Assembly: GCA_018389105.1 (NCBI GenBank)
Contig: JACATO010002187.1
Location: forward strand, 1-64,000
Length of the DNA stretch: 64,000 nucleotides
Source of the DNA: Nautilus pompilius
Taxonomy: Eukaryota; Mollusca; Cephalopoda; Nautilida; Nautilidae
Direction: 5' to 3'
Shown: piece by piece, positions 1 to 64,000 of the stretch
How positions within the stretch are numbered: position 1 is the first letter of the stretch
Layout: each line of letters begins with the position of its first letter
The notes under the pieces: generated by a model
What the model was told of the DNA's origin: nothing
Database searches by the model: none
Seen by the model: the letters and a program-made list of their open reading frames with translations, nothing else
Position numbers and translations under genes: made by a program

Positions 1-471
1 ATCTAAAGCTATGCGCTGTTGTTTATTGTCTAAAAAGGCAGTCACAAATCAGACGGTTTAAAAAAAGGGTCGGGGGGGGGGAGGAGAAAGACGAAATCAC
101 GACAGGCAGTCGGCTAAGTCACCGAAGCTGAGATAAGTGCACTGCCTGGTAGCTGACGTGAATTTTTCGCCAGGTAACATTCAGTTTTGTGATTAGACCG
201 AATTTATAGGTTCCTTCTCCGGCGGAGTTAACGTATGAATAAGGTTTGAAGTCTTTTGAATAGAAAAAAAAAAAGCAAGTGGGGGGGGGGAACTAAGAGA
301 AAACAAAAACAACTATAAACAGCTGAACTGGAGGTTACCAGATATTTAAACAATAATTAAAAATCTAGGAACGCTGCTATCCAGTTCAGTTTTAGCCCAA
401 CATAACCGGATCAAAAGACAAACAAACGAACACATCAGCAAAACCTAACATAGACCGGAAGTAAACGGAAA
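1..471. other. Left flank outside the palindrome
   Basis: AT-rich sequence with G-homopolymer runs near 70-80 and 281-290 and an A-run near 265. No ORF, RNA gene or repeat family recognised. It shares nothing obvious with the right flank beyond 57826, so the two arms enter different sequence at their outer ends. Confidence 0.5.
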
Positions 472-826
472 CTCTTCATTGATAGATGTGGAAGGAAACC
501 AGATTGCACAGAGAATACCCGTTTTATGAAGGAGTGCCGAGAAACTAACATCACACAAGATATGCCAGAGTAGAGATCAAAACTTTGGCTCCATTCTATC
601 ATTCTAAATGCTCCCCTATCTTCATTTTTGTTTACATTTTAAAATTTGTGACTTTTTTAAAATGTGGATTTTTCAGCTAACCTTAAGCTTCCAGAAGTAC
701 TATTTGTAAATCTGATTAACAGCTTTGATCGGACATTGATGTCCCATGTTGAATTCTCTTCTTCTATAGTCTCTCACCGAGAACTTGGCAGCATGTGGAG
801 GCCGGTGACCAACATGGCTTGATTAC

Positions 827-1245
827 CTTCCATTGCATTGTTGTTTCTTGTGCTTGTGTACCAGTTTGTCGTCATGGGTTCCTTTCAGTTTCCCCCTGCC
901 AAAGACAGAAGTGCAAGATGGTTGATCGTCCTTGCTGCCTGTAACAACAGCACAATGTAAAACCACAACACACACCTGTGCAGGTGTGGACATAGGAGTT
1001 CTTTTCCAGGAATATCATTAATTCTCTTTTAATACTGTTTTTTTTTAAATAACCTCAGACCTGACGCTTCTGAGGAATCTAAGCAGCTGCATTAGTAAAC
1101 AAGCAAGCACAGTGAAATGCAGTATACCGACCAATCTGCCTCAGATGCGTTGGCTCTTGAGACCGGTAGGTAGAAAAACAAAAAAACAGCACTCACCTGT
1201 CTTCTCTCGGTACTTATTAACGAACAATGTGTCGTATATTTGCAT
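827..1245 (-). CDS. Partial gene, two exons, unknown protein (left copy)
   Basis: Two candidate exons on the minus strand. The first runs from an ATG at 1245 to 1197 and ends at a strong GTGAGT donor. It encodes MQIYDTLFVNKYREKT and exits in phase 1. The second, 938-827, follows a TTGTTACAG acceptor, enters in phase 1, encodes a Lys/His-rich stretch containing GKLKGTHDDKLVHKHKK, and exits in phase 2 at a GTAATC donor. The phases agree. The next exon would lie beyond the palindrome edge at 472, and I could not find one. The start is uncertain: an upstream 34-codon ATG exon (1658-1557) could splice in frame to position 1248. Family not recognised. The right-arm twin is at 57054-57472. Confidence 0.4.
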
Positions 1246-4200
1246 GTACTCACGCAGTTCAGAAATTGTTTATAATTTTTATCAATAAGATTAGATTGTT
1301 ATTAAAAATGTAAAACAGCACAATGGCTGTTAGTTTGACCCACCGATACCTGGTTAACCGTCATGGTTGTTCGCTACATGCAGAACGATGCTTCCGTTCT
1401 ACCTCGGCACACTGTGCAGGCCCTGCCTGCTCCATACTTTAGATTTATTTTCTTCTTGTGCTTTAAAAATCACTTTTCCCAACAACTGTGCATATTATAG
1501 GTTTGAACCTTAAGCCCACAAGTGAAGCCGTGCACAGCTATAGTGTTGGGGAATACCTGTAATTCGGAGTCCAATAAACAAACGATGGATGAAACCATTG
1601 TATATTGTTGTATTTTCATGAATGAGGTGTAGTAGAAAGAATTCTGGTACGTTTCCATTTTGACTGTAATGTAAGGCTTCCCCTAACCCTGACGGGGAAG
1701 TCAGTGGACCATATCAAGGGTTGGTATGAGTTCAGGACGGTGATACGTATAACGAAAGGAGAGTAATTGTGTGGAACTTAAAAGCAGCAGCAGCAGCCGC
1801 CGCCCTACTCTCACGAAAAGCTGTAACATGAAGCATTACGGTTATAGATAAATTTTTGCTGCTGTTGTTGTTGTTGTTGCAGTTCCTTTCTTGAATTGTT
1901 ATTTTTGGGAAACGGAAAACGGCGGCAGTTTTCTCAAAGTTTGGTTAAGAAACTGCAACACGTTTTACCTTTTGTCACAACTTGACAGGAGAACTAAAAA
2001 AAACCAAAAAACAACAGCTTTATCTGTTGGCGTAACCCGATCATAGTGGGCAGGCAGATGAGAAATATAGAAACTCTGAGACAAACGATAGAGAAAGACC
2101 ACAGCGGCTATGCACCGGCAATAATTGAGCTGTCTGTGAGCCCATTCCATGAGGATGCACTTAGATGATTCTCACTTGGTTTTAGGTAGAAGCCAAATAT
2201 AACATTTTAACAGCCAGTTTTCCTTTTACATTAATGAAATTATTGGAAGAGAATTTGAATTTTAAGAAAAATAAAATATTAATACATTTAAAAATGAGAA
2301 ACAAAATTCAGTAAGATAGTGACCCTTATCAAGTTTAGGGAAATCCAATTTTCTATCAGTTATAGTGTCCTGCCATAATAGACTGGTTACCCCCCCTTAA
2401 ATGAATATATCTGACCAAAATTTACATATTTCAGGGGTGAATATATTCAAGCATGGAGGCAAGAGTGACGTGGTATGAACTGTAATTGGGCATGGTGGAA
2501 GAACAGAATTGATGCTTATCAAAGGATGTCTAATTCTGCTCTTCCACTTTTGAAGATGTAGTGTCTTGTTGGTAAAATGGATGAGATATGGTGCCTGTGT
2601 TATTCGGGTGGACAGCACTGCATACCCCAGTTTGCAGAGGAATTGAGGCATTCAGCTAATTCTATGGGTACCCAAAAGCCCTGATTATGAAACCAACTGA
2701 GCAAAAGTGGAAGCATCTGCATTGACAGCTGAGGGCAACCCATCCATGTCCTTTAATTCCATCGTATTGACAGGAAGCTCTCAAACACACAGGGAAACTG
2801 TCAGACCATCAATAAATCTCGATCAGTCGCCGAACAAATGGAGGCTTGAGCGGGTACCAAGAATTTCACTATGTTGCCCATCTTTACTTACTGTTTTTTT
2901 GCAACAAGAAACCAAGTTATCATGGCAGGCACTAGATTATGCCAATGGTGGTGTTATCAGTTGCTATAAAATTTGCAGGTGACACCAAATTCTAAGTTGA
3001 AGCCAACAATACACGAGTTTTTAAAAGGGGATAGGGGCTTGGTTATGCATATTGTTAAATGATTTTCAAAACACATTTTAAAAAAAAAAGTTTAACCTAT
3101 TAAGACTGTATTGCTTTAGTTTTGACTGAACCTGTTTGCGTCTGAATTATCACCTTATTTCATTTGAATGATAAGCTCATGGTTGCAAGCTGTTGTCACA
3201 ACAGGTACAGACCAGATTAACATCCAGTCCTCAAACTGTCAAAAAAACAGGCTGCTTGGCGTGTAGGGGGTTATTCTCGACCAATTCCCCAAATCTGGAC
3301 TGTTAATCTCCTCAGCATAAGGCTGTGCTATAAAGTATTAACTGTCTTTTGCCACTGTTGTGCATAGTTTCAGGATGGACAGGCATTCTGTCAAATTTGG
3401 CTCTCTATTTTTTTATATTGAGAAAACAAGCACTGATGAATTTTTAAATGGTAAAGTTACTCAGTTTTGTATACTCATCACAAGAACCCCAAACATTGCT
3501 TCTACCTTTCATCCTTGAATGCTATTATAAATCTTACAGCCTCAAGACTCTTCCAAACAATCAGAGGAGATGGGGAAGTAAAGTGTGTTAACTTGGATTT
3601 GTAATCAGACTAATATCGAAGTATCTGTAATAAGACTTTTCTTTTACTATGTTCATGTCCTAATAAAGTGGCCAGACACTGTTTCCTTTCAGAGTTGGGC
3701 GCAGATGGGAATTAGGCTGATCACATGACATGGCAGGTGATCCGTGCAACACTATATATGACTTGGAATTAGTGCAAATGCTCTTGTCCATGTTCGAAAG
3801 AGGCACCAAAACCATTTTGTTGGTAGGCTGCTCCAAGTAATTAGTCATTTGAGTTTATCAGCAACTGTGAAAGGTAAAGTAAAATGTCTGCTGCAAACAG
3901 CGAAAGAAAGAGGAAGGGTGGATGAGATAATTCCCTGCCTGAGCAAGAAATACCAGGTGAATAAACTTACCGTAAACAGAGAAAGTAAGTTGGCGTTCAA
4001 TTGATATAAAGTATTTTAGAAACCACAGATTCCACTGTGGAAACTGACAAAATGGCAACTGCTGTTTCTCAAACAAATTTTAAAATCCTTCCAAATCGCT
4101 GCTTGTATCAAGAAATAGATCAGATAATGCTTAATGAGTATTGTTAACATGGCTCACAAGACTGGATGCAGAGCCAGGGAACTCGGTACAACTTATGGAT

Positions 4201-4929
4201 ATAGTCTAACCATTTTCAATAGCCTCACAGCAAGATAGGTACTTAAAGATTTAGTGAATAAACTCAAAAGATCATACCCCTAAATATGAAGCCACCTGGC
4301 AAGGATACCTGAACGCAGGAACTCCTTGATGAATAATTTTTTTTTTTTTTGAAAGCAAGCAAAAATAGTCAAATCAACAAATACATGTCTGACTTACAGT
4401 GGAAGATTCTGCATGAAGTCCTTATGTTAGTTCTCATCATTTGGTGCCAATACATAAAATTCACACAAGGAGATATTAGGAAGGCAAACTCCCGTTATTG
4501 TGGTAGATTTTCCAATGCAAGCATTTTTTCTTTCTGTTTTTTTTTTAAAATTTCAAGTCATTTCCTTTAAGGTGGTTGTGACCCCCCATGGACATGGGTC
4601 AAAGCTACTTCGACTAATTTTGGTAATAACGTGTGGGGGGTCAAAATTATGTGATGAAGGTCACAATGAGGCTAGCAGTCACTCGGAATGTACGCTGTGG
4701 AGTGAGTCCCCCATGGCTTTTCCCAAAATGTATCGCTGAGAAACAGTATATACACTACTTGGAGAGAGAGAGAGAGTCGACAGACAGAAAAAAAAAAACA
4801 GTTAACAGAAAACTTTAATTAATAAAATTTTCAACAGTTAGTTTAGTATAAGTTTGATATAAAAATAAAATCATCATTAGTTGTTTGGCAATAAAAGTAA
4901 ACAGACAACTACTGATATCACATCATCTA
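1246..4929. other. Outer left-arm non-coding sequence
   Basis: AT-rich sequence with short ORFs that have no recognisable domain. Notable simple sequence: an (AGC)n/(CCG) tract near 1783-1805, a (TTG)n tract near 1861-1880, and a short GA repeat near 4762-4775. A 34-codon ATG ORF on the minus strand (1658-1557) ends at a GTATTC donor and may be a 5' exon of the outer gene. At about 4412 the left arm lacks a 1.09 kb segment present in the right arm. Confidence 0.4.
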
Positions 4930-5473
4930 CGAGGGTAAGTCAAAAATTATCCGCACTTTCGCCATAACATATCTTTAGGTTTGTCACACCGCCTTCTGCT
5001 CATGCGTGCTTATAGTTGGTACTATTGTGGTCATGTGATCAAAGATTGAGCTTGATCGCGCCACTTTTCTTGCTGCTGTTACAGTGTAAACAGCCGCTCC
5101 GCTAACAGTGTGCACCAAGGAGGAACAAAGAGCAGTGATCCGATTTCTCTGGTCGGAAGGTGTGTCAAGGGCTGAAATTCATCGGAGGCTTTTAACGCAA
5201 TACGGCGACAGTGCACTACCGCGTAGAAGTGTGTATGAGTGGATCGAGAAGTTTAAAAGTGTGACGCATGAAGGAGGAGCAGGATGCCCGTCAACCTCCA
5301 CCACTGACGAGAAGATTCAGCAAGCTCGAGAGATGGTAAGCTTGTGGACTGCTGGACCAAGTGCATCGAAAAGGAAGGAGACTGTGTAGAAAAATGACGT
5401 ACTTGTTTAACCCCTGCTTTTGTGTAAATAGATTGATAAAACAAGAGTATGGATAATTTTTGACTTTCCCTCG
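4930..5473 (+). mobile_element. Non-autonomous mariner-like element (left copy)
   Basis: A 544-bp element bounded by TA dinucleotides, with terminal inverted repeats beginning CGAGGGTAAGTCAAAAATTA on the left and matching (one or two mismatches) CGAGGGAAAGTCAAAAATTA on the right end. Inside, 5108-5389 encodes about 93 residues of the N-terminal helix-turn-helix region of a mariner transposase (EEQRAVIRFLWSEG, RRSVYEWIEKFK). The catalytic DDE/D part is absent. The ORF lacks an ATG at its reading-frame start, so it is a deleted, non-autonomous derivative. The same insertion lies in the other arm at 51732-52275, so it predates the duplication. Confidence 0.88.
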
Positions 5474-6907
5474 TATTATAATTACTAATAGGTAAAATGA
5501 TCAACAGAAAGTTAAGGAAGCAAATTTTTAAAGAACAAGAAGCTAAATGATAAGCAAAGTGGTCAATAACAACAAATTTTAAAGGCAAACTAATTATTCA
5601 AAATTATTTGGACATGGGCTTGCCCCACTGAGATCACGCACTGGGATGGGGATGATTCCTATTAAACTTATTCAGTTGAGGGGGGAATATGAATTTGAGG
5701 CTGTTTCTCTCTTGTTTACTACAGCCGTGTGGCATTAACGTTAGTGCTGCTTGCTGAAAGCTTTAGAGATGGCAGAGTTTACAGAGGTGGTGTGTACGCC
5801 ATGCTAATACGCATTTCTTGGATGCGGTCCAGCAAGCACTGCCTGTGCCATTCTGCACGCTTGCGGCACCTGTGCTGCTGCTGTTGCAAGGCCCCTACTA
5901 TAAGACGGCTATTGTAAACAATTGAGAACAGACTTAGCGATGTGGTAGACCAGTGATTTTCTGGTGGTCGCTAAAACTGCTGAAAACTACGCCCGTCAGA
6001 GGTGGAGGAGAGAAGGGAGATGTCTCAGAGAGGTAAGCTAGATCAGCCAGACATGCACCAGCCAGTGCACGACTGCAATCCTCGCCACTTCTAACCAGGC
6101 TATGTCACTGTGCCCCCCTTCCACTATTTAAAAACAAATCTGGCTTAGAATTAATTGTTATTATTTTCTTTTTAACACTAATGTGCATTAGTATAAGATA
6201 TAAATCCTCCAGGGAATAATAAAATGCATGTGTGTCTGTACACTGGGACAGCAGATAGCTGAGCACAAGGTCTGCTGACTTGCTGTGGATAAGGGCCAGA
6301 GTTAAATTCTCATCAAATTCAACATGCTTTGGAAATCCCTCAGCAGCCTGGTTTCTTCTCACTCTTCTGCATCAGTCTGTCTAGGCGGCTGGAGCTAAAC
6401 AGTAAATTCTGGTAAGAATTTTCTGGGCACAAGGATCACACCTTGACCACTGCACCAGACACCACCAACTGTAACCAGGTAACGTGTGTGGTATCCAAGG
6501 CTACCTCCAGCGAGATGTCTTCAGAACCCTGAAGTCAACACGGGGAATCACAAAGAGCTACAGCAATTACACATCACTAAAATAAAAGTAACAAACCTTA
6601 AAAAAGAGAGATATTTGCACTGACCAAAATTAACTTATCAAACTGAGGTGAGTCTTCTGTATATTTTTAAAAATTCATAATTAAATTCAATGCCATTTTG
6701 TACCTGTTTATGAAACCGAGTCTTCATCTGCATGCTTCAAGGATGGACATAGAGCTGGCAGCTATCTTATGGAAAACGAATCACTCAGTGCATCCAAAGA
6801 GAAATCTGCATCAAAGCTGTCCAACAGACAGCAAGCCTGATTCCCCTTGACTTCAGAGGCAAGTCGAGGGTTTCTGTTTTGAATGGCGCCATTGTTGATC
6901 AAATAGT
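5474..6907. other. 3' flank of the left DD-SH2 gene
   Basis: No further exon could be supported here. A CTG/CAG-rich patch lies near 5871-5886. An open frame on the minus strand (6362-6105) has no start codon of its own, no splice context and no recognisable domain; it is probably 3' untranslated or intergenic sequence of the neighbouring gene. Confidence 0.35.
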
Positions 6908-9900
6908 TTAATCTTCTATGAAAACAGGAACTTCAAGGTGGACATGCTTGTAAGATGTAGCTGTTCTTGAATGCTTAGGGGGCCCCAGATTTATCCGATT
7001 ATACATCCCAATCAGTTCGAGGACAGAGTTGGCCATCCGCTTGTCTTCGTCAATTCTGTATCTAACCGTGGAACCTTCGCCGCGTATCTTACAGATCGTG
7101 TAGTGAAGGATTTCTCCCAAATGGCTGAAACGAGAACATCAACAACCAATATGAGGGCACAGGCAAATCAAATAAAAAATTGACTTATTATACAACAGAG
7201 AAAAAGTTATTCGAGAACAACCCCCCCTTTTTTTTCTCGTTTTCAAGTATTTATGAGCTGGATTTTATTAAAATCTCCTGAGAAGAGAAATTCACCCTAA
7301 ATTATTATTTTTAAAGCACCGCAGCAGGGAAGAACTCGCTTACTATTTCTTACAATTAAAACACCTTAAATGCAGACTTACCTGTTAGTCTCTTTGCATT
7401 TGAGTTTTAAAACTGATCAAAATTTCCTCCGCATCAGTCAGTTATAATCACAGTTTGCCTTCTCAATCATCACTGCTCAGAAGAACAGTCCCCACGAGAA
7501 TCATGACAGATCCACTTGAAATTATTGAGGGAAATGTAGAAAACGTACCTATTAATCACACATTAGTTAGGTGTGTGACAGCATTTCATCCTGTGGATCT
7601 GTGTAAATCAGGCTGATCACCAGAATGTATTACTTCGTGACGTTTCTGATAGAATTTTCTTTTTATCCTAATATTAAAAAAAGATGGCTTCGGTCGGTCA
7701 AACTGTAGCAGACACAACGAAAACGTACAGACTGAGTAGCATACCTCACACTAACACGTAACTGTTGATACTTTCGGTCAAACCAAACCATGTAACAGCC
7801 ATCGCTTTTGAGAAAATGCTTCAAATGTTGTTCACACTATAAAAAAAAAAAACAAATACCTGTAGGTTATAGAGAAGAAAAGCAAACAAGGGGAGGTAAC
7901 TTACTGATTAGACTAAAGCAGCTGCCATGGAGAATCCTCACAGAAGTGCTGTAGAGCCTTTAAAGCAATAACTAGTTAAGCGTAACCTCAGCTTAAAGAT
8001 GTCCATACAAATACAACACAGATGCTGCACAATATGAGGAGTAACATAAATACAAGTAATGACCAATGGAGTTGTGTGCAGGTCACTGGTCCTTTAAATA
8101 ATCAAATGAATTACTTAGAATCATGGAGAAAATTTCAAACAGCTATTTTAAGGAAGTAATAAAACAATAGTAGGTTATAGTAATAGGCTGTCTCTTCTTT
8201 ATTATCTTATCATTGCCGAATTTTTAACTGAGAAATCTGAGAGCACTTCTACCTTTACCCAGACTGAAACAAATACTATAAATAAGAAGAGCATCAATGC
8301 AGCTTTTTACCTGAGGAAAAGAAAAACAGCAGCAAATAAGCAACGGGGAACCAAAGTGTGCACCTGTGGAGCACTTGAGTAGATAGAGATGCAGAAAAAT
8401 GTTGGCATATAGAAAATTTAAAGAGCCCTTTGATTTACAAGGAACCAGGAACTGAAAAGTAATTGTTATAAAAACAATCAACAATCATCACTGACAAAGA
8501 AGATATGCCCAAACTATATTAAACTGGTGACAGATAAGAGAAAAGACAGCACATATGTGACAAGAGATGCCATAGGATAAACAAATAAATATATATGTAT
8601 ACTTCATACATACCTTTTGTTGTGTCTCAATCTTTTTACAAACACCAGGAATGCCAGAAAATGCATCTATTTCATTTATGCCAAAACTGATTTCTGAGGA
8701 TGTAGGATGCGAAGAGTCGGGCATCACATTCTGCTCCGGTGTGGAAGCTTCATCTGGTCTCTTTAACGAGGTTGTCGATGGGTTACTTTGCATTACAGGT
8801 ACAAACATGTGCCCTCCTTCACAAAACGACAAGGAGTCAGAGCCCTTCATGGGGGGAGAAACAATGTTACAAATGTTACTGCTTTTAGAAGAGGATGAGG
8901 TGATGATTTCGTGAAGTGATATCATTCTCGAAACAATGAAGCAATTCTGAAGGGAAGCCCCCACCCTTATATATTGGCTAGTGACTCCAGAACAAAAACG
9001 TTAAAATTCCTGTGCTACTCAACAGAGTTGGCTAATTCCACCTGCCTCCCCTTTTCTATTCTTCTCCCGCTATTCTAAACTTTCCTTAATTATGGTCTGT
9101 AAAATTTCCATTCTGCTTAGAGAAAATCCTAGAAAATGGATTTATTTGGATCTGGTGAATTCTCTAAAGTATTAAATTGATTCTTTTTCTCAAAAAAAAT
9201 ACAATTTAAAGCAACTTCTTGGTTTTCAGTCTTTAACTAGTGTCCCTTTTCTCCGCACATTCCCACTATATTCCAGGCGAGCTCCTACTAGTCAGACCAG
9301 TAAAATCTAATTTTCTTTAGCCACATCATCCAGACAATAACAACACAAACGTCATCTAGCACAGCCGATGGGTAACCATAAAGCGGTGAAGTGTAGCATA
9401 CGAAAACTTCCTCACAAACCATAAAGAAAGATTCAAAGGAATGTAGAAAAGCAGTTTCACGCCACGTTGGAAGTTTCTCTTGTGCTAAACAGAGTTGTAG
9501 ATGATGGTAATGCACCAACCTGTACTTCTGCTGCTTCCACTGGAACATTTATCGTATTTGGGAGTTCTCTAATAGTAATCATCTGCCCCTGAAATAAAAT
9601 TATTTTCACTGTCAAATACCTGTATCCATGTGCAATGTGTACACTGAGTAAGTTTGTGTAGTGAATTTGTTTTCTATTCAAGGTTTAATGTATCAATACA
9701 ATGGTGGAAAGGTGGATATTATATGGCCCATTAATGTTAGTTCCTGCCTCCACAACACCACCCATACCAGAGAATTTGAGTCTGAGTGAAGAAATGATTT
9801 CCATTAAGTTTCCTTACCGTTAAACTTTCTGCTCTATTTCTCCAGTCACAGTTTGGAGGCTGGACGATTGTGTAATTGTTAGTGCCTCCATTTTCTAGAA

Positions 9901-11762
9901 TGTTTATTATGCTGTCTTCAAGTGAAGCTCCTCTCACTGTTTTAACTAGCAAGCAATCTGCACGATTTCCATCTCTCTCTACGCAGATGTAAAGTGTAAT
10001 AGAATTCAGTTCTGAAAAAGTAAATGTACATATGCCATAACCAGAATAATAAAAACAGCTGTGCCATTTTTTCAGATGTTAAAAACAGGGCACCCACATC
10101 ACATAGCTGTCTTTCCATCCTGGACTGGGGCAGAAATTAACTAATGTTGGCTCTAGAAGCTACTGGACTATTTGACAGACATAACCACACTTGCTGGATA
10201 CAATTTGGAAAACTGTCTGATACAAGAATGGGAAGAAGCAAAAATATCAAATGCACAATTTCTACTTTTACAGTAACACATTAACCCCAACATAGTTGCT
10301 ATGGTAATGCTGATGTCCACTCAGAACCAACACTGCTTGTACTTCCACTTGTTGCCATTGTTTTCTTCAGCAGGGCCGTCTTTCTCACATCTACTTCTGC
10401 TCAACATATTATTGTTTAAACAGGAAATTAATGCTATTAAGCTTCCTAACATCTAGGATAAGACAAAAATACCAGTCAGCAATTGCAGAGGTTAGAGAAC
10501 ACCAACCCAAAAATGAAGAAGATTCTCATTTAGTTACCTTAGTTTAGTGGTTACAAGGAGAAAGGAAGCCATTAAGGATAGGCTCCCATGTTTAGCAAAA
10601 CAGCTCTTAAATTGATTTATACTATGAGTATTAACTGTTATACGATTGTTTACAATTCCATAATTTTACAGGTGTTTCCTGATATTGACCAATGCCGACT
10701 TCTTAGCCAACTTATCACAGCTTTAATAATTAGATAGAAAGAGAGAAAGCAACTTGGTCAGAACCCCTAATTATACTAAAGCTCCTCTCAAACATCTAAA
10801 GTCCAAAGTAGGAAACAACTAATAATATTTTCAAATTTCTGTATATATTCTAAATCATTAAAACTGGGGGACCTTCCAGCGAATCTGTTAAACATGCTCC
10901 ACTAATTCTACAGTGTCCTTGATATGGTATCCAAACCTGCAGTGTATCTGAGAAGGGAATCAACTAACTTTGTACGTTTCTGACCTCGTGGTTAATCAGT
11001 CTAATCATTCCATCAGCAGTGTAAATTCCTTGTTTTCACACCTAATAGTTTTTTTATATGCAAATAACTCCAGATCCTTTCCTGAGACTACACTTTTCGG
11101 CTAAATTATCGACCATACAATGACATATTTCTTGTTTGATGCTAAACTCTAAATCCGATAATAAATTATCCGGGTTTATTTGAAGAAACTTATCTCCTTT
11201 TTTTGCTCTTAACTTGAGAATAAACTCTTGTACTGCCTACAGCATCATTTATGTAGACCAGAAATAGGAGTCCCTGTGGCACAGCACAAGAGACTGGCTT
11301 GACAACCTTCCTCTTAGTGAGCATCAAGCTGAAGTTGTAAGTGCGTGGCCAAATAATCACTGAACAATCACTTACCTGTGTGTGAGAGACTGACTACCTT
11401 AATTCTTGTTAAGTTGAAAGAAGAAAAGGTAATAACAATTACAATAATGTGTTAAAAGACATAGATATTTACACCTGAACTTTGAGGCTATGATTGTTAT
11501 TTTCTCGCAGCATATGTAATGCACGCACTACCTTGATTTGTTAAAAAGGGAATGTCTCCAGCTCCCATGATCCGAGTAAATTGTGGTTTCTACCTGTATG
11601 GTCCATACCAGGTCAGGTGAGGTGTCACCTTAGCGAAATATCATTAGGGAGCCGAACGGAAGGAGACTGGCTGACCTTACATCAGACAGAGACTTTATTA
11701 GAAACCAGGGAAACAAAACGAGAGATGCTTGAAACAATTCCTGATCTGTACTGATGAACTAA

Positions 11763-11839
<77 letters not shown>

Positions 11840-12500
11840 CTCTCCTACAGCCTTTAAGGATGTTTTAGGCGGACTCTACCCCCCCCAAACCCCTATAACT
11901 TGTTAGTCAACTCATCTGTCTGAATTAACATTTTCCATGGAACAGCGAAGATACAGCGACGGTCTGGAATGAGTTCACCGTGGTTAATCCGGTCGGTGAA
12001 GGGTGCGGATCCCACGGGCGATCGCAGGCCGTCGACAGGGAGAGGAGTTTGACAGATGCGTTCTTACATACAGGGTTGTGGGTCCAGCCCTCCCCTCCCC
12101 TTTATAACCCCGAATACCAGGTTTTGACCCCCCCCAGCCATTAGCTAACGAAGAACAGCCACCTACCCTCAACCGCCTTCTCTAACAGCTCCACGCAGTC
12201 TAACCGGCCGCATCCCTGCAGCGCACGGAGCAGCACGTAGATGGTGCTGCCGTCACCCCTACTCGCCCAGTCTCTGATGAGGGTGAACCCCTCCAGTTCC
12301 CGGCGCACCCGCGCGTACTCCCCGATCTTCTTCAGCTGGTCGCCGGAGTAGCCCAGCAGCTCCCCGACATCCTTCCAGCCTCGGCTGCAGAGCTGAGCGG
12401 CCGACGACGTCAGGGTCTCTCCGATCATCTTTCGCACGGCCTCCGGCAAAGCGTCCACATGCTGCCGATAGCTTTGGCTGACATTCCGGTCGATGTTCAT
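6908..12500 (-). CDS. Death domain - SH2-like protein, 412 aa (left copy)
   Basis: Six exons on the minus strand: 12500-12167, 10011-9818, 9588-9520, 8946-8614, 7836-7745, 7124-6908. All have AG/GT borders, and the phases (1, 0, 0, 0, 2) join into one frame. Exon 1 encodes a death domain of the MyD88/IRAK/Pelle type (RGWKDVGELLGYS, then TLIRDWASRGDGSTIYVLLR and GRLDCVELL). Exons 2-3 encode an unassigned domain. Exon 4 is Ser/Thr/Pro-rich. Exons 5-6 encode an SH2-like fold (residues about 305-385) with LRVSVSHLGEILHYTI, including the conserved HY of strand D. The FLVR motif reads YMVW, so the phosphotyrosine-binding Arg is Trp328. An in-frame stop lies upstream of the ATG in the right copy. 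Likely an intracellular signalling adaptor; the function is inferred. Confidence 0.72.
11765..11839. repeat. (TAA)n microsatellite
   Basis: About 25 uninterrupted TAA units inside or near the first intron of the left DD-SH2 gene. The twin in the right arm (42001-42072) is slightly shorter. Confidence 0.97.
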
Positions 12501-13060
12501 CGGGAGCCCCAACAGATCCTTAACCAGGAAATGCGCTGACGAATTTCTTCTTTTTTTTCAATCATAGTTATCTCCCTTATTTAAATGTCCAGCGCAGATT
12601 GAGAGATGCGAATGCGAGTTTCCATACCTGTCCCGACAGACATCAACCCTGAAGAAGTACCCGAAACACAGCCGGCCCCCCCCTCCACCACTTAGACCTT
12701 AAAACAGGGGTTTCCGTAGACTGATAAGACAACGTTGTCAAAATACTGTTGCGCTGAGCCCGGTCTCGGTTTCCTGTAGACATTCAGAAGAACCGAAACA
12801 AGGGATACAGCAGACACAGGGGCGACCGCCCCCCCCCCCTGTAGCCTCGCCACTGAGCAGACAACAGGCTAAGGCCGAGTTTCCGTTGGTGAGGTCCCGG
12901 TAATTCTGACCCGCATCACACTGTAGGAAGCTGATGGACAAAACCATGTCCCTCGTCTGCTCCAGATCGAAACTTCCGACTTCCCATTGCTGATGGACGA
13001 TGATGCAGGCACCCCATTCTCAACGCCAACAGGTGCATGAAATGTTGGGAGGGGGGGTCA
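12167..13060 (-). promoter_or_regulatory. CpG-rich first exon and upstream region of left DD-SH2 gene
   Basis: Base composition changes here from AT-rich intron to GC- and CpG-rich sequence covering exon 1 and about 500 bases upstream. It contains an AGTTATCTCCCTTA motif (12565-12578). An open frame 12947-12738 (minus strand, LQCDAGQNYRDL) lies within it, but no splice signals tie it to a gene. This is a plausible promoter region, based on composition only. Confidence 0.35.
12497..12565 (-). promoter_or_regulatory. Upstream ORF overlapping the DD-SH2 start codon
   Basis: A 22-codon ORF (ATG at 12565) runs into the main start and ends with a TGA that overlaps it as ATGA. This arrangement can reduce initiation or allow reinitiation at the main ATG. 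It is present only in the left arm: the same position on the right reads GTG. It matters only if transcription starts upstream of it, which the sequence cannot show. Confidence 0.4.
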
Positions 13061-15382
13061 ATTGTTCTAATGTTTGGTAACCGAAAGTGTCACCCGAACC
13101 CTTGTATCAAAGAGAAGGAAAACAAAACAATGATAACTGCAATGGCCCGGCCAAAGAAATGCCGGGTTCCCCTTATGTGGTGAACATCAACAACGCTCCC
13201 TGGTTTACGACTCCCGCACTACACTGCTTCACCAGGTAGTCTCCATCACAGATGTTGGGATATAGCACAACTGCACTGGTAGAATTAGACCCTGGTGCTC
13301 TTTCTTAAGAACTTGTCGTCCAGAAAATCATAGACATTTACAGTTTAGAATGTGTGCCAATAAAGATTCCAAATAGCGACTGGCTCACTGTTCCTTTGTC
13401 TTCAATGTGAGGTTGCCCTTGACATTTTTACTCAAGAGACCAATAGACAGGACCTTCTAGCTTGCGTGGTACAGAAAGGATAGATAGTGACTGGGGTTTC
13501 TCAAGTTTGGAGATCACAGATTTTATGTGCCTGAAAGATTACTTTATGACAAGCGATTACAAACAGCCTCACACGTGCCAGGTCTGTAAACTGTATTAGT
13601 ATTTCTAAATAGGGAGATAAATATACTAGTTACTTTGATCTATTACTGGCTGAAGCTAAAATCATGTAATGATACAAAGTGTGTATGCTGAACTCGGTTG
13701 GGACAATTTATTTTGTTTTCTTAATACACAAATATCAACTTCCCTTATTTTCTTACCATTATTCACTTTAGAACAGCTTTCAAGTCTTTAATGCAATTCT
13801 GTTTTATGGTTATAACTACAAAATTAATCCTGTCTGCAGTGGAAACATCAATGTTTCATTGCATAGCAAGCAGCAAAATATAGCTACCTTGTCCATTATC
13901 AGCAACTATTTAACATATTTTTCAAAATACAAGTCGATATTTTTTTCCTCAAATTTCAAGCCTCGCCCCATATTAAAATTGGACCTATCCAAGGCTCAAA
14001 GCTGAATCTATTGTCCAAAAAATACGGTACTTCTCAGTTCTAATATCTCGAAACAGAAAATTAATGAATTCTTGGTCATTTTGGTTTGAAGAAGTATATC
14101 TTTAAAATGGGTCATCACGTAACAGGTGACACTGCTTTTTTTGGAATTCCCACTTCTCGGAAGTTAGCCGCACAAAAAACAGAACAAAAATCACATCCAT
14201 TGAAAGCATTCATGCAATAGCTGCTCTGAGAGATTTCCTAAAGTTTCTTTTGTAAACTATCTGAATTTTCCTCCAATTTTGCAGACGAGTCAGTATTTCC
14301 TTACATGCAGCAGAAGACTTAACACGCAGCCACCTGTCTGCAGATTTGGTTCAAAACGCTCAAAGACCCCCAATGCCTAATGGTTTGTGATGCCAAGGCA
14401 AAACTGCGGTTGCAGCATTCTAATACAGACAAAGCAGCTAATGGTAGAGATCTGCATCTGCACTCAAAGCCGCAAATTAGCTGTTTTAAAAAAAGAATTC
14501 CTCGCAGTCAAACCACCACAGAGAAACCCTCGAGTAGATTCCCTCTGCAGGTAAAGCCAGCCACCGAAGGTTTGGCGCGGTCTGGTGTACCTTTCATACA
14601 GGGTTGCATCTAGAAAGACCGCCGAAAATAAAACTACATCGGCTTGTCTCAAAACCAATTCTGTGCCACCTACCCACACACCCACCGTTCATTCATAAGA
14701 TGAGCCAACAATGGCTACATCTTCCCTGCCTCTCTCTAACCTGCAAATTCTCTGTAACATCAAACATTCTGCAATTTCAAAATAGGAACAATTAATTATT
14801 TGAACTTTAATAAAGAAAAAACAGTAAAGCAAGGAATAGGACTAATTTTATTTCATAATTTTATAGCTGCACATCAGCCTTCCAGTCTAACATTATTCAG
14901 GTAACAAAAAATCTCTGCATGGCACAAAGGCATGATTGAAATGAAAATGAATTTTCCAATATCCTGGTGATCATCAACCGAATTAAAACTCAACCAGAAA
15001 TAACTGCAGCCTTTTTAACTGAAATCAACAGTATATACTAGTATATAGTGCTAAGCTCAGTGAAGGCAAACAATCAAATTTGAGGCAAAGGAATTTCGCT
15101 AATTTCATTTTGTTTTCTAAAGTAAATTAACAGGGAATCCATATTCCTCAACTGAAATTCCACACAAGATCTGGCCAGACTCTTCTCTACATCCAGGTTA
15201 GTTTCATGTATTTAATACTATCATAGCTCTTATATAACAGAGCTTTGTTCAAAAATCCATCAAAAATAGAAGAAAGAGAGCCAAAAACATGGACACCATC
15301 AACTTAATTATTTCTTTACATCCTCCCATCCAACCAAGATTTGTGTAGATTCTGTCTTGGTAACGTTTTTTTTTAGGCCATT
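13061..15382. other. Intergenic sequence between DD-SH2 and PIP-box genes
   Basis: AT-rich. Several short ORFs occur near 14380-14795, but the reading frame is not preserved in the twin arm (one merged 138-codon ORF at 39041-39457 instead), so they look non-coding. An imperfect purine/pyrimidine run lies near 15367-15375, just before the splice acceptor of the next gene. No RNA gene or mobile element recognised. Confidence 0.35.
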
Positions 15383-15806
15383 ATGGCTGGCAAACGGCCT
15401 GCAAGAGCGAGTGTTGGAAAGGCAGCCAAGGTGACCAGGAAGGTCACTAAAATACCTGCTTAAATGCGGGTGATACAATGAGTGGAGCATTTGGCTCAGC
15501 TTCCTCTAATGTCTTCAGGATGCCGTGGATGCCCTGGAGCTTGTCACCAAAAACGACACAGATACAGAGCAAAGCACAGAAGGGAAGAGAATTGTGCTGG
15601 ATGGTTTTGCCCCCAATGAGGAGATGTTTCGCAACAAGAAATGGAAGGCTAGACAGCCAACCATTGCTACCTTCTTTGTGAAGAAACATGAAGCTTTCAG
15701 GAGGACGGATCACAGTCTGGGCTGGTTTTCTAGCAGTATTTCTTCCCCCCATCTTCAACCACCGCCAAGAAATGGGTGTGGCCATGCAGTCAGAGTGCAG
15801 CAGTAA
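15383..15806 (+). CDS. Small basic PIP-box protein, possibly PCLAF-like, 115 aa (left copy)
   Basis: An ATG at 15383 follows a strong polypyrimidine acceptor (TTTTTTTTAG|GCC), so a 5' untranslated exon is likely. Exon 1 (15383-15442) encodes a basic peptide, MAGKRPARASVGKAAKVTRK. A 76-bp intron runs from GTCACT to GTCTTCAG. Exon 2 (15519-15806) continues in frame to a stop. Residues 66-73 read QPTIATFF, an exact match to the PCNA-interacting consensus Q-x-x-[ILM]-x-x-[FY]-[FY], followed by VKK. A basic N-terminus plus a single PIP box preceded by KW resembles PCLAF (PAF15). Without the short intron the frame closes after 26 codons. It lies tail-to-tail with the RHIM-DD gene. It could instead be a processed fragment. 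Confidence 0.5.
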
Positions 15807-16236
15807 TGGCAAACAACACGTCAGGCCCGACAAAATTAACCGGTGAGTGTTGATTAAATTTAGTTTCATGTCACGTGTTAACGTCGTCTTCTTTCTGTTT
15901 ATAGAACACCATGACAACATCAGCAGAGCCAGTGCTGTTGCCCAAGAAAGCCATCCTATAGCATTTATAAAGTAGAAATTGATCCTATGGGGAATGTGTC
16001 TCAGCAGGCCTAGCTGCTGCTACAACGAACTCCTCCAGCAGACTGACTGCCTAACGGATTCCTCCAGAACACATCTCGACCATTATGAGAGGTACGATAG
16101 TGATCCTGTTAGCACATACAGTTGTGACGTCAGTTTGGAAATGCACTTCCTTGTTCTAGCCAATCACCACTGTGATGTTGGAAAATTCCATTTTCATTTC
16201 AATTATAAGCCACTGTGCAGTTCAGTGTTTCCTGCT

Positions 16237-19200
16237 TCAGCAGCCTCCACCAATCAACTTATTTTTGTCTCCTGACTCTTGAACATGATAAGGTGAGTCT
16301 GTAAAAACAGAAAAATAGAATTTTTAAAGGACTTTAAAGAGATCACTGGTGATACACTTAGGTAGGGTAGATGGGAGGGACTGGTTACGCCGACGTGAAT
16401 CGGATATTTGACCTGCTGACCGTGGACCCCGTGCACGGCGATTATGGTCACCCATTGGATTCCTGGAAAAAATTAACTAATCACAGAGCATCAAAGTCAT
16501 ACGTCAATGGTCAGCAAAACCAAAAGAGAATCCTCCTCGTTACTAGATCCCAAAATGGGTTAGTAGGAGAGGAACCACACCCCACAGTCAGATCAATTCA
16601 AAGACCTAAAGTGCCCGCCTCCGTAAGGAGGATGTATGCAAATTGTGTGCTTACTTGTATAATAAGGGCACTATTTAAGAAAATAAATTAGTCCCATTTT
16701 ATTTTTGAATATATCTCATTCAAATTTTCATATTTATAAAGTGATAAATATTATTTAATAATATTTTTCATATATTACGAAAGGCTAACTTAAAATTCCT
16801 TTTTTTCAGTAAAAAACAAACGCCATCAGATTACACATTTCCTTAATTGGAAATAAACTCAATTTTTATTTTGTTCTCAAAATATTTTTAATATCCCAAA
16901 CTTGACATACTATACTGATTAATAGCAGCAAACAAGCCAATTTTCTAACAGGTAAACACTGAGTTACTTACTTCTGTATTCATCATCCACAGAATCATGA
17001 ACATCCATCCTGCCTATCTCCTTTAATGCTGCTTTTAGATTTTCTACGGCCTCACATTCAGATTTATTTTTCCCAATACAAATCTGTCGCCAGAAGTGCA
17101 GGATTTCAAATAGGCATCTATTTGAATCCTTTGGAAAATTAGCTTCTATCTGTTGAACAGTGGCAAATGGCAGCTCCAAGTGAATACCCAGGTCAACATA
17201 TTTTGAGATATTACTGCTGAGTCTCCATAAATACTTATCTGTAAGGAATTCTGTAAAAGAAAAAACAAACAAAAAGAAGCTTTCATATACTGTAAGAGGA
17301 AGAAGAGTGACAACAACACTGGAAAGACATCTCCAAATAACTGTACATGTAACTGATCCTTTCCTTGTAATTTCAAATTTTCACATGCCATTCGTAACAT
17401 TTGTACATCTTTAGGATAAACGATCAAAGATTCCAATGAATTACGTTATGATTTTGTGACTAAAGGTTTTCTTAAATGCACAGTGAGATAAAAGAGAAAA
17501 ATGTAAAGGATACTTTTAGTAAACATGATAGGACTGTCCTACAGGAGGAAATGAGAACTGAAGCAAAGTTAGTAGACAAGAAAGATTGGCATACCATACT
17601 CAGCATCAACCTTGAATGTATATACATCCAGCCTCTACTCAGGTCAACAATACCTGTTCATCTCACTTTCGAGTGATCACTCTTGGCCACACAAACACCA
17701 CACTGTATTATGGAAGTGTAGTAACTATAACTACTATATGACATAAACAAAAACAAATGCAGCTTGCATTATGTGAAACAGCCCCAACTTCATTATCCAG
17801 GGAATGGCCTGAACATTAGAGAATAAAAAGGAAATCATACTTACTATATGGAGACATTTTTAGGGTGAATGTACCTACAAAGACATAAAAGTAACTCCCT
17901 TCATTAAAAAATCTCTGCCTTCAAAGTCAAGTCTATAAAAGATTTGTACTAAAAGTATTCTTTATAATTACCATCTAAATTCTAATTCCACATAAACCGT
18001 CTATTTACAAAGTAAAAGTATGTCCATCGACGAAATTTATAAACTAACTAAACGACTGACTGGTCACTTGTCTTTGTCTGTCTAGCTAGCACACCTGCCT
18101 TCGCTACCATCTGGCTCGGTAGTGTGCAAACAGCACTCCGCTGAAACCACAGAGTTGGTTGGTTCCTTTAAACAAGGCCAGCCAAGAGATTCGTTGAAGG
18201 AGACGAATGAAATAGTCAGTGTGCACTGAAGAGGGTATGTCTCTGCTTAAGTGCACTCAGGGTAGTCTAGCAAGAGTCTGAATTTAGAGCTACTTGCAGA
18301 TGTTCTGCGACTGATCCAATGGTGATGTTACTTACTGATGATGGATGCTATTTCAGGCAAAGTCACCTGTGATTCTATTTCATGCATACACTTGTAAAGC
18401 CTTTTTCTTTTTTTTTAAGAACCCTGATTAGGAATAAGAATGTCTTGCTGCTGTCACAGGAAACAGCTGGTTTTGTACAACACTGAGAGCTCGGAAAAAC
18501 AGTTAGTCCACTTAAATTTATACAAATACAGCCAACCACATGGTAGATAAAAAATAGAAATTGTTGGTGAGGATGTGAACCTGGTTTTTAGCTGACGATG
18601 AGATGACAAACAATCACCAAGTATTTTAAATTCTAATAAAATAAATAATTTCAGATAAGAAGGTGTGGTCTGATAATGGAAATCTGTAAGATGAAGAGCT
18701 CTTAAACTCTCACCTGGACCAACATTATTATACTAACATCAGCACCCTGACTCGCCATTCACCAATTCTATCCTAAAAAATCACCTCCTCATTTTACTGT
18801 TTTAAACTCTTGATTTTCTCTGTCATATTTCAGTGTAACATACATTTTCAAATGGAAAATTTGTCAAAAACTGCCGGGAAGTCTCCATCTTTTAACACAC
18901 TTTCTGGAGAGAATTATTCTGCTTTATATGACATTTCATTAGTGCTAACTGTAGGTTCACCTTCTAATTAATCTGGGCATAGAAAAGAAAGAGAATTTAA
19001 AAAAAAAATTCTTAGGCTGAATTTTTGAATGCCAAGAGAATAGGTTTGTTTCATTGGACATGGTCACCGTACAACAAGTCAGCAGAAGATAGTGAAATAT
19101 TGAGTTTTTCGTGAATACTTTTTTTTCCTTGAAAATGTCATCAAAATTCTCAGAGCTTTGTCTTGATGGTGACATAAGTGACCGTACTTAACCAGAAGTG

Positions 19201-21743
19201 TTCGTTTGTTATTTCCACGCATCTTCTGTCGAACGAGTCTCCATATGCTCTCACATGCTCGCATACTACTGATGTATGGATTCTTATGATTCTTTACAAA
19301 CTGAGAGAAAGAAATGCAGGATGAGCTACCCCTGAGCACTGCATTGTGATGATAATATCTGACTAAGGTGTTTGAGTAATTATAGAACACCTGGGTAGAA
19401 ATGCTCAGAAAGGCAAGTATGCCTCAAGGACAAAAAACACTAAAAGAACCTAAACAAATTGAAAACTATTAGTACTGGTTCTGTAAATAAGTAGACAAAC
19501 AAAATTCCGAAATTTACGTCAAAATGGCAGCACAGCCAAAACCTGATTTATCTTGAACCTTTGTTTAAAGGCAATAACCAATCAGGGTATTAAGTCAAAT
19601 AATTTAATGTTTCTTGTGTGAAGCTTATATGAACCTACCTGAAGTAGCACCTCTAGAATTGATATTAATTATGTTGCTGCTTCCAACTTGCATACAGCCT
19701 GATTGTATTTTTATCTTCATATCTAAAAAATAACAATTTTATGATTTAATCACAAATGTTAATAATAATTTTCTTTTAGCGAAAACAAAAACTTTAAAGC
19801 CAAATCTTTACTTTGGTACTTCGTGGAATATGCGCCAATGTAAAAAAATTTTAAAAATGAAAAGAGAGAGACAAAAATCTGTTTTCTTGGTGACTAAAAC
19901 TAGTTCAGAATGACATGTGAAGACCTGGCAAAGAGCAGCAGAAAGTGCAATAAAAACAGCAGCAGCCCATGCCTGCCCTTGAAACTGCAATAACGAGAAG
20001 CTGCAAGCCAGAGTACCAAGACAGTGCCACAATGCACTCCACAAAAGTAAAATGGTTAATATGAACTCACCCTTATTGCAAAAGAAGTGTGAATTCCAGA
20101 CTTTGTTACCTTTTGTCTCTCATTATAAATGTTACGCATAAGACGATAACAGCTAATGTTTATTACAAAACATTTTTAACATCTTTATTACAAAAAAAGG
20201 GAACTCCTTCATAGATCGCCCAGTACAAGTGTGGTTCATGGTTGAGATGTGCAGTGTGCGGAAAAGGTGTTTTGTTTTACTTGCACTGATTGGTCATCCT
20301 CAAGCATGTTTCGCACGCATTCATAGGTCATCATCTGAAATTAATCTACTATAGAATTCTCTCAATACATAACAGAGTTACCATCATGCTGAAACATAGC
20401 ATCTCTTTTAAAGACAAAATAAAAATAAAAGAAACTGATTCCAGAAAAGGGACAAAAACTGAAATCTGCCAGAAGTATGGCATTGTAAATCCAACAGAAT
20501 CAACAAGTCTCACAAACGAAACAAAAAAAGGGAAGGGGTCAACAAAGCCTTCAACTCCTCTGCATCCCAGTCCACTTGGAAGTAAATGAGGGAAAAGGCC
20601 AGGCGAAAAAACTTGATAATGCTCTTTTTGTTTGGCATCAGCATGAACACTTCCATATAAGGACAAATGTTGGTGGAGAAAGTCTCTGTTGTCATGAAAG
20701 AACTATGAGTTAGTGGCTTTACTCCCAATTCAGGATGATTTAAGGGATTAGAAATTCAAAGGAATGGTCTACAAAACTGCGTGCAACAGAGCAGTCAGTG
20801 TCTGTGTCAGACTGGAGATTGACAGCACTTTTGTGGGATTATAGCCCAAGGGATATTTTCAGTGCAAACGAAACTGAGCTGTTCTAGTTAGTAATAGGAA
20901 ATGACTTTGTCTCCATTCTGTCTGTCCCTATCATCTTTTATATTACTCTGAAAAATGGTAGGATGAAAACTGTTAAAACAAAATATTTAATCTTATCAGT
21001 AATGCTCTGTAACTTAGAGAGATGCTGCAATGTTCCTAAGGTAGAGTCTGCCACAGAGGCATCATGATCACAAGAATACAATGTGTAATGGTTCATGCAA
21101 AACTTGGAATTGTTGATGAATCAGAGACTTGCAAAAGTCAGAGATGTTGGCCAACCAGATTCATCAAGATGCACACAAATGTGTGTTGCTGTAAACATGC
21201 AGCACCGGCTGAGGAACAGATGTTTGAAGGAGTTTCCTTCTCACTATACATTCTGAAATGTAAGGGCATCACATACGCCAATGGAGTTAGAAGACTTAAA
21301 GGTCAAGCAAGGCAGTAACTCAACACCAGATACATGTCTTTCTGATAATCAAAACTCTGCAAAACATTCTAAACTGCATCAACGTTTATTTTCATCTTGT
21401 TCTTCATAGAATCTTTTGAAAAACAAAAACTGTAAAAAATGTTTTCTCTCTCATTCAAAACTGTCCCTGCTTCTTTTGGTAATTGCTTTTGTTGGTAAAC
21501 ACACAGGATCTGAGGATCACAGATGTTATAAGGGAACAGTGAAGGAAAAATAACTAAGAGTTTTATTACTTAACTCGAACAAACTCCAGAACATCGCTGC
21601 TCTAAACCTAACAGTCAACTCAAAGCACAAATAAATTCTTAAAAAATATTAGTTTTGTAACATCAATACTTAGAAAAGCTCAACTATTATTTAGCACTTT
21701 CTTTAGAAAGTTACTTACCAGGGGTTTTCTTATTTTGTGCCAT
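16237..21743 (-). CDS. RHIM-death domain adaptor (IMD-like architecture), 159 aa (left copy)
   Basis: Five exons: 21770-21719 (ATG at 21743), 19722-19639, 17874-17845, 17250-16972, 16298-16237. Every intron begins GT and ends AG, and every junction is phase 1, so the chain reads through to TGA at 16237. Residues 19-29 (MQVGSSNIINI) fit the RHIM core [IVM]-Q-[IVL]-G-x-x-N-x-[MLI]-x-I of RIPK1, RIPK3, TRIF and IMD. Residues 48-135 are a death domain, with a typical last helix ALKEIGRMDVHDSV. The C-terminus is GGGC. An N-terminal RHIM plus a C-terminal DD in a short kinase-free protein is the plan of insect IMD, which signals by amyloid assembly and DD recruitment. Cytoplasmic by inference. Differs from the right copy by six clustered residues. 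Confidence 0.72.
16254..16462 (-). CDS. Candidate alternative 3' exon of the RHIM-DD gene (left)
   Basis: In the last intron, after a good acceptor (AATTTTTTCCAG), an open frame in the required phase 1 begins IQWVTIIAVHGVHGQQ and runs past the normal terminal-exon acceptor to a stop at 16254. It is unusually GC-rich for an intron. Splicing from the death-domain exon to this site would replace the normal C-terminus with about 69 residues. The opposite strand also carries a 106-codon ORF (16371-16691); only one of these is likely to be real, and neither has a recognised family. Confidence 0.3.
20390..20890 (+). pseudogene. Fossil Tigger (pogo) transposase fragment (left copy)
   Basis: Degenerate pieces of a Tigger-type transposase in order: a CENP-B-like helix-turn-helix (KGTKTEICQKYGI), a second HTH segment (LDNALFVWHQHEH), and the start of the DDE domain (YSPRDIFSANETELF, where the catalytic ADET Asp is replaced by Asn and a stop follows). 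Frameshifts separate the pieces. It lies in the first intron of the RHIM-DD gene on the opposite strand and is shared with the right arm at 32934-33434. Confidence 0.6.
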
Positions 21744-21770
21744 ATTGTTGGGAATGGTACCACAGTTTTC

Positions 21771-24097
21771 CTGAAGTAAATGAAAAATGGTTTTAATGAA
21801 AAGCTAATTCTTAAACGACAGACCATAAGATCTGCACCCCCATTCTACTTTATTAACACTGACTAACAGTTTTGGTTCACTTTTCTAACACAATTTGTTC
21901 AAAACTATTATCAGATCCTTTTTCTGCCAGCATATACAGAAGCTGTAAGCAGGAATACAAACAGGAGTCAGGCACTGGATAGGGCCAAAAAGAATTTATC
22001 TTAACCAGATGAGAAAGAGTTAAATAACATGCTGGTATAACTATTCTATAGTGGCATGTGGAAAGTGAATGGTGAGGAATGATGCTACCTGAGAATGACA
22101 GCCAACATTAGGAAATAAAAGTAGGCCTGAGTGTGGGGTTCTGGCATGTAAGGGATAAGGGTGAGCAGGAAGTGGCAAAGTGTTTCCACACTCAGAACAT
22201 TTTTAGGAAAGAAACCACTAAAATACATTCACCCTAGTGTTATTCTAAGTAAAAAAATTAACCTAAGTAGCATATACTATCTGCAAGTAAATTTATTATA
22301 ATTCAGCTACTCACTAATAGACGTTCACTCTTGTAGAAGTTTTCTAGCTTTATGAAAAATGGCGAAACAGACCGATGGAATTCAGAAGACCTGGAATCTA
22401 TGCATTAGAAATAATAGTTAAATTAAAAAGTGGCCATTTATATAACTAGCAAGAAAATGACATTTCAAGTATTCAACTTCACCACAGGGATACTTCCTCA
22501 TGGACTGGTCAAGAACAACAGCCCATGTGTTCAGTGGGGTTAATGCCCAATGGTTGGCCAGGCCTTCAAAGATTTGCGATGCTTTTACTCTCTTACCATT
22601 GTGTTGGGTTTGGTGCTTTAGGGATGAGTCGAAGCACACATTCTCAATTCAAAAAAAAAAAGAACTACCTATTTTGGACAGATGGTCAAAGACAGGCTGA
22701 AGTCCCTCTCAGAAACGTTCATGCATTGCGAAGAAAATGCAGCTCTATTAAAGACTGCAAATGTAGCCACATGACACAAATTGCAGCCAACACCATGAGA
22801 GTTGGATTACCCTACTTCATCATGGGTTGCAGAGAGTGACACATCCATACATGACCACTATCTGAGAAGTGTCAAAATCTGGAAATCTGGACTCATAAAA
22901 AGAAGAGAGACAGCATTCCAAGAGGCAGGAGTGTGTGGCAGCATCTGCATTCTTCATGCAACTGATACTGACGTTATGTGGGACGAGGAGAGCTTTGCAT
23001 CTCACTGTTCTTTTGTTGTGCCCAAAGGTTGTGGAGATTGTGCCTGATGTTTGTCGTGGATACCTGCTTGTTCTGCCAGTTTCTGCACTTTCCCTTGTTT
23101 CATCAAATTTCTGAAGCCAAGACACAATGAAGTTCTCTCATTGCTTTTCTTAAACAAGACAACCATCCTGTTAGTCGACGATAGTAAAATACACATTGCC
23201 ATGGAAATTTCCCACTGGCAATGACTATGTACTCCAACCAAAGTCCATCATTGCCTGGCCTAGCAGTTTGTGGAATGAGGCTTACCTGGTCTGTACCTAC
23301 TGCTTTAGTTTGCAATCATGGGTATGTCTTAATGCCTGTTTAAGTCTCAAAGGATGTCAATTTACCTATGTCAAGTCTCTGTATACAGACAATAAAAACT
23401 AGTTCAACTTATGGAAAAATGATGATGATGATGATAAAGGTTACAATAATTTTATTAAAGGAGAATCAAAAGTATTTATAAACCAATCAAGAAATAATAT
23501 TTCACAATCAAAAAAAAAAAATAGAATGAAGAAAACAAGGTTCATGGCTTCAATATTTGACGTTGAACAAAATTAATTCTTTTTGATTACTACTAAAATA
23601 ATTCACATTTTATTCAATCTACAATAATACTTTTTATAATTCTGTAACTACTGTTTAGAACTATTAGTACTAACTTTTCCAGTTTTTTAAAAATTATTTT
23701 TAGTTTTTGCTTGTTTTCGTTTTTTAAAAAGTCTCATTCTGATTATAAATTACAAACACTTAAGTAACATCAAACAAAATCCTTTCTCTTTGATTGGATT
23801 TTATAAGACTTTAAAGAAATGGCATAAAATAAACTAGTGATTGTCCTTAATTTACAGTTAAATTCTAAAAGGTGCTGTTTTTTTCTGAACTGAACAATTC
23901 ATAATAAGTCACCAAATGTGAAGTAGAAAAGTAAACACAACATACAGTAATCATTTTAATGAGGAAATTGTTGTTTTACACTTGAAAGTTTACCTGCACC
24001 AAAAAAAAGTATTAATAATACAAATCTAACTTTCTAACAGGTCAGATGATCAATATTTTAATATTTAGTAAAATATGTATTGTAGTTCATAATAGTC
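21771..24097. other. Upstream region of the left RHIM-DD gene
   Basis: This should contain the promoter and any 5' untranslated exon of the RHIM-DD gene, but no TATA box or clear first exon could be fixed. Short ORFs at 22500-23400 occur on both strands with no recognised domain. They may be debris of an old mobile element. A short (GAT)n run lies near 23420-23434. The rest, up to the arm edge, is very AT-rich. Confidence 0.35.
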
Positions 24098-24911
24098 CTG
24101 CATAAAATATCAAGTTTCTGTACAAGGAAATCTGACTTTCTAATAATAAAAAAAAAAGCCAGAATATTAAGTATTTAATAAAACTTCAAGTTTCTGTACA
24201 AGGAAATCTGACTTTCTAATAAGTAAGTAATAAAAAAAACACAAGCCAGAATATTAAGTATTTAATAAAGCTACTGTGGTATTGTAAATTGTTTTTTATT
24301 TAGTAGTAACAGCGGTTTATAAACTTTAAAAAAGATGTCTTTGCTAATTGTAGTAATGAAATCAACTAGTTTATTTTATGAAGAAAAGCAAAGTCAAAAA
24401 AACAACTAACAAAGTAATGAGTCTAGAACCTATAAACTGTCAATATGTGAAGTGAAATTGTGTTTGCGTGTCAGATGATACTACAGGAGTTTATGAAAGA
24501 GAGTGGAACTTAAAAATGAGATTAATAAGTATATTTGTTACAGCTGATGCATGTTTAGTTAAAACCGGCAGAGCCAGAGATTGTTGTTGAAATCTGCTTT
24601 ATCACTCTGTTATAAATATACACTTCGGAAAATATTACACAACATTTTAATAATATGTAATGTTAATCGATTGATGCCTTGGGAGTTTACTGACATCGCC
24701 AGCCAGCCATGTACAGTACACTGGACAGATGTCGTCCACCCAAGTCAACGGGAAGACTGCAGCAGGGATACGAAAAGGTTCAGCGACGAATCTGATGTGT
24801 CTGATTCGCCTACACCCCACCCTTCATACGTTCATATATATAAGGACAGGTGTCGGGGACCCGGAGTCTTTCTTAAATGACCGGGGGATGTTTGATAGGA
24901 GGAAGTGGGTC
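24098..24911. other. Spacer segment without palindromic partner (left side)
   Basis: Non-homologous to the matching position on the other side (29447-29724). It starts with a two-unit direct repeat (24111-24268) and later has short ORFs (24581-24923) with no recognised domain. Confidence 0.4.
24111..24268. repeat. Two-copy direct tandem repeat, about 75-83 bp
   Basis: Unit 1 (24111-24185) and unit 2 (24186-24268) both start CAAGTTTCTGTACAAGGAAA and end with AGAATATTAAGTATTTAATA. The second has an extra AAGTAAGT-like insertion. It begins 14 bases inside the inner edge of the left arm. Confidence 0.85.
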
Positions 24912-25592
24912 GATGTTTTCTAGGACAACATCTTTCAAGTGCACTCGGGGTAGGTAGACCTGGTGTAGCTTTAGTACATTTTCACCCCCCCCCCACTAGA
25001 CGGCAGTAATCGTGTGAGGTCCTACTTACTCGTTCCCTCTGCGATCCCTAAGACTACAGGGGCTACCCACTTTTCCCGCCGAGCCAGCAACAGCCTTTCT
25101 TTGCGCATGCGTAATTCCAAGAAGCGTCATAGGCACACCACCACTGCTATTGATTTTTACTTCTACTTTCGTTTTCCCTGCTGTAAACAGGAAAAATTAC
25201 GGAGCGAGAACCGAGTAGCTTATACTTTAGAGTCACGCATCCTGTTTTTATGTAATCCATTTGTTTTTCCTAAACCAAGGATCGGAGATGTACCCAAGTC
25301 ATTGAGAAAGAGAACAACAGGGTGGGTGGGGGTGGGGGGTTAGTGCGTCCACATCAGAGGGGCGGTATTTTGATGCGGAAGGGTGTGGCCGAATTTGCCG
25401 GCAAACTCGCTGTGGCGAGTTTTGTCACATACAACGATAATCGTGCAGCCAGGGGGCGGTTGGACATCCAAGGAGGTTATAATAGGGGAGGCGGATATTG
25501 GAAATAAGTTCGAGAAAAGAGCCTGGCCCGACTCTCTTCATCATCCATCACCTATCCGTGTTGTTACACGAGCCTCGTGAAACGATGGACAG
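24912..25592. repeat. Inner inverted repeat, left arm
   Basis: Reverse complement of parts of 28661-29446, but clearly more diverged than the outer arms (visible substitutions every 10-15 bases, plus indels). Blocks 24912-25180 and 25450-25592 match; the middle differs. The left copy has one unit of the minisatellite motif (about 25464-25490), where the right copy has twelve. Minus-strand and plus-strand readings both include the codons for GGYNRGGGYWK followed by a stop (25471-25507). Confidence 0.8.
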
Positions 25593-25623
25593 CATCAGTC
25601 TTTTTTTTTTTTTTAAATTTCAG

Positions 25624-25744
25624 ATCTGTGTACAACAGTCAAAGGGGAACCAAGAAACCCCTAGGGAACTACAAAGTACTGGACGGCGGGTTGATAAACG
25701 TTTACCAAGGAATCGGTTTTTCAACTCGAAAACTACAGAACCAG
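25624..25744 (+). CDS. Candidate internal exon, unknown protein
   Basis: A long T-tract ending TTTAAATTTCAG precedes 25624, and CCAG|GTATAT follows 25744. The 121-base interval is open in two frames (one containing GNYKVLDGGLINVYQGIGF, the other KGNQETPRELQSTGRR). No partner exon was found and no family is recognised. The splice signals are the only support, and chance is a real alternative. It is unique to the spacer. Confidence 0.22.
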
Positions 25745-25997
25745 GTATATGAACCTCAATATTCTCTGAACATAATGGCATACTCTCAGCACCAACATTG
25801 CACAAGTAATCATGGTCATTTGCAGTACACTCGAGCGAATTAGCATCTTCCCTGACAGGTCTGCTACAGCTTGATGAACCGTTAATAACATAGATGTTTC
25901 TTTATCAAGTCAGCATTCTTTTTAATGGGGCGTCAGTTTGACTGCTGCAAGTAACTTTATCCGTTTTCTTGATGAGGCTAATTTCAGTTCAGCTTGT

Positions 25998-28009
25998 ATC
26001 ACTGGTGATACACTTAGGTAGGGTAGATGGGAGGGACTGGTTACGCCGACGTGAATCGGATATTTGACCTGCTGACCGTGGACCCCATGCACGGCGATTA
26101 TGGTCACCCATTGGATTCCTGGAAAAAATTAACTAATCACAAAGCATCAAAGTCATACGTCAATGGTCAGCAAAACCAAAAGAGAATCCTCCTCGTTACT
26201 AGATCCCAAAATGGGTTAGTAGGAGAGGAACCACACCCCACAGTCAGATCAATTCAAAGACCTAAAGTGCCCGCCTCCGTAAGGAGGATGTATGCAAATT
26301 GTGTGCTTACTTGTATAATAAGGGCACTATTTAAGAAAATAAATTAGTCCCATTTTATTTTTGAATATATCTCATTCAAATTTTCATATTTATAAAGTGA
26401 TAAATATTATTTAATAATATTTTTCATATATTACGAAAGGCTAACTTTAAAATTCCTTTTTTTCAGTAAAAAACAAACGCCATCAGATTACACATTTCCT
26501 TAATTGGAAATAAACTCAATTTTTATTTTGTTCTCAAAATATTTTTAATATCCCAAACTTGACATACTATACTGATTAATAGCAGCAAACAAGCCAATTT
26601 TCTAACAGGTAAACACTGAGTTACTTACTTCTGTATTCATCATCCACAGAATCATGAACATCCATCCTGCCTATCTCCTTTAATGCTGCTTTTAGATTTT
26701 CTACGGCCTCACATTCAGATTTATTTTTCCCAATACAAATCTGTCGCCAGAAGTGCAGGATTTCAATTAGCCATCTATTTGAACCGTTCGGAAATTTACT
26801 TTCTATCTGTTTGACAGTGGCTAATGGCAGCTCCAAGTGAATACCCAGGTCAACATATTTTGAGATATTACTGCTGAGTTTCAAAAAATACTTATCTGTA
26901 AGGAATTCTGTAAAAGAAAAAACAAACAAAAAGAAGCTTTCATATACTGTAAGAGGAAGAAGAGTGACAGCAACATTGGAAAGACATCTCCAAATAACTG
27001 TACATGTAACTGATCCTTAATTTCAAATTTTCACATGCCATTCGCCTCTACTCAGGCCAACAATACCTGTTCATCTCACTTTCGAGTGATCACTCTTGGC
27101 CACACAAAAACCACACTGTATTATGGAAGTGTAGTAACTATAACTACTATATGACGTAAACAAAAACAAATGCAGCTTGCATTATGTGAAACAGCCCCAA
27201 CTTCATTATCCAGGAAATGGCCTGAACATTAGAGAATAAAAAGGAAATCATACTTACTATATGGAGACGTTTTTAGGATGAATGTACCTACAAAGACATA
27301 AAAGTAACTCCCTTCATTAAAAAAATCTCTGCCTTCAAAGTCAAGTCTATAAAAGATTTGTACTAAAAGTATTCTTTATAATTACCATCTAAATTCTAAT
27401 TCCACATAAACCGTCTATTTACAAAGTAAAAATATGTCCATCGATGAAATTTATAAACTAACTAAACGACTGACTGGTCACTTGTCTTTGTCTGTCTAGC
27501 TAGCACACCTGCCTTCGCTACCATCTGGCTCGGTAGTGTGCAAACAGCACTCCGCTGAAACCACAGAGTTGGTTGGTTCCTTTAAACAAGGCCAGCCAAG
27601 AGATTTGTTGAAGGAGACGAATGAAATAGTCAGTGTGCACTGAAGAGGGTATGTCTCTGCTTAAGTGCACTCAGGGTAGTCTAGCAAGAGTCTGAACTTA
27701 GAGCTACTTGCAGATGCTCTGCGACTGATCCAATGGTGATGTTACTTACTGATGATGGATGCTATTTCAGGCAAAGTCACCTGTGATTCTATTTCATGCA
27801 TACACTTGTAAAGCCTTTTTCTTTTTTTTTAAGAACCCTGATTAGGAATAAGAATGTCTTGCTGCTGTCACAGGAAACAGCTGGTTTTGTACAACACTGA
27901 GAGCTCGGAAAAACAGTTAGTCCACTTAAATTTATACAAATACAACCAACCACATGGTAGATAAAAAATAGAAATTGTTGGTGAGGATGTGAACCTGGTT
28001 TTTAGCTGA
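25998..28009 (-). pseudogene. Third, partial copy of the RHIM-DD gene in the spacer
   Basis: This 2.0 kb block is a direct-orientation copy of left-arm 16342-18598 with an internal deletion of about 235 bases. It carries exon 3 (27287-27258) and the death-domain exon (26907-26629), both with intact splice borders and open frames. It lacks the exon with the start codon and RHIM motif and the normal terminal exon. The death domain differs from both arms (FLKL for LWRL, W92 and I94). The alternative 3' exon (26118-25922) is present in phase, and its C-terminus diverges at the copy edge (QAELKLASSRKR). Probably a fragment; it could still supply exons if transcribed. The left edge sits at a small palindrome, GTATCACTGGTGATAC. 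Confidence 0.8.
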
Positions 28010-28660
28010 TAAAGTGGCAAAGAATCATATTCTAAAACATTTCACACTGAACAAGTGATACGCTAAGTGAGCCGCTATTAGCCCTTTCTCAGAAGACAAC
28101 CCTGATGATGGTCAGGAAAGCAACTCTCCTCGATTTAGACTTTGTTCCCCAAACAGCTTATTTAAATGGAATTAGAAACACACACACTGAAGTACATGCA
28201 TCTAAATCACTTCTGTCTAAAGCACTTATTATTATTATTATTATTATGTTATTACTTAAGGCAAAATTTATCTCTCAGCTGTTAGTGAATCATTTTCAAA
28301 ATATCTTAATATGTATCTTTATCTAGTGCCACCTCTAGTATTACCTGTGCCAGTTGTACACAGTAACCCTGTCCGCTTCTATTTCCATCTATTTTTAAAA
28401 TCCTGTTTAGCATAGAACTGCGTTGCCATGATTCAGTTTGTGCCACCCTTTAGATGTCCCTTTGTTGAAGCAATTGATGACAGTGGTTACATGATATAAA
28501 ATCATTGATTTTTTAAAAAAAAATTGTCATAAAAAATGCTTCTATTTCTTTAGTTTTCCAAAAAAAAATGAATAATTGATAGGAAAAATGGATAAGAGCA
28601 ACAAAGAGAGCCGACTATAAACCCCAAGTCCCACCCGCCCCCACGTGGCAGCTGCAAAAC
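28010..28660. other. Spacer segment, nothing recognised
   Basis: AT-rich, with an (ATT)n run near 28228-28246 and no supportable gene, RNA or mobile element. Confidence 0.4.
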
Positions 28661-29446
28661 CTGTCCATCGTTTCACGAGGCTCGTGTAACAACATGGATA
28701 GGTGATGGATGATGAAGAGAGTCGGGTCAGGCTCTTTTCTCAAACTTATTTCCAATATCCGCCTCCCCTATTATAACCTCCTTGGATGCCCAACCCCCCT
28801 ATTATAACCTCCTTGGATGCCCACCCCCCCTATTATAACCTCCTTGGATGCCCAACCCCCCTATTATAACCTCCTTGGGTGCCAAAACCCCCTCTATTAT
28901 AACCTCCTTGGGTGCCAAAACCCCCTCTATTATAACCTCCTTGGGTGCCAAAACCCCCTCTATTATAACCTCCTTGGATGCCCAACCCCCCTATTATAAC
29001 CTCCTTGGATGCCCAACCCACCCCTATTATAACCTCCTTGGGTGCCAAAACCCCCTCTATTATAACCTCCTTGGGTGCCAAAACCCCCTCTATTATAACC
29101 TCCTTGGGTGCCAAAACCCCCTCTATTATAACCTCCTTGGATGCCCACCCCCCAGCAGGAAAACGGAAGTAGAAGTAAAATCAATAGCAGACGTGCATTT
29201 TGCGCTTCTGTGAATTACGCATGCACAAAGAAAGGCTGTGGCTGGCTTGGCGGGAAAAGTTCGGAGCCGCTGTATTCTTAGGGATCGCAGAGGGAGCACG
29301 GTTTCTTTACCTTATCCGAGTAAGTAGGACCTCACACGATTACTGCCGTCTAGTGGGGAGGGGATGAAAATGTACTGAAGCTACTCAGGTGAACACCAGG
29401 TCTACCTACCCGAGTGCATCTGAGAGATGTTGTCTTAGAAAACAGC
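28661..29446. repeat. Inner inverted repeat, right arm
   Basis: Pairs with 24912-25592. The outer block (29160-29446) matches 24912-25180, and the inner block (28661-28790) matches 25450-25592. The minisatellite array sits between them. Confidence 0.8.
28768..29155. repeat. 31/33-bp minisatellite, twelve units
   Basis: Units begin CTATTATAACCTCCTTGG at 28768, 28799, 28830, 28861, 28894, 28927, 28960, 28991, 29024, 29057, 29090 and 29123. Two unit types occur: a 31-bp type with GGATGCCCA and a 33-bp type with GGGTGCCAAAA, plus one 33-bp hybrid. The 33-bp type keeps frame and translates on the minus strand as repeated GGYNRGGFGTQ, but the 31-bp units rotate the frame. It has no CRISPR-like unique spacers. 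Confidence 0.95.
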
Positions 29447-29724
29447 GCGATGGCCGCCCGGCGCACGGTCGCCCCTCGCCATATACACGTGGTTTTACAT
29501 GTTTATTATGTTAATTATTTTCGCGGTAAAATAAGAATTTTCTAGCCTTAAAAAAGTTGAAAACAATATAAAAAATATCAATTAAATCATATTAAAAGAA
29601 TATTAAATCGAAATAAAATACGTAGCGTACAGCAGATGAGTAGACAAAGACTCGCACGTATGGAAAACGCAGCTACGGCCGCTTCCGCTTGAGCTAGTTT
29701 GCCCACGTGACATCGTACACGGCA
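29447..29724. other. Spacer segment without palindromic partner (right side)
   Basis: A 278-base stretch between the inner and outer inverted repeats. It is partly GC-rich at its ends. No gene recognised. Confidence 0.4.
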
Positions 29725-32054
29725 GACTATTATGAACTACAATACATATTTTACTAAATATTTAAATATTGATCATCTGACCTGTTAGAAAGTTAGATTT
29801 GTATTATTAATACTTTTTTTTGGTGCAGGTAAACTTTCAAGTGTAAAACAACAATTTCCTCATTAAAATGATTACTGTATGTTGTGTTTACTTTTCTACT
29901 TCACATTTGGTGACTTATTATGAATTGTTCAGTTCAGAAAAAAACAGCACCTTTTAGAATTTAACTGTAAATTAAGGACAATCACTAGTTTATTTTATGC
30001 CATTTCTTTAAAGTCTTATAAAATCCAATCAAAGAGAAAGGATTTTGTTTGATGTTACTTAAGTGTTTGTAATTTATAATCAGAATGAGACTTTTTAAAA
30101 AACGAAAACAAGCAAAAACTAAAAATAATTTTTAAAAAACTGGAAAAGTTAGTACTAATAGTTCTAAACAGTAGTTACAGAATTATAAAAAGTATTATTG
30201 TAGATTGAATAAAATGTGAATTATTTTAGTAGTAATCAAAAAGAATTAATTTTGTTCAACGTCAAATATTGAAGCCATGAACCTTGTTTTCTTCATTCTA
30301 TTTTTTTTTTTTTTGATTGTGAAATATTATTTCTTGATTGGTTTATAAATACTTTTGATTCTCCTTTAATAAAATTATTGTAACCTTTATCATCATCATC
30401 ATCATTTTTCCATAAGTTGAACTAGTTTTTATTGTCTGTATACAGAGACTTGACATAGGTAAATTGACATCCTTTGAGACTTAAACAGGCATTAAGATAT
30501 ACCCATGATTGCAAACTAAAGCAGTAGGTACAGACCAGGTAAGCCTCATTCCACAAACTGCTAGGCCAGGCAATGATGGACTTTGGTTGGAGTACATAGT
30601 CATTGCCAGTGGGAAATTTCCATGGCAATGTGTATTTTACTATCGTCGACTAACAGGATGGTTGTCTTGTTTAAGAAAAGCAATGAGAGAACTTCATTGT
30701 GTCTTGGCTTCAGAAATTTGATGAAACAAGGGAAAGTGCAGAAACTGGCAGAACAAGCAGGTATCCACGACAAACATCAGACACAATCTCCACAACCTTT
30801 GGGCACAACAAAAGAACAGTGAGATGCAAAGCTCTCCTCGTCCCACATAATGTCAGTATCAGTTGCATGAAGAATGCAGATGCTGCCACACACTCCTGCC
30901 TCTTGGAATGCTGTCTCTTCTTCTTTTTATGAGTCCAGATTTCCAGATTTTGACACTTCTCAGATAGTGGTCATGTATGGATGTGTCACTCTCTGCAACC
31001 CATGATGAAGTAGGGTAATCCAACTCTCATGGTGTTGGCTGCAATTTGTGTCATGCGGCTACATTTGCAGTCTTTAATAGAGCTGCATTTTCTTCGCAAT
31101 GCATGAACGTTTCTGAGAGGGACTTCAGCCTGTCTTTGACCATCTGTCCAAAATAGGTAGTTCTTTTTTTTTTTGAATTGAGAATGTGTGCTTCGACTCA
31201 TCCCTAAAGCACCAAACCCAACACAATGGTAAGAGAGTAAAAGCATCGCAAATCTTTGAAGGCCTGGCCAACCATTGGGCATTAACCCCACTGAACACAT
31301 GGGCTGTTGTTCTTGACCAGTCCATGAGGAAGTATCCCTGTGGTGAAGTTGAATACTTGAAATGTCATTTTCTTGCTAGTTATATAAATGGCCACTTTTT
31401 AATTTAACTATTATTTCTAATGCATAGATTCCAGGTCTTCTGAATTCCATCGGTCTGTTTCGCCATTTTTCATAAAGCTAGAAAACTTCTACAAGAGTGA
31501 ACGTCTATTAGTGAGTAGCTGAATTATAATAAATTTACTTGCAGATAGTATATGCTACTTAGGTTAATTTTTTTACTTAGAATAACACTAGGGTGAATGT
31601 ATTTTAGTGGTTTCTTTCCTAAAAATGTTCTGAGTGTGGAAACACTTTGCCACTTCCTGCTCACCCTTATCCCTTACATGCCAGAACCCCACACTCAGGC
31701 CTACTTTTATTTCCTAATGTTGGCTGTCATTCTCAGGTAGCATCATTCCTCACCATTCACTTTCCACATGCCACTATAGAATAGTTATACCAGCATGTTA
31801 TTTAACTCTTTCTCATCTGGTTAAGATAAATTCTTTTTGGCCCTATCCAGTGCCTGACTCCTGTTTGTATTCCTGCTTACAGCTTCTGTATATGCTGGCA
31901 GAAAAAGGATCTGATAATAGTTTTGAACAAATTGTGTTAGAAAAGTGAACCAAAACTGTTAGTCAGTGTTAATAAAGTAGAATGGGGGTGCAGATCTTAT
32001 GGTCTGTCGTTTAAGAATTAGCTTTTCATTAAAACCATTTTTCATTTACTTCAG
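29725..32054. other. Upstream region of the right RHIM-DD gene
   Basis: Mirror of 21771-24097. It should hold the promoter of the right RHIM-DD copy. ORFs at 30509-31407 match those of the left arm and have no recognised domain. No TATA box or first exon could be assigned. Confidence 0.35.
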
Positions 32055-32081
32055 GAAAACTGTGGTACCATTCCCAACAAT

Positions 32082-35000
32082 ATGGCACAAAATAAGAAAA
32101 CCCCTGGTAAGTAACTTTCTAAAGAAAGTGCTAAATAATAGTTGAGCTTTTCTAAGTATTGATGTTACAAAACTAATATTTTTTAAGAATTTATTTGTGC
32201 TTTGAGTTGACTGTTAGGTTTAGAGCAGCGATGTTCTGGAGTTTGTTCGAGTTAAGTAATAAAACTCTTAGTTATTTTTCCTTCACTGTTCCCTTATAAC
32301 ATCTGTGATCCTCAGATCCTGTGTGTTTACCAACAAAAGCAATTACCAAAAGAAGCAGGGACAGTTTTGAATGAGAGAGAAAACATTTTTTACAGTTTTT
32401 GTTTTTCAAAAGATTCTATGAAGAACAAGATGAAAATAAACGTTGATGCAGTTTAGAATGTTTTGCAGAGTTTTGATTATCAGAAAGACATGTATCTGGT
32501 GTTGAGTTACTGCCTTGCTTGACCTTTAAGTCTTCTAACTCCATTGGCGTATGTGATGCCCTTACATTTCAGAATGTATAGTGAGAAGGAAACTCCTTCA
32601 AACATCTGTTCCTCAGCCGGTGCTGCATGTTTACAGCAACACACATTTGTGTGCATCTTGATGAATCTGGTTGGCCAACATCTCTGACTTTTGCAAGTCT
32701 CTGATTCATCAACAATTCCAAGTTTTGCATGAACCATTACACATTGTATTCTTGTGATCATGATGCCTCTGTGGCAGACTCTACCTTAGGAACATTGCAG
32801 CATCTCTCTAAGTTACAGAGCATTACTGATAAGATTAAATATTTTGTTTTAACAGTTTTCATCCTACCATTTTTCAGAGTAATATAAAAGATGATAGGGA
32901 CAGACAGAATGGAGACAAAGTCATTTCCTATTACTAACTAGAACAGCTCAGTTTCGTTTGCACTGAAAATATCCCTTGGGCTATAATCCCACAAAAGTGC
33001 TGTCAATCTCCAGTCTGACACAGACACTGACTGCTCTGTTGCACGCAGTTTTGTAGACCATTCCTTTGAATTTCTAATCCCTTAAATCATCCTGAATTGG
33101 GAGTAAAGCCACTAACTCATAGTTCTTTCATGACAACAGAGACTTTCTCCACCAACATTTGTCCTTATATGGAAGTGTTCATGCTGATGCCAAACAAAAA
33201 GAGCATTATCAAGTTTTTTCGCCTGGCCTTTTCCCTCATTTACTTCCAAGTGGACTGGGATGCAGAGGAGTTGAAGGCTTTGTTGACCCCTTCCCTTTTT
33301 TTGTTTCGTTTGTGAGACTTGTTGATTCTGTTGGATTTACAATGCCATACTTCTGGCAGATTTCAGTTTTTGTCCCTTTTCTGGAATCAGTTTCTTTTAT
33401 TTTTATTTTGTCTTTAAAAGAGATGCTATGTTTCAGCATGATGGTAACTCTGTTATGTATTGAGAGAATTCTATAGTAGATTAATTTCAGATGATGACCT
33501 ATGAATGCGTGCGAAACATGCTTGAGGATGACCAATCAGTGCAAGTAAAACAAAACACCTTTTCCGCACACTGCACATCTCAACCATGAACCACACTTGT
33601 ACTGGGCGATCTATGAAGGAGTTCCCTTTTTTTGTAATAAAGATGTTAAAAATGTTTTGTAATAAACATTAGCTGTTATCGTCTTATGCGTAACATTTAT
33701 AATGAGAGACAAAAGGTAACAAAGTCTGGAATTCACACTTCTTTTGCAATAAGGGTGAGTTCATATTAACCATTTTACTTTTGTGGAGTGCATTGTGGCA
33801 CTGTCTTGGTACTCTGGCTTGCAGCTTCTCGTTATTGCAGTTTCAAGGGCAGGCATGGGCTGCTGCTGTTTTTATTGCACTTTCTGCTGCTCTTTGCCAG
33901 GTCTTCACATGCCATTCTGAACTAGTTTTAGTCACCAAGAAAACAGATTTTTGTCTCTCTCTTTTCATTTTTAAAATTTTTTTACATTGGCGCATATTCC
34001 ACGAAGTACCAAAGTAAAGATTTGGCTTTAAAGTTTTTGTTTTCGCTAAAAGAAAATTATTATTAACATTTGTGATTAAATCATAAAATTGTTATTTTTT
34101 AGATATGAAGATAAAAATACAATCAGGCTGTATGCAAGTTGGAAGCAGCAACATAATTAATATCAATTCTAGAGGTGCTACTTCAGGTAGGTTCATATAA
34201 GCTTCACACAAGAAACATTAAATTATTTGACTTAATTCCCTGATTGGTTATTGCCTTTAAACGAAGGTTCAAGATAAATCAGGTTTTGGCTGTGCTGCCA
34301 TTTTGACGTAAATTTCGGAATTTTGTTTGTCTACTTATTTACAGAACCAGTACTAATAGTTTTCAATTTGTTTAGGTTCTTTTAGTGTTTTTTGTCCTTG
34401 AGGCATACTTGCCTTTCTGAGCATTTCTACCCAGGTGTTCTATAATTACTCAAACACCTTAGTCAGATATTATCATCACAATGCAGTGCTCAGGGGTAGC
34501 TCATCCTGCATTTCTTTCTCTCAGTTTGTAAAGAATCATAAGAATCCATACATCAGTAGTATGCGAGCATGTGAGAGCATATGGAGACTCGTTCGACAGA
34601 AGATGCGTGGAAATAACAAACGAACACTTCTGGTTAAGTACGGTCACTTATGTCACCATCAAGACAAAGCTCTGAGAATTTTGATGACATTTTCAAGGAA
34701 AAAAAAGTATTCACGAAAAACTCAATATTTCACTATCTTCTGCTGACTTGTTGTACGGTGACCATGTCCAATGAAACAAACCTATTCTCTTGGCATTCAA
34801 AAATTCAGCCTAAGAATTTTTTTTTTAAATTCTCTTTCTTTTCTATGCCCAGATTAATTAGAAGGTGAACCTACAGTTAGCACTAATGAAATGTCATATA
34901 AAGCAGAATAATTCTCTCCAGAAAGTGTGTTAAAAGATGGAGACTTCCCGGCAGTTTTTGACAAATTTTCCATTTGAAAATGTATGTTACACTGAAATAT

Positions 35001-37586
35001 GACAGAGAAAATCAAGAGTTTAAAACAGTAAAATGAGGAGGTGATTTTTTAGGATAGAATTGGTGAATGGCGAGTCAGGGTGCTGATGTTAGTATAATAA
35101 TGTTGGTCCAGGTGAGAGTTTAAGAGCTCTTCATCTTACAGATTTCCATTATCAGACCACACCTTCTTATCTGAAATTATTTATTTTATTAGAATTTAAA
35201 ATACTTGGTGATTGTTTGTCATCTCATCGTCAGCTAAAAACCAGGTTCACATCCTCACCAACAATTTCTATTTCTTTATCTACCATGTGGTTGGTTGTAT
35301 TTGTATAAATTTAAGTGGACTAACTGTTTTTCCGAGCTCTCAGTGTTGTACAAAACCAGCTGTTTCCTGTGACAGCAGCAAGACATTCTTATTCCTAATC
35401 AGGGTTCTTAAAAAAAAAGAAAAAGGCTTTACAAGTGTATGCATGAAATAGAATCACAGGTGACTTTGCCTGAAATAGCATCCATCATCAGTAAGTAACA
35501 TCACCATTGGATCAGTCGCAGAACATCTGCAAGTAGCTCTAAGTTCAGACTCTTGCTAGACTACCCTGAGTGCACTTAAGCAGAGACATACCCTCTTCAG
35601 TGCACACTGACTATTTCATTCGTCTCCTTCAACGAATCTCTTGGCTGGCCTTGTTTAAAGGAACCAACCAACTCTGTGGTTTCAGCGGAGTGCTGTTTGC
35701 ACACTACCGAGCCAGATGGTAGCGAAGGCAGGTGTGCTAGCTAGACAGACAAAGACAAGTGACCAGTCAGTCGTTTAGTTAGTTTATAAATTTCGTCGAT
35801 GGACATACTTTTACTTTGTAAATAGACGGTTTATGTGGAATTAGAATTTAGATGGTAATTATAAAGAATACTTTTAGTACAAATCTTTTATAGACTTGAC
35901 TTTGAAGGCAGAGATTTTTTTAATGAAGGGAGTTACTTTTATGTCTTTGTAGGTACATTCACCCTAAAAATGTCTCCATATAGTAAGTATGATTTCCTTT
36001 TTATTCTCTAATGTTCAGGCCATTCCCTGGATAATGAAGTTGGGGCTGTTTCACATAATGCAAGCTGCATTTGTTTACGTCATATAGTAGTTATAGTTAC
36101 TACACTTCCATAATACAGTGTGGTTTTCGTGTGGCCAAGAGTGATCACTCAAAAGTGAGATGAACAGGTATTGTTGGCCTGAGTAGAGGCTGGATGTATA
36201 TACATTCAAGGTTGATGCTGAGTATGGTATGCCAATCTTTCTTGTCTACTAACTTTGCTTCAGTTCTCATTTCCTCCTGTAGGACAGTCCTATCATGTTT
36301 ACTAAAAGTATCCTTTACATTTTTCTCTTTTATCTCACTGTGCATTTAAGAAAACCTTTAGTCACAAAATCATAACGTAATTCATTGGAATCTTTGATCG
36401 TTTATCCTAAAGATGTACAAATGTTACGAATGGCATGTGAAAATTTGAAATTACAAGGAAAGGATCAGTTACATGTACAGTTATTTGGAGATGTCTTTCC
36501 AGTGTTGTTGTCACTCTTCTTCCTCTTACAGTATATGAAAGCTTCTTTTTGTTTGTTTTTTCTTTTACAGAATTCCTTACAGATAAGTATTTATGGAGAC
36601 TCAGCAGTAATATCTCAAAATATGTTGACCTGGGTATTCACTTGGAGCTGCCATTAGACACTGTTAAACAGATAGAATCCATGTTTCCGAACGATTCAAA
36701 TAGATGCCTATTTGAAATCCTGCACTTCTGGCGACAGATTTGTATTGGGAAAAATAAATCTGAATGTGAGGCCGTAGAAAATCTAAAAGCAGCATTAAAG
36801 GAGATAGGCAGGATGGATGTTCATGATTCTGTGGATGATGAATACAGAAGTAAGTAACTCAGTGTTTACCTGTTAGAAAATTGGCTTGTTTGCTGCTATT
36901 AATCAGTATAGTATGTCAAGTTTGGGATATTAAAAATATTTTGAGAACAAAATAAAAATTGAGTTTATTTCCAATTAAGGAAATGTGTAATCTGATGGCG
37001 TTTGTTTTTTACTGAAAAAAAGGAATTTTAAGTTAGCCTTTCGTAATATATGAAAAATATTATTAAATAATATTTATCACTTTATAAATATGAAAATTTG
37101 AATGAGATATATTCAAAAATAAAATGGGACTAATTTATTTTCTTAAATAGTGCCCTTATTATACAAGTCAAAGCACACAATTTACATACATCCTCCTTAC
37201 GGAGGCGGGCACTTTAGGTCTTTGAATTGATCTGACTGTGGGGTGTGGTTCCTCTCCTACTAACCCATTTTGGGATCTAGTAACGAGGAGGATTCTCTTT
37301 TGGTTTTGCTGACCATTGACGTATGACTTTGATGCTCTGTGATTAGTTAATTTTTTCCAGGAATCCAATGGGTGACCATAATCGCCGTGCACGGGGTCTA
37401 CGGTCAGCAGGTCAAATATCCGATTCACGTCGGCGTAACCAGTCCCTCCCATCTACCCTACCTAAGTGTATCACCAGTGATCTCTTTAAAGTCCTTTAAA
37501 AATTCTATTTTTCTGTTTTTACAGACTCACCTTATCATGTTCAAGAGTCAGGAGACAAAAATAAGTTGATTGGTGGAGGCTGCTGA
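32082..37586 (+). CDS. RHIM-death domain adaptor (IMD-like architecture), 159 aa (right copy)
   Basis: Exons 32055-32106 (ATG at 32082), 34103-34186, 35953-35982, 36571-36849 and 37525-37586 (TGA). All junctions are GT-AG and phase 1. The RHIM exon is identical to the left copy: residues 19-29, MQVGSSNIINI. The death domain (residues 48-135) differs from the left copy at 75, 76, 79, 83, 84 and 87 (L, D, K, S, M, N here against F, A, Q, A, N, K). No kinase or caspase domain is encoded nearby, unlike RIPK1. Role by family knowledge: RHIM proteins nucleate amyloid signalling complexes, and DDs recruit FADD/caspase-8- or MyD88-like partners. A DD-SH2 gene lies 3.8 kb downstream in the same orientation. 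Confidence 0.72.
32934..33434 (-). pseudogene. Fossil Tigger transposase fragment (right copy)
   Basis: Mirror of 20390-20890 with the same frameshifts and stop, inside intron 1 of the right RHIM-DD gene. Sharing the same damage shows the decay predates the arm duplication. Confidence 0.6.
37164..37569 (+). other. GC-rich candidate alternative 3' exon of the right RHIM-DD gene
   Basis: After the acceptor AATTTTTTCCAG (37361), a phase-1 frame IQWVTIIAVHGVYGQQ stays open through the normal last-intron acceptor to a stop at 37567-37569. The antisense ORF (37452-37168) is shorter than its left-arm twin, which weakens the case for an antisense gene. See the left-arm entry at 16254-16462. Confidence 0.3.
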
Positions 37587-38017
37587 AGCAGGAAACACTG
37601 AACTGCACAGTGGCTTATAATTGAAATGAAAATGGAATTTTCCAACATCACAGTGGTGATTGGCTAGAACAAGGAAGTGCATTTCCAAACTGACGTCACA
37701 ACTGTATGTGCTAACAGGATCACTATCGTACCTCTCATAATGGTCGAGATGTGTTCTGGAGGAATCCGTTAGGCAGTCAGTCTGCTGGAGGAGTTCGTTG
37801 TAGCAGCAGCTAGGCCTGCTGAGACACATTCCCCATAGGATCAATTTCTACTTTATAAATGCTATAGGATGGCTTTCTTGGGCAACAGCACTGGCTCTGC
37901 TGATGTTGTCATGGTGTTCTATAAACAGAAAGAAGACGACGTTAACACGTGACATGAAACTAAATTTAATCAACACTCACCGGTTAATTTTGTAGGAGCC
38001 TGACGTGTTGTTTGCCA

Positions 38018-38441
38018 TTACTGCTGCACTCCGACTGCACGGCCACACCCATTTCTTGGCGGTGGTTGAAGATGGGGGGAAGAAATACTGCTAGAAAACC
38101 AGCCCAGACTGTGATCCGTCCTCCTGAAAGCTTCATGTTTCTTCACAAAGAAAGTAGCAATGGTTGGCTGTCTAGCCTTCCATTTCTTGTTGCGAAGCAT
38201 CTCCTCATAGGGGGCAAAACCATCCAGCACAATTCTCTTCCCTTCTGTGCTTTGCTCTGTATCTGTGTCGTTTTTGGTGACAAGCTCCAGGGCATCCACG
38301 GCATCCTGAAGACATTAGAGGAAGCTGAGCCAAATGCTCCACTCATTGTATCACCCGCATTTAAGCAGGTATTTTAGTGACCTTCCTGGTCACCTTGGCT
38401 GCCTTTCCAACACTCGCTCTTGCAGGCCGTTTGCCAGCCAT
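38018..38441 (-). CDS. Small basic PIP-box protein, possibly PCLAF-like, 115 aa (right copy)
   Basis: Two exons, 38441-38382 and 38305-38018, mirror the left copy with the same 76-bp intron. The PIP box QPTIATFF (residues 66-73) and the basic N-terminus are intact. Against the left copy I see Asn-to-Tyr and Phe-to-Leu changes shortly before the PIP box and two changes near the C-terminus. The frame stays open, so either selection or a short divergence time is possible. Oriented tail-to-tail with the RHIM-DD gene ending at 37586, about 430 bases away. Confidence 0.5.
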
Positions 38442-40779
38442 AATGGCCTAAAAAAAAACGTTACCAAGACAGAATCTACACAAATCTTGGTTGGATGGGA
38501 GGATGTAAAGAAATAATTAAGTTGATGGTGTCCATGTTTTTGGCTCTCTTTCTTCTATTTTTGATGGATTTTTGAACAAAGCTCTGTTATATAAGAGCTA
38601 TGATAGTATTAAATACATGAAACTAACCTGGATGTAGAGAAGAGTCTGGCCAGATCTTGTGTGGAATTTCAGTTGAGGAATATGGATTCCCTGTTAATTT
38701 ACTTTAGAAAACAAAATGAAATTAGCGAAATTCCTTTGCCTCAAATTTGATTGTTTGCCTTCACTGAGCTTAGCACTATATACTAGTATATACTGTTGAT
38801 TTCAGTTAAAAAGGCTGCAGTTATTTCTGGTTGAGTTTTAATTCGGTTGATGATCACCAGGATATTGGAAAATTCATTTTCATTTCAATCATGCCTTTGT
38901 GCCATGCAGAGATTTTTTGTTAGTTTTCATCAAACATGAATAATGTTAGACTGGAAGGCTGATGTGCAGCTATAAAATTATGAAATAAAATCAGTCCTAT
39001 TCCTTGCTTTACTGTTTTTTCTTTATTAAAGTTCAAATAATTAATTGTTCCTATTTTGAAATTGCAGAATGTTTGATGTTACAGAGAATTTGCAGGTTAG
39101 AGAGAGGCAGGGAAGATGTAGCCATTGTTGGCTCATCTTATGAATGAACGGTGGGTGTGTGGGTAGGTGGCACAGAATTGGTTTTGAGACAAGCCGATGT
39201 AGTTTTATTTTCGGCAGTCTTTCTAGATGCAACCCTGTATGAAAGGTACACCAGACCGCGCCAAACCTTCGGTGGCTGGCTTTACCTGCAGAGGGAATCA
39301 ACTCGAGGGTTTTCTCTGTGGTGGTTTGACTGCGAGGAATTCTTTTTTTAAAACAGCCAATTTGCGGCTTTGAGTGCAGTTGCAGATCTCTACCATTAGC
39401 TGCTTTGTCTGTATTAGAATGCTGCAACTGCAGTTTTGCCTTGGCATCACAAACCATTAGGCATTGGGGGTCTTTGAGCGTTTTGAACCAAATCTGCAGA
39501 CAGGTGGCTGCGTGTTAAGTCTTCTGCTGCATGTAAGGAAATACTGACTCGTCTGCAAAATTGGAGGAAAATTCAGATAGTTTACAAAAGAAACTTTAGG
39601 AAATCTCTCAGAGCAGCTATTGCATGAATGCTTTCAATGGATGTGATTTTTGTTTTGTTTTTTGTGCGGCTAACTTCCGAGAAGTGGGAATTCCAAAAAA
39701 AGCAGTGTCACCTGTTACGTGATGACCCATTTTAAAGATATACTTCTTCAAACCAAAATGACCAAGAATTCATTAATTTTCTGTTTCGAGATATTAGAAC
39801 TGAGAAGTACCGTATTTTTTGGACAATAGATTCAGCTTTGAGCCTTGGATAGGTCCAATTTTAATATGGGGCGAGGCTTGAAATTTGAGGAAAAAAATAT
39901 CGACTTGTATTTTGAAAAATATGTTAAATAGTTGCTGATAATGGACAAGGTAGCTATATTTTGCTGCTTGCTATGCAATGAAACATTGATGTTTCCACTG
40001 CAGACAGGATTAATTTTGTAGTTATAACCATAAAACAGAATTGCATTAAAGACTTGAAAGCTGTTCTAAAGTGAATAATGGTAAGAAAATAAGGGAAGTT
40101 GATATTTGTGTATTAAGAAAACAAAATAAATTGTCCCAACCGAGTTCAGCATACACACTTTGTATCATTACATGATTTTAGCTTCAGCCAGTAATAGATC
40201 AAAGTAACTAGTATATTTATCTCCCTATTTAGAAATACTAATACAGTTTACAGACCTGGCACGTGTGAGGCTGTTTGTAATCGCTTGTCATAAAGTAATC
40301 TTTCAGGCACATAAAATCTGTGATCTCCAAACTTGAGAAACCCCAGTCACTATCTATCCTTTCTGTACCACGCAAGCTAGAAGGTCCTGTCTATTGGTCT
40401 CTTGAGTAAAAATGTCAAGGGCAACCTCACATTGAAGACAAAGGAACAGTGAGCCAGTCGCTATTTGGAATCTTTATTGGCACACATTCTAAACTGTAAA
40501 TGTCTATGATTTTCTGGACGACAAGTTCTTAAGAAAGAGCACCAGGGTCTAATTCTACCAGTGCAGTTGTGCTATATCCCAACATCTGTGATGGAGACTA
40601 CCTGGTGAAGCAGTGTAGTGCGGGAGTCGTAAACCAGGGAGCGTTGTTGATGTTCACCACATAAGGGGAACCCGGCATTTCTTTGGCCGGGCCATTGCAG
40701 TTATCATTGTTTTGTTTTCCTTCTCTTTGATACAAGGGTTCGGGTGACACTTTCGGTTACCAAACATTAGAACAATTGA
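38442..40779. other. Intergenic sequence between PIP-box and DD-SH2 genes (right)
   Basis: Mirror of 13061-15382. The 138-codon ORF at 39041-39457 (minus) is broken into two frames in the other arm and has no domain, so it is not called. Nothing else recognised. Confidence 0.35.
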
Positions 40780-41672
40780 CCCCCCCTCCCAACATTTCAT
40801 GCACCTGTTGGCGTTGAGAATGGGGTGCCTGCATCATCGTCCATCAGCAATGGGAAGTCGGAAGTTTCGATCTGGAGCAGACGAGGGACATGGTTTTGTC
40901 CATCAGCTTCCTACAGTGTGATGCGGGTCAGAATTACCGGGACCTCACCAACGGAAACTCGGCCTTAGCCTGTTGTCTGCTCAGTGGCGAGGCTACAGGG
41001 GGGGGGGGCGGTCGCCCCTGTGTCTGCTGTATCCCTTGTTTCGGTTCTTCTGAATGTCTACAGGAAACCGAGACCGGGCTCAGCGCAACAGTATTTTGAC
41101 AACGTTGTCTTATCAGTCTACGGAAACCCCTGTTTTAAGGTCTAAGTGGTGGAGGGGGGGGGGCCGGCTGTGTTTCGGGTACTTCTTCAGGGTTGATGTC
41201 TGTCGGGACAGGTATGGAAACTCGCATTCGCATCTCTCAATCTGCGCTGGACATTTAAATAAGGGAGATAACTGTGATTGAAAAAAAAGAAGAAATTCGT
41301 CAGCGCATTTCCTGGTTAAGGATCTGTTGGGGCTCCCGATGAACATCGACCGGAATGTCAGCCAAAGCTATCGGCAGCATGTGGACACTTTGCCGGAGGC
41401 CGTGCGAAAGATGATCGGAGAGACCCTGACGTCGTCGGCCGCTCAGCTCTGCAGCCGAGGCTGGAAGGATGTCGGGGAGCTGCTGGGCTACTCCGGCGAC
41501 CAGCTGAAGAAGATCGGGGAGTACGCGCGGGTGCGCCGGGAACTGGAGGGGTTCACCCTCATCAGAGACTGGGCGAGTAGGGGTGACGGCAGCACCATCT
41601 ACGTGCTGCTCCGTACGCTGCAGGGATGCGGCCGGTTAGACTGCGTGGAGCTGTTAGAGAAGGCGGTTGAGG
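40780..41672 (+). promoter_or_regulatory. CpG-rich upstream region and first exon of right DD-SH2 gene
   Basis: GC- and CpG-rich against an AT-rich background. It includes AAGGGAGATAACT at 41260-41272 and G-runs near 41000 and 41155. An open frame with LQCDAGQNYRDL (40890-41099) lies here without splice support. In this arm the upstream ORF seen on the left is lost because its ATG is GTG (41274). Confidence 0.35.
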
Positions 41673-41999
41673 GTAGGTGGCTGTTCTTCGTTAGCTAATG
41701 GCTGGGGGGGGTCAAAGCCTGGTATTCGGGGTTATAAAGGGGAGGGGAGGGCTGGACCCACAACCCTGTATGTAAGAACGCATCTGTCAAACTCCTCTCC
41801 CTGTCGACGGCCTGCGATCGCCCGTGGGATCCGCACCCTTCACCGACCGGATTAACCACGGTGAACTCATTCCAGACCGTCGCTGTATCTTCGCTGTTCC
41901 ATGGAAAATGTTAATTCAGACAGATGAGTTGACTAACAAGTTATAGGGGTTTGGGGGGGGTAGAGTCCGCCTAAAACATCCTTAAAGGCTGTAGGAGAG

Positions 42000-42076
<77 letters not shown>

Positions 42077-45000
42077 TTAGTTCATCAGTACAGATCAGGA
42101 ATTGTTTCAAGCATCTCTCGTTTTGTTTCCCTGGTTTCTAATAAAGTCTCTGTCTGATGTAAGGTCAGCCAGTCTCCTTCCGTTCGGCTCCCTAATGATA
42201 TTTCGCTAAGGTGACACCTCACCTGACCTGGTATGGACCATACAGGTAGAAACCACAATTTACTCGGATCATGGGAGCTGGAGACATTCCCTTTTTAACA
42301 AATCAAGGTAGTGCGTGCATTACATATGCTGCGAGAAAATAACAATCATAGCCTCAAAGTTCAGGTGTAAATATCTATGTCTTTTAACACATTATTGTAA
42401 TTGTTATTACCTTTTCTTCTTTCAACTTAACAAGAATTAAGGTAGTCAGTCTCTCACACACAGGTAAGTGATTGTTCAGTGATTATTTGGCCACGCACTT
42501 ACAACTTCAGCTTGATGCTCACTAAGAGGAAGGTTGTCAAGCCAGTCTCTTGTGCTGTGCCACAGGGACTCCTATTTCTGGTCTACATAAATGATGCTGT
42601 AGGCAGTACAAGAGTTTATTCTCAAGTTAAGAGCAAAAAAAGGAGATAAGTTTCTTCAAATAAACCCGGATAATTTATTATCGGATTTAGAGTTTAGCAT
42701 CAAACAAGAAATATGTCATTGTATGGTCGATAATTTAGCCGAAAAGTGTAGTCTCAGGAAAGGATCTGGAGTTATTTGCATATAAAAAAACTATTAGGTG
42801 TGAAAACAAGGAATTTACACTGCTGATGGAATGATTAGACTGATTAACCACGAGGTCAGAAACGTACAAAGTTAGTTGATTCCCTTCTCAGATACACTGC
42901 AGGTTTGGATACCATATCAAGGACACTGTAGAATTAGTGGAGCATGTTTAACAGATTCGCTGGAAGGTCCCCCAGTTTTAATGATTTAGAATATATACAG
43001 AAATTTGAAAATATTATTAGTTGTTTCCTACTTTGGACTTTAGATGTTTGAGAGGAGCTTTAGTATAATTAGGGGTTCTGACCAAGTTGCTTTCTCTCGG
43101 TCTATCTAATTATTAAAGCTGTGATAAGTTGGCTAAGAAGTCGGCATTGGTCAATATCAGGAAACACCTGTAAAATTATGGAATTGTAAACAATCGTATA
43201 ACAGTTAATACTCATAGTATAAATCAATTTAAGAGCTGTTTTGCTAAACATGGGAGCCTATCCTTAATGGCTTCCTTTCTCCTTGTAACCACTAAACTAA
43301 GGTAACTAAATGAGAATCTTCTTCATTTTTGGGTTGGTGTTCTCTAACCTCTGCAATTGCTGACTGGTATTTTTTGTCTTATCCTAGATGTTAGGAAGCT
43401 TAATAGCATTAATTTCCTGTTTAAACAATAATATGTTGAGCAGAAGTAGATGTGAGAAAGACGGCCCTGCTGAAGAAAACAATGACAACAAGTGGAAGTA
43501 CAAGCAGTGTTGGTTCTGAGTGGACATCAGCATTACCATAGCAACTATGTTGGGGTTAATGTGTTACTGTAAAAGTAGAAATTGTGCATTTGATATTTTT
43601 GCTTCTTCCCATTCTTGTATCAGACAGTTTTCCAAATTGTATCCAGCAAGTGTGGTTATGTCTGTCAAATAGTCCAGTAGCTTCTAGAGCCAACATTAGT
43701 TAATTTCTGCCCCAGTCCAGGATGGAAAGACAGCTATGTGATGTGGGTGCCCTGTTTTTAACATCTGAAAAAATGGCACAGCTGTTTTTATTATTCTGGT
43801 TATGGCATATGTACATTTACTTTTTCAGAACTGAATTCTATTACACTTTACATCTGCGTAGAGAGAGATGGAAATCGTGCAGATTGCTTGCTAGTTAAAA
43901 CAGTGAGAGGAGCTTCACTTGAAGACAGCATAATAAACATTCTAGAAAATGGAGGCACTAACAATTACACAATCGTCCAGCCTCCAAACTGTGACTGGAG
44001 AAATAGAGCAGAAAGTTTAACGGTAAGGAAACTTAATGGAAATCATTTCTTCACTCAGACTCAAATTCTCTGGTATGGGTGGTGTTGTGGAGGCAGGAAC
44101 TAACATTAATGGGCCATATAATATCCACCTTTCCACCATTGTATTGATACATTAAACCTTGAATAGAAAACAAATTCACTACACAAACTTACTCAGTGTA
44201 CACATTGCACATGGATACAGGTATTTGACAGTGAAAATAATTTTATTTCAGGGGCAGATGATTACTATTAGAGAACTCCCAAATACGATAAATGTTCCAG
44301 TGGAAGCAGCAGAAGTACAGGTTGGTGCATTACCATCATCTACAACTCTGTTTAGCACAAGAGAAACTTCCAACGTGGCGTGAAACTGCTTTTCTACATT
44401 CCTTTGAATCTTTCTTTATGGTTTGTGAGGAAGTTTTCGTATGCTACACTTCACCGCTTTATGGTTACCCATCGGCTGTGCTAGATGACGTTTGTGTTGT
44501 TATTGTCTGGATGATGTGGCTAAAGAAAATTAGATTTTACTGGTCTGACTAGTAGGAGCTCGCCTGGAATATAGTGGGAATGTGCGGAGAAAAGGGACAC
44601 TAGTTAAAGACTGAAAACCAAGAAGTTGCTTTAAATTGTATTTTTTTTGAGAAAAAGAATCAATTTAATACTTTAGAGAATTCACCAGATCCAAATAAAT
44701 CCATTTTCTAGGATTTTCTCTAAGCAGAATGGAAATTTTACAGACCATAATTAAGGAAAGTTTAGAATAGCGGGAGAAGAATAGAAAAGGGGAGGCAGGT
44801 GGAATTAGCCAACTCTGTTGAGTAGCACAGGAATTTTAACGTTTTTGTTCTGGAGTCACTAGCCAATATATAAGGGGGGGGCTTCCCTTCAGAATTGCTT
44901 CATTGTTTTGAGAATGATATCACTTCACGAAATCATCACCTCATCCTCTTCTAAAAGCAGTAACATTTGTAACATTGTTTCTCCCCAATGAAGGGCTCTG

Positions 45001-48000
45001 ACTCCTTGTCGTTTTGTGAAGGAGGGCACATGTTTGTACCTGTAATGCAAAGTAACCCATCGACAACCTCGTTAAAGAGACCAGATGAAGCTTCCACACC
45101 GGAGCAGAATGTGATGCCCGACTCTTCGCATCCTACATCCTCAGAAATCAGTTTTGGCATAAATGAAATAGATGCATTTTCTGGCATTCCTGGTGTTTGT
45201 AAAAAGATTGAGACACAACAAAAGGTATGTATAAAGTATACATATATATTTATTTGTTTATCCTATGGCATCTCTTGTCACATATGTGCTGTCTTTTCTC
45301 TTATCTGTCACCAGTTTAATATAGTTTGGGCATATCTTCTTTGTCAGTGATGATTGTTGATTGTTTTTATAACAATTACTTTTCAGTTCCTGGTTCCTTG
45401 TAAATCAAAGGGCTCTTTAAATTTTCTATATGCCAACATTTTTCTGCATCTCTATCTACTCAAGTGCTCCACAGGTGCACACTTTGGTTCCCCGTTGCTT
45501 ATTTGCTGCTGTTTTTCTTTTCCTCAGGTAAAAAGCTGCATTGATGCTCTTCTTATTTATAGTATTTGTTTCAGTCTGGGTAAAGGTAGAAGTGCTCTCA
45601 GATTTCTCAGTTAAAAATTCGGCAATGATAAGATAATAAAGAAGAGACAGCCTATTACTATAACCTACTATTGTTTTATTACTTCCTTAAAATAGCTGTT
45701 TGAAATTTTCTCCATGATTCTAAGTAATTCATTTGATTATTTAAAGGACCAGTGACCTGCACACAACTCCATTGGTCATTACTTGTATTTATGTTACTCC
45801 TCATATTGTGCAGCATCTGTGTTGTATTTGTATGGACATCTTTAAGCTGAGGTTACGCTTAACTAGTTATTGCTTTAAAGGCTCTACAGCACTTCTGTGA
45901 GGATTCTCCATGGCAGCTGCTTTAGTCTAATCAGTAAGTTACCTCCCCTTGTTTGCTTTTCTTCTCTATAACCTACAGGTATTTGTTTTTTTTTTTTATA
46001 GTGTGAACAACATTTGAAGCATTTTCTCAAAAGCGATGGCTGTTACATGGTTTGGTTTGACCGAAAGTATCAACAGTTACGTGTTAGTGTGAGGTATGCT
46101 ACTCAGTCTGTACGTTTTCGTTGTGTCTGCTACAGTTTGACCGACCGAAGCCATCTTTTTTTAATATTAGGATAAAAAGAAAATTCTATCAGAAACGTCA
46201 CGAAGTAATACATTCTGGTGATCAGCCTGATTTACACAGATCCACAGGATGAAATGCTGTCACACACCTAACTAATGTGTGATTAATAGGTACGTTTTCT
46301 ACATTTCCCTCAATAATTTCAAGTGGATCTGTCATGATTCTCGTGGGGACTGTTCTTCTGAGCAGTGATGATTGAGAAGGCAAACTGTGATTATAACTGA
46401 CTGATGCGGAGGAAATTTTGATCAGTTTTAAAACTCAAATGCAAAGAGACTAACAGGTAAGTCTGCATTTAAGGTGTTTTAATTGTAAGAAATAGTAAGC
46501 GAGTTCTTCCCTGCTGCGGTGCTTTAAAAATAATAATTTAGGGTGAATTTCTCTTCTCAGGAGATTTTAATAAAATCCAGCTCATAAATACTTGAAAACG
46601 AGAAAAAAAAGGGGGGGTTGTTCTCGAATAACTTTTTCTCTGTTGTATAATAAGTCAATTTTTTATTTGATTTGCCTGTGCCCTCATATTGGTTGTTGAT
46701 GTTCTCGTTTCAGCCATTTGGGAGAAATCCTTCACTACACGATCTGTAAGATACGCGGCGAAGGTTCCACGGTTAGATACAGAATTGACGAAGACGAGCG
46801 GATGGCCAACTCTGTCCTCGAACTGATTGGGATGTATAATCGGATAAATCTGGGGCCCCCTAAGCATTCAAGAACAGCTACATCTTACAAGCATGTCCAC
46901 CTTGAAGTTCCTGTTTTCATAGAAGATTAAACTATTTGATCAACAATGGCGCCATTCAAAACAGAAACCCTCGACTTGCCTCTGAAGTCAAGGGGAATCA
47001 GGCTTGCTGTCTGTTGGACAGCTTTGATGCAGATTTCTCTTTGGATGCGCTGAGTGATTCGTTTTCCATAAGATAGCTGCCAGCTCTATGTCCATCCTTG
47101 AAGCATGCAGATGAAGACTCGGTTTCATAAACAGGTACAAAATGGCATTGAATTTAATTATGAATTTTTAAAAATATACAGAAGACTCACCTCAGTTTGA
47201 TAAGTTAATTTTGGTCAGTGCAAATATCTCTCTTTTTTAAGGTTTGTTACTTTTATTTTAGTGATGTGTAATTGCTGTAGCTCTTTGTGATTCCCCGTGT
47301 TGACTTCAGGGTTCTGAAGACATCTCGCTGGAGGTAGCCTTGGATACCACACACGTTACCTGGTTACAGTTGGTGGTGTCTGGTGCAGTGGTCAAGGTGT
47401 GATCCTTGTGCCCAGAAAATTCTTACCAGAATTTACTGTTTAGCTCCAGCCGCCTAGACAGACTGATGCAGAAGAGTGAGAAGAAACCAGGCTGCTGAGG
47501 GATTTCCAAAGCATGTTGAATTTGATGAGAATTTAACTCTGGCCCTTATCCACAGCAAGTCAGCAGACCTTGTGCTCAGCTATCTGCTGTCCCAGTGTAC
47601 AGACACACATGCATTTTATTATTCCCTGGAGGATTTATATCTTATACTAATGCACATTAGTGTTAAAAAGAAAATAATAACAATTAATTCTAAGCCAGAT
47701 TTCTACAACTCTGTTTAGCACAAGAGAAACTTCCAACGTGGCGTGAAACTGCTTTTCTACATTCCTTTGAATCTTTCTTTATGGTTTGTGAGGAAGTTTT
47801 CGTATGCTACACTTCACCGCTTTATGGTTACCCATCGGCTGTGCTAGATGACGTTTGTGTTGTTATTGTCTGGATGATGTGGCTAAAGAAAATTAGATTT
47901 TACTGGTCTGACTAGTAGGAGCTCGCCTGGAATATAGTGGGAATGTGCGGAGAAAAGGGACACTAGTTAAAGACTGAAAACCAAGAAGTTGCTTTAAATT

Positions 48001-50297
48001 GTATTTTTTTTTTGAGAAAAAGAATCAATTTAATACTTTAGAGAATTCACCAGATCCAAATAAATCCATTTTCTAGGATTTTCTCTAAGCAGAATGGAAA
48101 TTTTACAGACCATAATTAAGGAAAGTTTAGAATAGCGGGAGAAGAATAGAAAAGGGGAGGCAGGTGGAATTAGCCAACTCTGTTGAGTAGCACAGGAATT
48201 TTAACGTTTTTGTTCTGGAGTCACTAGCCAATATATAAGGGTGGGGGCTTCCCTTCAGAATTGCTTCATTGTTTCGAGAATGATATCACTTCACGAAATC
48301 ATCACCTCATCCTCTTCTAAAAGCAGTAACATTTGTAACATTGTTTCTCCCCCCATGAAGGGCTCTGACTCCTTGTCGTTTTGTGAAGGAGGGCACATGT
48401 TTGTACCTGTAATGCAAAGTAACCCATCGACAACCTCGTTAAAGAGACCAGATGAAGCTTCCACACCGGAGCAGAATGTGATGCCCGACTCTTCGCATCC
48501 TACATCCTCAGAAATCAGTTTTGGCATAAATGAAATAGATGCATTTTCTGGCATTCCTGGTGTTTGTAAAAAGATTGAGACACAACAAAAGGTATGTATG
48601 AAGTATACATATATATTTATTTGTTTATCCTATGGCATCTCTTGTCACATATGTGCTGTCTTTTCTCTTATCTGTCACCAGTTTAATATAGTTTGGGCAT
48701 ATCTTCTTTGTCAGTGATGATTGTTGATTGTTTTTATAACAATTACTTTTCAGTTCCTGGTTCCTTGTAAATCAAAGGGCTCTTTAAATTTTCTATATGC
48801 CAACATTTTTCTGCATCTCTATCTACTCAAGTGCTCCACAGGTGCACACTTTGGTTCCCCGTTGCTTATTTGCTGCTGTTTTTCTTTTCCTCAGGTAAAA
48901 AGCTGCATTGATGCTCTTCTTATTTATAGTATTTGTTTCAGTCTGGGTAAAGGTAGAAGTGCTCTCAGATTTCTCAGTTAAAAATTCGGCAATGATAAGA
49001 TAATAAAGAAGAGACAGCCTATTACTATAACCTACTATTGTTTTATTACTTCCTTAAAATAGCTGTTTGAAATTTTCTCCATGATTCTAAGTAATTCATT
49101 TGATTATTTAAAGGACCAGTGACCTGCACACAACTCCATTGGTCATTACTTGTATTTATGTTACTCCTCATATTGTGCAGCATCTGTGTTGTATTTGTAT
49201 GGACATCTTTAAGCTGAGGTTACGCTTAACTAGTTATTGCTTTAAAGGCTCTACAGCACTTCTGTGAGGATTCTCCATGGCAGCTGCTTTAGTCTAATCA
49301 GTAAGTTACCTCCCCTTGTTTGCTTTTCTTCTCTATAACCTACAGGTATTTGTTTTTTTTTTTTATAGTGTGAACAACATTTGAAGCATTTTCTCAAAAG
49401 CGATGGCTGTTACATGGTTTGGTTTGACCGAAAGTATCAACAGTTACGTGTTAGTGTGAGGTATGCTACTCAGTCTGTACGTTTTCGTTGTGTCTGCTAC
49501 AGTTTGACCGACCGAAGCCATCTTTTTTTAATATTAGGATAAAAAGAAAATTCTATCAGAAACGTCACGAAGTAATACATTCTGGTGATCAGCCTGATTT
49601 ACACAGATCCACAGGATGAAATGCTGTCACACACCTAACTAATGTGTGATTAATAGGTACGTTTTCTACATTTCCCTCAATAATTTCAAGTGGATCTGTC
49701 ATGATTCTCGTGGGGACTGTTCTTCTGAGCAGTGATGATTGAGAAGGCAAACTGTGATTATAACTGACTGATGCGGAGGAAATTTTGATCAGTTTTAAAA
49801 CTCAAATGCAAAGAGACTAACAGGTAAGTCTGCATTTAAGGTGTTTTAATTGTAAGAAATAGTAAGCGAGTTCTTCCCTGCTGCGGTGCTTTAAAAATAA
49901 TAATTTAGGGTGAATTTCTCTTCTCAGGAGATTTTAATAAAATCCAGCTCATAAATACTTGAAAACGAGAAAAAAAAGGGGGGGTTGTTCTCGAATAACT
50001 TTTTCTCTGTTGTATAATAAGTCAATTTTTTATTTGATTTGCCTGTGCCCTCATATTGGTTGTTGATGTTCTCGTTTCAGCCATTTGGGAGAAATCCTTC
50101 ACTACACGATCTGTAAGATACGCGGCGAAGGTTCCACGGTTAGATACAGAATTGACGAAGACGAGCGGATGGCCAACTCTGTCCTCGAACTGATTGGGAT
50201 GTATAATCGGATAAATCTGGGGCCCCCTAAGCATTCAAGAACAGCTACATCTTACAAGCATGTCCACCTTGAAGTTCCTGTTTTCATAGAAGATTAA
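41339..50297 (+). CDS. Death domain - SH2-like protein with duplicated 3' exons (right copy)
   Basis: Exons 1-3: 41339-41672, 43829-44022, 44252-44320. The 3' exons are present twice because of a tandem duplication: set A 44893-45224, 46002-46093, 46714-46930 and set B 48259-48591, 49369-49460, 50081-50297. In set A, exon 4 is 332 rather than 333 bases: a one-base loss at about 44988 (CCCCAATGA against CCCCCCATGA) brings an immediate TGA. Set B is intact. Splicing exon 3 (phase 0) straight to set B exon 4 (phase 0) gives the 412-residue protein; inclusion of set A exon 4 truncates it before the SH2-like part. Death domain at residues 1-112; SH2-like region about 305-385 with Trp328 in place of the FLVR Arg. 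Family with this domain order not known to me. Confidence 0.68.
42001..42072. repeat. (TTA)n microsatellite
   Basis: Mirror of the TAA tract at 11765-11839, in intron 1 of the right DD-SH2 gene. Confidence 0.97.
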
Positions 50298-51069
50298 ACT
50301 ATTTGATCAACAATGGCGCCATTCAAAACAGAAACCCTCGACTTGCCTCTGAAGTCAAGGGGAATCAGGCTTGCTGTCTGTTGGACAGCTTTGATGCAGA
50401 TTTCTCTTTGGATGCGCTGAGTGATTCGTTTTCCATAAGATAGCTGCCAGCTCTATGTCCATCCTTGAAGCATGCAGATGAAGACTCGGTTTCATAAACA
50501 GGTACAAAATGGCATTGAATTTAATTATGAATTTTTAAAAATATACAGAAGACTCACCTCAGTTTGATAAGTTAATTTTGGTCAGTGCAAATATCTCTCT
50601 TTTTTAAGGTTTGTTACTTTTATTTTAGTGATGTGTAATTGCTGTAGCTCTTTGTGATTCCCCGTGTTGACTTCAGGGTTCTGAAGACATCTCGCTGGAG
50701 GTAGCCTTGGATACCACACACGTTACCTGGTTACAGTTGGTGGTGTCTGGTGCAGTGGTCAAGGTGTGATCCTTGTGCCCAGAAAATTCTTACCAGAATT
50801 TACTGTTTAGCTCCAGCCGCCTAGACAGACTGATGCAGAAGAGTGAGAAGAAACCAGGCTGCTGAGGGATTTCCAAAGCATGTTGAATTTGATGAGAATT
50901 TAACTCTGGCCCTTATCCACAGCAAGTCAGCAGACCTTGTGCTCAGCTATCTGCTGTCCCAGTGTACAGACACACATGCATTTTATTATTCCCTGGAGGA
51001 TTTATATCTTATACTAATGCACATTAGTGTTAAAAAGAAAATAATAACAATTAATTCTAAGCCAGATTT
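44339..51069 (+). repeat. Tandem duplication, period about 3,366 bp, of DD-SH2 exons 4-6
   Basis: Unit 1 runs 44339-47702 and unit 2 about 47702-51069. The unit begins 19 bases after the donor of exon 3 and ends in the 3' region. At the junction (47700-47703) the end of the unit (AGCCAGATTT) meets its start (TCTACAACTC), with only one or two bases of shared sequence, which suggests end joining rather than recombination between repeats. The left arm has a single unit, so the duplication arose after the arms separated or was lost on the left. Confidence 0.93.
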
Positions 51070-51731
51070 GTTTTTAAATAGTGGAAGGGGGGCACAGTGA
51101 CATAGCCTGGTTAGAAGTGGCGAGGATTGCAGTCGTGCACTGGCTGGTGCATGTCTGGCTGATCTAGCTTACCTCTCTGAGACATCTCCCTTCTCTCCTC
51201 CACCTCTGACGGGCGTAGTTTTCAGCAGTTTTAGCGACCACCAGAAAATCACTGGTCTACCACATCGCTAAGTCTGTTCTCAATTGTTTACAATAGCCGT
51301 CTTATAGTAGGGGCCTTGCAACAGCAGCAGCACAGGTGCCGCAAGCGTGCAGAATGGCACAGGCAGTGCTTGCTGGACCGCATCCAAGAAATGCGTATTA
51401 GCATGGCGTACACACCACCTCTGTAAACTCTGCCATCTCTAAAGCTTTCAGCAAGCAGCACTAACGTTAATGCCACACGGCTGTAGTAAACAAGAGAGAA
51501 ACAGCCTCAAATTCATATTCCCCCCTCAACTGAATAAGTTTAATAGGAATCATCCCCATCCCAGTGCGTGATCTCAGTGGGGCAAGCCCATGTCCAAATA
51601 ATTTTGAATAATTAGTTTGCCTTTAAAATTTGTTGTTATTGACCACTTTGCTTATCATTTAGCTTCTTGTTCTTTAAAAATTTGCTTCCTTAACTTTCTG
51701 TTGATCATTTTACCTATTAGTAATTATAATA

Positions 51732-52275
51732 CGAGGGAAAGTCAAAAATTATCCATACTCTTGTTTTATCAATCTATTTACACAAAAGCAGGGGTTAAAC
51801 AAGTACGTCATTTTTCTACACAGTCTCCTTCCTTTTCGATGCACTTGGTCCAGCAGTCCACAAGCTTACCATCTCTCGAGCTTGCTGAATCTTCTCGTCA
51901 GTGGTGGAGGTTGACGGGCATCCTGCTCCTCCTTCATGCGTCACACTTTTAAACTTCTCGATCCACTCATACACACTTCTACGCGGTAGTGAACTGTCGC
52001 CATATTGTGTTAAAAGCCTCCGATGAATTTCAGCCCCTGACACACCTTCCGACCAGAGAAATCGGATCACTGCTCTTTGTTCCTCCTTGGTGCACACTGT
52101 TAGCGGAGCGGCTGTTTACACTGTAACAGCAGCAAGAAAAGTGGCGCGATCAAGCTCAAACTTTGATCATGTGACCACAATAGTACCAACTATAAGCACG
52201 CATGAGCAGAAGGCGGTGTGACAAACCTAAAGATATGTTATGGCGAAAGTGCGGATAATTTTTGACTTACCCTCG
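51732..52275 (-). mobile_element. Non-autonomous mariner-like element (right copy)
   Basis: Mirror of 4930-5473, with the same length (544 bp), flanking TA dinucleotides and inverted terminal repeats. The transposase N-terminal remnant is at 52097-51816. Confidence 0.88.
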
Positions 52276-52785
52276 TAGATGATGTGATATCAGTAGTTGT
52301 CTGTTTACTTTTATTGCCAAACAACTAATGATGATTTTATTTTTATATCAAACTTATACTAAGCTAACTGTTGAAAATTTTATTAATTAAAGTTTTCTGT
52401 TAACTAAACTGTGTTTTTTTTTTGTCTGTCGACTCTCTCTCTCTCTCCAAGTAGTGTATATACTGTTTCTCAGCGATACATTTTGGGAAAAGCCATGGGG
52501 GACTCACTCCACAGCGTACATTCCAAGTGACTGCTAGCCTCATTGTGACCTTCATCACATAATTTTGACCCCCCACACGTTATTACCAAAATTAGTCGAA
52601 GTAGCTTTGACCCATGTCCATGGGGGGTCACAACCACCTTAAAGGAAATGACTTGAAATTTTAAAAAAAACAGAAAGAAAAAATGCTTGCATTGGAAAAT
52701 CTACCACAATAACGGGAGTTTGCCTTCCTAATATCTCCTCGTGTGAATTTTATGTATTGGCACCAAATGATGAGAACTAACATAA

Positions 52786-53879
52786 AATGAACATCTGTGG
52801 CAGTAGGATAGAACTGTTTGAACATAACATGAAAGTGAAAGTAAACTGCAGAGTTTACAAAATACTACAGTGGGGAAAATGCAAGACAAATGACCTTACA
52901 GATATTGTGCAAAAAATTATATACATTACTGTTGTACACCAATTATGATACATTGTTTTTCTGAAGTGTTATATGTTACATAGCAGTATTTTCATTGCTT
53001 TAGCTATTTCTATTTCCTTGCTAAATTTCATTAGTACATAGTATGAGTAAGGAAAGCAAAGTAATTCTTTTTAGTTACCTCCCCTCTCTTGGATCACATT
53101 TGTAGGCCCCTGAAATGCTTAGTGCCTGTCTTTTTGGTGAGAGAAACATTGTTTTTTGGGGGGTTGGGCCAAAGTCTGGTGCAGTTCCAGGTCCACGTGT
53201 CAGCTGATTGCAACTTAGGTTAGTGAGCAAATCAAAGAACCTGAGATTTTTCTGTCATGCTACATCGGCTAGCCACCCAACTCCTTCCTAAAGGAAGATG
53301 ACTGCTTCAGAAATATGATTAACCCTTCACTGTAAGGCTCTTGGAAATCTTGCTGGCGCATATGCTTTGGAAAATCAAGTGTGCCTAAAGAAAAAAAATA
53401 AGGTGTGCAACTCTTTTAATGTCTAACTAGAGAAAACAAATACAAAACGTTTATGTAGTTTCATTCAGTTTTTTCCTGTGGAGAGAGAACAGATCAGTTT
53501 TCACCCCTAACCTGTCTTTGATAGGGTAATCCCACATCTGTATTCAGAAGTAATTTGTTGTGTTCTGTGTAACTAAGCACACTACTAATCAACAAATGGT
53601 CCAAAAGTACCTTGTTTTGATAGCACTGGTGTGGCTAAGACCATAGTTGATTCTTTAATGTTTCCCTTAACCAGTTTCAGTATGTGTTCTGCCCTCTAAA
53701 GCCCTGTACCTACTCCATGTTACACGTGGCAGAGAGAGGACGACGTTTCTCACGCCATCTCATTCTTTTTATCTGCAGAGCCAATTAAATCAACATCCTA
53801 GCTCAGAAATGTAGCAGCATGGGCTACCTATCATCCTGGAAAATCTATTAATTTCCACTTATATTTTCTTTAGTGCAAA
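52786..53879. other. 1.09 kb segment present only in the right arm
   Basis: The left arm joins the flanks directly (TAACATAA next to GGACTTC). The segment has no terminal inverted repeats, poly-A tail or target-site duplication, only an AA shared at both ends. A deletion from the left arm is therefore more likely than an insertion here. It contains GTTACCTCCCCTC (about 53077-53089) and no gene. Confidence 0.8.
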
Positions 53880-56800
53880 GGACTTCATGCAGAATCTTCC
53901 ACTGTAAGTCAGACATGTATTTGTTGATTTGACTATTTTTGCTTGCTTTCAAAAAAAAAAAAAGTGATTCATCAAGGAGTTCCTGCGTTCAGGTATCCTT
54001 GCCAGGTGACTTCATATTTAGGGGTGTGATCTTTTGAGTTTATTCACTAAATCTTTAAGTACCTATCTTGCTGTGAGGATATTGAAAATGGTTTGACTAT
54101 ATCCATAAGTTGTACCGAGTTCCCTGGCTCTGCATCTAGTCTTGTGAGCCATGTTAACAATACTCATTAAGCATTATCTGATCTATTTCTTGATACAAGC
54201 AGCGATTTGGAAGGATTTTAAAATTTGTTTGAGAAACAGTAGTTGCCATTTTGTCAGTTTCCACAGTGGAATCTGGGGTTTCTAAAATACTTTATATCAA
54301 TTGAACGCCAACTTACTTTCTCTGTTTACGGTAAGTTTATTCACCTGGTATTTCTTGCTCAGGCAGGGAATTATCTCATCCACCCTTCCTCTTTCTTTCG
54401 CTGTTTGCAGCAGACATTTTACTTTACCTTTCACAGTTGCTGATAAACTCAAACGACTAATTACTTGGAGCAGCCTACCAACAAAATGGTTTTGGTGCCT
54501 CTTTCGAACATGGACAAGAGCATTTGCACTAATTCCAAGTCATATATAGTGTTGCACGGATCACCTGCCATGTCATGTGATCAGCCTAATTCCCATCTGC
54601 GCCCAACTCTGAAAGGAAACGGTGTCTGGCCACTTTATTAGGACATGAACATAGTAAAAGAAAAGTTTTATTACAGATACTTTGATATTAGTCTGATTAC
54701 AAATCCAAGTTAACACACTTTACTTCCCCATCTCCTCTGATTGTTTGGAAGAGTCTTGAGGCTGTAAGATTTATAATAGCATTCAAGGATGAAAGGTAGA
54801 AGCAATGTTTGGGGTTCTTGTGATGAGTATACAAAACTGAGTAACTTTACCATTTAAAAATTCATCAGTGCTTGTTTTCTCAATATAAAAAAATAGAGAG
54901 CCAAATTTGACAGAATGCCTGTCCATTCTGAAACTATGCACAACAGTGGCAAAAGACAGTTAATACTTTATAGCACAGCCTTATGCTGAGGAGATTAACA
55001 GTCCAGATTTGGGGAATTGGTCGAGGATAACCCCCTACACGCCAAGCAGCCTGTTTTTTTGACAGTTTGAGGACTGGATGTTAATCTGGTCTGTACCTGT
55101 TGTGACAACAGCTTGCAACCATGAGCTTATCATTCAAATGAAATAAGGTGATAATTCAGACGCAAACAGGTTCAGTCAAAACTAAAGCAATACAGTCTTA
55201 ATAGGTTAAACTTTTTTTTTAAATGTGTTTTGAAAATCATTTAACAATATGCATAACCAAGCCCCTATCCCCTTTTAAAAACTCGTGTATTGTTGGCTTC
55301 AACTTAGAATTTGGTGTCACCTGCAAATTTTATAGCAACTGATAACACCACCATTGGCATAATCTAGTGCCTGCCATGATAACTTGGTTTCTTGTTGCAA
55401 AAAAACAGTAAGTAAAGATGGGCAACATAGTGAAATTCTTGGTACCCGCTCAAGCCTCCATTTGTTCGGCGACTGATCGAGATTTATTGATGGTCTGACA
55501 GTTTCCCTGTGTGTTTGAGAGCTTCCTGTCAATACGATGGAATTAAAGGACATGGATGGGTTGCCCTCAGCTGTCAATGCAGATGCTTCCACTTTTGCTC
55601 AGTTGGTTTCATAATCAGGGCTTTTGGGTACCCATAGAATTAGCTGAATGCCTCAATTCCTCTGCAAACTGGGGTATGCAGTGCTGTCCACCCGAATAAC
55701 ACAGGCACCATATCTCATCCATTTTACCAACAAGACACTACATCTTCAAAAGTGGAAGAGCAGAATTAGACATCCTTTGATAAGCATCAATTCTGTTCTT
55801 CCACCATGCCCAATTACAGTTCATACCACGTCACTCTTGCCTCCATGCTTGAATATATTCACCCCTGAAATATGTAAATTTTGGTCAGATATATTCATTT
55901 AAGGGGGGGTAGCCAGTCTATTATGGCAGGGCACTATAACTGATAGAAAATTGGATTTCCCTAAACTTGATAAGGGTCACTATCTTACTGAATTTTGTTT
56001 CTCATTTTTAAATGTATTAATATTTTATTTTTCTTAAAATTCAAATTCTCTTCCAATAATTTCATTAATGTAAAAGGAAAACTGGCTGTTAAAATGTTAT
56101 ATTTGGCTTCTACCTAAAACCAAGTGAGAATCATCTAAGTGCATCCTCATGGAATGGGCTCACAGACAGCTCAATTATTGCCGGTGCATAGCCGCTGTGG
56201 TCTTTCTCTATCGTTTGTCTCAGAGTTTCTATATTTCTCATCTGCCTGCCCACTATGATCGGGTTACGCCAACAGATAAAGCTGTTGTTTTTTGGTTTTT
56301 TTTAGTTCTCCTGTCAAGTTGTGACAAAAGGTAAAACGTGTTGCAGTTTCTTAACCAAACTTTGAGAAAACTGCCGCCGTTTTCCGTTTCCCAAAAATAA
56401 CAATTCAAGAAAGGAACTGCAACAACAACAACAACAGCAGCAAAAATTTATCTATAACCGTAATGCTTCATGTTACAGCTTTTCGTGAGAGTAGGGCGGC
56501 GGCTGCTGCTGCTGCTTTTAAGTTCCACACAATTACTCTCCTTTCGTTATACGTATCACCGTCCTGAACTCATACCAACCCTTGATATGGTCCACTGACT
56601 TCCCCGTCAGGGTTAGGGGAAGCCTTACATTACAGTCAAAATGGAAACGTACCAGAATTCTTTCTACTACACCTCATTCATGAAAATACAACAATATACA
56701 ATGGTTTCATCCATCGTTTGTTTATTGGACTCCGAATTACAGGTATTCCCCAACACTATAGCTGTGCACGGCTTCACTTGTGGGCTTAAGGTTCAAACCT

Positions 56801-57053
56801 ATAATATGCACAGTTGTTGGGAAAAGTGATTTTTAAAGCACAAGAAGAAAATAAATCTAAAGTATGGAGCAGGCAGGGCCTGCACAGTGTGCCGAGGTAG
56901 AACGGAAGCATCGTTCTGCATGTAGCGAACAACCATGACGGTTAACCAGGTATCGGTGGGTCAAACTAACAGCCATTGTGCTGTTTTACATTTTTAATAA
57001 CAATCTAATCTTATTGATAAAAATTATAAACAATTTCTGAACTGCGTGAGTAC

Positions 57054-57472
57054 ATGCAAATATACGACACATTGTTCGTTAATAAGTACCGAGAGAAGAC
57101 AGGTGAGTGCTGTTTTTTTGTTTTTCTACCTACCGGTCTCAAGAGCCAACGCATCTGAGGCAGATTGGTCGGTATACTGCATTTCACTGTGCTTGCTTGT
57201 TTACTAATGCAGCTGCTTAGATTCCTCAGAAGCGTCAGGTCTGAGGTTATTTAAAAAAAAACAGTATTAAAAGAGAATTAATGATATTCCTGGAAAAGAA
57301 CTCCTATGTCCACACCTGCACAGGTGTGTGTTGTGGTTTTACATTGTGCTGTTGTTACAGGCAGCAAGGACGATCAACCATCTTGCACTTCTGTCTTTGG
57401 CAGGGGGAAACTGAAAGGAACCCATGACGACAAACTGGTACACAAGCACAAGAAACAACAATGCAATGGAAG
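57054..57472 (+). CDS. Partial gene, two exons, unknown protein (right copy)
   Basis: Exons 57054-57102 (ATG start, phase 1 exit at GTGAGT) and 57361-57472 (TTGTTACAG acceptor, phase 2 exit at GTAATC) mirror the left copy at 827-1245. The palindrome ends 354 bases after the last donor, so at most one arm can keep the original downstream exons. No next exon was identified in 57827-58600. The open frame upstream of the ATG (ELREY) suggests the coding part may start earlier. Confidence 0.4.
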
Positions 57473-57826
57473 GTAATCAAGCCATGTTGGTCACCGGCCT
57501 CCACATGCTGCCAAGTTCTCGGTGAGAGATATAGAAGAGGAGAATTCAACATGGGACATCAATGTCCGATCAAAGCTGTTAATCAGATTTACAAATAGTA
57601 CTTCTGGAAGCTTAAGGTTAGCTGAAAAATCCACATTTTAAAAAAGTCACAAATTTTAAAATGTAAACAAAAATGAAGATAGGGGAGCATTTAGAATGAT
57701 AGAATGGAGCCAAAGTTTTGATCTCTACTCTGGCATATCTTGTGTGATGTTAGTTTCTCGGCACTCCTTCATAAAACGGGTATTCTCTGTGCAATCTGGT
57801 TTCCTTCCACATCTATCAATGAAGAG

Positions 57827-58600
57827 CTTCAGCAGAGATTAGTGTGCACATTCCATACATTATGGGTTTACCCAATCCTATCTATGGAGGCAATGCATTA
57901 GAGATTTGCATCCTATGCAGTATTTCAAAACAACAACAAAAATCAAGATCTGTACTGATTAAGATGGACTAATAATCAATACTTCAACAGTTAATAAGGT
58001 TCTCATTTCTGATTAAGAGTGAAATAAACTGTCAATGATTCCAGGACTGGTTATGCACATCAAGGCCATGCTCACTTCTACCTTTATATAAACACACCAC
58101 CGTTATATGTGGTTGAATATGTCTGATATACATACATATACTAAATTACCTAATTTAAAAAAAATTAACTTCACAATAACAATTTGTATAAAGGTTAATA
58201 TTTTTCTGACCAGTCCAAATGTCAGATGTACAAAGTCAAAGAGAGAAAACAAAATTCCCCCTTCTCTCATATTTACAGACAATCAGTGGTTGGTTGTAAA
58301 AAATTCAACTTATTTTAGCCAATGATATTTTTCATATTCAAATATAAAATGTTATTCAAAACCACAAGGTAAAAAATAAATTATTATTTTATGTACATTT
58401 TCTGCAGGATAAAAGCTTGGAAGATTTGTTTTCACACAGTTTAATATTCAACAAGATAAATCCACATATTGGTATCAAAAAGAGAAGTGTGTGAGAGAGA
58501 GAGAGAGAGTAAGCCATAGCAATTATTCATCTATAAGAACCAGTAAAAGGAACTGGGAACGCTACAATCTCAATGACACCTGTTCAGCTAAATCTCACAA
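57827..58600. other. Right flank proximal to the palindrome edge
   Basis: AT-rich sequence outside the palindrome. A (GA)n microsatellite lies at about 58493-58509. No gene recognised. Confidence 0.45.
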
Positions 58601-58933
58601 TCATGAAAGCATAAAAAAATTGAATTGAATTAATTTTTTATTAACTTGCATGCAATTCAAATTATACGCTAAACCCTCTGGTGGTGGTTTGGCAATCTTG
58701 ATTTTGCTGCCAAGGCATGCCCTTTGCATCCACACGGGAGGATGTAATATATTTTCAACTTTCTTCTCTGAAAATATCAGAGCTAAGGCCACGTCTAAAC
58801 TTTGTCGCACTTTTTCTGACACAAGGCAGCGGTTCCACGCCTTGTTTATTTGACCAGATAATGCTAAAACAAAGTCTCTGACCCTAAAGATCTGACCAGG
58901 TAAATCATGGATGAGGCACAAAGGGCTCCGCAA
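58601..58933 (-). CDS. Open reading frame or exon of unknown protein
   Basis: A 110-codon open frame without a clear start, containing SEKVRQSLDVALALIFSEKK and KPPPEGLAYNLNCMQ. Its amino-acid composition looks protein-like rather than like translated intron. TTACCTGGTCAG inside the frame is a possible acceptor. It sits directly beside the pogo element (58969), so an insertion may have cut a gene here. Family not recognised. Confidence 0.3.
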   Translation of the reverse strand: MRSPLCLIHDLPGQIFRVRDFVLALSGQINKAWNRCLVSEKVRQSLDVALALIFSEKKVENILHPPVWMQRACLGSKIKIAKPPPEGLAYNLNCMQVNKKLIQFNFFMLS

Positions 58934-59311
58934 AAAATTACTAGAGGTTGATTAGTGATTCTTAAATACCGTATTTGCCGGTGTATAAGTCGACTCGTTG
59001 TATAAGTCGACCCCCTAAAATTCGACGGAAATTTACGATTTTATGATATATCCTTTGTATAAGTCGAGCTCAATTGTTTTCTTATCTTAAACTTTAAAAT
59101 TCAACCAGAAATATGCGAAATTTATTGACGAAATGTGTTCAAATTCGCGAGTTTGTAGCGAGCGATCTATACGCCATTTTGAATACTATTTACTTTGTAA
59201 CCCTGTGATATTACGCGCCGAGAGAGACTAACAACAATGAACACTCTTAGAAAGTGGTTTATTTTTAGTTAAGAAACAATAAATTAGAATTATAAAGTGC
59301 TTACATAGAGT

Positions 59312-60598
59312 TCAAAATCCGTCTTCATCGTTACTATTTCCAAAAAGCTCGTTCCATTCATTTTCGTTTAGTCTGTCGTCATAAAGGGCATCTTCTTGGT
59401 CTTCTTTATCCTCAGTTTCCTCTTCCTCTTCCCAGATAAGGTCGTCTTCTGTCCCATCGAGAGCGTTGGAAATGCAGCATTTCTTAAAGGAGCGTTCCAC
59501 AGTAGACAGCGACACATCATCCCACGACTGTTTAATCCATCCTGTTATTATTTCTAACGATGGTGCTTTCATGGCTCCCCCTTTAGTAAACTGCTTCTCG
59601 CCTTCTATCATCCAATTACTCCAATTTCCTCTCAATCTGTCTTTGAACGGCTTGTTCAAAGAAACATCAAGTGGCTGCACAACACTTGTTAGTCCACCAG
59701 GAATAACGGCGACATCAGTGTTGTTGCATTTAAGTTTTCTTTTGACGGAGTCCACTAGATGGGCTTTGAAAGAATCCCATACGAGAAGACTTTTCTTCTT
59801 TAACATTCCTCCAGGTCGAGAGTTCCATACTTTTTCTATCCAGATCTTGATTCCCTCCTCATCCATCCATCCTTTTGGATGATTGTGAATTACTACACCA
59901 GAAGGGAACTGTCCTTTCGGTAGAGTTTTTCTCTTAAAAACGACCATCGGCTTCAGCTTTGTACCGTCAGCTAAGCAGGAAAGAACAACAGTGAATCTAG
60001 ACTTTTCGTGGCCTGTTGTTCTCACGAGAACAGTTTTTTCACCTTTGGCAGATACAGTTTTCGATGTAGGCATATCAAACCATACCGGTGTTTCGTCCAT
60101 ATTTCCAATTTGCGATAAGTCATATTGTTCTTTTTTTCTCATCTTGATTACGACGGATTGAAAGAGAGTTATCTTTTCCTCTAAATCTTCAGGCAGTTTC
60201 TGAGCAAGTTTAGTTCTTTGTCGTAGCACAAGGTCATTTCTCTTTAAAAATCGTGAACACCAACTTATAGTTCCTTTGAAATCGGTAATCTTGCTTTGTT
60301 TGGCACAAGCCAAAGCTCGCAGACGAATCATATTTCTTGTGACGACGAACCCACACTTTCGTTGCTCCTCGACCCAGCATACAAGTTCTTGTTCAAGTGC
60401 TGGCCACTGGCAGCTTTTTCCTCTATTAGCACATTTGTTTCTTGGCATCACTGCTAGCTGTGTTGCATTGCGTTTCCAATCTCTTACGAGTTTCTCATTT
60501 ACGCCAAACTTTCTTGAGGCAGCACAGTTGTTAGTTTCTTCGGCAAAGTTTACAACTTGCAGTTTGAACTTCGCAGAGTATTTCATTCGTTTAGACAT
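59312..60598 (-). CDS. Pogo/Tigger-type transposase, 428 aa, intact
   Basis: DNA cut-and-paste transposase. Residues about 5-45 form a Brinker/Psq-type helix-turn-helix (AKFKLQVVNFAEE, AASRKFGVNEKLVRDWKR). Residues about 65-135 form a CENP-B-type second HTH ending in a Trp-containing ISWCSRFLKRND. The DDE_1 catalytic domain follows, with acidic residues in GNMDETPVW, LLVWDSFKAH and VVQPLDVSLN (a DDD triad). The C-terminus is acidic (EEEEETEDKEDQED). There is an ATG start, no internal stop and a length usual for the family. Intactness plus perfect terminal repeats implies recent activity. A domesticated gene is less likely because the terminal repeats are preserved. Confidence 0.93.
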   Translation of the reverse strand: MSKRMKYSAKFKLQVVNFAEETNNCAASRKFGVNEKLVRDWKRNATQLAVMPRNKCANRGKSCQWPALEQELVCWVEEQRKCGFVVTRNMIRLRALACAKQSKITDFKGTISWCSRFLKRNDLVLRQRTKLAQKLPEDLEEKITLFQSVVIKMRKKEQYDLSQIGNMDETPVWFDMPTSKTVSAKGEKTVLVRTTGHEKSRFTVVLSCLADGTKLKPMVVFKRKTLPKGQFPSGVVIHNHPKGWMDEEGIKIWIEKVWNSRPGGMLKKKSLLVWDSFKAHLVDSVKRKLKCNNTDVAVIPGGLTSVVQPLDVSLNKPFKDRLRGNWSNWMIEGEKQFTKGGAMKAPSLEIITGWIKQSWDDVSLSTVERSFKKCCISNALDGTEDDLIWEEEEETEDKEDQEDALYDDRLNENEWNELFGNSNDEDGF

Positions 60599-60954
60599 GG
60601 GTAAGTATAATGATAGAATGTTTACGTAGTTATCATTTTATACCATTCACTTCTATAATTAGATTGATCTTTGCAAAGAATTTTTAGTCAAATGATTGCT
60701 TGTTAAGGCAAACGCAGAGACAACAAATGAGATACGAGAAAGGGGAGAAAATTTTCTTCGTATTCTGCACGTACCATAACTACACTCTACAAATAAAGTT
60801 ATTAGCTACCCAGCCAACAACTTCCCCGAAGCAGTCATCGTCGCTGCCTGGCTTTCGGTGTCCGTGATTGAGGTGAAAATATTTGAAATTGTTGCTGAGG
60901 GTGCGTGTCAATGCGACGAACGCTTTATAATGATTCAGTTTCTCGCTGTCTGAT

Positions 60955-61380
60955 GAGCCTGACGGACGCACACCCACGCACAATGAGATGCATGAGAAAC
61001 GGCCTTGGTTACCGAGCCATCGGGATGTGAGAAGTTGTTGGCCTGAGCCGAAACGCTATTGCTGACTTTCTTGGAGTGCCAAGGGCGACTGTCGGCTTCT
61101 GGGTGAGAAAGTTCCGGAAGTATGGATGTCTGGATCGACTCAGCGTGAGTGGTCGTCCAAGAGCTACCAGTTCCAGGGCCGATCGACGACTGATTCGGCT
61201 TTGCAGATTGAATCGATTCGCAACATCTTCGGAACTCAAGAAGAGTTCGAGCCGATATCGATGCGAACGGCGGCCACACGAAGTACTGAGCGACTTCCAC
61301 GTACGAGAACGCATAATGTGTCCTTTTAAGGGCAGTGAACGCAATATCTGGCCTTGTAAGGGCAACCACATTATTCTGCT
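60955..61380 (+). pseudogene. Tc1-like transposase N-terminal fragment inside the pogo element
   Basis: On the plus strand a paired-like HTH reads GLGYRAIGM, a stop where Arg is expected, then LSRNAIADFLGVPRATVGFW and GCLDRLSVSGRPRATSSRAD, followed by a second HTH segment and VRERIMCPFK. This is the DNA-binding region of a Tc1-family transposase; the DDE domain is missing. It has either been captured by, or inserted into, the pogo element. Its Tc1 boundaries could not be fixed. Confidence 0.7.
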
Positions 61381-61541
61381 CTTACTGGCTAATAACTTTT
61401 TGTGAAGAGTGTAGTAATTACCATCACATTTGAAGCGATGAATACGAAGTTGAATTTCATGACTCGGTGTATAAGTCGAGGTCGATTTTTTTATGTCGAT
61501 TTTTGATCTAAAAAGGTCGACTTATACACCGGCAAATACGG

Positions 61542-62346
61542 TAATTTTTTAAAAAAGGGGGAGATAATTATTAGACACACCACTTAATTTGAGTTATAGT
61601 TCGTATGTGTCAAACTTCTATAATTCTATTCAGATACTCGTGGATGGGCCATGTCAGTGACAAATTTCATGCCTCTGAAGTTAGGATAAATCTGTTTAAG
61701 AATTACTAGGAACTGGAATTAGCTATGAAAGTTATTTTGACCTTGTACAAATTTGAAAACAAAATTAATTTTCACGTCAAACTCTGACACAGTAGCAAAG
61801 ATAATAAAAGACGTTTTTGCTTGAAGTTGGAGGTAACTGATAAATATCAATATATAAATGAAATAATATTCTAAATAAATAGTAGTCTGCTTAAAAAATA
61901 CGAACCAATGATTTACTTATTTTTCTTAAAATGTGGTCCATCTCTAAATCTCTCTCTCTCTTCAATTTTATAATATTTTAGATGAGTATCAAACACCAAC
62001 GTTAAAGAAAACTTAGTTATAAATAGGTTAACTAGTAGTTCTCTCCTTCACCTCCTGGGGTGGGTAGATTAAAGAGAAAGTAGTAGTTAATTTTCTCGTT
62101 TTTTAAATTCATGTGCTACCAGTTTCTAAAAACCTTATTCAAAAATACTGAAGAAAGAAAAATAGCATTTTTCTGTATAAACACACAAACAGATTAAAGG
62201 CACTTCATTTTTATGAAATTAGAATTTTTCATTCTTCTTCTTCAAAAATCCCAACCCCCCCCCCAACTTCCAAAAGCGAAGTTTTTTGAGGGATGAACAA
62301 ACAGGTACAAGTTTCAGGAAGATTGTCGTCTGTTCGGAACAGAGGA
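61542..62346. other. Right flank beyond the pogo element
   Basis: AT-rich. GGGGGAGATAATT at 61557-61569 resembles the dispersed AGGGAGRTAACT motif. C-homopolymer near 62255-62263. No gene recognised. Confidence 0.4.
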
Positions 62347-62434
62347 TTAGGGGATGGAGAAGCCAGCTCCAACCTTCAGCTTCAGAAACTGGTCTTCCAA
62401 GTTTCTAGCTGCTTCGATAACCTCAATGCCGATT
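62347..62434 (-). CDS. Candidate terminal exon of an unknown gene
   Basis: A T-rich stretch ending TTAATCAAG precedes an 88-base interval entered in phase 1. It reads IGIEVIEAARNLEDQFLKLK, then VGAGFSIP and a stop (TAA). The helical, charged composition looks coding. If real, the gene extends to the right of 62434 on the minus strand, and the rest lies partly or wholly outside this window. Protein family not recognised. Confidence 0.35.
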
Positions 62435-64000
62435 CTTGATTAAAAATAACAAATCTACACCTTCCAGGTAACTTTTCTTTTTTCTTCTACCTGTCCAGTC
62501 AAAATCAATTGCACAGTAACATGCACGCATGAGTGTGAATGTGACATATCTGCAGTTTGTCTAGTCTACACATTACACGGCTTGGAGTGAAAAACTTTCA
62601 TGGCACAGAAGCTTCTCGCATGACTGTTACCCATCTGAAAGAAAAGCAAGAGGAGAAAAACTAGCAGAGATAAAAATGAATACTAAGCAACTTTGGTTGA
62701 CAAACAAGAGTAATCTTTAAAAAAAAAACAAAAAAAACACATGCACTCTTCTCATTTAGAATTTACCTAATAATTACCTTTTAAATTTTATAGTAAAAGA
62801 GGGTTAATAACTGTAGCCTGGATATGTTGGTTAATTAGCCAATTAACTGAACACACTGGGCTCATATATCATCAACATGACATACAATATTAGCTATAAT
62901 GATAACAACATCATGCATATCTTGGGATGTAGGTTTTGTATTTAACTTCAGATCTTTTTATTTGCCATGTTTTGTTGTTGATCACATCCCAAGGATTTAC
63001 ACTTGTGTCAAAACCTAGAACACAAGACAGGCAGAAAAAAGGGAAACTTAATGCCAGAAGCAGGGATTCACATGCCCCATGCCCCAACTACAGACAGGGC
63101 GAAAGGGCATATAAGAACTATCAGGATGAGTGAATTCCACTCTTTTTGCTCAGGTATATTTTAAAAATTTTAACAGTTACAATTCAATTTTGAAAAATGC
63201 TTTTAAATGAAAGCTTAATCGTGCATTTTCATTGTTAAATTCAAATTCTATGCCGAGAAACCAATCTATTACATGAAAATTTCAAATTTACAGCCAATTA
63301 AATTTGGGTATTTTTGTCAAGTTTACTTCACACAATTTAAAGTAAATTATAAGTTTCATGCGGCATTAAAAATGGAAATTAGCCTCATCACTTTAAACTA
63401 CAGAAAACAATGCAACCCAGACTATATGTATATTTTTTCTACCTGCACATTATAATTAATCAGATATTCACCGAGTCTTATCTGGGTTGCATGGTTCTCA
63501 AGAAACCCAGAACAGCAGATGGTGACAGTTAGTCCTGCTGCTGCAGTCAGGGGAGATCACTCACTTTTCTGTAGCTGCGGTACTGTCGGTTCTGAATGTC
63601 ATTGGAGGGGTGTTGGCATGGCAGAGTCGAAACAGGAGGCCAGGCTCTATGCCTTCAAACCACTGAAAGAAAAAGTTTGATTGAGACGAGAACATCCATA
63701 AGAAACTGTTCTGCAGAGGTCAGTACGCAGCAGTTGTTTGGTTGGCTAATCTTTAGCAGACACCAGCATAGAGAGATTTAAAATTTACAAAATAAACCAG
63801 ATTGATTATCCAATTGGTCTGCTTACTAATGTAAAAATGCCTAAAGTAGAGAATACCAACACACAAATTAAATGGAATGACTTATTCAAACAAAATGAAT
63901 CCCCAATGGAGCTTAGAGTTCCAAGTTGTTATGGCACACAGGAGTCAGGTTTCTCTAATAAAAAGCCAACTTCTTTTTTAGAGAGCCCAGCTTCCGCCAT
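62435..64000. other. Distal right flank
   Basis: AT-rich, probably intronic if the terminal exon at 62347-62434 is real. No further exon, RNA gene or repeat could be supported. Confidence 0.35.

Follow-up and report, generated by a model that had tools for sequence, protein, structure and literature searches.

IMD of Drosophila and other arthropods is kinase-free; a RHIM-like motif precedes the death domain at its C-terminus. The protein is about 273 amino acids long, with a caspase-cleavage site and an IAP-binding motif near the N-terminus.

The available part of PMC7885112 describes a RHIM-like motif in Imd, and the consensus of the RHIM core tetrad is given as (V/I)-Q-(V/I/L/C)-G in the available part of PMC9444067. 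According to the accessible sections of PMC9835746, no Imd adaptor or RHIM-bearing PGRP was known from molluscs or brachiopods, and Imd of the nemertean Lineus ruber features a DEATH domain, a RHIM-encoding sequence not having been found in that study's surveys. Spiralian proteins combining a RHIM with a death domain have been described as RIPK1 homologues, with the kinase as part of their definition; a search for kinase-free proteins of this type is not reported in the accessible sections of that source (PMC12119088), in which RIPK1 C-termini were assayed with an NF-kB reporter.

The locus considered here lies within a 64-kb window, the whole stretch of 64,000 nucleotides of Nautilus pompilius DNA analysed (contig JACATO010002187.1, positions 1 to 64,000). 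Nuclear COX1 copies and general sequence features likewise make an origin outside insects likely, probably in a spiralian. We lean towards reading the locus as head-to-head copies of a small gene for a kinase-free adaptor, with a short N-terminus, a RHIM-like motif encoded by a separate exon, and a death domain at the C-terminus. The mirrored short gene thus predicted seems to couple an amyloid-type signalling motif with a death domain, in the layout of IMD.

The predicted protein would resemble IMD in lacking a kinase, with the RHIM-like motif ahead of the C-terminal death domain. It differs in being shorter (159 amino acids) and in the multicopy palindrome at its locus. The caspase-cleavage and IAP-binding features of the IMD N-terminus were not evident by eye in the predicted 159 residues, whose N-terminus is provisional. 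The architecture agrees with the assignment to the IMD type made in the earlier note, whereas a Pfam RHIM match and an evident IMD-type N-terminus do not accompany it. Both domains lie below the Pfam threshold and a further upstream exon is conceivable; the gene is best read as IMD-like by architecture only. The order of RHIM and death domain is also that of the C-terminal region of RIPK1, and one further copy, C988_A, carries a VQVG tetrad. The nemertean Imd is comparable as a spiralian death-domain adaptor of that name.

Predicted gene structure

The proposed chain of five exons (32,082–37,586, forward strand) was recovered in full, with a spliced open frame of 480 nt encoding 159 amino acids and a stop. 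Splice translation placed the exon borders of this copy (copy A) at 32,082–32,106, 34,103–34,186, 35,953–35,982, 36,571–36,849 and 37,525–37,586. The introns are of the GT-AG type and all four junctions are in phase 1, in agreement with the phase-consistent splicing claimed before. The features of copy A are as follows:

32,055–32,106, forward strand: exon 1, with ATG at 32,082 (MAQNKKTP) and an acceptor-like site before 32,055
34,103–34,186, forward strand: exon 2, RHIM-like (DMKIKIQSGCMQVGSSNIININSRGATS), based on the splice model, a chance test and copy comparison
35,953–35,982, forward strand: exon 3, 30 nt, skippable without a change of frame
36,571–36,849, forward strand: exon 4, putative death domain (Pfam Death E-value 0.016, sub-threshold; paralogue on contig C579)
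37,525–37,586, forward strand: exon 5, with the stop; a second in-phase acceptor lies at 37,361

The frame is open across 32,055–32,081, upstream of the ATG, and the acceptor-like site before 32,055 makes a further upstream exon possible. Because of this site and of the second acceptor at 37,361, both ends of the predicted protein are provisional. By itself, exon 3 of copy A is not significant, with 1.2 candidate exons to be expected at random.

RHIM-like exon

Exon 2 of copy A encodes MQVGSSNIINI at 34,132–34,164. The position-by-position match to the RHIM core that had been reported proved too strong a statement. Compared with RIPK3 and RIPK1, the tetrad begins with M, C takes the place of G ahead of it, and I takes the place of the aromatic residue after N. 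Pfam RHIM (PF12721) gave no match at an E-value of 10 to the protein, to exon 2 or to the VQVG copy, while human RIPK3 and RIPK1, as positive controls, scored 36.6 and 26 bits. Exon 2 was likewise not among the matches of a genome-wide RHIM profile search. Five other sub-threshold matches in the genome (E-values 4.2 to 9) were read by eye and judged to be due to chance. The most RHIM-like of these five by eye is L001 (SVQLGKNNSMVV).

Shuffled versions of the peptide reached its score in 22 of 20,000 cases, and in 32 of 20,000 in a second run. Without splice context, 60% of 150 randomly drawn windows of 64 kb contained a 12-residue core that was equal or better, and one other segment of the present window outscores it; the motif alone was for that reason rejected as proof of a RHIM. 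A RHIM-like core on a splice-compatible exon was found in none of 3000 random intervals, under splice rules fixed after the gene model had been seen. Between exon 1 and the exon for the death domain lie two candidate phase 1-1 exons, both of them part of the model (random mean 1.2). It is thus the splice context that makes the RHIM-like core unlikely to have arisen by chance, the motif alone being not significant.

Six RHIM-like exons were found in the 728-Mb genome. Four of them, including the two in the window, have the tetrad MQVG and one, C988_A, has VQVG with QVGSSNIINI otherwise unchanged; the sixth is one base shorter, and the bases for VQVG follow this change in length.

We regard it as unlikely, if worth weighing, that exon 2 is real and its RHIM likeness coincidental, the gene encoding a short death-domain protein whose linker is variable. 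The negative Pfam result beside a working control, the frequency of the core score among random windows and the M in four of six copies fit such a coincidence. It is, however, at odds with the random intervals and with the preservation of the remaining core in the VQVG copy, and a RHIM and a death domain on one protein are a known pairing (PMC12119088, available sections). The preferred reading is that exon 2 encodes a RHIM-like motif, for which amyloid formation may be supposed.

Putative death domain and search for kinase motifs

The relation of exon 4 to death domains is weak. Pfam Death (PF00531) matched it over profile positions 10–82 of 86 with 15.8 bits (E-value 0.016), short of the cut-off of 22.6. 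An AlphaFold2 model came out helical, albeit at low confidence (mean pLDDT 51.3). Searches of solved structures with the protein and with a three-copy profile found no death domain. The C579 paralogue is closer to the profile but likewise below the cut-off (21.2 bits, E-value 3.2 × 10^-4). It shares 25% identity with the domain, with an E-value of 2 × 10^-8 in a single comparison and 0.21 in the genome search. No strict RHIM match was found in 30 kb around this paralogue. One loose-core match (L042, position 7339) lies near it on the other strand. Relatives of the death domain were not confirmed in the wider genome-contig and viral-contig collections, and none of the second death domain were found in the viral-contig collection.

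A six-frame pattern search of the window found no kinase HRD or glycine-loop pattern; one DFG-like match (25,286–25,300, reverse strand) stands without other kinase motifs. In this respect, and in the length of the whole predicted protein, the locus differs from RIPK1. There is some small chance that it represents the C-terminal end of a kinase gene of the RIPK1 type, one whose kinase exons escaped detection or which the palindrome rearrangement cut short. The acceptor-like site and open frame ahead of the exon 1 ATG are compatible with this, as are the homologues with kinase, RHIM and death domain in zebra mussel, other spiralians and lancelets (PMC12119088, available sections). Against it stand the pattern search and the strand of the lone DFG-like match, the fact that the sequence upstream of exon 1 leads through the spacer into the oppositely oriented mirror copy, and the context of the exon 1 ATG, which appears favourable by the usual rule.

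Palindromic arrangement

Self-comparison of the window revealed a palindrome with a complete mirror copy of the gene (copy B) on the reverse strand, as claimed before; exons 1, 2, 3 and 5 are identical in the two copies and exon 4 is 96.8% identical. A partial third copy (copy C) lies in the spacer and has no match to exons 1, 2 and 5. The features are as follows:

468–24,101: palindrome left arm
29,722–57,830: palindrome right arm, including a tandem duplication at 44,339–51,069
21,719–21,770, reverse strand: exon 1, copy B, 100% identical to A
19,639–19,722, reverse strand: RHIM-like exon, copy B, 100% identical to A
17,845–17,874, reverse strand: exon 3, copy B, 100% identical to A
16,972–17,250, reverse strand: death-domain exon, copy B, nine substitutions relative to A
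16,237–16,298, reverse strand: exon 5, copy B, 100% identical to A
26,629–27,287, reverse strand: partial copy C, with exon 4 at 26,629–26,907 and exon 3 at 27,258–27,287

A fold-back assembly artefact with unreal extra copies is very improbable: the left arm does start 467 bases from the contig start, but clustered substitutions separate the arms, and the three-copy layout recurs on contigs C199 and C988 (reversed in the latter), short and indel-rich as these are. In sum, the exon chain and the mirror copy of the original observation stand, while the strict motif match does not.

Divergence of the copies

Exons 1–4 diverge 4- to 10-fold more than introns in 11 of 15 copy pairs (p < 0.01), which are non-independent, with copies common to several pairs. 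Exon 5 was left out of this count because it inflated it in five pairs with C988_B. Copies A and B differ by 9 substitutions in 445 positions of exons 1–4 and 11 in 4812 of introns; for A and C988_A the values are 21/443 and 22/4559 (p = 8.3 × 10^-12). The four remaining pairs fall short of p = 0.01 (0.72, 0.022, 0.021 and 0.39).

None of the four variable codons in exon 2 shows a synonymous change. In exon 4, the residue is changed at 15 of 17 variable codons in six full-length rows of the nine for this domain; three rows were excluded because unequal length misplaces codons and adds variable ones (one at codon 92). All 21 variable nucleotides of the six full-length copies (four distinct sequences) fall in one part of the exon:

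36,593–36,727, forward strand: variable half of the death-domain exon

Between A and B, exon 4 carries two synonymous and seven nonsynonymous changes (55 and 221 sites), near the neutral expectation, so positive selection is unsupported by the synonymous ratio alone. A possible source of the exon excess relative to introns is conversion from divergent paralogues or old alleles.

Implications

Most probably, and by analogy with IMD and with the C-terminal region of RIPK1, a receptor or adaptor acting upstream would seed cross-beta assembly of the RHIM-like stretch; this would cluster the death domains, which could then recruit other death-domain proteins and lead to NF-kB or cell-death signalling. 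Expression of the adaptor, its amyloid formation, partners and outcome are inferred.

More speculatively, and with considerable doubt, the copies might belong to a family of kinase-free RHIM-death-domain adaptors outside arthropods, with amplification in a palindrome; its introns would stay near-identical while variation builds up at the RHIM tetrad stretch and in the first half of the death domain, which is what one would expect if pathogens target both interaction surfaces. With a kinase-free spiralian RHIM-death-domain gene, if true, one could test whether adaptors of the IMD type predate arthropods or originated several times through loss of the kinase. The exon-limited variation would indicate conflict at the amyloid and death-domain interfaces.

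Gene Model and Palindrome

Splicing of copy A in silico joined five exons into a frame of 159 aa, every intron bordered by GT-AG and every junction in phase 1, reproducing the exon chain proposed in the earlier note. Exon 2 encodes KIKIQSGCMQVGSSNIININ, and the product of exon 4 resembles a death domain. The duplication in a palindrome was likewise recovered: mirror copy B is complete and lies on the minus strand, while copy C (exons 3 and 4) is partial and lies within the spacer. The identity of the arms is 99.4 to 99.6%.

32082-32106 (+), exon 1 of copy A
34103-34186 (+), exon 2, RHIM-like
35953-35982 (+), exon 3
36571-36849 (+), exon 4, death-domain-like
37525-37586 (+), exon 5
468-4423 with 57830-53878, paired arm segments
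4422-9501 with 52785-47702, paired arm segments
6136-24101 with 47702-29722, paired arm segments
41282-41698 (+) and 12141-12557 (-), second death-domain exon, one per arm

The right arm carries a 3.4-kb tandem duplication at 44339-51069 (44339-47702 and 47702-51069, 99.8% identity), single in the left arm. The spacer contains a 33-bp minisatellite (28765-29145), seemingly longer in contig C988 of the same assembly. Just outside the palindrome, a 441-aa open frame (59312-60637, minus strand) has DDE_1, Brinker-type and Tc5 DNA-binding domains; we take it to be a pogo/Tigger-type transposase. A possible terminal exon of another gene (31883-31948, plus strand; LLYMLAEKGSDNSFEQIVLEK, stop), followed by AATAAA at 31971, precedes exon 1 by about 100 bases.

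RHIM-like Motif

Exon 2 was compared with RIPK3 and RIPK1 sequences taken from solved structures. The earlier note's position-by-position match to the RHIM core holds in part: M/V-Q-V-G, the N three residues past the G and the subsequent hydrophobics are shared, but the tetrad starts with M, the SG ahead of it sits one residue out of register, and there is no aromatic. The Pfam RHIM profile gave no match here, although the positive control worked.

The exon-2 peptide scored better than its own shuffles, only 22 of 20000 equalling it (32 of 20000 in a second run). When all six frames were scanned blind, the core score was equalled or exceeded in 60% of 150 random windows, and another segment inside the window outscored it. 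Between 32107 and 36570 there are just two phase 1-1 exons, both of them the model's own, against a mean of 1.2 in 3000 random intervals, under splice rules fixed only after the model was seen; none of the 3000 held a RHIM-like core, and exon 3 taken singly was without significance. Since the motif is common in random windows and such exons were absent from random intervals, the splice context, not the motif, bears the weight.

Divergence of Exons and Introns

Substitutions were counted in exons 1-4 and introns up to 37315; exon 5 was left out, as C988_B, a copy on C988, departs there and inflates five pairs in the exon-5-inclusive count. Copies A and B differ at 9/445 exonic and 11/4812 intronic positions (p 1.5e-5), and A and C988_A at 21/443 and 22/4559 (p 8.3e-12), exon 2 accounting for four of the exonic differences and exon 4 for 17. 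An exon excess of 3.9- to 9.8-fold (p<0.01) was found in 11 of 15 copy pairs, which share copies and are non-independent; the other four gave p 0.72, 0.022, 0.021 and 0.39. Because divergence is concentrated in exons 2 and 4 amid near-identical introns, it supports their prediction as coding exons.

In the six full-length rows of the death-domain exon (4 distinct sequences; three rows of differing length omitted), all 21 variable sites fall within 36593-36727, and the residue is changed at 15 of 17 variable codons; codon 92 also varies once the omitted rows are included. The synonymous/nonsynonymous ratio gave no proof of selection. Such exon-limited variation is unusual.

Death Domains

The exon-4 domain is sub-threshold: the protein matched Pfam Death at E 0.016, below the cut-off, followed by two other families (E 0.031 and 0.12). 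Against solved structures, the whole protein gave two unrelated matches only (E 0.16 and 1.2) and a three-copy profile none. The AlphaFold2 model is helical and poor (pLDDT 51.3).

The second death-domain exon is clearer (Pfam E 9.9e-8, over the cut-off), with NRADD (E 7.1e-5) and RIPK1 (E 0.015) as best solved-structure matches. Its surroundings are rich in GC (0.49 in 40001-42000), and BLASTP revealed no relation to the exon-4 domain (E 2.3).

A distant paralogue was found on another contig:

C579:68843-69220, death-domain paralogue, exon ending in a stop

It scored 21.2 bits against Pfam Death (cut-off 22.6) and shares 25% identity with the exon-4 domain (E 2e-8, single comparison). Its solved-structure death-domain matches, presumably PIDD-type, are weak (E 0.05 and 0.056) and rank under designed and unrelated proteins. 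The 30 kb scanned near it contained no strict RHIM pattern; the other strand gave a single match to the loose core.

Copies in the Genome

In the 727.6-Mb assembly, the death-domain exon as query returned 13 matching pieces, which make up nine copies, three each on C2085 (the 1.24-Mb contig whose bases 1-64000 are the window), C199 and C988, and the C579 paralogue (E 0.21). Copy orientation on C199 (minus, minus, plus) follows the window order; C988 shows the reverse. Both contigs are full of single-base gaps (C199:1-7052 has 64 gap openings against 35 mismatches), so the frame breaks in their copies may be sequencing errors.

Four of the six RHIM-like exons in the genome read MQVG and one SEYVQVG; the sixth is one base shorter, and the VQVG bases then follow. 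The swap of GCM to EYV alters three neighbouring codons and leaves QVGSSNIINI intact. The motif fails the Pfam test yet is canonical in one sister copy.

COX1 gave 117 matches across many contigs, many with stops, and nuclear copies of mitochondrial DNA are seemingly abundant. In the best match TGA is the only stop codon; under table 5 its ATA and AGA codons stand at Met and Ser positions of COX1, fitting the invertebrate code. The encoded protein seems closer to those of molluscs and annelids than to insect ones.

Relation to Known Adaptors

Pattern tests in six frames of the 64-kb window revealed neither HRD nor glycine-loop kinase patterns, and a lone DFG-like match on the minus strand. The description of the gene as kinase-free agrees with this for the window, but the start of exon 1 resembles an acceptor site, the frame is open ahead of the ATG, and another exon may lie upstream.

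According to the excerpts of PMC12119088, RIPK1 homologues (kinase, RHIM and DD) occur in zebra mussel, other spiralians and lancelets and were not found in arthropods, echinoderms and cnidarians; excerpts of PMC9573974, in conflict with this, confine RHIM to vertebrate RIP kinases. In the portions of PMC9835746 covered, neither the Imd adaptor nor a RHIM PGRP is reported from molluscs and brachiopods, and the nemertean Imd has a death domain, RHIM not being found. In the partial texts searched, which covered a minority of subscription journals, no description of a spiralian RHIM-DD protein lacking a kinase was recognised.

The gene was assigned neither to IMD nor to the Pfam RHIM family; of the proposed IMD type, the layout is retained. 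The predicted gene model is phase-consistent and IMD-like in layout, and its protein would most likely act like IMD or a RIPK1-tail adaptor.
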